IMG/VR virus record: IMGVR_UViG_3300045999_005852
Location: 1 to 29,335 of that record
Length of the DNA stretch: 29,335 bases
Source: a virus
Reading direction: 5' to 3' (one strand)
Position 1 is the stretch's first letter, and every line of letters starts with the position of its first letter. Below the pieces are notes generated by a model that was not told where the DNA came from, made no database searches, and saw nothing but the letters and a program-made list of their open reading frames with translations. The translations under genes were made by a program, and so were the position numbers. Of this stretch, positions 1 to 29,335 are shown one piece after another.

Positions 1-467
1 TGACTAAAGTATAAATCGTTAGTTGATCCTGATACGTAGATGTATGAAGCAGATATTGAGGTATCTATGTTTGTAGTTACTGGGTCAAATCTGATATAAC
101 CATTATGTTGAGTGTCTCCCCATATTCTAACAGAGGGTACTGTAGAACCTGGGGGGTTTGATCCTGATATAGTGATGCTACCTGTTAATAAGGTATTACC
201 AATAAGGGTGTTATTACCTGTTTGGGTTGTAGAACCAGTTATATTTAAACTACCAGTTAAAGTAGTGCTACCCGAAATAGTTATTGATCCAGTAGTAACT
301 GTATTAGCTGTCACTATTGAAACAACATCATTATTACCACTTCCAGATCTTCTTAAAAATGCTTTACCATCATTTACATTGATAGCTAATTCACCAATTT
401 CAAGAGAACTAGTAGTAGGTACTGCTCCTCCAGTTAAACTTCTTTTATGTATTATTCTACCTGACAT
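1..467 (-). CDS. Tail fibre/adhesin-type protein, N-terminal part (cut by window edge)
   Basis: Reading the minus strand from an ATG at 465-467 gives an open frame to the window edge (about 155 codons, C-terminus missing). It begins MSGRIIHKRSLTGG and continues into SLEIGELAINVNDGKAF, the GELAIN-x-x-DGK signature common at the N-terminus of phage fibre and tropism-type proteins, where it probably anchors the fibre to the virion. A Thr/Gly/Ser-rich stretch with TGS-x-x-I-S/T-G units follows, like the fibres encoded at 1373-3100 and 6119-7495. It is the third fibre-type gene in a row after the neck module. The 15-bp gap before it holds a TATAAATAT motif. I am confident that it is a real gene and a fibre-type protein; its receptor role is inferred. 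Confidence 0.75.
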   Translation of the reverse strand, partial: MSGRIIHKRSLTGGAVPTTSSLEIGELAINVNDGKAFLRRSGSGNNDVVSIVTANTVTTGSITISGSTTLTGSLNITGSTTQTGNNTLIGNTLLTGSITISGSNPPGSTVPSVRIWGDTQHNGYIRFDPVTTNIDTSISASYIYVSGSTNDLYFS

Positions 468-471
468 TTGT

Positions 472-480
472 TATAAATAT
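472..480 (-). promoter_or_regulatory. TATAAATAT motif, candidate phage promoter element
   Basis: One of nine exact copies of the 9-mer in gaps between genes. This copy is only 5 bp before the ATG of the edge fibre gene, the shortest spacing seen, so either the leader is very short or this copy has no promoter role. It lies just after the stop codon of the upstream gene (483). Confidence 0.3.
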
Positions 481-482
481 AA

Positions 483-1373
483 TTAAAAAGATAATGCTTG
501 ATTAATACGGAAAGTAAAATTATTAACAACTGCTTGTATATCACTAGCACTAATAGGTAAACTAGCGGCTGAGGGGGAACTACCTGTTCTGCTTAATAAT
601 GTTGTTATAGCTAAAAGATTAGCTGAGGATCCAGTAGCATATAACGCTGCTCCCTGACCTTGAAGATTTAGACTAGCTGACCAAACTATAGTATCAAATA
701 CTGAACCCCAGTTTGGGTGGCCAAATAACATATATACATCACAAATATTAGGGTCAGTAGCTTGTCCATAAGTTTGTCTATAATAAGCATATGTTGTGAA
801 TCCATTAACAATTGATCCTGTATATATGCTTCCAGTTAATATATTACCTGATCCATCTGCTCCAATATTACCTGCTTTTTGGAATCCTATAGGGCCAGAT
901 CCACTTCTTGCTCCTATCATTGTTAAAGGATGATATATAGCACTTTGTGCTGCTGGGAATGTACCAGCTGATTGAGTATATCCAAAACTAATGTAGTAAT
1001 AATTAGTATCTGTTAATGTAGCTGATTGGCTTGAATAAGGTAAAGATGGTGGGATTGGAATAGCAGTAGATCCAGGATTTGTATAGTTTGTATTAGCACG
1101 TAACCAAGGAGCTGTTGTATTTCCTCCATCAAACATATCTTGACCTCCATCACTTATGTTGTAAGCATTACCATCTAAACGATATATAAAAAATTCAGGA
1201 TTTCTAAATTCAGTAACATATCCTCGAAGATAAGAAGCAATAGTTGTAAGTTGTGACCAGGGTGGTCCAATTAGTGGTGATGATGTTAAAAATAAAGATA
1301 TTTGACCTAATCCACTTACATTTTGGAAAGATGTAACACCTTGATTATTTGTATTTCTTAATTCAATAGGCAT
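483..1373 (-). CDS. Putative virion adhesin/fibre-associated protein
   Basis: A 296-residue protein without a family I can name. It is rich in Ser, Thr, Asn, Gly, Tyr and aromatic residues and has no signal peptide or membrane segment, a composition typical of beta-rich phage tail or fibre proteins. The N-terminus is MPIELRNTNNQGVTSF. The ATG overlaps the stop of the preceding fibre gene by one base (TAATG), so the two are probably translationally coupled, and an SD-like GGAGGA lies about 9 bp before the start, inside that upstream gene. Position between two fibre-type genes suggests a tip, adaptor or accessory adhesin. The function rests on context and composition only. Confidence 0.6.
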   Translation of the reverse strand: MPIELRNTNNQGVTSFQNVSGLGQISLFLTSSPLIGPPWSQLTTIASYLRGYVTEFRNPEFFIYRLDGNAYNISDGGQDMFDGGNTTAPWLRANTNYTNPGSTAIPIPPSLPYSSQSATLTDTNYYYISFGYTQSAGTFPAAQSAIYHPLTMIGARSGSGPIGFQKAGNIGADGSGNILTGSIYTGSIVNGFTTYAYYRQTYGQATDPNICDVYMLFGHPNWGSVFDTIVWSASLNLQGQGAALYATGSSANLLAITTLLSRTGSSPSAASLPISASDIQAVVNNFTFRINQALSF

Positions 1374-3100
1374 TAATAAAATCCTCCGTCAATATAACTA
1401 GCAGTACTAGCAAAAGAAGCACTCACTGCTTGTAAAACATAAGAAGCAGTTACAGCATTTGTAGCCCAACTTGCTGTACCAAATAATGAACTTGTAATAC
1501 CTCCACCTGTTACATTTAAACTACCTGTTAAAATAGAAGATCCAGTAATAATCAAACTACCTGTTACTATTAAGGTATCAGCGTTACTTGAGAACAATGT
1601 TGTTCCTGTAGCCCCAGAAAAATTAGTAGAACCAGTAACTGTTAAACTTCCTGATATAACAGCACTACCTGTAAAAGGAAATGTTGGGCTTCCAACAGCA
1701 GATGAAGCTGTATAATATAATTGTCCTGAAGCAGTATCTATAGTTATAACATTAAGTTGTGTCGTTGTAGTTAAGTTTGGGAATCCTACTGTGCCTGATA
1801 CTTGTAAATTAAAAGAAGGTGTGGCAGTACCTATACCAAATCTAGATTGAGATGTAGCTGTCCACGCAGGTATTGAACTAGTGATTAATAATTGAAAACT
1901 ACTAGTTGCATTATTTCTTAGATACCAAGAAGCTGCACCTGCTGAGCCAAAAACTATACTAGAAGTATTAGCGTTTGTTCCAGTAGTGTATGGGTAGAGA
2001 TATAAAAAGTTGGTTCTAAAACCAATACCATTTGTTCCTCCACCAGCAGCGGCTTGAAGAGGGATACTAGTACCTGCGAAAGGAGGTGTTGTTTGGCCAC
2101 CACCATCAAACCAAGTTAAACCACTAGAGCTAATATAGAATCGAACTGATCCGTTAGTTTCAATATGAAGATTTTGAGCATCATTTGTTCCTAACATTGC
2201 TGTAGCACCAAAGCTATTGCCTCCTTGTATGAAGGCATTAGGAACAAAACTAGCAGTTAGTGCTTGAGAAGCACTTTGAGCCCAACTACTAGTACCTAAG
2301 AAACTACCTGTAAAACTTCCACTAAATGATCCTGTGTTATATGAGGCTGTAAAAGTATTTATGCTTGAAGTAAAAGCATTAAAGCTAGAAGTAGTTACTA
2401 ATCCACTAGTATCTGTTGTTCCACCTGATCCTGTGTTAACAGTTATTGGGAAAGTTGACCCATCACCTTTTGTGAAGGTTATAGTATTTAAGATAACAGA
2501 GGCGGTAGTTAGTAATGATCCAGTATTTATAGTAGATCCATTAACAACATACTCCGCCCAACTAGCGGTGCCAAATAAACTACCTGTAAAGCTACCAGTG
2601 AATGAACCTGTATTGTAAGAAGCTGTAAAAGTATTTATACTTGAAGTGAATGCGTTAAAGCTAGAAGTTAATATAAATGTTCCAGATACAGCTGTAAAAA
2701 TAGGATCAGTTTCTTTATAATATGAAGCTGTTATAGCTTGAGAAGCACTTTGGGCCCAACTTGCTGTTCCATTAAAACTACCAGTAAAACTACCTGTAAA
2801 TGACCCAGTGTTATAAGATGATGTAAAATTGTTTATACTTGAAGTAAACGCATTAAAACTTGAAGTGGTTACTAATCCACTAGTATCAATAGGTCCACTT
2901 CCTCCACTTCCTGTGTTAACAGTTATAGGGAATGTTGATCCATCTCCTTTAGTAAAAGTAATAGTATTAGAAGAAACAGAAGCTGTTATAAGTAAAGAAC
3001 TAGTGTTAACAGCGGCAGCTGCATTTTCAGCATATGAAGCTGTTAAAGCGTATGAAGCTGATAAAGGATTGGTTAATTGTTCTTTTCTAATTATACTCAT
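1373..3100 (-). CDS. Repetitive tail fibre/adhesin protein
   Basis: A 575-residue Ser/Thr/Ala/Gly-rich protein. The N-terminus carries SASYALTASYAENAAAA, a repetitive pattern seen in many fibres of environmental phages. The first half holds three near-copies of a module with SSFNAFTSSIN, SYNTGSF, TGSFTGSF and ASWAQSASQ, plus two copies of a NTITFTKGDGSTFPITVN block. A later segment reads RFGIGTATPSFNLQVSG, resembling the GIGT-x-x-P segments of other fibre proteins. The C-terminus ends TASYIDGGFY, and no S74-type chaperone peptidase is visible. No helix-rich or membrane region is seen, so a trimeric beta-structured fibre is likely. It follows the gp15-like gene after a 2-bp gap. Confidence 0.8.
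   Translation of the reverse strand: MSIIRKEQLTNPLSASYALTASYAENAAAAVNTSSLLITASVSSNTITFTKGDGSTFPITVNTGSGGSGPIDTSGLVTTSSFNAFTSSINNFTSSYNTGSFTGSFTGSFNGTASWAQSASQAITASYYKETDPIFTAVSGTFILTSSFNAFTSSINTFTASYNTGSFTGSFTGSLFGTASWAEYVVNGSTINTGSLLTTASVILNTITFTKGDGSTFPITVNTGSGGTTDTSGLVTTSSFNAFTSSINTFTASYNTGSFSGSFTGSFLGTSSWAQSASQALTASFVPNAFIQGGNSFGATAMLGTNDAQNLHIETNGSVRFYISSSGLTWFDGGGQTTPPFAGTSIPLQAAAGGGTNGIGFRTNFLYLYPYTTGTNANTSSIVFGSAGAASWYLRNNATSSFQLLITSSIPAWTATSQSRFGIGTATPSFNLQVSGTVGFPNLTTTTQLNVITIDTASGQLYYTASSAVGSPTFPFTGSAVISGSLTVTGSTNFSGATGTTLFSSNADTLIVTGSLIITGSSILTGSLNVTGGGITSSLFGTASWATNAVTASYVLQAVSASFASTASYIDGGFY
2240..2960 (-). repeat. Three near-copies of a fibre module within one gene
   Basis: Three imperfect direct copies of a module of roughly 110-180 bp lie near 2250-2430, 2560-2680 and 2740-2890. 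Each encodes a FNAFTSSIN / YNTGSF / GSFTGSF / SWA block. Differences at synonymous positions show that the copies are not brand new. Such arrays can change length by recombination. Boundaries are approximate. Confidence 0.7.
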
Positions 3101-3102
3101 GT

Positions 3103-4368
3103 TTATGCAAATTTACCTATTGCTACTATTTCGTCAGTGTTTACTAAAGTAAATCCTAAGTTAGTTGTGTTAACTGTTAATGTACAAGTACCTCCTCCAT
3201 TATCAACAAAAGATGTTATAGCATTTGGTTCTACTAACTGTCCATTTATATAATAAGAGAATGATATAGCACTTGTAGCTGGTAGTCCTGTAGGGGCTGC
3301 TAAAAATGCTCCTGTGAATATAGCTATATTAGGAGCAGTTACAGTTGTAGCTTGTAATGCTTTGCTTGTGTTAAGATAGATTAAAGTAGTTGTATCCACA
3401 CCTGATGTTATATTATTGTTAATTATATTATATGAGTCTATAGTTTGGGCTAAACCGCTATTTTGTTTAACAGTTTGATTAACATTAGCATCAAATGTTT
3501 CTGTACCTCCACCTATATTTTCTAATGTGAATATTACTTTAGTTCTATTTGAAAACTTTTTTACAGAATTTAAATCTTTTTGAGGAATATCAGGGATAAT
3601 ATATCCATAAAGTGTTATAGATAAAGAACATTTTACTATACGTTCAGCATTATCTGATAGTTCTGCTGTGGGAGTAAAAGTATTTATAGTTGCTCTAAAT
3701 TTAAAACGTTCTGGGTCACCCCAATAAGCATCAGAAGCATATTCTACAGCTTCTATAATTTTATTTAATTGGTCATTATAATATGTAAAAATGACACAAT
3801 CATAAGTGATGTTTATATAATCAGGAACAACAGTAGCATAATATTCTTCTTCAGGTTTAACATTATTTAAAATATTAAACTTACTATATTCATTCTTTTT
3901 ACTATATCTTTTCCCATAAACAGCTATATTATTAGGATTATTAGCATCTAATTTATTTGTTAGATTTCTAACTTTCTCTATACTATTTTTTTTAAACATT
4001 ATAAGAGGAGCCATTATACGACCATTTAAGTCTCTATAATATCCATCTTTTTGAAATGATTTCCATTTTTCAGGTGAACCATAAATTACAGGTACAGGTA
4101 TTCTTTCTCCATTTTGTATAGCATATGGTTTTATAACATTATTAAAATAATATATTACTGCCTCATCTATGTCTTGTATTCCGATAGAGTAAGGTTTAAC
4201 TGTATCATTTCTAAAAGAAGTTTGTTCTGCTCTATTAACAGAACCAGCATTATTAGGATTACCAATAGATTGAAAACCAGGTGCTCCTGGAGGAGGAGTA
4301 TAAGGAGTCTGTTGAGAAATACTTATCTCTTTTTGAGACTTTGGTATTGGTTTTCTTTTATTTATCAT
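3103..4368 (-). CDS. gp15-like tail terminator with extra C-terminal domain
   Basis: A 421-residue protein. Residues about 55-260 follow the pattern of T4 gp15, the protein that caps the tail tube and sheath and joins tail to neck: a strand ending PVPVIYGSPEKW, then APLIMFKK, then a block like VPDYINITYDCVIFTYYNDQ leading to helix IIEAVEYAS, then SLSITLYGYIIPDI. T4 gp15 is about 270 residues; this one has roughly 140 more, ending in a beta-rich domain with FSYYINGQLVEPNAI and DEIVAIGKFA that looks like a virion decoration domain. It follows gp13-like and gp14-like genes, the same order as in T4, and its start overlaps the upstream stop by 4 bp (ATGA). The assignment rests on pattern and gene order. 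Confidence 0.6.
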   Translation of the reverse strand: MINKRKPIPKSQKEISISQQTPYTPPPGAPGFQSIGNPNNAGSVNRAEQTSFRNDTVKPYSIGIQDIDEAVIYYFNNVIKPYAIQNGERIPVPVIYGSPEKWKSFQKDGYYRDLNGRIMAPLIMFKKNSIEKVRNLTNKLDANNPNNIAVYGKRYSKKNEYSKFNILNNVKPEEEYYATVVPDYINITYDCVIFTYYNDQLNKIIEAVEYASDAYWGDPERFKFRATINTFTPTAELSDNAERIVKCSLSITLYGYIIPDIPQKDLNSVKKFSNRTKVIFTLENIGGGTETFDANVNQTVKQNSGLAQTIDSYNIINNNITSGVDTTTLIYLNTSKALQATTVTAPNIAIFTGAFLAAPTGLPATSAISFSYYINGQLVEPNAITSFVDNGGGTCTLTVNTTNLGFTLVNTDEIVAIGKFA

Positions 4369-4874
4369 AATCTTTGTTTGATTATATTATATTTGTCTGC
4401 TGGGGTATAGTGAGTGGAACAAATAATACTTACATTATAACCAAAATTGCTTAATCCTGGATTTAAAGGATTAGCTTCATATGGGAAGTCAGGATTCTTA
4501 CCTACAAAGTATTGAGTTTCATTAGTGTTATCTATCTCAAAATAGCTTTCTTGATATAGAATAATATCACCTACTTCAGGATGAACATCTGCTTCTACTA
4601 AATCATCTCGTAAGAAAGCAACTGTTATACCCCAATTAAAGTCAACACCTAACTCACTTGTAGGAGATGTATTGTCTTCAACTGTAATAAGAGAATTAAA
4701 CAGATATGGACCTTGTAAAAATTTACCTCCAGAAGCTTCTCCATACATATTAACAGTAGTTTGTTCTAAGGAAAATTTATATAAAGCACATTGTTGAGTG
4801 ATAATATTTCCTAGTAACTCTCGGTTAACATGTCTAAACACACTTATATCTCTACCGCCTCCAAATAGTGCCAT
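4365..4874 (-). CDS. gp14-like neck protein
   Basis: A 169-residue protein starting MALFGGGRDISVFRHVNREL. It resembles a neck family of environmental T4-like phages and, more distantly, T4 gp14, which with gp13 closes the filled head for tail joining. Shared layout: an N-terminal helix (NRELLGNIITQ) and a segment PEVGDIILYQESYFEID followed by QYFVGK, like the GD-L-I-Y...FEI...Y-x-L-G pattern of gp14. It is shorter than T4 gp14 (about 256 residues). It is tightly coupled: the upstream gp13-like gene ends at its first base (TAATG) and the downstream gene starts within its stop. Structural role is likely; the precise gp14 equivalence is less sure. Confidence 0.55.
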   Translation of the reverse strand: MALFGGGRDISVFRHVNRELLGNIITQQCALYKFSLEQTTVNMYGEASGGKFLQGPYLFNSLITVEDNTSPTSELGVDFNWGITVAFLRDDLVEADVHPEVGDIILYQESYFEIDNTNETQYFVGKNPDFPYEANPLNPGLSNFGYNVSIICSTHYTPADKYNIIKQRL

Positions 4875-6037
4875 TATCCTATGTATATTACCATTGGTAC
4901 ATTATTAATTTCTTGCTTTCTAAAGTCACTTTCTTGAGCTCTTCTTTCAAGTAAAGATTTTTTAGATGTTTCATCAAGATAAGCTCTTAATCTTTCTATT
5001 AAAGCTGTTTTTTCAGCTGTAGCGGCTGATAGTAAATCAGCTTGATTTAGAGTTACTTCACGACCTGGGATAGGGATTGTTCCATATTTACCACGAACAT
5101 ATCCTAGCATTTCTTTACAAAGTGCTAAAGCGTAATCAAATATCCATGATTTACCAACAGAATTTATTAAAGAATAAGTTGGATAATCATAAGGAGCATT
5201 TGATACATTTGTTACTTTGTCACCTCCAGTTTGAGTTATACTATCAGTATATCTATCTTCTAATTTAATATATTCAAACCATAAAAATCCTTGTCTAACA
5301 TCATTATCTGTTGGTATAGGAAATATTTTTATTTTATTATTTATAATTTCAAATGTATAATTTGATAAACGAATTTGATTGCTTAATTCTAATCCTTGAA
5401 TTACTCCAGCATCATATGCTACAGGCATCATTAAATATCCTCCACCATATCCGCCACCATACATTCCACCATATATACCAGCGGCGGGTAAACCTCCTAA
5501 ACCAGCAAATCCTCCAAATGGAGCATACATCTGATTTATAGCGGGTAAGTCTTGATAAAATACTTTTTTAATTTCTATTCCACCTGATATGCTTTGGCTC
5601 ACAGCCCAATTGGCTAAATCATAGGTTTGTTGACCTGGGGTTAAAGCTAAAGCTCCACTATAATAAGTTATATTACCTCCAGCTCCTGCTTCAGCGGCGT
5701 ATTGTTGAGATAATTTAATTATCATCCCCATATTGGGAGTGATGATAGCATTATTTACATAAGCTGAAGTAGGGGCTCCTTCTAAAGATAATAAATTGTC
5801 TCTTATTTGGAAAGAATATATTTCATTACCATAGGTAGTGATAGCGTCTTCAAAAGCCGCGTAAAAATTTAAGTCCTGCAGTTCAATGTCTACTAATGGA
5901 TAACCTAATCTTCTAGCACAATATGTGACTAATAAATCAGCGTCATTTTGAAATTGGACATCATAGTCGTAAAATCCAAATGGTGTTAAACCAGGAAAAA
6001 ATGATGAACTACCAGGATATATTGGGATATTAGCCAT
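4874..6037 (-). CDS. gp13-like neck protein
   Basis: A 387-residue protein. After a Gly/Pro-rich start, residues about 30-75 read LLVTYCARRLGYPLVDIEL followed by FYAAFEDAITTYGNE. This is the [L/V]-x-x-C/R-RRLG-x-P...I-E...A-[I/L]-x-x-Y pattern of gp13-family neck proteins of T4-like phages, which close the portal after packaging. Near residues 180-205 is a run rich in Gly and Tyr (GGMYGGGYGGGY), a flexible insertion not expected in T4 gp13. The C-terminus has a long charged helix rich in Arg, Glu and Lys. It lies first in a coupled gp13-gp14-gp15-like module, matching T4 order. A TATAAATAT motif is 15 bp before the ATG and no SD is seen. Confidence 0.55.
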   Translation of the reverse strand: MANIPIYPGSSSFFPGLTPFGFYDYDVQFQNDADLLVTYCARRLGYPLVDIELQDLNFYAAFEDAITTYGNEIYSFQIRDNLLSLEGAPTSAYVNNAIITPNMGMIIKLSQQYAAEAGAGGNITYYSGALALTPGQQTYDLANWAVSQSISGGIEIKKVFYQDLPAINQMYAPFGGFAGLGGLPAAGIYGGMYGGGYGGGYLMMPVAYDAGVIQGLELSNQIRLSNYTFEIINNKIKIFPIPTDNDVRQGFLWFEYIKLEDRYTDSITQTGGDKVTNVSNAPYDYPTYSLINSVGKSWIFDYALALCKEMLGYVRGKYGTIPIPGREVTLNQADLLSAATAEKTALIERLRAYLDETSKKSLLERRAQESDFRKQEINNVPMVIYIG

Positions 6038-6051
6038 GAATAGAGTTTGTT

Positions 6052-6060
6052 TATAAATAT
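6052..6060 (-). promoter_or_regulatory. TATAAATAT motif before neck module
   Basis: Exact copy of the recurring 9-mer, 15 bp before the gp13-like ATG and just downstream of the terminator hairpin that closes the fibre unit. A new transcript is therefore needed here, which makes this one of the better promoter candidates. On the coding strand it reads ATATTTATA. Confidence 0.45.
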
Positions 6061-6065
6061 TAAGA

Positions 6066-6095
6066 GAAAACAGAAGACCCTAAATTGGGTCTTCT
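6066..6095 (-). terminator. Rho-independent terminator after collagen-like fibre
   Basis: Perfect 9-bp stem AGAAGACCC (6072-6080) / GGGTCTTCT (6087-6095) with a 6-base loop. On the minus strand it is followed by GTTTTCTC. It lies 24 bp after the stop codon of the gene ending at 6119 and before the neck module. Confidence 0.8.
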
Positions 6096-6118
6096 TGTTG
6101 TTATATTTGTTTTAATTT

Positions 6119-7495
6119 TTAAGAAAGTGAAGCTGATCTCCATCGTCCTCCCATATAAACATATATAAAGAAGTTTGATCCAGTTTGTGCGAAAGCAACT
6201 TGTACATTAGTATTTCCGGTAGGGGTTGTATTTATAATACTAGCACTAGCTGATGTAAATCCATATATGTTTGGAGTATTATATTCAATAGCTACACTAT
6301 TGTTAGAACGATAAATAATTCCATTTTGCCAGTCTATAGCAGCATGATCATTAGTGTTGTAAAGAGTTCTATTTCCCCAATCTATAGATCTATTAGGTGA
6401 ATTATCATATATTACTTTATTTTCCCAACTTACAACTTCTACTTCAGTAGAGTCTTTAAGAACTCTATCATTCCATAAAACAGATCCAGTACCATTACTG
6501 TCATTTAAATAACCAGTATTTGTATCTAATACATTATAAGTTCCATCATTTATAATTAATGATCCTGATGTAGTAACACTACCTGTTATATTTAAGCTAC
6601 CTGTTACTGTAGAAGTTCCTGTAGTAGTAGTAGATCCACTCACACTAATACTTCCTGTTGTGTTGATAGATCCAGTTATGTTTATAGATCCAGTTGTATT
6701 TATATTACCATTTGTGTTAACAGATCCACTAGTATTAATAGAGCCAGTAGTATTAACATTACCTGTAGTATTAATAGAACCTGATGTATTAATAGAGCCA
6801 GTTGTGTTTATAGAACCTGATGTATTGATAGAGCCAGTTGTATTAACATTACCTGTAGTGTTTATACTACCGCTTGTATTTATTGAACCACTAGTATTAA
6901 TAGAACCATTTGTATTAATAGATCCAGTGGTGTTAATAGAACCGCTAGTATTAATTGATCCACTAGTGTTAATCGACCCACTAGTATTAATAGATCCAGT
7001 TGTATTTATATTACCATTTGTGTTAACAGATCCACTAGTGTTAATAGATCCAGTAGTGTTTATACTACCGCTTGTATTAACAGAGCCTGTGGTGTTAACA
7101 TTACCAGTAGTATTTATACTACCGCTTGTATTAACAGAGCCTGTGGTGTTATTACTACCACTCCCAATAACTCCTCCTCCATTAATAGAAATACCGCCAG
7201 GTACAGCTGAAATAGTTATTGATTCAGATCCGCTTTTTATAAATTTAATGGATCCTTCAGATACATAAATATCTTTCCAAGCCGCTGTTTCTGATCCTAA
7301 ACTAAAAGATGAAGTAGTTTCACCTACTCCTACAGCAGGAATAATACTACCTGAAATTAAAATAGATCCTGTTATGGTTTGATTACCAACAAAATTATTT
7401 GATCCAGTAGTTGCATCACCTTTAGGGCCTTGTATACCTCGAGGGCCTGGGGTGTTTATGGTTATTATTCTAGGTGTTTGGTTTGCTGATGTCAT
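6119..7495 (-). CDS. Collagen-like, hexapeptide-repeat tail fibre protein
   Basis: A 458-residue virion protein, probably a trimeric fibre. Residues about 15-28 hold a short collagen-like run, GPRGIQGPKGD. Then come fibre-like segments (ILISGSIIP, SETAAWKDIYVSEGSIKF). Residues about 117-280 are some 27 uninterrupted copies of the hexapeptide G-[S/N]-[I/V]-N-T-[S/T/N], a period fitting a left-handed or triple beta-helix shaft. The C-terminal part (about 330-458) is not repetitive, contains recurring I-D/E-W-x-N/G units (SIDWGNRTLY, AIDWQNGIIY) and ends in a compact Gly/aromatic segment (IYVYMGGRWRSASLS), a likely receptor-binding tip. It is preceded by a small virion protein gene with a 4-bp gap and followed by a terminator. 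Confidence 0.8.
   Translation of the reverse strand: MTSANQTPRIITINTPGPRGIQGPKGDATTGSNNFVGNQTITGSILISGSIIPAVGVGETTSSFSLGSETAAWKDIYVSEGSIKFIKSGSESITISAVPGGISINGGGVIGSGSNNTTGSVNTSGSINTTGNVNTTGSVNTSGSINTTGSINTSGSVNTNGNINTTGSINTSGSINTSGSINTSGSINTTGSINTNGSINTSGSINTSGSINTTGNVNTTGSINTSGSINTTGSINTSGSINTTGNVNTTGSINTSGSVNTNGNINTTGSINITGSINTTGSISVSGSTTTTGTSTVTGSLNITGSVTTSGSLIINDGTYNVLDTNTGYLNDSNGTGSVLWNDRVLKDSTEVEVVSWENKVIYDNSPNRSIDWGNRTLYNTNDHAAIDWQNGIIYRSNNSVAIEYNTPNIYGFTSASASIINTTPTGNTNVQVAFAQTGSNFFIYVYMGGRWRSASLS
6655..7148 (-). repeat. About 27 tandem 18-bp units coding for hexapeptides
   Basis: Tandem degenerate 18-bp units encode G-[S/N]-[I/V]-N-T-[S/T/N]. Third-position variation is frequent, so the peptide is kept while the DNA has diverged. 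A higher-order pattern is visible: units carrying GNVNTT and GNINTT recur between runs of GSINTS/GSINTT. The repeat also keeps the opposite strand open, creating a false plus-strand frame. Confidence 0.9.
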
Positions 7496-7499
7496 GTGT

Positions 7500-7868
7500 T
7501 TATCGAGTTACTTCTTTGCTTAGTTTAACATTTCCTTCTAATAACCTAATTACATATGGACAAGCCCCACTGCCAGAATATATTTCTAGGTCATATACAG
7601 CTTGGTCAAAAGTAAGCATAGAACTAGTACAAGAGGAAATATAGATATTAATTGAACCGCTAGGATCAACTGTTATTCCTGTGCCATCTGAGTTTCGGGA
7701 GCTAGAAAGTTGAAGATAAACTATTGAAGAGTTTGTACTAGGTCTAAGTTGCATTCTAGCTTCATATTGAGTTAAATCAATATATTCTTTGTTAGAATCT
7801 TGATATAAGATACCAAAATTAGTAGTAGCTCCTTGTTCTATTACAAATGAATACTTTCCAGCGGCCAT
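7500..7868 (-). CDS. Small virion (baseplate/fibre-associated) protein
   Basis: A 122-residue protein beginning MAAGKYSFVIEQGATTNFGI, then YIDLTQYEARMQLR and ending in a strand-rich part (YDLEIYSG, YVIRLLEGNVKLSKEVTR). This pattern (IEQG...DLT-x-x-x-A-R-MQ-R...YDLE...R-x-L-x-G-x-V) recurs in phage structural operons, usually beside fibre genes, and probably forms a small beta-sandwich adaptor. It lies 4 bp upstream of the collagen-like fibre gene, so the two are probably co-transcribed and may interact. No SD is visible; a TATAAATAT motif lies 15 bp before the ATG. The exact role is not known to me. Confidence 0.6.
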   Translation of the reverse strand: MAAGKYSFVIEQGATTNFGILYQDSNKEYIDLTQYEARMQLRPSTNSSIVYLQLSSSRNSDGTGITVDPSGSINIYISSCTSSMLTFDQAVYDLEIYSGSGACPYVIRLLEGNVKLSKEVTR

Positions 7869-7882
7869 GTTTAGGGTTTATC

Positions 7883-7891
7883 TATAAATAT
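7883..7891 (-). promoter_or_regulatory. TATAAATAT motif before small virion protein
   Basis: Exact copy of the recurring 9-mer, 15 bp before the ATG at 7868 and directly abutting the PhoH-like stop codon (7892). Confidence 0.4.
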
Positions 7892-8587
7892 TTAGTCTCT
7901 ATAGTCTGAGTATAGTTTGAGGATAGGTTCTACAATCTCATGTCTGTGATTTGTTTTTAAAGTAAAGATTTTTACTCCTTTAATGTTTTCTTCCATACGA
8001 GTAAAGAATCCAATACCACTGTCTTTTCTATTTTTTAAGTCAGTTTGAGTAATATCTCCACAGAAAATCATTTTACCACCTTTACCTAAACGACCTAAAA
8101 TCATTTCTGTCTGTCCATGAGTAATATTTTGACATTCATCTACAATTACTACAGCGTCAGGAAATGTTCTACCTCTCATAAATGCGAATGGTACAATCTC
8201 AATTTGATTATCTTGGATCATTTTGTCTATCTTTACTTTATCATATAACATGTAAAGATTAGCATAGATAGGAGCCAACCATGGATCCATTTTTTCTTTT
8301 AAGTCACCAGGTAAGAAACCTATTTCTTCTTTAGCGACTGTAGGTCTAGTAATGATAATTCTTTCAGCATCTTTTTTAAATACTAAATCTAAAGCAACCT
8401 GGCATGCTACTAGTGTTTTACCACTACCAGCCATACCCCTTAATAGTGTGACAGGGCTGTCTAAGATAACTTGTTTTGCTAACTTTTGTTCTTCATTTAA
8501 TGTGAGTTTAAATGTGATTGGATTTTTAGGCTTACGTTTTTCTTTAAAAATCTGTTTAGCCTCTTCACTTCGGTTAAAGTCAGTCAT
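7892..8587 (-). CDS. phoH: PhoH-like P-loop ATPase
   Basis: A 231-residue PhoH-family ATPase, common in marine and other environmental T4-like phages; the biological role in infection is not settled, with RNA or nucleotide stress functions proposed for the family. Visible motifs: Walker A GMAGSGKT (residues 51-58), a conserved RPTVAKEEIGFLPGD segment (81-95), Walker B VVIVDECQN (146-154), and GDITQTDL (178-185). Length matches the short PhoH form that lacks N-terminal extensions. It comes after the capsid gene's terminator and opens a unit continuing into virion proteins. No SD is seen; a one-base variant of the TATAAATAT motif lies upstream. Confidence 0.95.
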   Translation of the reverse strand: MTDFNRSEEAKQIFKEKRKPKNPITFKLTLNEEQKLAKQVILDSPVTLLRGMAGSGKTLVACQVALDLVFKKDAERIIITRPTVAKEEIGFLPGDLKEKMDPWLAPIYANLYMLYDKVKIDKMIQDNQIEIVPFAFMRGRTFPDAVVIVDECQNITHGQTEMILGRLGKGGKMIFCGDITQTDLKNRKDSGIGFFTRMEENIKGVKIFTLKTNHRHEIVEPILKLYSDYRD

Positions 8588-8601
8588 ATTTTTGTTTATT
8601 G

Positions 8602-8609
8602 ATAAATAT
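8602..8609 (-). promoter_or_regulatory. ATAAATAT motif (variant, first base changed) before phoH
   Basis: Variant of the recurring motif, with G in place of its first T, about 14 bp before the PhoH ATG and just after the capsid terminator. A promoter is expected here because the upstream unit is terminated. Confidence 0.35.
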
Positions 8610-8619
8610 TAAAACAGAA

Positions 8620-8646
8620 CAAAAAAGCCCTGCTTTTGCAGGGCTT
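8620..8646 (-). terminator. Strong terminator after major capsid gene
   Basis: Perfect 9-bp stem AAGCCCTGC (8625-8633) / GCAGGGCTT (8638-8646) with a 4-base loop. On the minus strand the stem runs straight into a T-run (TTTTTTG). It lies 23 bp after the capsid stop codon. Confidence 0.92.
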
Positions 8647-8669
8647 AATTGTTAGATATTAGGTTTAGT

Positions 8670-10340
8670 TTAGAGGGTATTCAAACCGCTAACTAATACT
8701 TTACCATAGAATTCAGGACGTAACATCTTCTTAGCATAGCGAGTCAACAGACCTTTACGTGGAGTGAAGGTGTTTGGATCGTAGATAAGAGGTGTCATGA
8801 TCAATGGAATGTAAGGAGCAAATACAGCACCTGCTTCCAAGAATTGCTTACCGCGGAAACCTAATAAGATAGTATTTTCAGTCATGTAAGGATTCTTATA
8901 AACAGTGTAACGGCTGTTGAATTGACCTGCTTTTTGTACACCAAATGCATATTCCATATCAGCAGCATCACCATTGCTGTTAGCAGCGAATCCAGGGATA
9001 GACTCGATGATTGTAGCTACAGTTGGAGAAACTACCATGAAGTTAGCACCACCACGAAGGGTTAATTGGTGAATACGATTGCTGATCTTTTGAAGTTTAG
9101 TACCAAGAGTTTGGAACCATCCACCTTGAGTGTTATAGAAACCACCACCAGCTACAGTTGCAGCATCAAAAGCGGTTTTTGTAGCGTTAATAAAGTTATT
9201 ATTAACAGCACTCCAGTACTCAACGTTAGTTGTTGGAACATCTGCGATCAACATATCAAGGATTTCGAGGTCGATTTCCAATGAGATGTACTCACTCATG
9301 ATGTTAGTCAATTCAGCTTCAGCATCCAAGTTTTGGTAAGCATTCAAGTCTTGAGCAAATTCAGGAGTCCATACAGCCTTCAACTTTTTAGTCTTAGCGG
9401 TGATGGCTTGAGATTGCATAGAAATGTTAATTTCTGGGATAGAAATTGTGCTATTGCTTTGAGCGTTAGGTGTAGAGTAAGTAGGTAAAGTTGTATTTGT
9501 TGGATCTTCAAAATCACCACGAGCATTATCAGCTGTTTTCTTGTTGTAGAATACAATCACAGATGAACCTTGAATAGGAGCAACTGAAGCAGATACAACA
9601 AAGATTACATTAGTACCATCAAATGTAGTGAATGCTGGTAAGTTATCAGCAACACTTAAAGTAGCGGCAGATTGTGAAACAATGAAACCACGTACTGCGT
9701 CTGGGTCATAACCTGAAAGGCTAGATACAGGTACAGATATTGTTTTGTAACCATTAGCTGCTGCTGATGCTGAAAAATCTGAATCAAAGTTAAGGGTTTT
9801 CCAAGTAGCTGATCCAGTTGTTGCTACAGCTGAAGCTGAGAATTGGTTAGTAGAGTAAGTAAAACGACCAGCGCCATATAAACCACCAGCAGTAGCTGTA
9901 GTTGAGAATGGTGTGTTTGGATCACTAGCATTACGAGTACCATACATAGAACCACCTGAAGTGAATGGATTCTTAGTAGTACCATATTGGAAATCTAAGA
10001 AGAATACCAGACCTGAAGGTAAGTTCATTGGTTGAACGCTAACGAATTCTTTTGCTGCGATCTGACCAAATACCTTACGTACTAAAGGAAGTGCAATACC
10101 AGCCCAGTTTTCACCATTTGTACCAGAGCTAAAAGAAGACTGAGTACCGGTCTGAGATGCTTCTACTACTAATTGCTTTGCTTGGTTTTCCAACATCAAA
10201 GCCATGTTGTTCTTGTTGACGTCTTCACCAAGACCTTCCAAAAGGCCGGTTTTTTCCCACTTGTTTGCTAATTTAGCAGCATCACCTTGAAGTGATCTCC
10301 ATGGGTTGGCAGACTCAACTAATTGTTGAATTGTTTCCAT
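8670..10340 (-). CDS. Major capsid protein (T4 gp23-like)
   Basis: A 556-residue HK97-fold capsid protein of the T4 gp23 type. Recognisable blocks include an N-terminal KWEKTGLLEGLGE (compare NKWKPLLEGEGLPE in gp23) and VSVQPMNLPSGLVFFLDFQYG at about 103-123 (compare VQPMNSPTGQVFALRAVYG). The N-terminal 60 residues are the probable delta peptide: QLVVE|AS at residues 56-62 sits where gp23 is cut after residue 65 (FLTE|A). A Ser/Ala/Thr-rich segment (about 140-290) likely forms the insertion and surface domain. It is preceded by the scaffold gene with a 38-bp gap and followed by a strong terminator, forming a two-gene unit. Codon use appears less AT-biased than its neighbours, as expected for a highly expressed gene. 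Confidence 0.95.
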   Translation of the reverse strand: METIQQLVESANPWRSLQGDAAKLANKWEKTGLLEGLGEDVNKNNMALMLENQAKQLVVEASQTGTQSSFSSGTNGENWAGIALPLVRKVFGQIAAKEFVSVQPMNLPSGLVFFLDFQYGTTKNPFTSGGSMYGTRNASDPNTPFSTTATAGGLYGAGRFTYSTNQFSASAVATTGSATWKTLNFDSDFSASAAANGYKTISVPVSSLSGYDPDAVRGFIVSQSAATLSVADNLPAFTTFDGTNVIFVVSASVAPIQGSSVIVFYNKKTADNARGDFEDPTNTTLPTYSTPNAQSNSTISIPEINISMQSQAITAKTKKLKAVWTPEFAQDLNAYQNLDAEAELTNIMSEYISLEIDLEILDMLIADVPTTNVEYWSAVNNNFINATKTAFDAATVAGGGFYNTQGGWFQTLGTKLQKISNRIHQLTLRGGANFMVVSPTVATIIESIPGFAANSNGDAADMEYAFGVQKAGQFNSRYTVYKNPYMTENTILLGFRGKQFLEAGAVFAPYIPLIMTPLIYDPNTFTPRKGLLTRYAKKMLRPEFYGKVLVSGLNTL

Positions 10341-10378
10341 AATTTTAAAAAAATTGATTTAATTGTTAATGTTAATTT

Positions 10379-11665
10379 TTACTTTTTGAGGCCAGCAAGT
10401 CTTTGCATACGTGCAAAAGCTTCATTAGCTTCAATAATTGGTTGTTTAGGGGTAGCAGTTCCGATTGTTTTAGAAGCTGATCCTAATGATTCTTTAATTT
10501 GATTCTTTTTAGCTGTAGTAGCTTTAAAAGATTCAGTTAAAGTTTCGAATACGAGCTTAACTTCTTTAACAGTTTCTGCTTTGTCAAACGTGTTTAAAAC
10601 CTTGATTTTTTCTGATTCGGTAAGATTCTTAGCTTTGAAGATTTTGTTGGTGTAAAGAAGCTTAGCGTTTAATAGATTAACTTCATTGAGTTCATTACGA
10701 AGCTCAGCTATAGCTGCATATGCTTCTTCAAGTTCAGTAGAGTCAATTTCACCAAGAGCAATATTACCACTTGATACTCCACTACCTATAGCCGCTAATC
10801 CTTTTAAATTTGGATCAACATTATATTTAGTGTAAGCATATGTTAGACTTTTAACTAAATCAGCTGCGTCATCTTGTAAATTGAATTCTTTTGCTCTTGA
10901 TCTGAATTTTAAAATTAATTCAGTCATTTTCTTTTGAATTTCAACTTCTTTTTCTTTGTCTTTAGCTGTTTTAGCTTGTTCTAATTCATCCATCAGTTTT
11001 ACTACTTCAGGCTGGCTAAAAAATGTTTCTTGGGCTTTAACATATCTTTTATCTTTAAATACCCCAGCTACTTTATCAGCTATTTTTTTAGCTATTCCAA
11101 ATACTCCTTCTTTCATAGGTGTTTCTTCTTCTTCCATAGAATTCATTTCAGCAAGGAGTTCTTCAAGATTGATTTCTTCATCAATATCTTCAACTTCTTC
11201 ATCATCCATGTCTTCCATGTCTTCCATTTCTTCTTCTTCACCTTCTTCTTCGCCTTCACCAGGCATAAGCTTACCAGATGCGATCATGTCATCAATGACT
11301 TGCATAACGAGTTCTTCAATTTCTTCGTCAGACATTTCTTCAAGCATTAGATCTTCATCTAATGACTCTTCAGTCATACCTTCCTCTTCCATTGGTTTCT
11401 CGTTACCTTCTTCCATTGATAACTCGGCAAGAATTTCTTCAAGATTAAAATCTTCTTCTAATCCTTCTTCTTCCATGCCGTACATTTCATTCACACTCTC
11501 TTCAGTCACTTCTTCCTCTAATTCAAGCTCATTTAACTTTTCAGCAAACATAGCAGTGAGTTGGGGAGTAAATGCTTCTTCGAGAGCTACTTTTGCGCTT
11601 GCGATTGCTGTTTCTCTAATGGTTTTAGCATCAGCAATGCATTCTTTTAGCATTTCTCTGTTCAT
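10379..11665 (-). CDS. Prohead scaffold/core protein (T4 gp22-like) with C-terminal tag
   Basis: A 428-residue acidic, helical protein immediately before the capsid gene, the position of T4 gp22, the main core protein on which the head is built. I choose the ATG at 11663-11665, with GAGG a few bases upstream; the frame is open a little further to a TTG at 11674, which is less likely. Residues about 35-180 are extremely Glu/Asp/Met-rich; about 205-270 and 310-400 are charged coiled-coil-like helices. The C-terminus is distinctive: IIE (410-412), A, then NEAFARMQRLAGLKK (414-428). This matches the MQKLAG leader at the N-terminus of other proteins in the window, and the preceding IIE|A fits a gp21-type cleavage site. 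The family assignment rests on position, composition and this pattern rather than on strong sequence identity. Confidence 0.8.
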   Translation of the reverse strand: MNREMLKECIADAKTIRETAIASAKVALEEAFTPQLTAMFAEKLNELELEEEVTEESVNEMYGMEEEGLEEDFNLEEILAELSMEEGNEKPMEEEGMTEESLDEDLMLEEMSDEEIEELVMQVIDDMIASGKLMPGEGEEEGEEEEMEDMEDMDDEEVEDIDEEINLEELLAEMNSMEEEETPMKEGVFGIAKKIADKVAGVFKDKRYVKAQETFFSQPEVVKLMDELEQAKTAKDKEKEVEIQKKMTELILKFRSRAKEFNLQDDAADLVKSLTYAYTKYNVDPNLKGLAAIGSGVSSGNIALGEIDSTELEEAYAAIAELRNELNEVNLLNAKLLYTNKIFKAKNLTESEKIKVLNTFDKAETVKEVKLVFETLTESFKATTAKKNQIKESLGSASKTIGTATPKQPIIEANEAFARMQRLAGLKK

Positions 11666-11692
11666 TGTCCTCAAATAAATTTGTTTTGGAAA

Positions 11693-11712
11693 TACGTTTA
11701 ATAGAAAACGTA
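11693..11712 (-). promoter_or_regulatory. Hairpin in scaffold leader
   Basis: Perfect 7-bp inverted repeat TACGTTT (11693-11699) / AAACGTA (11706-11712) with a 6-base loop, 27 bp before the scaffold ATG. If transcribed it would form a small stem-loop in the mRNA leader. No T-run follows, so it is not a terminator; it could stabilise the messenger or bind a regulator. Confidence 0.35.
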
Positions 11713-11731
11713 ATAGATTGTTAACTAATTA

Positions 11732-11758
11732 ATGCTACATAAGGGGAAAGGGTAGCAT
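11732..11758 (-). promoter_or_regulatory. Second inverted repeat in the scaffold upstream gap
   Basis: ATGCTAC (11732-11738) pairs with GTAGCAT (11752-11758) around a 13-base purine-rich spacer (plus strand). It lies in the 197-bp gap between protease and scaffold, which also holds a terminator, the AT-rich run ATATACATATATATGG and the hairpin at 11693. This is the longest non-coding gap in the window and probably contains the promoter for scaffold and capsid. Confidence 0.3.
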
Positions 11759-11803
11759 ATTTGCATATACATATATATGGATCTATTAAAAGTTACATTT
11801 TAG

Positions 11804-11834
11804 TAAAAAGAAATGCCTCACTTTTGTGAGGCAT
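11804..11834 (-). terminator. Terminator after prohead protease
   Basis: Perfect 9-bp stem ATGCCTCAC (11813-11821) / GTGAGGCAT (11826-11834) with a TTTT loop. On the minus strand it is followed by TTCTTTTTAC. It lies 29 bp past the protease stop and closes the long unit that begins near 19627. Confidence 0.88.
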
Positions 11835-11862
11835 CAGTCTTAAAATGCTATTTTAAGAGGGG

Positions 11863-12474
11863 TTAAAATATTGGGCATGTTCCATTAGCACAAAGTATGT
11901 CTGTGATAATAGAATTAACTTTATTATATTGATTATATTGTTGAGGTGTTTTAGATTCATTCATCATGCCTTTTTCTTTCATATATGAACCTGGGTTTGA
12001 TGGGGTTGATACAAAGTCCCAACATAGTAATTCAAAGTCATCTTGTACTTCCATCAACTCACCCATTTGTTTTAATGAGCCCATACCACGTGATGATACA
12101 CCTACTGGAATGTTATTTTGGAATAAAGCAGATAATATATTACCTGAAGGTGTAGGTAGGATTTCTATTGCTCCCATTATATTATCTCCATCCCACCATA
12201 TTTTTTTAATGTTATGAGAGACATTTTTTAGGTTAATAATAGAAGAATCAGGGTGATCTAGTTCACCTAATGCTCTATTAGCATTAACACTTTCCATATA
12301 CTTATCAATTTCTCTTTCCCATAAGTCTCTTGAGTAATAACGACCATTACCGTTTTTTACTTCAACAGTAGCTAATATTCCTTGAACTAATATATTACCA
12401 TTACTACCTTTACCTTCAACTAATTTGACAGGTTTAGCAGAGAATGTTTGAGTCTCAATAAGTATCTGTTTCAT
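11863..12474 (-). CDS. Prohead maturation protease (T4 gp21-like)
   Basis: A 203-residue serine protease of the T4 gp21 / herpesvirus-assemblin-like fold that matures the prohead by cutting after (I/L)-x-E. Expected signatures are present: NGRYYSRDLW (43-52), ALGELDHPD (68-76) with catalytic His74, GVSSRGMGS (125-133) with the catalytic Ser at 127/128, and WDFVSTPSNPGSYM (152-165). The extreme N-terminus has ILIE|T and KLVE|G (residues 4-8 and 17-21), possible self-cleavage sites; T4 gp21 also processes itself. The gene follows three core or assembly genes, as gp21 follows gp67/gp68 in T4. Its likely substrates here are the capsid protein, the scaffold and the MQKLAG-tagged proteins. Confidence 0.93.
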   Translation of the reverse strand: MKQILIETQTFSAKPVKLVEGKGSNGNILVQGILATVEVKNGNGRYYSRDLWEREIDKYMESVNANRALGELDHPDSSIINLKNVSHNIKKIWWDGDNIMGAIEILPTPSGNILSALFQNNIPVGVSSRGMGSLKQMGELMEVQDDFELLCWDFVSTPSNPGSYMKEKGMMNESKTPQQYNQYNKVNSIITDILCANGTCPIF

Positions 12475-12476
12475 GA

Positions 12477-13268
12477 TTATCCTTCATATTTGCTTTTTAA
12501 AGCATTTTCTACTTCATTTTTATACTTACCTTTATATGTTTTTAAAAAATCATCTACACTATCATATTTATTTTCATCATATGCTTCATCAGCAGCATCT
12601 AAAGCAGCTTTAAGTTCAGGTTGTTTAACTTCATCTAATACTTCTTTAACTAATAAGTAGATTTGAGAACGCAATACTGATTCTTTTAAATCACCATAAC
12701 CTGAAGATTTATGTGGGCCTGTGATAGGTTTTGATTCACCCAATCCAGGTGCTTCAGTTGTGTAACCTACACCTTTAATACCAAATTGACCATCTTTAAC
12801 ATAGTGACTAAGATCTTTAGCTAAGTTTTTAGCTACAATTGCTCTTAATTCTTCTACTGTTTTACCTTCATTTTTAGGATCTTGCATTTCAGTATAGAAT
12901 CCTTTTAAGAATTCTTCACCAAATACATTATCATAGTTTTTAGCATCTTTATAGTCATAACCACGTGTTGCCATGTCAGTTACTTCTTTAGTGGTTTCTT
13001 TTTCTTCAGCTTTAGCTTCTTTTTCTTCTTTAAGATTAGTCATATTCTCATTAAAGATAGAATGCCAATCTTGTTTTTTACCGGTAGTAACTAAACCACC
13101 TATACCTTCAGATAAGATACTTTTATTTTTTAATACAGTAATAGTATCATTATATGATAATACTGGAGTGACAAGGTCTGGGAAGTTGTAGCGAGCAAGT
13201 TTCATAAAATATGCTTTATTGCCTTTGCCTTCTTTAATAAGGTTATATTGTGTTTGAAGTGTTTTCAT
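12477..13268 (-). CDS. Prohead core/assembly protein, gp67/gp68 position
   Basis: A 263-residue soluble protein located between portal and protease, the position of small prohead core proteins in T4. It begins MKTLQTQYNLIKEGKGNKAY, with a KLARYNFPDLV segment and then VLKNKSILSEGIG, a pattern I associate with conserved head-module proteins of environmental T4-like phages. The middle (about 85-110) is highly charged (KEEKEAKAEEKETTKEV). The C-terminal half is helical and acidic (LKAALDAADEAYDENKYDSV). ILSE|G (residues 51-55) fits a gp21-type cleavage site. It is tightly packed: 2 bp to the protease gene and 2 bp to the gene upstream. The role in the core is inferred from position. Confidence 0.6.
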   Translation of the reverse strand: MKTLQTQYNLIKEGKGNKAYFMKLARYNFPDLVTPVLSYNDTITVLKNKSILSEGIGGLVTTGKKQDWHSIFNENMTNLKEEKEAKAEEKETTKEVTDMATRGYDYKDAKNYDNVFGEEFLKGFYTEMQDPKNEGKTVEELRAIVAKNLAKDLSHYVKDGQFGIKGVGYTTEAPGLGESKPITGPHKSSGYGDLKESVLRSQIYLLVKEVLDEVKQPELKAALDAADEAYDENKYDSVDDFLKTYKGKYKNEVENALKSKYEG

Positions 13269-13270
13269 GT

Positions 13271-13771
13271 TTATGTAAATAATTTTATTGCTCTATCAAG
13301 TATTGAAATAGCTAAATCAGTACCATATACTGATTTTTTTTCTGGTGTTTCTCTATAGCTATTTATTGTTTCTTTTTTAGCTTCTTGGATTAGTTTAATA
13401 AGTTCTTTTAGTTTATCTGCTATTAGATCAAAATCTCCTAATCGTCCTGCTATATATTGTTTTGTTTCTTCATCAACTCCTAAACTATTAACAAAACCTT
13501 CAATATCAAATTTAGGTTCTTCTTCTTCCCATAACTGTTTCACTTCAATACCTTTAGCAGCTTTATTTAAAGCTTTTTGGTTTACAGGTTTAAAACCAAG
13601 TTTATAATAGTAATTATTAGCAGTACCTTTAGCTTTTTTATTTGGATTAAAAGCATAAGGTGTAGCGTAGTTTTCACCAGCACCAGCAGTAAAAGAAGCA
13701 CCAGTACCAGTGGCGCTCATTTCTTTTAGTCGGTTCTGGATGAGGTTTTTTATTTTTTCTTTCTTATCCAT
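13271..13771 (-). CDS. Small head-module protein, gp67/gp68 position
   Basis: A 166-residue protein starting MDKKEKIKNLIQNRLKEMSA with a short amphipathic helix, then a Gly/Ala/Thr-rich segment (TGTGASFTAGAGENYATPYA) and a basic stretch (NPNKKAKGTANNYYYKLGF). The C-terminal half is helical and charged. Its start lies within the end of the upstream gene (8-bp overlap), indicating coupling. It sits between portal and protease with two other genes of unknown family; T4 has gp67 and gp68, small core proteins, in the same interval but these are shorter. I recognise the ASF-T-x-G-x-G-E-x-YATP pattern from environmental phages but not a characterised function. Confidence 0.55.
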   Translation of the reverse strand: MDKKEKIKNLIQNRLKEMSATGTGASFTAGAGENYATPYAFNPNKKAKGTANNYYYKLGFKPVNQKALNKAAKGIEVKQLWEEEEPKFDIEGFVNSLGVDEETKQYIAGRLGDFDLIADKLKELIKLIQEAKKETINSYRETPEKKSVYGTDLAISILDRAIKLFT

Positions 13772-14621
13772 TTACTGATTCTAACTCTTCAACTAATTGA
13801 TAATGTTGAAGAAGGTTAATTAAATGATCATCGTTAACTTTATCTGTTTTACCTAAGTTAGGTAAAATATTCACAACCTCATTTACTTTTATCTGGATAG
13901 CTTTATTGGTAACTTGTTTGTTTAGAGTCAATAAAGTATTTTTTATTTCAGTTATTTTAGTATTGTAGAATTCTCTTAATTTGGGGGTATTATCAACACT
14001 GTTGATGAATTCTTTTAATGTAGCTTTTTGATTTGAGTTCAAATCAGCATACTTATCATTAAATTTTTCTAATAATACTCTATATGCTAGTACTCGAATA
14101 TCTTTGTCTTGTTGTCTGAATTCTTCTAAGATGTTTTCTTTAACTTCTTTCTTATCAATAGGAGACTTAACAAGATATTCTAATAAAACAGTTTTATTTT
14201 CTATAATCTGGTTAGGGTTAGACAGATTCTCACTGTTGTAGACTTCTAAAAGTGTAAACAAAGCAGCTTGTGCCTTATAGTTTGGTAACTTGGTTTTAAA
14301 GAATTCTTCTAAGTCATAGTGATTTTTGATTTCTTTAATCAAGTTATACTTTTGTCTTTTTAAAATAGAACGATTTAATTGCTTAGAACTTTCTATAAGA
14401 GTACTAATAACCATATCAGCTTTAGCCTCGCTAGTGTTAGTATGCTTAAAAAAGCTCTCGTATAATTTATACTCTTTTCCTAGTTCTGTTTTAGTAAAAT
14501 ACTTTTTAAGAATATTGATCGCTTGTGATTCAACTCCTGATAGTGTATCAGCTGTAATTTGTCTTACTAACAATTCAAAAAGGATACCGGTATTTTTATA
14601 CTTTGAATGTTTTATAATCAT
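13764..14621 (-). CDS. Conserved head-module protein of unknown function
   Basis: A 285-residue all-helical soluble protein beginning MIIKHSKYKNTGILFELLVR, followed by QITADTLSG; this start is a pattern I associate with T4-like environmental phages. It is rich in Lys, Leu, Asn and Glu with no Cys, no membrane segment and no catalytic motif that I can see. It sits immediately downstream of the portal gene (39-bp gap with a TATAAATAT motif) and overlaps the next gene by 8 bp. A role in head assembly is likely from position: portal-core attachment or a structural core component. The T4 counterpart is not clear. Confidence 0.55.
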   Translation of the reverse strand: MIIKHSKYKNTGILFELLVRQITADTLSGVESQAINILKKYFTKTELGKEYKLYESFFKHTNTSEAKADMVISTLIESSKQLNRSILKRQKYNLIKEIKNHYDLEEFFKTKLPNYKAQAALFTLLEVYNSENLSNPNQIIENKTVLLEYLVKSPIDKKEVKENILEEFRQQDKDIRVLAYRVLLEKFNDKYADLNSNQKATLKEFINSVDNTPKLREFYNTKITEIKNTLLTLNKQVTNKAIQIKVNEVVNILPNLGKTDKVNDDHLINLLQHYQLVEELESVNG

Positions 14622-14640
14622 TCTTGGGTAATATTTTAAT

Positions 14641-14649
14641 TATAAATAT
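14641..14649 (-). promoter_or_regulatory. TATAAATAT motif downstream of portal
   Basis: Exact copy, 20 bp before the ATG at 14621, between portal and the next head-module gene. It suggests a second transcript start inside the head unit. Confidence 0.4.
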
Positions 14650-14660
14650 ATATAGAGATA

Positions 14661-16550
14661 TTATTCTCGTATTTGAGATTCATCTAATAATGAAGATTCT
14701 TCTTTTTTAAGTGATAATCTTTTATCTAAAGTCTCTAATAAAGTTTTATTTTTATCTTTAGTTTCTAGAGCAAGTGGTGATCCACCTTTGAAATTATTTT
14801 TTAAAGAACCATCTTCACCTGTAGCATCTCCTTTCTTCATACCGACATTACCTAATCTATCTTTACCTAAAGCACTTTGTTGTGTACCAGCAATAGATGC
14901 TTTTTCTTTAGGTCTTCCTAGAGGTTCATCTTTATCATAACCATCAGGAACACCAATTCCATTTCTTCCAGAACCATATAAAGCAGCTAAATCATGAGGT
15001 GTACCATATGACTTACCTGATTCAAGTGGATCATTACCTTCATTTTCAATTTGTTTAAATCTAAAGATACGCTTTTGATCCTCAGCGATTAAGTCTCTAT
15101 ATTCATCATATTGATCTTGGCTTAAATGGAATATATTATCATAAACCCAATCTGTTGGTAACAACTTACCATCAACAATATTTTTAGCTAATTCTACTTT
15201 TTCTTTCATTAAAGCTATTCTTTCTTGATCGTAAATGATTGAAGGAGTAGTTAATGAAATTTCAAAATTAGTTAATGCTTCATTTCTATATCCTTGAGTA
15301 TACAAGTGAACTAAAGCAATTTTATTTAATTCTGAAAGTATGATACGTTGTATACGATCAATTGTACGAGCAAAACGAATATCTTCAGCTGCTAAAGTAG
15401 CTTTACCAGTTAAGTCTTTTTCATAACCCATAAACGCTTTAGGTACTTTTAAAGCAGCAAATAATTTGTCTCTTAAATAAACTACATCTTCAATTGCTGT
15501 GTAATCTAAACCTTTAGTAGGTTCAATTCGAGTTGTTTGATCATTTCCTCTAACAGGTATAAAGAAATCTTCTAATGAATTTTGCAGATTATATTTTAAA
15601 TTATATTCACCAGTTTGTGGGTCAATATATGGAGTTCTCTTCATCTGTGAAATAGTCTTTTGCATAAAGTTTTCTACCTCATTAGGTGGAATAGAACCTA
15701 CATTAACATAAAAAATTCTCTTTTCTGGAGCACGAACAATACGATGGATCAACATAGCATCTTCCATCAAAATATATTGTTTAAACAATTTACGAGCTGG
15801 TTCAAGATATGAACGACCATAAGGCAGATAATTCACATCAGTAATTAATCTGAAATGAGCCATTTCATAATTATCAAAATAAATTGATGAGTCATTTTTG
15901 TTAGTACTGTAAGTACCTTGTCCTGTCACACCATAAAAACCTGTAGCACCACCTGAGAAACCATCTGGGCTAAATCTGTATCTTACTTCAGCTGGGGCTG
16001 CTGGGTCGTAATGTTCTTCTCTCATAATATGGTAAGCAGTGTATGGAATAACGTTATAAACCCCAAATTTCTCCGCAATTTCCAGTTTTAAAAAGAAGTC
16101 ACCATACTTACACATTTGGCGAATCCAAGACCATAAATTAAATTCAATGTTTAATACATCATAGAATAAATTATATAGAATTTTTTGTGTATCTTCGTTT
16201 GAACTTCTAATTTGAAGTACTTCACCCATATCATTTTTAAGAGTACATTCATCTGCTATAATATCAAGAGCAGAAGCTACAATAGCATCTGTATCCATTG
16301 CGTCATAATCTGAATATACTTGGGTACGTAAATATCTCCAGTTAAGGTTTAATTGGGCTCCAAAAAGTGATGTGCTGTTACTAGAGTAGATACGATTGAA
16401 TCTATCCACTAACGCGTTAGTTTGGAATTCGCCTGTTGATTGGATGCTATTTACATCCATTACTTTGAGCTGATTACCACCAGCATTACGAATTATTACA
16501 TCTGTTGAGAATAATTTCCTTAATCTTGAAAAAACACTTGTATCAGCCAT
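14661..16550 (-). CDS. Portal protein (T4 gp20-like)
   Basis: A 629-residue portal of the T4 gp20 type, forming the dodecameric channel at the head vertex used for DNA packaging and tail joining. Visible family features: N-terminal FSRLRKLFS; a clip/wing region; NSLEDFFIPVRGNDQTTRIE followed by LDYTAIEDVVYLRDKLFAAL, KVPKAFMGYEKDLTGKATLA and DIRFARTIDRIQR, which are core portal motifs. The C-terminal 100 residues are low-complexity, Lys/Gly/Ser-rich and probably disordered (SAIAGTQQ-type linker, then KNKTLLETLDKRLSLKKEES). T4 gp20 is about 524 residues, so the C-terminal tail is an extension. It lies directly after the terminase with a 26-bp gap. Confidence 0.93.
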   Translation of the reverse strand: MADTSVFSRLRKLFSTDVIIRNAGGNQLKVMDVNSIQSTGEFQTNALVDRFNRIYSSNSTSLFGAQLNLNWRYLRTQVYSDYDAMDTDAIVASALDIIADECTLKNDMGEVLQIRSSNEDTQKILYNLFYDVLNIEFNLWSWIRQMCKYGDFFLKLEIAEKFGVYNVIPYTAYHIMREEHYDPAAPAEVRYRFSPDGFSGGATGFYGVTGQGTYSTNKNDSSIYFDNYEMAHFRLITDVNYLPYGRSYLEPARKLFKQYILMEDAMLIHRIVRAPEKRIFYVNVGSIPPNEVENFMQKTISQMKRTPYIDPQTGEYNLKYNLQNSLEDFFIPVRGNDQTTRIEPTKGLDYTAIEDVVYLRDKLFAALKVPKAFMGYEKDLTGKATLAAEDIRFARTIDRIQRIILSELNKIALVHLYTQGYRNEALTNFEISLTTPSIIYDQERIALMKEKVELAKNIVDGKLLPTDWVYDNIFHLSQDQYDEYRDLIAEDQKRIFRFKQIENEGNDPLESGKSYGTPHDLAALYGSGRNGIGVPDGYDKDEPLGRPKEKASIAGTQQSALGKDRLGNVGMKKGDATGEDGSLKNNFKGGSPLALETKDKNKTLLETLDKRLSLKKEESSLLDESQIRE

Positions 16551-16564
16551 TTAAATTAAATTAT

Positions 16565-16576
16565 ATATAATAAATA
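16565..16576 (-). promoter_or_regulatory. Degenerate TATAAATAT-like motif before portal
   Basis: The gap reads TATAATAAATATTA around 16566-16579, containing ATAAATAT, about 19 bp before the portal ATG and next to the terminase stop. It resembles the recurring motif but is not exact. Confidence 0.25.
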
Positions 16577-18148
16577 TTACAGTAACCACCTTATATCTTC
16601 ACCTTGCCCACCTATATTCATCTGATATGGGTTAGGGGTACCATTCATAGTGTAGTTACCTTGAGGATTTGGTCTAATTGTAGCCATATTACTTAAAGCA
16701 GCACGTGTTAAATCCAAACCTTGTGTTTTATATTTTAAAGCAGTGTCACGAACATACATTCCAATTGCAAAACTCATAACTAAGTCATCATTATAACCAG
16801 ATTGTGCTTCAGGTCTGCCATTTCTCCATATAAACACCTTCATTTCTTCAAGAAGACGTTTAGATTGTATAGTTACACTTTTATCTCCAACGTATTCTCT
16901 AAATTTATTCACAACTAACGGACGAGTTCTCATAGACATTGTAAAACCTGGTGTCATTCTTGATGGATCATCTGTTCTTTCTAGGTAAGTTTCTGCATTT
17001 AATGTCTCACTTTTTGGAGAATAATACAAATTTCTGTATCCTCTTTCAATAATTGAGTCAAGAGTTGACCATCCTATGTTAGCATTTTCAACAACTAGCA
17101 ACGCATCATTATATTCTGTTGCGATACTTACTAGTAAATAACCAAATTCTTTTGGTGATATTTGGCTTTTATATTCAGCAACTTGTGTATTTAATTCAGT
17201 ATCTATAACGTGAAACGTTGAAAAGTCTTTACCATCTCCACGAGCTACGTCAGCAACTACCATATAACTTCGTGTATAATCTGGCAACTCCCATATCCAT
17301 AAGTTATGGTCTATGCCGCGCTTTTCCAAAGGATCTTTAACAGAAGTTGCAAAGATAAAGTCTAATTGTTCACTATAAAATACTGTATCGCCTGAAGTAT
17401 TAAAGTCACAGTCACATTCTTGTGCCGCTAATCGTGGATCTCCTAATAATTCATCTTGCTTTTTTCTCCAATTTTCATCACGTTCAGGATGAACATACCA
17501 TGGAAGTTTGATAGGTAAGAAGTCATTTTGTTGTGCTTCTGCTCTAACCCATGTTTGATGAAACCAATTACCAGTACCGTATGGAGTAGATAATACAATT
17601 GCTCCACCACCAGTTGCTAAGGTTTGTTGAGCAGATGCCCATATTTCAGCTATACCTTCAATAAAAGCAGCCTCATCTATGATTAGAAGTGATACTGCTT
17701 CTGATCGACCCGCATCACCTGCTGCTGAAACTGCTTTAATTTGAGAACCATTATTTAATCGTAACGTTAATTTATTGTTTTCTTCCGCGGGTATTTTAAG
17801 CCAAGAAGGTAAGTTTTCAAACATGAATTTGACTTTTGTCACCATGTTTTTAGCTGTTTCTTGTTTAGTAGCTATACAAAGAACGTTTTTGTCTTTTTGG
17901 AATGTCATTAACCATAATGAATAACCTGCTACTAAAGTTGATATACCCAATTGTCGAGACTTAAGTACTATGTCGTATGGATGATCTCTCCATAGACGTA
18001 GTACTTTTTCTTGAAATGGATACAAGTTGAATATAATTCTGCCACGAGTTGGGTGTTGAATATGGCAGTATTTCTTCATAAAGTGTGCCGGATCTTGGGC
18101 GCACTTTAAGTATTCATCTCGTATTATTTGTTTTAAGTCTTGACTCAT
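16577..18148 (-). CDS. Terminase large subunit (T4 gp17-like)
   Basis: A 523-residue packaging motor. The ATPase domain has Walker A SRQLGIST (64-71) and Walker B LLIIDEAAF (154-162); LSTPYGTGNWFH (186-197) is the coupling region. The nuclease domain carries the three acidic sites: VVADVARGDGKDFSTFHVID (297-316, Asp300), LLVVENANIGWSTL (350-363, Glu354) and GYNDDLVMSFAIG (451-463, Asp454/455), matching D401, E458 and D542 of T4 gp17. Length is slightly below T4 gp17 (610), mainly at the N-terminus. No small terminase subunit is recognised nearby; the gene directly before it encodes a Lys/Glu-rich protein. An AGGGAC sequence 6-11 bp before the ATG is a possible SD. Confidence 0.97.
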   Translation of the reverse strand: MSQDLKQIIRDEYLKCAQDPAHFMKKYCHIQHPTRGRIIFNLYPFQEKVLRLWRDHPYDIVLKSRQLGISTLVAGYSLWLMTFQKDKNVLCIATKQETAKNMVTKVKFMFENLPSWLKIPAEENNKLTLRLNNGSQIKAVSAAGDAGRSEAVSLLIIDEAAFIEGIAEIWASAQQTLATGGGAIVLSTPYGTGNWFHQTWVRAEAQQNDFLPIKLPWYVHPERDENWRKKQDELLGDPRLAAQECDCDFNTSGDTVFYSEQLDFIFATSVKDPLEKRGIDHNLWIWELPDYTRSYMVVADVARGDGKDFSTFHVIDTELNTQVAEYKSQISPKEFGYLLVSIATEYNDALLVVENANIGWSTLDSIIERGYRNLYYSPKSETLNAETYLERTDDPSRMTPGFTMSMRTRPLVVNKFREYVGDKSVTIQSKRLLEEMKVFIWRNGRPEAQSGYNDDLVMSFAIGMYVRDTALKYKTQGLDLTRAALSNMATIRPNPQGNYTMNGTPNPYQMNIGGQGEDIRWLL

Positions 18149-18170
18149 AACTGTCCCTTATAGGGTTATA

Positions 18171-19064
18171 TTAAGCAATAATATCAGATATTAATGCTTT
18201 AAGATCCTTACCACCATCTTTAAACAACTTTTTAATTTCTGGTTTAACAATGAGTTGTTTAACAATAGCAATATTATCTTTGGTTGGGTTAGCTAATTTT
18301 TTCTTGATACCAGCTTCAAGTTTATCTAATTTAGCTTTTTCTTCATCAGATAATTTTTTAGCGAATTTATCTGTGTTAAATTCTTTATCAATTTTCTTTA
18401 ATTCTGCCTCAGATGGTGCTTTTTCATCAGTTGAATCTTCATCTTCATCTTCTGCTTTTTCAGCTTTCTTAGGTTCTTCTTTTTTAGGAGCAGGTTTTTC
18501 TTTTTTAGGTTCTGCTTTCTTTTCAGCTTTTTTAGGTTCAGCTTTTGGTTTGTCTTCTGCTTTTTCTTTTGGAGCTTTTTCACCTTTTCCTGCTTCAAGA
18601 TAATCAGTAAATTCACCACCTTCTTTTTCTAAAGCACCACGTGTTTGTGGATTGTTATAAGTGGCTATATCTTTACCTGTTTCCTTAGATAATGCTTTTA
18701 AATCTACTTCATCTTTAGCACGTAATATTGATAATATTTTACCTAAAGCACTCTTATCAAATTTATCACCTTTAGCTTTTTGATATTTAGCTAAAGCTGA
18801 TTTGAAGCCTGCTTTATCTTTTACTTTATAGAATGAAGCCATTTCCATAAGTGCTTCTTCTGCTTCTTTAAGACCAGCCATAGCCATAGCTAAATCGGTG
18901 GAATCACCTTTTTCAGCTTTAGCAGTTGCGTCTTTTATTTTTTTCAAATATGATGGATCTTGTTGGATTTTATCATCAACTTGTTTTTGAGTTTTAGGAT
19001 CAGTTTCACTTAATATTTCAACAATGTTGTCTTCAATGTGTTTTTTTAATTCAGAGATTTTCAT
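18171..19064 (-). CDS. Lys/Glu-rich protein with amphipathic N-terminal leader
   Basis: A 297-residue highly charged protein. Residues 1-20 (MKISELKKHIEDNIVEILSE) form an amphipathic helix ending I-L-S-E followed by Thr, which fits a gp21-type cleavage site. Residues 21-150 are helical and soluble (KGDKFDKSALGKILSIL). Residues about 150-220 are a low-complexity Lys/Glu/Pro/Ala tract (repeats of KKAEPKKEK type), then an acidic run EDEDEDSTDE. The C-terminus (225-297) is helical and lysine-rich. It could be a DNA-binding internal head protein, a core component or a terminase helper, since it stands just upstream of the terminase gene where T4 has gp16. No family is recognised. A TATAAATAT motif is 25 bp upstream. 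Confidence 0.6.
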   Translation of the reverse strand: MKISELKKHIEDNIVEILSETDPKTQKQVDDKIQQDPSYLKKIKDATAKAEKGDSTDLAMAMAGLKEAEEALMEMASFYKVKDKAGFKSALAKYQKAKGDKFDKSALGKILSILRAKDEVDLKALSKETGKDIATYNNPQTRGALEKEGGEFTDYLEAGKGEKAPKEKAEDKPKAEPKKAEKKAEPKKEKPAPKKEEPKKAEKAEDEDEDSTDEKAPSEAELKKIDKEFNTDKFAKKLSDEEKAKLDKLEAGIKKKLANPTKDNIAIVKQLIVKPEIKKLFKDGGKDLKALISDIIA

Positions 19065-19088
19065 TATATGTAAGATTTTTGGTTTGGG

Positions 19089-19097
19089 TATAAATAT
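19089..19097 (-). promoter_or_regulatory. TATAAATAT motif before Lys/Glu-rich protein
   Basis: Exact copy, 25 bp before the ATG at 19064 and overlapping the last base of the upstream gene's stop codon (19097). Confidence 0.4.
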
Positions 19098-19627
19098 TAA
19101 AACCCTAAGTAACCTTTAATCTGTTCAATTCTTTGTTCTGTAGTACCTGAAATAATGCCAAAATTTTTCATATTAAATAAATTATCTTTAATAACATATT
19201 TAATAGTACTATCAATTCTATCACGATAATCAGCATTAGTTTCCCTAACACCGTTATCTTCAATTTTAACTCCTATAGGAGAAACATAAAAAACATAATC
19301 ATACTCCCAAATAAATGGAGCAGCATAGTTGTTAAAAGTACCTTTATCTACAACACTAATTGATTTAGCACATTGAGCAAAAGCCATAACATCAATTACT
19401 GTTCTATCAGTAATAACATTTTCTCTCATTAGTTCAGAACAACGTTCAGCTAAGAATATTGTTTGACCTTTTAATGTGCTATCAGTGTTTAATGGAATAC
19501 CTAAATCACGTAAGTATTTACTACGTTCAGTAGCAAAGAAATAATCTTTAAATTCAGGTAATTCTTTTAAAGCATGTACTAGTGTTGATTTGCCAACACT
19601 CATTGTTCCAGTAAATCCTATTTTCAT
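19097..19627 (-). CDS. P-loop NTPase / nucleoside-kinase-like protein
   Basis: A 176-residue single-domain P-loop protein. Walker A is GTMSVGKST (7-15), preceded by the first beta-strand MKIGFTG. DRTVIDVMAFAQ (73-84) resembles the D-R-x-x-x-D segment of small-molecule kinases, and YDYVFYVSP (109-117) looks like the strand before the lid. RETNADYRDRIDSTIK (128-143) is a plausible lid or arginine-bearing helix. The fold fits the AAA_28 / NadR-thymidylate-kinase-like group; the substrate cannot be told from sequence. The family often occurs in phage genomes and may serve nucleotide or NAD metabolism. It is the first gene after a terminator and heads the unit leading to the terminase. Confidence 0.75.
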   Translation of the reverse strand: MKIGFTGTMSVGKSTLVHALKELPEFKDYFFATERSKYLRDLGIPLNTDSTLKGQTIFLAERCSELMRENVITDRTVIDVMAFAQCAKSISVVDKGTFNNYAAPFIWEYDYVFYVSPIGVKIEDNGVRETNADYRDRIDSTIKYVIKDNLFNMKNFGIISGTTEQRIEQIKGYLGF

Positions 19628-19640
19628 ATTAGTAATATAA

Positions 19641-19666
19641 TAAAAAAGGCTTGCAAAAGCAAGCCT
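19641..19666 (-). terminator. Terminator after tagged protein gene
   Basis: Perfect 8-bp stem AGGCTTGC (19647-19654) / GCAAGCCT (19659-19666) with an AAAA loop; on the minus strand it is followed by TTTTTTA. It lies 36 bp after the stop at 19702 and before the P-loop kinase-like gene. Confidence 0.88.
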
Positions 19667-19701
19667 AATTTAAAGTATGTTAATTTTGATTTATACGTTT
19701 G

Positions 19702-20094
19702 TTAATTTAGTTGATCTACAGTAAATCCTAATTTACTAGCTGTTTCTTCTTTATTTGCTGTAAGTTCTTCCATATCATCAGGACCAGCATATTCACTCTC
19801 GTATGTGTTTAATCCAGCATATTTGTCAACTAACTCAAAATATTCAGGTCCTTTCATTTGAGTGATTTTTGCTTTGATTTGCTCTTTTTCTTTTTCAGCA
19901 TTATCCATTATATCAACTTCTTCTCCAGTTTCATCATCTGTGAAAGTACCATATCCTTGATCAGCTGTGTAGTGGTAATCAATATAATCTTTTATTAAAG
20001 ATAATAAATTTTCAGATTCATTTAGTGATTTATTCATTTGGTTCTCAGTGATCAAACCAGCTAATTTCTGCATTTTGAGGAACTCTCTATTCAT
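19702..20094 (-). CDS. MQKLAG-tagged small acidic protein (putative internal head protein)
   Basis: With the start set at the ATG at 20092-20094, the protein has 130 residues and begins MNREFLKMQKLAGLITENQM. The frame is open 21 codons further (to 20157), but that extension is AT-derived, lacks the shared leader position and overlaps the upstream gene, so I reject it. The first 17 residues closely match those of the protein starting at 21114. L-I-T-E|N at 14-18 fits a gp21-type protease site. The rest is acidic and helical (KDYIDYHYTADQGYGTFTDD, KEKEQIKAKITQMKGPEYFE), with no known family. By analogy with the capsid-targeting leaders of T4 internal proteins, it may be packed into the prohead and trimmed. 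That role is inference. Confidence 0.65.
   Translation of the reverse strand: MNREFLKMQKLAGLITENQMNKSLNESENLLSLIKDYIDYHYTADQGYGTFTDDETGEEVDIMDNAEKEKEQIKAKITQMKGPEYFELVDKYAGLNTYESEYAGPDDMEELTANKEETASKLGFTVDQLN
20044..20094 (-). repeat. Leader-peptide repeat, copy A
   Basis: Coding DNA for the MQKLAG leader. It matches copy B (21064-21114) at about 80% of positions, with an identical 18-bp core at 20069-20086 and 21089-21106, and resembles copy C (27404-27454). The similarity extends to DNA level, suggesting duplication of a leader cassette. Confidence 0.8.
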
Positions 20095-20100
20095 TATATC

Positions 20101-20121
20101 AGTATGTTTTAATATAAATAT
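20101..20121 (-). repeat. 21-bp direct repeat upstream of a tagged gene (copy 1)
   Basis: Exactly identical to 21135-21155. It contains the TATAAATAT motif at 20113-20121, 19 bp before the chosen ATG. Both copies lie just upstream of MQKLAG-leader genes. Confidence 0.9.
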
Positions 20122-20131
20122 CAAAAAAAAA

Positions 20132-20410
20132 TTAACTGTTAAATACAAAATCTTCACCTTCTATGAATCCACCTACATCACCTGCTTCCCATTGAAATCT
20201 CCAAATTCCATTATTGTCTTTTTGACCATAAACAGGAATATTATCATTTTCTAAATCATTATTAGCCCAAAATTTTTCTTTGGTAAGTGTTTCACCCTCA
20301 TCATAATCCATTAGTATATCATTAGGTTTTTTAGGAGCGTTTTTCCACTTAAATGTGTCCCATCTAGAATCATAGCAGCTGTCAATCACATCAATATATT
20401 GTGAATCCAT
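20132..20410 (-). CDS. Small hypothetical protein
   Basis: A 92-residue acidic protein of unknown family, between two MQKLAG-tagged genes but without the tag itself. It is rich in Asp, Trp and aromatic residues (CYDSRWDTFKWKNAP, GIWRFQWEAGDVGGFIEGED) and has no membrane segment. The ATG is 17 bp after the upstream stop, so it is probably co-transcribed with the tagged gene before it; no motif or SD separates them. It could be a partner of the tagged protein. The C-terminus ends DFVFNS. Confidence 0.55.
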   Translation of the reverse strand: MDSQYIDVIDSCYDSRWDTFKWKNAPKKPNDILMDYDEGETLTKEKFWANNDLENDNIPVYGQKDNNGIWRFQWEAGDVGGFIEGEDFVFNS

Positions 20411-20427
20411 AACTATTAATTTTATTT

Positions 20428-21114
20428 TTAAGCAATTTCAATCCCTGCTCTTTCTATAGCATTATAGATATTTTTTACTAACTCTTTCTCTTGATTAGTC
20501 CAAGTACTGTCATCATATGAGTTAGCTTTATTACCAAGAACATTAAATAATTCATTTAAAAAATCCATATATGTTTCTTGGTTTAAAGATCCACCAGACA
20601 TTTGATTTCCAAATTTACTATTTCCATAAGCTTCTAAAGCTTTACGAGCCTTAGTAAAATTTCCACCCATAGCATCTGCTACTGAGTCTACTAAATCTGT
20701 ATTTTCCATTTCATCATATAATGATTCAAGATCTGTAACAGGGTAAGGAGTTTGAGAGATAATTTTTTCAATAGTATCAAAATCACTTTGATTTTCATTT
20801 ACTTGACCTTCAGATATTGAATCAAAATATTCAGGCACATATTCAACTCTAGTTCCTTCTTCATTTTCCATTTCCTCTCCAACTTTCATTACTTCATCCC
20901 CAGCATGAATTAAAATCTCTCCCTTAGGAGCATTATAATCAGGATCATGAGCTACCATCGCTCCACTTTTATTAGGTGAATTATAAACTAGATACCAATC
21001 TACATTAGATGTATGAGTTGGTTGGAAATAATCTTCATTTTCAGTTAATTGCTTAAATTGACCTTCAGTAATAATACCAGCCATTTTTTGCATTTTGAGG
21101 AACTCTTTGTTCAT
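20428..21114 (-). CDS. MQKLAG-tagged acidic protein (putative internal head protein)
   Basis: A 228-residue protein beginning MNKEFLKMQKMAGIITEGQF. I-T-E|G (15-18) fits the cleavage rule of gp21-type proteases, so the mature form would start at residue 18. The remainder is acidic; a beta-rich part (about 35-95, with VDWYLVYNSPNKSGAMVAHD and GEILIHAGDEVMKVGEE) is followed by a helical part (about 115-228, e.g. DLESLYDEMENTDLVDSVAD). No catalytic motif is recognised. An ISE|G at 104-107 could be a second cut. Upstream lies a 21-bp repeat shared with the other tagged gene. I infer cargo of the prohead by analogy with T4 IPs and their N-terminal capsid-targeting sequences. Confidence 0.65.
   Translation of the reverse strand: MNKEFLKMQKMAGIITEGQFKQLTENEDYFQPTHTSNVDWYLVYNSPNKSGAMVAHDPDYNAPKGEILIHAGDEVMKVGEEMENEEGTRVEYVPEYFDSISEGQVNENQSDFDTIEKIISQTPYPVTDLESLYDEMENTDLVDSVADAMGGNFTKARKALEAYGNSKFGNQMSGGSLNQETYMDFLNELFNVLGNKANSYDDSTWTNQEKELVKNIYNAIERAGIEIA
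21064..21114 (-). repeat. Leader-peptide repeat, copy B
   Basis: Codes for the first 17 residues of the protein starting at 21114. It shares an exact 18-bp core with copy A and the motif GCATTTT-x-AGGAA with copy C. Confidence 0.8.
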
Positions 21115-21134
21115 TGTCTTTTATTATTTAAATT

Positions 21135-21155
21135 AGTATGTTTTAATATAAATAT
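21135..21155 (-). repeat. 21-bp direct repeat upstream of a tagged gene (copy 2)
   Basis: Exact copy of 20101-20121, 20 bp before the tagged ATG (the other copy is 6 bp before its ATG). It contains the TATAAATAT motif at 21147-21155, which overlaps the stop codon of the gene at 21155-21412. Confidence 0.9.
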
Positions 21156-21412
21156 TATGATCGTGATCCTTTACCTACACTACTCTTAAACCAAGGCAAT
21201 CCAACTCCATCACGTTTTGCTTTATGATGACTATCTTTGTCATGTTGAAAACCATTAATGTAATATTCCTTTTTACCATTTGGGTGGATCACAGCTGGTC
21301 CTTCCCAGTTATGTAATTTTCCATCTTTCATGTAACGAATTGTACCATCTGTTGAGGTGTACTTTTTGGTTTCCAATGTTGGATCTAATTGATACTTTTT
21401 TACTTCTTCCAT
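21155..21412 (-). CDS. Small MORN-like repeat protein
   Basis: An 85-residue basic protein. The middle reads DGTIRYMKDGKLHNWEGPAV followed by IHPNGKKEYYINGFQHDKD, two units of the G-x-x-x-Y/W-x-x-G-x-x-H pattern (MORN-like) found in many small phage and bacterial proteins. The C-terminus (KRDGVGLPWFKSSVGKGSRS) is basic. The function is unknown; MORN-type repeats often mediate binding. The start at 21412 has a TATAAATA in minus-strand orientation only 8 bp upstream (21421-21428), the T4 late promoter consensus, which would give an almost leaderless transcript. A hairpin at 21440-21471 lies just before it. Confidence 0.6.
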   Translation of the reverse strand: MEEVKKYQLDPTLETKKYTSTDGTIRYMKDGKLHNWEGPAVIHPNGKKEYYINGFQHDKDSHHKAKRDGVGLPWFKSSVGKGSRS

Positions 21413-21420
21413 ATGTTATT

Positions 21421-21428
21421 TATTTATA
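21421..21428 (-). promoter_or_regulatory. T4-late-promoter-like TATAAATA
   Basis: Minus-strand TATAAATA, the T4 late promoter -10 consensus, between a hairpin and the ATG at 21412. It is so close to the ATG that the transcript would start at or near the start codon. Similar minus-strand copies occur before the genes starting at 25718 and 27910. Confidence 0.35.
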
Positions 21429-21437
21429 TCTAAATAT

Positions 21438-21471
21438 AACATCACTTTCCGGCTAAGCCAAACAAGTGGTG
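21438..21471 (-). terminator. Possible terminator hairpin after small orphan gene
   Basis: CATCACTT (21440-21447) pairs with AAGTGGTG (21464-21471), with one G-U pair; the loop contains GGC-TAA-GCC. On the minus strand it is followed by TTATATTTAG, a weak T-tract. It abuts the stop codon at 21472. Confidence 0.5.
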
Positions 21472-21714
21472 TCAGATGTTTTCCAAATATTCCAAGAAGT
21501 TTTTATATACTAAACGGTTCACAGGTCGAGAGTTATGTATAGCTTCTTTAAGTAAAATAGTTACATCTTGTTCTTTTGACTCAGTTAATAACATTTTAAA
21601 ATCATTTAAAACTGTTTCTGCTATTAATGTGTTATCACTGTCATCTCCGTAATCTTCAAGATCATTAAGATATAACTGGATGTATTCGTTTATATTACTT
21701 TTTGAGTACTTCAT
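21472..21714 (-). CDS. Small hypothetical protein
   Basis: An 80-residue acidic helical protein without a recognised family (NEYIQLYLNDLEDYGDDSDN ... NRLVYKNFLEYLENI). Its start overlaps the end of the upstream YaaA/DUF6884-like gene by 20 bp, pointing to coupled translation and perhaps a shared function. It contains no tag and no obvious motif. A hairpin follows the stop. Confidence 0.5.
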   Translation of the reverse strand: MKYSKSNINEYIQLYLNDLEDYGDDSDNTLIAETVLNDFKMLLTESKEQDVTILLKEAIHNSRPVNRLVYKNFLEYLENI

Positions 21715-22168
21715 ATATAAGTTTTTTTAGTCGAGTAAATACTTCACTGATTTGGCTGTTTAACCATTTCAAACGTTCACCCATACGTTTGCCTTCCATT
21801 GGTTTTTCTATATTCTCTTCAGGAATATATTTGAATAATGGCTTCATATATTCACTACCAGTAAGGAATACAAATTTGTCTTTTTGTGGGTTTAAACCTT
21901 GAGACTTCATTTGTTTTACTGTTTCATCAGCCCATGCTTCCTTTTCATCTTTAGACATTTCCTTAAGAGTCATATCATATGGTGCTAACTCTTTAGTCAT
22001 AGGTACTAAATGATGCTTAGCAGAAAGAATAAACATCTTATCTGGTTTGAGTGACTGGCCATACTTTAATGTTTTTTGAAACATTGGGGAGGCAGAATAC
22101 AATTCCTGCGCTGGGGAAGGGTGGTCTAATTTAGATTTGGTACAACTTAGGAGTACTACTTTTGCCAT
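21695..22168 (-). CDS. YaaA/DUF6884-like protein
   Basis: A 157-residue protein with the family layout: N-terminal strand VVLLSCTKSKLDHPSPAQEL, then YSASPMFQKTLKYGQSL, MFILSAKHHLVPM and LAPYDMTLKEM, then VFLTGSEYMKPL. The S/A-C-x-K-x-K-x...P-A-x-x-L-Y...ILSA-K-x-x-L...PY-x motif set is typical of the DUF6884/YaaA-related proteins seen in bacteria and phages. Their reaction is not established; E. coli YaaA is linked to peroxide stress and DNA binding. In a phage it may act on nucleic acid or host metabolism. The start has a TATAAATAT motif 14 bp upstream. Confidence 0.75.
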   Translation of the reverse strand: MAKVVLLSCTKSKLDHPSPAQELYSASPMFQKTLKYGQSLKPDKMFILSAKHHLVPMTKELAPYDMTLKEMSKDEKEAWADETVKQMKSQGLNPQKDKFVFLTGSEYMKPLFKYIPEENIEKPMEGKRMGERLKWLNSQISEVFTRLKKLIYEVLKK

Positions 22169-22181
22169 TAATATTATTTAG

Positions 22182-22190
22182 TATAAATAT
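22182..22190 (-). promoter_or_regulatory. TATAAATAT motif before YaaA/DUF6884-like gene
   Basis: Exact copy, 14 bp before the ATG at 22168. Its last base is the first base of the upstream gene's stop codon. Confidence 0.4.
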
Positions 22191-23296
22191 TAGTAGGATG
22201 TTATTTCTTTAATTACATCTTTACCAATAAATGTATTAACTTGATATTTAAAGCAATCCAAAAATACTTGATTATAAGTTGGAAATTTAGTAACTAAATG
22301 CTTTGTTATAGCAGTAAATGACGGACCACCATGTCTACCATAACTCCCCATATTAACTTCTTTATCTAGTTTCTTTTTTAGGAATTGATAGTTAGCAGAA
22401 CCATTTGCTTTTCTTAATTGACTAAAACTACAATATAGATGCATTAAATATGGTTTTGATGTATCATACTCACAATTAGCTGTGATTTCTCTAGCCATCT
22501 CCCAATTCTCAACATCAGAACTATTAAGCATATTATAAAGAGTTTGATACATATCAAAATCAACTACAACACCTTGATTAATATCATTATTAAGTGATGT
22601 GTCAAAAATAACTTTTAGGTTATATTTTTCAATATTATCAATTAAGTTTAAGAAAAAATTAATGTTCTTACATGCCTTAGTGTTGCCATGATGGTTAGTA
22701 ATTACTAAACCAGGTATGGGTGAATGTTTTTTAATAAACTCAAAATTAGAATCAAATTGAATCCAATCATTTAGATTTTTTTCAGTAATAACATAATGGG
22801 TATATACTTCACCTTTACGATTTTTAAGAATATCATTACTATACCCATACTGAGTTGTTTGATCTCTATATTTTAAAAGTTTAGGATTATCTACAATAAC
22901 ATCAATTGGAATTATATATAAATTTTCTGGTGGTTTAGAGGTGTAGTATGATTGGTTAGTTTTAGAATTCCAGTTATATTGTTTAAGATCGGTATAATTT
23001 TCTCTAATAAACAAATCACTAATAATAACAGCATCTAATTTATCAAATTTTCTAGCTGTTTTAATGTTTAGTTTATTCTCAGCAATATAATTTTTTAGTT
23101 TATATGAAGGTAACTCAGATAATGGTGTTGAATAAACTGTTGTTTTATCTTCAATTTTATTATCTTTATTAGCCTCATATAAAGCTAAATACCGTTGTTT
23201 ATATGATTCAGGTATAATACCAGCTACTCTCTCCCAACCATTAGTGTGAAGTCGTTTATTACGACCTGGGTCAAATATTAGTTGTGTTATATGCAT
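22190..23296 (-). CDS. Third component beside MoxR-vWA pair, unknown family
   Basis: A 368-residue soluble protein. I recognise no family. It has alternating beta/alpha character: NLYIIPIDVIVDNPKLLKYR, GLVITNHHGNTKACKNI, LKVIFDTSLNNDINQGVVVD, and a helical C-terminus (FTAITKHLVTKFPTYNQVFL). ITNHHGNTK at about 200-208 is an HHG segment that could bind metal or nucleotide, but no fold is proven. It starts 2 bp after the MoxR ATPase stop, so the three genes are probably one transcript and the protein likely a partner or client of that machine. Three-gene MoxR/vWA/associated-protein arrangements are known from bacterial conflict systems, but no similarity to their third component is seen here. 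Confidence 0.6.
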   Translation of the reverse strand: MHITQLIFDPGRNKRLHTNGWERVAGIIPESYKQRYLALYEANKDNKIEDKTTVYSTPLSELPSYKLKNYIAENKLNIKTARKFDKLDAVIISDLFIRENYTDLKQYNWNSKTNQSYYTSKPPENLYIIPIDVIVDNPKLLKYRDQTTQYGYSNDILKNRKGEVYTHYVITEKNLNDWIQFDSNFEFIKKHSPIPGLVITNHHGNTKACKNINFFLNLIDNIEKYNLKVIFDTSLNNDINQGVVVDFDMYQTLYNMLNSSDVENWEMAREITANCEYDTSKPYLMHLYCSFSQLRKANGSANYQFLKKKLDKEVNMGSYGRHGGPSFTAITKHLVTKFPTYNQVFLDCFKYQVNTFIGKDVIKEITSY

Positions 23297-23298
23297 AA

Positions 23299-24495
23299 TT
23301 ATTTACTTAGGAATTTAATTAATGTTTTGTTCATCATCAATGTTTTAAATGAGCTTGAATTGCCATTATAGATTGATTTTACAATTTTGTATTTCAAATC
23401 TACAGCAAATATATCTTCATTCATCAAATAAGCCAAACGATCAATATATGACTTTTCTATCTTATTGCTTTTACTATAAAATAAACTATAGTTAACAATA
23501 CGAGTTGATAGAATTGACGCTAAATCTGCTCTATATTTATCGTCTTTACCAATAACACCCTTTAAAGTATTAAGAACATATTCCTCACTTTCATGATTCA
23601 TAATAGTATCTGGAGATATAATCTTATCTAGTTTATTATTAATAAACATTGTGAACATTGTAGTGAATTCAGATCCAACACTACCCTCTCCAATCATTTG
23701 AATCAATCCTAACTCATCATCAAATGATTTTAGTGATGATATTGAATTAAAAAATGTTGATATGCTTCTTGAGTTAGTATTTGTTGATACTAGTTCAGGA
23801 TGTTTTAGTAAGAAGTTAATACACCTGTTATCCATTTCAGCGTTCTCAGCCCACTCACTCCAACAATTAATATCAAATTTCAAATTAATAGATATGAATC
23901 GTGTTTTTTGAGCATTATCGATACTATTAACTAAATAATCACCATTGTCAGGATTACTTGTAAGAATAATATGCCAATCTTTAGGTAACTCCCAACTAAT
24001 ATATTGTTGGCGATCAATTAGCTCCATAACAGCTTGAATGAACCTGATGTCAGCGCGATTCCAGTCATCTAATAGTAAAATACCACCATTTGATTTGCCA
24101 CTAATCCATTCAGGTGGACAATAACTCATCCTATTTTTGCCTGTGAATTTAAATCCTTGTTTAGTGTACTCATCAACTGCGTGTTCATCAATCCATAGAC
24201 ATTTATCATTGTCTTGGCATACTTCAAATTGGCGAATTGGAAAACCTACTAGGTCACCTAACTCCTCAATTTGCGCGAGATTCAACTTAACAAAATTCAA
24301 ATCCAATTCATTAGCTAATTGAACAATAGTTGATGTTTTACCAATACCGGAATCACCAATTACTTCAACTGCTACAGGTGGTTTGTTTTGTTGTTGTAGA
24401 TAACGATTGTTATCAATAATGTGTTTTAGAAATTGTTTTGCCTCTTTAACATTTAGAGACACTTGTGCATGTTTTGTTTTTTCTTTTTTTGCCAT
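23299..24495 (-). CDS. MoxR-type AAA+ ATPase
   Basis: A 398-residue AAA+ ATPase. Walker A GDSGIGKT (47-54), Walker B GILLLDDWNRA (138-148), sensor-1-type TSNPDNGDY (179-187) and a likely arginine finger in KTRFISI (197-203) are visible. GDLVGFP (80-86) and the CPPEW segment (126-130) fit MoxR-like relatives that act on substrate loops. MoxR proteins usually work with a vWA-domain partner to remodel protein or metal-containing complexes; here the partner is the adjacent vWA/metallopeptidase-like gene, 38 bp upstream. The C-terminal part (about 215-398) is helical with no obvious enzymatic motif. An AAGG 7 bp before the ATG is a possible SD. Confidence 0.85.
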   Translation of the reverse strand: MAKKEKTKHAQVSLNVKEAKQFLKHIIDNNRYLQQQNKPPVAVEVIGDSGIGKTSTIVQLANELDLNFVKLNLAQIEELGDLVGFPIRQFEVCQDNDKCLWIDEHAVDEYTKQGFKFTGKNRMSYCPPEWISGKSNGGILLLDDWNRADIRFIQAVMELIDRQQYISWELPKDWHIILTSNPDNGDYLVNSIDNAQKTRFISINLKFDINCWSEWAENAEMDNRCINFLLKHPELVSTNTNSRSISTFFNSISSLKSFDDELGLIQMIGEGSVGSEFTTMFTMFINNKLDKIISPDTIMNHESEEYVLNTLKGVIGKDDKYRADLASILSTRIVNYSLFYSKSNKIEKSYIDRLAYLMNEDIFAVDLKYKIVKSIYNGNSSSFKTLMMNKTLIKFLSK

Positions 24496-24533
24496 TTGTA
24501 ACCTTTATTTTAATTAAATATAACAATGATTTA

Positions 24534-25718
24534 TTAGGAGGCCAAATTCATTTTAATAGTATTGCCCCATCCATTTTCTTTGACTGTGTCTACATTCTCA
24601 CCATCTGCTGTGATAACCATTATGGTTGGTTTGAATGATTTAGCTGTGTTATGGCCTATATACCCATCAGTTAATATAATAAGACTATTAAATTCTCTAT
24701 GCTCATTAAAATATTCAATAAATGGATTCATGTTTGTTCCACCTCTACCTGTAACGAAATTAGGCATTTCACCTTTATATTCATAAATGTTATGAATACC
24801 AGCGTCACCTTCAGCTATAGTAATAGCAACTCCAGTTTTGTACATATGTTGTATTTCAGTAAAAAACTCAATTAAGTTTTTCTCACTGACTGAGCCTGAA
24901 GTATCAATACCTACAAGTACATTCTTTTTAGTTTTAATTTTTAAGGCAGGATTTTCTTGGAAACGTTTATTTAATTTACGTCTTGTTTTTTTAGTGTAGG
25001 TTCGAGTTGATGTTCCAGCAAATCTTCTAAAATATGATCTCCAATCATATGATGGTTCAGTTTCAGCTAATATACCATCTATAAAACTTTCTAACTCAGA
25101 TGGAACAAAACCTCTACCCTTATCTGATTGGCTTTTAAGTATTTCTTTAATTTGATGTTCAAGTTGTGATTTGGCTAATTTGGCATCAGCTTCACTTAAA
25201 CCATCAAACTCACCCCAAGTTGGATGTAAACCTTCACCTTTTAAACCATCCATTAATTGTTGTAGTTTTGGACTAGCTCCACTTTCTAAAGCTTGTTTTA
25301 ACAAACCATAATATACTTTAGTACCAGCTTTTAAAGGTAAATTAAGTTCAGGATATGAACTTGGTAATAGAAGATCTTTAGATGGATAATACTCCTCAGC
25401 TATGTATTGATTAATTTCAATATCAGCTGCTACATTATGTAATTCTTGATCTGGGTAATCATCTTTATCAAGGAGATGATTAAAGCAAATATGAAGCAAC
25501 TCATGTTTGAGTAGTCCTATTTTTGGTTTGTCTCCTTGTAATGAGTTCCAAAATTCTTCATTAACTGCTAATTGGTAGTTAATGCCTTGCAAACAAACAC
25601 CAGCTGTTGGTACATCTTTTCTAACTACTTTATTAAGAGTAGATAAGAATACACCATAGAATGGCTCACTAAGCATCAATTGCTTGCCAATTTTTGATAA
25701 GTCCTCGTGTATATTCAT
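24534..25718 (-). CDS. DUF2201-type metallopeptidase/vWA protein
   Basis: A 394-residue two-domain protein of the predicted metal-dependent peptidase family (DUF2201-like N-terminus plus vWA-like C-terminus). The N-terminal zinc motif is KHELLH (71-76), with NVAADIEIN (95-103) as a likely third-ligand helix. The C-terminal vWA domain has an apparently intact MIDAS: DTSGS (272-276), GGTNM (326-330) and TDG (350-352). The middle has a basic segment (YTKKTRRKLNKRF) around 241-253. It is paired with a MoxR ATPase, the common arrangement of this family in bacteria, where the proteins cooperate on an unknown substrate. A minus-strand TATAAATA precedes the gene. Confidence 0.85.
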   Translation of the reverse strand: MNIHEDLSKIGKQLMLSEPFYGVFLSTLNKVVRKDVPTAGVCLQGINYQLAVNEEFWNSLQGDKPKIGLLKHELLHICFNHLLDKDDYPDQELHNVAADIEINQYIAEEYYPSKDLLLPSSYPELNLPLKAGTKVYYGLLKQALESGASPKLQQLMDGLKGEGLHPTWGEFDGLSEADAKLAKSQLEHQIKEILKSQSDKGRGFVPSELESFIDGILAETEPSYDWRSYFRRFAGTSTRTYTKKTRRKLNKRFQENPALKIKTKKNVLVGIDTSGSVSEKNLIEFFTEIQHMYKTGVAITIAEGDAGIHNIYEYKGEMPNFVTGRGGTNMNPFIEYFNEHREFNSLIILTDGYIGHNTAKSFKPTIMVITADGENVDTVKENGWGNTIKMNLAS

Positions 25719-25724
25719 TATGTT

Positions 25725-25736
25725 TTTTATTTATAT
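25725..25736 (-). promoter_or_regulatory. T4-late-promoter-like TATAAATA before vWA gene
   Basis: Minus-strand TATAAATA, about 11 bp before the ATG at 25718 and after the terminator at 25749-25772. A promoter is expected here because the FAD gene is terminated. Exact edges are approximate. Confidence 0.4.
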
Positions 25737-25748
25737 AATGAATATAGC

Positions 25749-25772
25749 AAAAAGGCTTGGCGAAGCCAAGCC
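25749..25772 (-). terminator. Terminator after FAD-dependent dehydrogenase
   Basis: Perfect 8-bp stem GGCTTGGC (25754-25761) / GCCAAGCC (25765-25772) with a tight loop (UUC, or CUUCG with a 7-bp stem). On the minus strand it is followed by TTTTTGC. It lies 27 bp after the stop at 25800. Confidence 0.9.
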
Positions 25773-25799
25773 CTAAGCATTAAAGGTTATGTTTGATTG

Positions 25800-27089
25800 T
25801 TAATGGAGCAATGATTCTGCTACATAAATTCCTTGTGCTCCACTAACTGTAATACCACGAGCAGATAAAGCATCACCTACAAAATGTACATTTGGAAATC
25901 CACTTAATGACAAATCATCATAATGAACTAATGGTTCAGGAGACAAATATTTTACCTCAGGAACATACATTCCCCAATCATCACCAAATTGAAATACTTC
26001 ATTCATTTGTTCAATAAATGTTTCAACATATGAAAAGTAACCACCCATTGCATTTCTAATATCATCTAATGAATAATCATCTACTTGATGAGCTAATACT
26101 GTAGTACCTTCAGATGTTAGTCCTGGTTTGCGAGTTTGGTTAGGTGAGTAATATAATCCTTTTCCATCAATTTGTAATTTATTCACTACATCTCTCGACC
26201 ATTCAAATGGATTATCAATGCCTTTGATTTCCATTAGAATACCAAAGTTGGTCATATCATTTCTAAATTCCTCACCTTTCTTAGCATGACCATTATAAGT
26301 AATGTCACCATATGTTTCCTCTACTGCGACGTAAGCTGCATTATTATTAGTACAAAATGATCTTAATGATACGTTATCATATTTTTGATATAATTTAAAA
26401 TCATAGCTAATATCAATTAATTTTTGGAAGTATTTTTGTGGTGCTTCAAAACGTACTCCAATTTGTACTGATTTAGGTTCAGTTGGTAGGTTATAGCAGT
26501 CCGCTAATTGTTTACCAAAATCAATGCCTGATTTGCCTACAGCGAAAATAAGTTTATCATATTTTAATGTAGTGTTATGAGTATAGATTTTATTTTTATT
26601 AAAATCAATATCATCTACTTCAGTATTCCATTCAAATCTAACACCTTTGTTTAACAAATACTGATACCATGCTTTAGCTATCTCATGTAGATAATTTGAA
26701 CCAATATGCCATACTGGGAATAAACGTAATCCAAAATATGGTTTAATAAATTCAGGTTCTTCCTGAGGATCAGACATGAATATTTCTTCTGGCTTAGGAT
26801 GAAAACGTCTAAAGTTATTAATAACTTGATCCATCAATTCCATTGCTTTCTCTTCACCACAGTATTTTGATAATACACCTCCAATTGCGGTATGGTATGT
26901 TAATTTACCATCACTCCAACCACCAGCACCTAACATGCCTGTCATTACTTCTTCAGGTAAGCGGTTATGTGGGTCATTACCTTTGTCTATAATGGTGATT
27001 AAGTTACCAGGGTAACCATTGTCAACTAATTTGGTAGCTGCGTTTATACCAGCTACTCCTGCACCTATAATTACTATTTTCTTTTCCAT
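25800..27089 (-). CDS. FAD-dependent dehydrogenase (COG2509-like)
   Basis: A 429-residue flavoprotein. N-terminal Rossmann motif GAGVAGINAA (9-18) binds the FAD ADP moiety; MTGMLGAGGWSDGKLTYHTA (49-68) and a central LIFAVGKSGIDFGKQLAD segment (about 180-198) fit the uncharacterised FAD-dependent dehydrogenase group (COG2509), as does the C-terminal FVGDALSARGITVSGAQGIY (about 404-423), the second FAD-contact segment. Length fits a single-subunit enzyme of this group, slightly short. The substrate is unknown. No ferredoxin or reductase partner is visible. It stands alone between two terminators and is therefore probably its own transcript. A phage copy is unusual and could have come from a host. 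Confidence 0.8.
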   Translation of the reverse strand: MEKKIVIIGAGVAGINAATKLVDNGYPGNLITIIDKGNDPHNRLPEEVMTGMLGAGGWSDGKLTYHTAIGGVLSKYCGEEKAMELMDQVINNFRRFHPKPEEIFMSDPQEEPEFIKPYFGLRLFPVWHIGSNYLHEIAKAWYQYLLNKGVRFEWNTEVDDIDFNKNKIYTHNTTLKYDKLIFAVGKSGIDFGKQLADCYNLPTEPKSVQIGVRFEAPQKYFQKLIDISYDFKLYQKYDNVSLRSFCTNNNAAYVAVEETYGDITYNGHAKKGEEFRNDMTNFGILMEIKGIDNPFEWSRDVVNKLQIDGKGLYYSPNQTRKPGLTSEGTTVLAHQVDDYSLDDIRNAMGGYFSYVETFIEQMNEVFQFGDDWGMYVPEVKYLSPEPLVHYDDLSLSGFPNVHFVGDALSARGITVSGAQGIYVAESLLH

Positions 27090-27134
27090 ATGATGTTAAT
27101 ATAATAACTTATTTTTTAGAGCCAAATTAAGCAT

Positions 27135-27162
27135 AGAGAAGGCCCAATCGTTTGATTGGGCC
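27135..27162 (-). terminator. Hairpin (likely terminator) after coiled-coil protein gene
   Basis: Perfect 9-bp stem GGCCCAATC (27141-27149) / GATTGGGCC (27154-27162) with a 4-base loop, 56 bp after the stop at 27218. The following minus-strand sequence is TTCTCTATG, a weak T-tract, so termination may be partial. A weaker inverted repeat, GACCG/CGGTC, lies at about 27193-27211. Confidence 0.7.
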
Positions 27163-27217
27163 ACAGCTCCATTTTTAGTTTTTAGTTAAAGCGACCGGCT
27201 ATGAATCGGTCTATATG

Positions 27218-27910
27218 TTAAATTTGATCGATAAGATTGTTAATATACATTTTTATGTCTTCTTTTTCAAATCCATCTTGCATCCAATCTGTTGATAAAA
27301 TACGAAGTTTAGCTTTTAATGTTGCTAAATCTTGAATATTAGCTAATCCTTCTATACGATCAAATCCTTCAGTTAAAGGGTTTTTTTTTTGATTATATTG
27401 AGTCTCAGTAATAATACCTGCTAATTTTTGCATTTTAAGGAATGACTCATTCATAATGTTGTATTCTTTATCATTCTTTTCAGCATCTGCTTTTAATTTT
27501 GCTTCTTCATCATCTGACAATTTCATTTCATCCATGGTATATGTTTCGTCAACATATGTTTCATCCATTGTGTTCGCTGTTTCATCAACAGTTTCCTCTT
27601 TATCTGTTTCAGCATCAGTGGTTACTTCTTTGCCTTTGTTTTTCTTAGCTTTTTGCTTTTCTAATTTTCCTTTTTTATTTTTAAGGTCTTTTAATTTCTT
27701 TTTAAGCTCATTAATTTTACCTGTATCCATTAAATCCTTAACTTCTTCTAAGTTTTCAGCAGTAGCGATTTTTTCTTCACACATTTTAATAGCTTTGTCA
27801 TATTCAGCTAATCTAGCTTCCATGGCAGCGGCTTCAGCTACAGCTTCAATTTCTTTAATATGATCACCAACTGCTTCTCTTATGAGGGAACGTAATTTTT
27901 CTATTTGCAT
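27218..27910 (-). CDS. Charged coiled-coil protein with internal MQKLAG tag
   Basis: A 230-residue protein in three parts. Residues 1-30 are an amphipathic leader (MQIEKLRSLIREAVGDHIKE, then AVAE|A). Residues about 30-150 are highly charged: coiled-coil lysine runs (KKLKDLKNKKGKLEKQ) and then an acidic tract (ETDKEETVDE). Residues 153-169 are MNESFLKMQKLAGIITE, the tag that other genes carry at their N-terminus; an ATG stands at 27452-27454 at exactly this point. The final 60 residues are helical. It may be a fusion of a core-like protein with a tagged cargo, or two in-frame start sites may give a full-length and a 78-residue product. The codons after the tag contain ten consecutive A bases. 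Confidence 0.6.
   Translation of the reverse strand: MQIEKLRSLIREAVGDHIKEIEAVAEAAAMEARLAEYDKAIKMCEEKIATAENLEEVKDLMDTGKINELKKKLKDLKNKKGKLEKQKAKKNKGKEVTTDAETDKEETVDETANTMDETYVDETYTMDEMKLSDDEEAKLKADAEKNDKEYNIMNESFLKMQKLAGIITETQYNQKKNPLTEGFDRIEGLANIQDLATLKAKLRILSTDWMQDGFEKEDIKMYINNLIDQI
27381..27390 (-). other. Run of ten A bases in coding strand (slippage-prone site)
   Basis: Ten T bases on the plus strand give CAA AAA AAA AAC in the reading frame, containing the slippery heptamer A-AAA-AAC. A shift in either direction meets a stop within a few codons (about 3 for either), producing a truncated product ending just past the tag. Slippage is inferred only. Confidence 0.4.
27404..27454 (-). repeat. 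Leader-peptide repeat, copy C (internal)
   Basis: DNA coding for the internal tag of the protein at 27218-27910. It resembles copies A and B (GCATTTT then AAGGAA) but here lies inside a longer frame. Confidence 0.75.
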
Positions 27911-27929
27911 TTTATTTAGGGTTTTTATT

Positions 27930-27938
27930 TATAAATAT
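27930..27938 (-). promoter_or_regulatory. TATAAATAT motif before coiled-coil protein
   Basis: Exact copy, 20 bp before the ATG at 27910. It is embedded in a near-palindromic AT run (TATTTATAAATATA), so a T4-type TATAAATA is also present in the minus-strand orientation. Confidence 0.45.
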
Positions 27939-27948
27939 ATTAATTTTT

Positions 27949-28329
27949 TTAAACTATTGATTTTTCTACACTTTGTGTTAATTTAAAGTTTTTAACACCA
28001 TCTATTTTTCTAATATCAGACAACATAGTTTGAAGAGTTTCATCTTTAAAACCACCATCTGTTATAAATGGATGTGGGTCAACTTTAATTTTTAAAATAG
28101 AGTAGTAATTAGGATTACTAAAAGCTGATGTTTCACCTGATAGGTCATAATCTTTGCTTGATACAATTGTTATACCAGGTAACGCTCTTATATCAGAAAG
28201 AATATCTTTTTGGGGGCGTTTTATAGTATCTGTTTGGAGCAATCCTTCAAACTTATATTGAGTAGATTCTTCAGATATAACACGTTGTATCTCTTCTCTA
28301 ATTATTTGTACTAAGTAAGAACGCTTCAC
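27949..28329 (-). CDS. Small protein with amphipathic leader, GTG start
   Basis: A 126-residue protein starting with GTG (28327-28329), which overlaps the upstream TGA in a 4-bp GTGA. Residues 1-20 (MKRSYLVQIIREEIQRVISE) form an amphipathic helix ending V-I-S-E|E, close to a gp21-type site. The rest (DILSDIRALPGITIVSSKDY ... TMLSDIRKIDGVKNFKLTQS) has two halves of similar shape, each L-S-D-I-R-x-[L/I]-x-G-[I/V], suggesting a ferredoxin-like or internally duplicated small alpha/beta fold. No family is recognised. Co-transcribed with the cupin-like gene. Confidence 0.6.
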   Translation of the reverse strand: MKRSYLVQIIREEIQRVISEESTQYKFEGLLQTDTIKRPQKDILSDIRALPGITIVSSKDYDLSGETSAFSNPNYYSILKIKVDPHPFITDGGFKDETLQTMLSDIRKIDGVKNFKLTQSVEKSIV

Positions 28330-28601
28330 TGTTTATTTATTTTTAATTTTAGAGTACCATTACCTTTAATAACTCTATGCCATTCGCCGGCTGGTATAAA
28401 TATGGGTTGGTTTATAGAAGTTGGTAATTGATTTTCAAGTTGTACTTGCCAATCTGTTTCTCCTATTATTTCTACTAAACGGTCTTCTCTATCACGATGC
28501 CATTTCAGTTCAATAGGATCTATATTTTCGCTAAATTCACGAATAATATATTTGTCAGTGACTTCTATATCTTGATATGGTTTTATTTGGTTTTGCCCCA
28601 T
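28326..28601 (-). CDS. Cupin-like small protein
   Basis: A 91-residue protein whose second half fits a single cupin barrel: KWHRDREDRLVEIIGETDW (33-51) with His35 and Asp37, and FIPAGEWHRVIKGNGTLKLK (68-87) with E73 and H75, spacing like the two cupin metal motifs (H-x-D/H...E, then P-x-x-x-H). Small proteins with WHRD-RED-R occur in environmental phages. The reaction is unknown; metal binding is plausible. The gene overlaps the upstream gene by 19 bp and the downstream GTG by 4 bp. Confidence 0.6.
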   Translation of the reverse strand: MGQNQIKPYQDIEVTDKYIIREFSENIDPIELKWHRDREDRLVEIIGETDWQVQLENQLPTSINQPIFIPAGEWHRVIKGNGTLKLKINKQ

Positions 28602-29290
28602 TTTTTACCTTTGCCTTTTGTTTTACATTGAGCAGGTGTAGGACGACATGAAGGGTATTTAGCACGTTTTTCTCCTTCTTTTCTACCGCATGGCTTACAT
28701 TTACCGTCTCTACAAGTATTACAATCTACCCAACCACCTTCTTTACCAGGTGTCCCTTTACGTTTGAACCATTTATGAAGTGATTCATCTTCATTTAATG
28801 GAATTTCTTCCCAATTATCAGCCAATCCTTCTACAAAACTTACAAACCAATCACTTAAATCATTTATATCTGCTTTTTGCCAACGTTGATTAAATTTAAG
28901 TTTATCAGCGTCTGTCATCCAATCAGAATCAAATATATCAGCTTCATTATCAGTGAAAATTTCTATTAATTGATCTATTTGATCATCAGTTAATGGTTCA
29001 CCATTTAAATAATTAGGCAATAATGATTTATAATATGGTTTTATTTTAATTAAATCATTTTGAATCTGTTGAAAATCTAACATTCCCTCAGCATCTATAT
29101 AATTATTTTTAGTAGATAGATCTTCATATTCTTTTAAATCTTTCCATATTTTACCCTGACGGCATCTAACAATGGAGCCTGATTTGTAAGCAGATGGTTT
29201 ATCATATTTGCGATCAGCAATACGTTTACAGCGGTCTGCTTTTTTCTTTTGCTCCTCAAGGAGTTGTCTTAGTATGTGTGTTAGTTTCAT
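28583..29290 (-). CDS. Protein with Cys-rich, DUF5872-like C-terminus
   Basis: A 235-residue protein. The N-terminus (MKLTHILRQLLEEQKKKADR) is an amphipathic helix; a basic segment CKRIADRKYDKPSAYKSGSI leads to RCRQGKIWKDL. The middle is acidic and helical (QIDQLIEIFTDNEADIFDSD). The C-terminus (about 186-235) has WVDC-x-x-C, CKPCGRKEGEKR, YPSCRPTPAQCK and KGKGKKWGKTK, with Cys at 190, 193, 198, 201, 215 and 222, resembling DUF5872, a small domain known from giant viruses and phages and likely a Zn-binding nucleic-acid-associated module. I am not certain of the family name. The LLEE segment (10-13) could be a cleavage site. Confidence 0.6.
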   Translation of the reverse strand: MKLTHILRQLLEEQKKKADRCKRIADRKYDKPSAYKSGSIVRCRQGKIWKDLKEYEDLSTKNNYIDAEGMLDFQQIQNDLIKIKPYYKSLLPNYLNGEPLTDDQIDQLIEIFTDNEADIFDSDWMTDADKLKFNQRWQKADINDLSDWFVSFVEGLADNWEEIPLNEDESLHKWFKRKGTPGKEGGWVDCNTCRDGKCKPCGRKEGEKRAKYPSCRPTPAQCKTKGKGKKWGKTK

Positions 29291-29291
29291 A

Positions 29292-29335
29292 TTACCAGTA
29301 TCCTGAGAATGTTGTTTTGAATCCTAATAGTTTTC
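29292..29335 (-). CDS. C-terminal end of an upstream gene (cut by window edge)
   Basis: The minus strand has an open frame from the edge to a TAA at 29292-29294, reading KLLGFKTTFSGYW at its end. The 1-bp gap to the next ATG (29290) fits the spacing seen elsewhere. Only 14 residues are available, so nothing can be said about its role. Confidence 0.35.
   Translation of the reverse strand, partial: KLLGFKTTFSGYW

Follow-up and report, generated by a model that had tools for sequence, protein, structure and literature searches.

Encapsulin cargo-loading peptides are short C-terminal sequences of the cargo that dock inside an HK97-fold shell, in a system that has neither a scaffold nor a protease. 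In phage T4, the targeting sequence CTS of IPI-IPIII and related internal proteins is a short N-terminal peptide that is carried by varied small proteins and ends in (L/I)xE, and the T4 protease gp21 cleaves after L/I-x-E (PMC9026906). The internal proteins co-purify with gp22 and are said to have affinity for the core (PMC9026906). According to a 2023 review, the sorting of proteins into the T4-type core is mysterious and the docking site of the targeting sequence is unknown, and other core proteins are said not to share the CTS (PMC9958956). The herpesvirus scaffold, with its M-site, has a body, a cut site and a short C-terminal peptide that binds the major capsid protein; the maturation protease removes this peptide and thereby frees the scaffold (PMC12474303). 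In 80alpha, a helix and hook made of the last 16 scaffold residues sits on the capsid protein; the SaPI1 protein CpmB copies this tail and competes for the site (PMC5644958). In P1, which has no separate scaffold, the N-terminal 30 residues of DarB suffice to bring a reporter inside the head (PMC9024508), and the Dar N-termini share no consensus.

The window (the whole stretch of DNA analyzed, 29,335 nucleotides) belongs to a T4-like phage (record of 29 kb), and its head genes are all located on the minus strand (Table 1). The protein encoded between the protease and the major capsid protein consists of 428 aa with a pI of 4.3 and 25% D+E, and begins at an ATG (MNREMLKECIADAK) that lies 9 bases downstream of the TTG start given in the ORF list. 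We assigned it as the scaffold based on its gene position, its very acidic composition and a weak profile match to the C-terminal region of T4-type gp22 (hhalign prob 20.8, E 0.0011, 65 columns); PHROG and Pfam searches with this protein returned zero matches. The same order of protease, scaffold and major capsid genes is found in Flavobacterium phage immuto and in Mel-JY01. Translation of positions 10382-10438 on the minus strand gives IIEANEAFARMQRLAGLKK followed by a stop, so the scaffold ends with IIE-A-peptide exactly where the earlier note had located it. The scaffold contains 26 [ILV]xE motifs including this one, and the remaining 25 are not accompanied by the tag. In such an acidic protein the motif alone is weak, and what gives it weight is its constant placement ahead of the tag in the relatives.

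Table 1. Head genes, tagged proteins and leader sites; positions refer to the window unless another record is named.
Feature	Position	Strand	Remarks
Large terminase	16577-18148	-	
Portal protein (T4 gp20 type)	14661-16550	-	PHROG 213, E 1.6e-59; alternative candidate docking partner
Prohead protease (T4 gp21 type)	11863-12474	-	PHROG 207 head maturation protease, E 2.6e-55
Scaffold-position protein	10379-11665	-	Between protease and major capsid genes
Low-confidence linker from three-helix domain to tail helix	10424-10516	-	Model residues 66-96, block pLDDT 50-61
Predicted prohead-protease motif IIE	10430-10438	-	Directly before tail peptide; E here in 116/120 tails
C-terminal peptide ANEAFARMQRLAGLKK	10382-10429	-	What a cut between IIE and A would leave; conserved in 120 distinct relatives
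Predicted isolated helix EAFARMQRL, then non-helical AGLKK	10397-10423	-	H97-105, block pLDDT 61-69
Major capsid protein (T4 gp23 type)	8670-10340	-	PHROG 138, E 9.8e-66; candidate docking partner
Tagged protein 1	20428-21114	-	MNKEFLKMQKMAGIITE, predicted cut before G, then cargo domains A and B; tag 21076-21102
Tagged protein 2	19702-20094	-	MNREFLKMQKLAGLITE, predicted cut before N, then cargo (weak Pfam DUF7438 match); tag 20056-20082
Core-like acidic coiled-coil protein	27218-27910	-	Internal tag NESFLKMQKLAGIITE, predicted cut before T, at 27416-27442, then variable domain
Type 2 leader sites	27949-28329; 18171-19064; L255 867-1154; G001-G007		
Type 3 leader sites	immuto NC_055915 1794-2315, 103785-104351, 118629-118928; L158 6170-6496		

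A relaxed-motif scan of the window in six frames found exactly four copies of the peptide, one in the scaffold (10391-10417) and one in each of three other proteins. Their common core, F-x-x-M-Q-K-L-A-G, is found at the start of tagged proteins 1 and 2 and inside the core-like protein, where it sits about 155 residues in; thus, the earlier description of three tagged leaders holds for the first two, and the third tag is internal. The proposed match between FARMQRLAG of the scaffold and FLKMQKLAG of the leaders was confirmed by alignment, with scores of 42, 39 and 47 for tagged protein 2, tagged protein 1 and the core-like protein, respectively, against a mean of about 15 for shuffled tails, which reached the observed score in 0, 1 and 0 of 2000 cases. 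The best other ORF in the window scores 19, compared with 33-41 for the tagged ORFs. A profile built from the cargo leaders alone picks up scaffold C-termini on other contigs (E 1.2e-7 on that of L006 and 5.2e-7 on that of L075). In relatives such as these two the tail is AFLRMQKLAGII, which is nearer to the leaders than the window's own tail. The peptides are short (9-12 residues), and one could suspect a chance likeness of two short helical, basic sequences; this is excluded, with negligible residual probability, by the shuffle tests, by the leader-only profile matches (E ~1e-7) and by conservation of the peptide at well over a hundred loci. The helical amphipathic moment of the tail is no higher than that of its shuffles.

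Pfam and PHROG searches gave no usable match for the function of the cargo. Tagged protein 1 is an apparent fusion of two cargo domains, with ISE and VNE motifs at the junction, and its domains A and B are encoded by separate tagged genes in relatives. The AlphaFold model of the core-like protein has low confidence beyond the coiled coil.

Two scans of viral contigs yielded 160 scaffold loci with 120 distinct scaffold tails, the consensus of which is xR(M/W/F)Q(K/R)LAG(I/L). Within these tails R and A are invariant (120 each), and Q (116), L (116), G (118) and the E of the cut motif (116) are nearly so. The peptide is kept by every scaffold with a readable end except that of L167, in which it breaks off mid-word; this loss is likely a frameshift or a sequencing error, since WQKLAGIIK is encoded there in another frame. 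The peptide also ends the scaffold-position proteins of Microcystis phage Mel-JY01 (VVERMKKLAGIVK) and of a 484 kb uncultured phage (MKSRMQKLADIS), and a less close end, NDLKRLAGIKK, is found in Agrobacterium phage Atu_ph07. Two N-termini of Atu_ph07 (MNIDKLKKLAGIKK and MDIERLKILAGLEN) resemble the tail with modest scores (33 and 26 of 53) and without a cut site, and we take them as no more than a lead.

The 91 leaders are similarly conserved (M 91, Q 91, A 90, G 90). It could be argued that the likeness reflects shared descent only, the leaders having captured the 3' end of the scaffold gene and the peptide now being a mere removable spacer. A universal tail with sporadic leaders is what one would expect if leaders derive from the tail; however, across the many cargoes that carry the 91 leaders M, Q, A and G hardly vary, a sign of selection on the peptide as such, and this makes the explanation highly improbable.

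The present tag shares with the T4 CTS its short length and N-terminal position, the varied small proteins that carry it, an (L/I)xE end, a gp21-type protease and T4-like head genes. Unlike the CTS, it equals the C-terminus of the scaffold and occurs C-terminally and internally too, whereas the CTS of T4, MKTYQEFIAE, has no detectable similarity to the gp22 tail. The leader profile had zero matches in T4, and the CTS used as a query matched T4's own leaders only. T4, P-SSM3 and Mel-JY01 yielded no leader resembling the tail, and an extension of the tag to all T4-like phages was rejected on these grounds. Between the protease and scaffold genes of Mel-JY01 there is another gene (L134 9750-10916), the product of which looks by eye ADP-ribosyltransferase-like in its C-terminal part and would recall T4 Alt.

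By using a core profile that lacks the TE residues, we placed 167 distinct copies of the peptide in the fetched loci and analyzed the position of the cut motif relative to each. C-terminal copies have [ILVM]xE within 9 residues before the tag in 64/65 cases and N-terminal copies within 6 residues after it in 86/91 cases (partly built in, as ITE-containing leaders were used to fetch these loci; the C-terminal figure is unaffected), against background rates of 0.28 and 0.18. Internal copies have the motif after the tag in 11/11 cases and before it in 10/11. Because the sequences are related, the binomial values (1e-34 and smaller) serve only as description. The leader form is LAGII-TE followed by cargo, as compared with LAGII-K-stop in many scaffolds. 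A protease motif thus separates tag from body in either orientation, as the earlier note had claimed; its term 'mirrored' fits the placement of the tag and the side of the cut site but not the direction of the peptide, which reads N-to-C everywhere. The layout is that of the herpesvirus scaffold, with no sequence relation implied.

The presence of (I/L/V/M)xE within a few residues of nearly all copies could also mean that the peptide is a recognition element of the prohead protease, an exosite tag for nearby bonds, and not a location signal. This seems rather improbable, given that the cut site precedes the tag in some proteins and follows it in others, that the 25 other scaffold motifs and the motifs of the capsid protein have no tag, and that two other types of leader (see below) have the cut motif without the peptide.

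The placement of the tag varies within a single protein family. Relatives of the core-like protein in L233, L249 and L289 stop right after the tag, with NES-FIRMQKIAG-IIK-stop or FLKMQKIAGLIK-stop, as the scaffold does, while in the window and in L244, L277, G001 and G007 an ITE comes after the tag and precedes domains that vary among the phages. A protein of 806-927 aa in G003 and G004 carries a tag at each end. Judging from these arrangements, the C-terminal, internal and double-ended tags would look like a movable module. These doubly tagged proteins (G003 82101-84518 and G004 116474-119254) belong to a set of large proteins of 800-940 aa, together with one in G002 (9995-12823) that has a tag at its N-terminus.

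The scaffold tail is probably the original element and the leader its copy or mimic, as suggested by their distribution rather than by a phylogenetic test: the tail is universal, and the leaders are sporadic and absent from several long contigs. None of the leader-bearing contigs with a readable scaffold is without the tail, so the pattern that was named beforehand as a refutation, leaders without a scaffold tail, is not seen. The reverse is seen in contigs of 157, 162, 126, 114 and 101 kb, which may be incomplete, and in Mel-JY01 (190 kb), all of which have the scaffold tail and no matching leader.

One cargo domain can carry different leaders in different phages. In the window, domain A of tagged protein 1 comes with the MQKLAG leader, but in L255 it comes with MKISELKQIIKEEIIKVLTE and in L264 with a leader similar to that; the cargo of tagged protein 2 has the leader MENFNLKKFLVENKLTTNSRLLNE, of type 3, in L158. 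A type 2 leader, MKxSELKQIIKEEIxKVLNE, is common on other proteins of these phages and usually ends in (I/L/V)xE; a type 3 leader, MENFDLKKFLVENKLTxNSKxLxE, occurs in the immuto clade, with three copies in immuto (Table 1). Neither type showed resemblance to the scaffold tail when compared with it. Since leaders unlike the tail occur on the same cargo, several docking routes probably exist, tail mimicry being one route into the head among others.

The covariation between tails and leaders proposed as a check in the earlier note turned out to be weak. The similarity is 36.1 within genomes and 34.7 across genomes (permutation p 0.08, n=8 genomes), immuto, whose tagged proteins include gp083 (111675-112139) and one at 25055-25453, alone shows a clear own-genome match (40.5 vs 29.2), and the changes of scaffold M to W or F are not copied by the leaders. 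Recruitment of cargo by mimicry of the tail is in line with the shared peptide and with the retention of the tail with or without tagged leaders, but it does not extend to the other leader types, which are unlike the tail.

An AlphaFold2 model of the last 110 residues of the scaffold (m933cb2af7587, 24 sequences) contains a confident three-helix domain, a linker, a short helix and a non-helical end. The predicted layout, a linker followed by a short terminal helix, is that of capsid-binding scaffold C-termini, with moderate confidence in the tail. A fold search with the C-terminal domain gave no match at E 0.001 or better. In the 80alpha tail, NLAEIARQKRIIKN, the hydrophobic residues are spaced from IIK equally to those of VxRMQKLAGIIK, which we regard as a post hoc lead. 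The 80alpha/SaPI1 pair resembles the present case in that a second protein shares the C-terminal peptide of the scaffold (PMC5644958). CpmB, however, alters the capsid size and keeps its tail C-terminal, whereas the present tag moves to the N-terminus together with a cut site and likely serves cargo.

Taken with the conservation and the cut-motif geometry, it is probable that tail and tag are a shared docking peptide of the prohead, releasable by the protease and bound at a common site. By analogy with herpesvirus and 80alpha, the docking partner would most likely be the inner face of the major capsid protein, with the scaffold core as the main alternative. Docking on the scaffold core or the portal, with cargo joining the core before the shell closes, would agree with the co-purification of T4 internal proteins with gp22 and their described core affinity (PMC9026906), as well as with the tag on a second core-like protein. 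The scaffold C-termini of herpesvirus (PMC12474303) and 80alpha (PMC5644958), however, bind the capsid protein, and we consider core or portal docking unlikely, if still the more serious competitor.

Under the preferred reading of docking on the shell, F/V-x-R/K-M-Q-K/R-L-A-G-I/L would be a portable prohead-docking helix. The scaffold would bear it on a flexible linker and hold the shell, most likely at the inner face of the major capsid protein, and other proteins that acquired the same peptide would occupy the same kind of site during prohead assembly. The peptide would be placed N-terminally with a cut site after it, C-terminally with a cut site before it, or internally, flanked by two cut sites; the active prohead protease would then cut between peptide and body, freeing scaffold fragments and cargo from the shell. 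The tagged proteins are probably packed into the head. It can further be speculated, with a slight leaning in its favor, that the peptide is a position-independent, releasable address for the prohead interior, serving the scaffold as anchor, a second core protein as tail and cargo as removable leader, and that packaging evolved by copying the anchor, with phages exchanging the leader on a given cargo for at least two other types.

The finding that tag and scaffold tail are identical appears to be new, because reviews leave the core sorting of T4 unresolved and describe the CTS as absent from other core proteins, and a literature search for the letters of the peptide found no paper. As the tag and the scaffold end are one sequence, whatever holds the scaffold tail should also hold the cargo tag, which makes the binding site directly testable. 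The peptide also provides a sequence handle for detecting, across many uncultured phages, proteins that are packaged in the head and probably injected, and possibly a route to load chosen proteins into such heads. Elsewhere in the window, the proteins encoded at 6119-7495 and 1373-3100 contain many (I/V)NT(S/T/N)G and TGSF(T/N)GSF repeats and are probably fibre-like.

Follow-up and report, generated by a model that had tools for sequence, protein, structure and literature searches.

A peptide shared by the scaffold C-terminus and otherwise unrelated proteins as a candidate capsid-targeting tag in T4-like phages related to immuto

Why should two otherwise dissimilar phage proteins begin with nearly the same 17 residues? 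The question is raised by a stretch of 29,335 nucleotides (IMG/VR record IMGVR_UViG_3300045999_005852; hereafter, the window), a fragment from a T4-like phage. Among cultured phages, Flavobacterium phage immuto is its nearest relative, judging by the major capsid protein (Table 1). The sequence-only reading regarded the shared start as a leader that sends proteins into the capsid and is removed there by a gp21-type protease. Both open reading frames were found where it had placed them, starting with M-N-[R/K]-EFLKMQK-[L/M]-AG-[L/I]-ITE; 14 of the 17 residues were identical and the remainder were conservative (K/R, L/M, L/I). The gp21-type protease that it had reported in the same window was also recovered. 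Targeting to the capsid was retained as the best reading, given the diversity of the cargo, an exchange of leaders and a link that had been missed, namely, that the tag core and the C-terminal peptide of the scaffold protein are identical.

Copies and anatomy of the tag

The window was scanned with a scoring profile trained solely on the tagged cargo of contigs other than the one scanned. Three tagged proteins scored 44.9–46.8 bits and the scaffold C-terminus 31.5 bits, against -1.0 for the next best of 12,848 positions; the resemblance is not due to chance. With a tag pattern and then this profile, the count of two copies was raised to four, the additional ones being an internal copy and the scaffold C-terminus (Table 1). 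Where residues were identical, the codons often were not (they differed in 23,920 of 65,487 such codon pairs), so that the tag is conserved at the protein level, and conservation at the DNA level was ruled out.

Table 1. Features of the window related to the tag, the head genes and the promoter-like element
Feature	Position	Strand	Remarks
Major capsid protein	8670..10340	-	phrog_138, 9.8e-66; 56% identity to immuto
Scaffold/prohead-core protein	10379..11674	-	acidic, 428 aa from ATG at 11665; between protease and major capsid genes
Scaffold C-terminal peptide ANEAFARMQRLAGLKK	10382..10429	-	tag core; predicted short helix 415-423 behind disordered linker
PIIE directly before the scaffold terminal peptide	10430..10441	-	candidate [I/L]-x-E protease site; E412 nearly invariant
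Head maturation (prohead) protease, gp21-type	11863..12474	-	phrog_207, 2.6e-55
Tagged cargo protein 1	19702..20094	-	130 aa from ATG; no known domain
Full conserved leader unit MNREFLKMQKLAGLITENQMNKSLNE of cargo protein 1	20017..20094	-	second L-x-E at end
Leader core MNREFLKMQKLAGLITE of cargo protein 1	20044..20094	-	46.8 bits
Promoter-like element TATTTATA upstream of cargo gene 1	20113..20120	-	
Untagged protein separating the two tagged genes	20132..20410	-	homologues in L066 and L165 tagged
Tagged cargo protein 2	20428..21114	-	228 aa; leader, VDWY module, all-helical module (AlphaFold2, confident)
Junction ISEGQVNE between the modules of cargo protein 2	20794..20817	-	matches leader end ITENQIKQVNE of the single-module L224 protein; [I]-x-E and [V]-x-E kept
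Full leader unit MNKEFLKMQKMAGIITEGQFKQLTE of cargo protein 2	21040..21114	-	swapped in homologues at LTE/N for MKVSELKQIIKEEIVKALAE/N
Leader core MNKEFLKMQKMAGIITE of cargo protein 2	21064..21114	-	44.9 bits
Promoter-like element TATTTATA upstream of cargo gene 2	21147..21154	-	
Two-part protein	27218..27910	-	second-leader-type N-terminal half (MQIEKLRSLIREA), internal tag, variable C-terminal part
Internal tag copy MNESFLKMQKLAGIITE	27404..27454	-	residues 153-169 of the two-part protein, then ...NPLTE; 45.5 bits
Tag peptide written out, one form: MKKQILSEQFRRMQKLAGIITE...			

When the cargo clusters were weighted equally, conservation extended from M-4 to E+21 (F = 0) and was near zero from +24 on. 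The conserved unit ended at about residue 25–26 in a second [L/I]-x-E (LTE or LNE), directly after which conservation stopped. The ITE was thus confirmed at residues 15–17 but not as the end of the leader, which runs on for about nine residues to the second L-x-E. Because ITE belonged to the search pattern, its frequency is no independent evidence, whereas a second [IL]xE within +13 to +23 occurred in 57% of the cargo clusters versus 2–15% in later windows. An L-[NS]-E was found upstream of the F in 14 of 50 clusters. A [QE]-[YF]-x-x-K was conserved after ITE, and AlphaFold2 predicted leader helices at residues 3–11 and 17–25, with ITE between them, at modest confidence.

The N-terminal half of the protein with the internal copy showed homology to a portion of a long protein from the head region of the relatives L069 and L007. 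Members of its family (L182, L098, L123, and L141) had a conserved acidic N-terminal half, the internal tag and then either a stop within approximately 15 residues or an extra variable domain of up to ~230 aa; the family looks like a fusion platform.

The C-terminus of the scaffold protein

A gp22-type scaffold is an acidic, helical protein whose gene lies between those of the prohead protease and the major capsid protein, and the product of 10379–11674 agreed with this in gene order, composition and helical prediction. It gave no PHROG match, and hence none to a named scaffold family profile; it is identified by the position of its gene, by its composition and by its relatives. The protein ends in ...PIIE-ANEAFARMQRLAGLKK followed by a stop, and the copy of the tag pattern there, NEAFARMQRLAGLKK, adjoins the major capsid gene. 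The core common to the tag and the scaffold end is F-x-[KR]-MQ-[KR]-LAG-[LI]; only the first half of the tag is shared, because the scaffold protein terminates at LAG-[LI]-x, without ITE...LxE. The short helix of the scaffold tail was predicted by AlphaFold2 at modest confidence. Within the scaffolds, the near-invariant E412 stands in I-[IV]-E or a similar sequence. Given the flanking [I/L]-x-E in the cargo, the peptide is therefore bracketed in both settings by motifs of the gp21 type, [I/L]-x-E being a short motif.

Residues R419, L423, and A424 were invariant over 29 scaffolds, down to 25% identity and including those of RM378 and a 484-kb phage. With the cargo-tag profile, the scaffold tail ranked third in immuto, behind the tagged gp083 and gp230 (23.7 versus 3.6 for the next). 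In Microcystis phage Mel-JY01 it was the top-ranking of 108,235 positions (11.1), and no tagged cargo was seen among the same positions. In scans of the head region only of two distant relatives, it ranked second in RM378 (LLDLERIKRLAGL followed by a stop) and third in LR756508. Since the scaffold peptide is kept in a phage without tagged cargo, its use in the scaffold may well be older than its use on cargo. Covariation of the scaffold tail with the tags of the same genome was anecdotal and limited to immuto (SEQV and SEQF); a strict covariation was not supported in G004, where the scaffold has MKKLAG and the tags have MQKLAG.

Distribution, cargo and exchange of leaders

The search of further phage genomes that the sequence-only reading had proposed was carried out with the exact tag pattern (39 bases, ITE included), which was found in 107 IMG/VR stretches, whereas 84,980 genomes of bacteria and archaea gave no match. 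At 105 of the 107 tag loci, proteins related to those of the window or of immuto were encoded. The tag-pattern proteins and the relatives of the scaffold together amounted to 139 distinct motif-bearing proteins, with the motif N-terminal in 90, internal in 18, near-C-terminal in 8, and C-terminal in 23 (essentially scaffolds); that is, 26 of 116 non-scaffold cases were internal or near-C-terminal. Once the tag was masked, the cargo fell into about 50 unrelated clusters. When 51 representatives of the tagged cargo were scanned with Pfam and PHROG, almost no functional domain was recognised, and in a Foldseek search of the PDB with the AlphaFold2 model of cargo protein 2 no structure matched at E ≤ 0.001. 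Long records (128–163 kb) had four to six core-pattern matches each, counting the scaffold, and tagged genes often adjoined one another. Proteins of ~880–940 aa (L151:9992–12790, L148, L117, and L091) carried an N-terminal tag core without ITE (MNKEFLRMQQLAGVKPAQ...) and had no Pfam domain above the cut-off; they are possibly large injected proteins.

The leader could be replaced as a unit. In the family of cargo proteins with the VDWY module, the window has MNKEFLKMQKMAGIITEGQFKQLTE/N and four other genomes (L149, L092, L185, and L150) have MKVSELKQIIKEEIVKALAE/N or close variants, the two leaders being joined to the cargo at the same L-x-E/N. L158 and L160 supplied a second pair of homologous cargo proteins with two different leaders. 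The C-terminal part of cargo protein 2 was 96% identical to a protein of L224 in which the leader directly precedes that part; in the window, the VDWY module lies between the leader and the shared part. Cargo protein 2 is thus made of fused modules, each of which has a tag to itself in other genomes. Judged from these sequences, the leader behaves in its exchange and modularity like a detachable address label.

A second recurrent leader, M-K-x-[ST]-[ED]-L-K-x-I-I-K-E-E-I-x-K-x-L-x-E, was observed on unrelated small proteins, including those at window position 27910 (the start of 27218–27910), L149:1436, and L092:4769 and in L160, L100, L123, and others. Forty-seven distinct cases were counted among 3,977 ORFs, with two to six matches per long record (128–163 kb). 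It is likewise terminated by L-x-E, resembles pieces of the long head-region protein (L069), and is probably a parallel targeting leader.

The promoter-like element TATTTATA (coding orientation) was located upstream of many window genes, including both cargo genes, and ATATTTATA occurred 10 times in the gene orientation and never in the opposite one. In immuto, 21 of 63 structural-region genes but 13 of 170 others had TATTTATW no more than 60 bases away (P = 4e-6). It also precedes the gene of the tagged gp230, which is far from the structural genes, by 23 bases; the tagged gp083 has no TATTTATW directly before it, but gp085, two genes upstream, has one. A AATATTTATA element was seen 20–50 bases upstream of structural and tagged genes on the minus strand of the window and in immuto (NC_055915); it is a candidate late promoter, reading as the reverse complement of T4's TATAAATA.

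Interpretation and comparison with known systems

The scaffold of the phage itself ends in the peptide that forms the core of the tag, so it is very probable that tagged cargo is taken into the head by means of the tag. With a probability of roughly three in four, we infer that immuto-like members of the T4-like phages use it as a capsid-targeting propeptide, built on a copy of the scaffold end, and that the cargo would be packaged and then cleaved. This reading is backed by the scaffold identity, the diversity of the cargo, the two [I/L]-x-E sites, the leader exchange at L-x-E, and the structural-type promoter element. It is weakened by the absence of the second half of the tag from the scaffold and by the few long tagged proteins in which the core lacks ITE. 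The terminal helix of the scaffold, held on a flexible linker, would dock the prohead core to a partner, either the coat protein or other core subunits. The cargo tag would be a copy of this docking helix with a processing segment behind it, so that tagged cargo could be co-assembled into the prohead alongside the scaffold. The gp21-type protease would then cut the tag at ITE, at the second [L/I]-x-E (residue ~25) or at both, and the freed mature cargo would stay with the DNA and might be injected. The tag would act N-terminally, internally or near the C-terminus, with cargo modules exchanged behind it. We lean, by a narrower measure, to a broader proposal. In it, the tag would be a natural mimic of the scaffold, copied from its end and effective for packaging wherever it stands in a protein; two or more leader types could replace one another, cargo modules could be exchanged, and a widespread aquatic lineage would load many unrelated proteins into the head in this way.

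The binding partner could instead be the scaffold itself, through tail-to-tail self-association rather than contact with the coat, the mechanism being otherwise that described above. The same peptide on cargo and scaffold could indeed pack together, but identical peptides are more simply explained if they compete for one partner, and we consider self-association possible but the less probable arrangement. It is unlikely that the tag is a helix-turn-helix module of the SHOCT type, which would join proteins to one another or to a complex outside the head by oligomerisation or peptide binding. Its helices would be FLKMQKLAG and ESQYKEKLNE with GLIT as the turn, and ITE would cap helix 2 rather than serve as a protease site. 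The predicted helices on both sides of ITE and the conserved [QE]-[YF]-x-x-K fit this, as do weak Pfam SHOCT matches of some tags (E 0.0013, 18.8 bits); however, five of eight tag or scaffold-tail peptides had no match, the scaffold has helix 1 only, and the swap with an unrelated leader falls exactly at the following L-x-E. Such a fold would itself suit targeting, so the two readings are compatible. Pfam SHOCT domains are usually C-terminal in cellular proteins. They share with the tag G-[IL]-IT-x-x-[EQ]-[FY] between two short helices, but the best tag score of 18.8 bits lies below the curated cut-off of 27 bits.

Recent duplication and recombination of the 5' end of a gene, with no targeting role, would agree with the adjacency of many tagged genes and the shuffling of modules. 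It is very improbable, since the peptide is kept while synonymous codons diverge, the cargo spans some 50 unrelated clusters, the match is strong to one specific scaffold end, and the tag also stands at internal and near-C-terminal positions.

For a capsid-targeting tag, the functional class is already known from the capsid targeting sequence (CTS) of T4. Internal proteins of the T4 type are known mostly from enterobacterial phages, and we know of no work that has settled how the CTS is recognised. The CTS propeptides of T4 direct internal proteins to the core, 10 residues suffice, targeting and processing are separable, and gp22 co-purifies with internal proteins (PMC9026906); T-even internal proteins are diverse defence proteins with the CTS as their sole common part (PMC3012670). 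IPI, IPII, IPIII, and Alt resemble the tagged proteins in having a short conserved N-terminal leader with an I/L-x-E end before diverse mature proteins, in a T4-like phage that encodes a gp21-type protease. One leader on otherwise unrelated proteins and an I/L-x-E leader end beside such a protease gene are found here as well. The tag is distinct in sequence from the T4 leader, as had been claimed (MNKEFLKMQKLAGLITE versus MKTYQEFIAE): the T4 head-gene and IP-gene regions scored -3.9 or lower with the cargo-tag profile, which gives no homology to the CTS. The claim that I-T-E stands at the same distance as in T4 (14–17 residues) proved too loose, as T4 leaders end at residue 10 (IPII and IPIII: MKTYQEFIAE) or 19 (IPI: ...STITE). 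The tag also differs from the CTS in its length of ~25 residues, its two candidate sites, its core identical to the scaffold C-terminus, the alternative leader on the same cargo, and its position, which is not strictly N-terminal, as in the window protein 27218–27910. There is some likeness between the CTS and the first residues of gp22 in T4 (EFIAEA versus EQLIAEA), but we gave this no weight because it extends little beyond the cleavage motif.

The giant phages SPN3US and phiKZ are comparable in that propeptides of diverged inner head proteins have a shared N-terminal peptide and protease motifs, the N-terminal 15 residues of SPN3US gp53 and gp54 being identical (PMC5694885); those propeptides are mostly >100 residues, however, and no gp22-type scaffold is confirmed there. 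According to an extract of PMC12474303, the C-terminus of the herpesvirus scaffold binds the major capsid protein and is cut off by the maturational protease. The tag phage scaffold similarly has a C-terminal end set off by a candidate maturation protease site, but the comparison is an analogy: coat binding by the phage scaffold is presumed, and the extract describes no cargo with the herpesvirus peptide.

Literature searches found no paper on MQKLAG, no virion proteomics of immuto or Mel-JY01, no virion or cleavage data on any tagged protein, and no tag that copies the end of a scaffold, can be used in various positions and alternates with a second leader. As the tag equals the scaffold end, a concrete binding element is named and its docking partner becomes testable. 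The signature picks out dozens of candidate injected proteins, possibly anti-defence or host-takeover factors, in uncultured phages whose cargo is almost without known domains, and the peptide may offer a naturally occurring tag with which heads could be loaded with proteins. In immuto (NC_055915), the region at 19–37 kb encodes queuosine-type DNA modification genes (QueC, QueD, QueE, FolE, and DpdA), and restriction evasion is therefore a plausible role for its packaged proteins.
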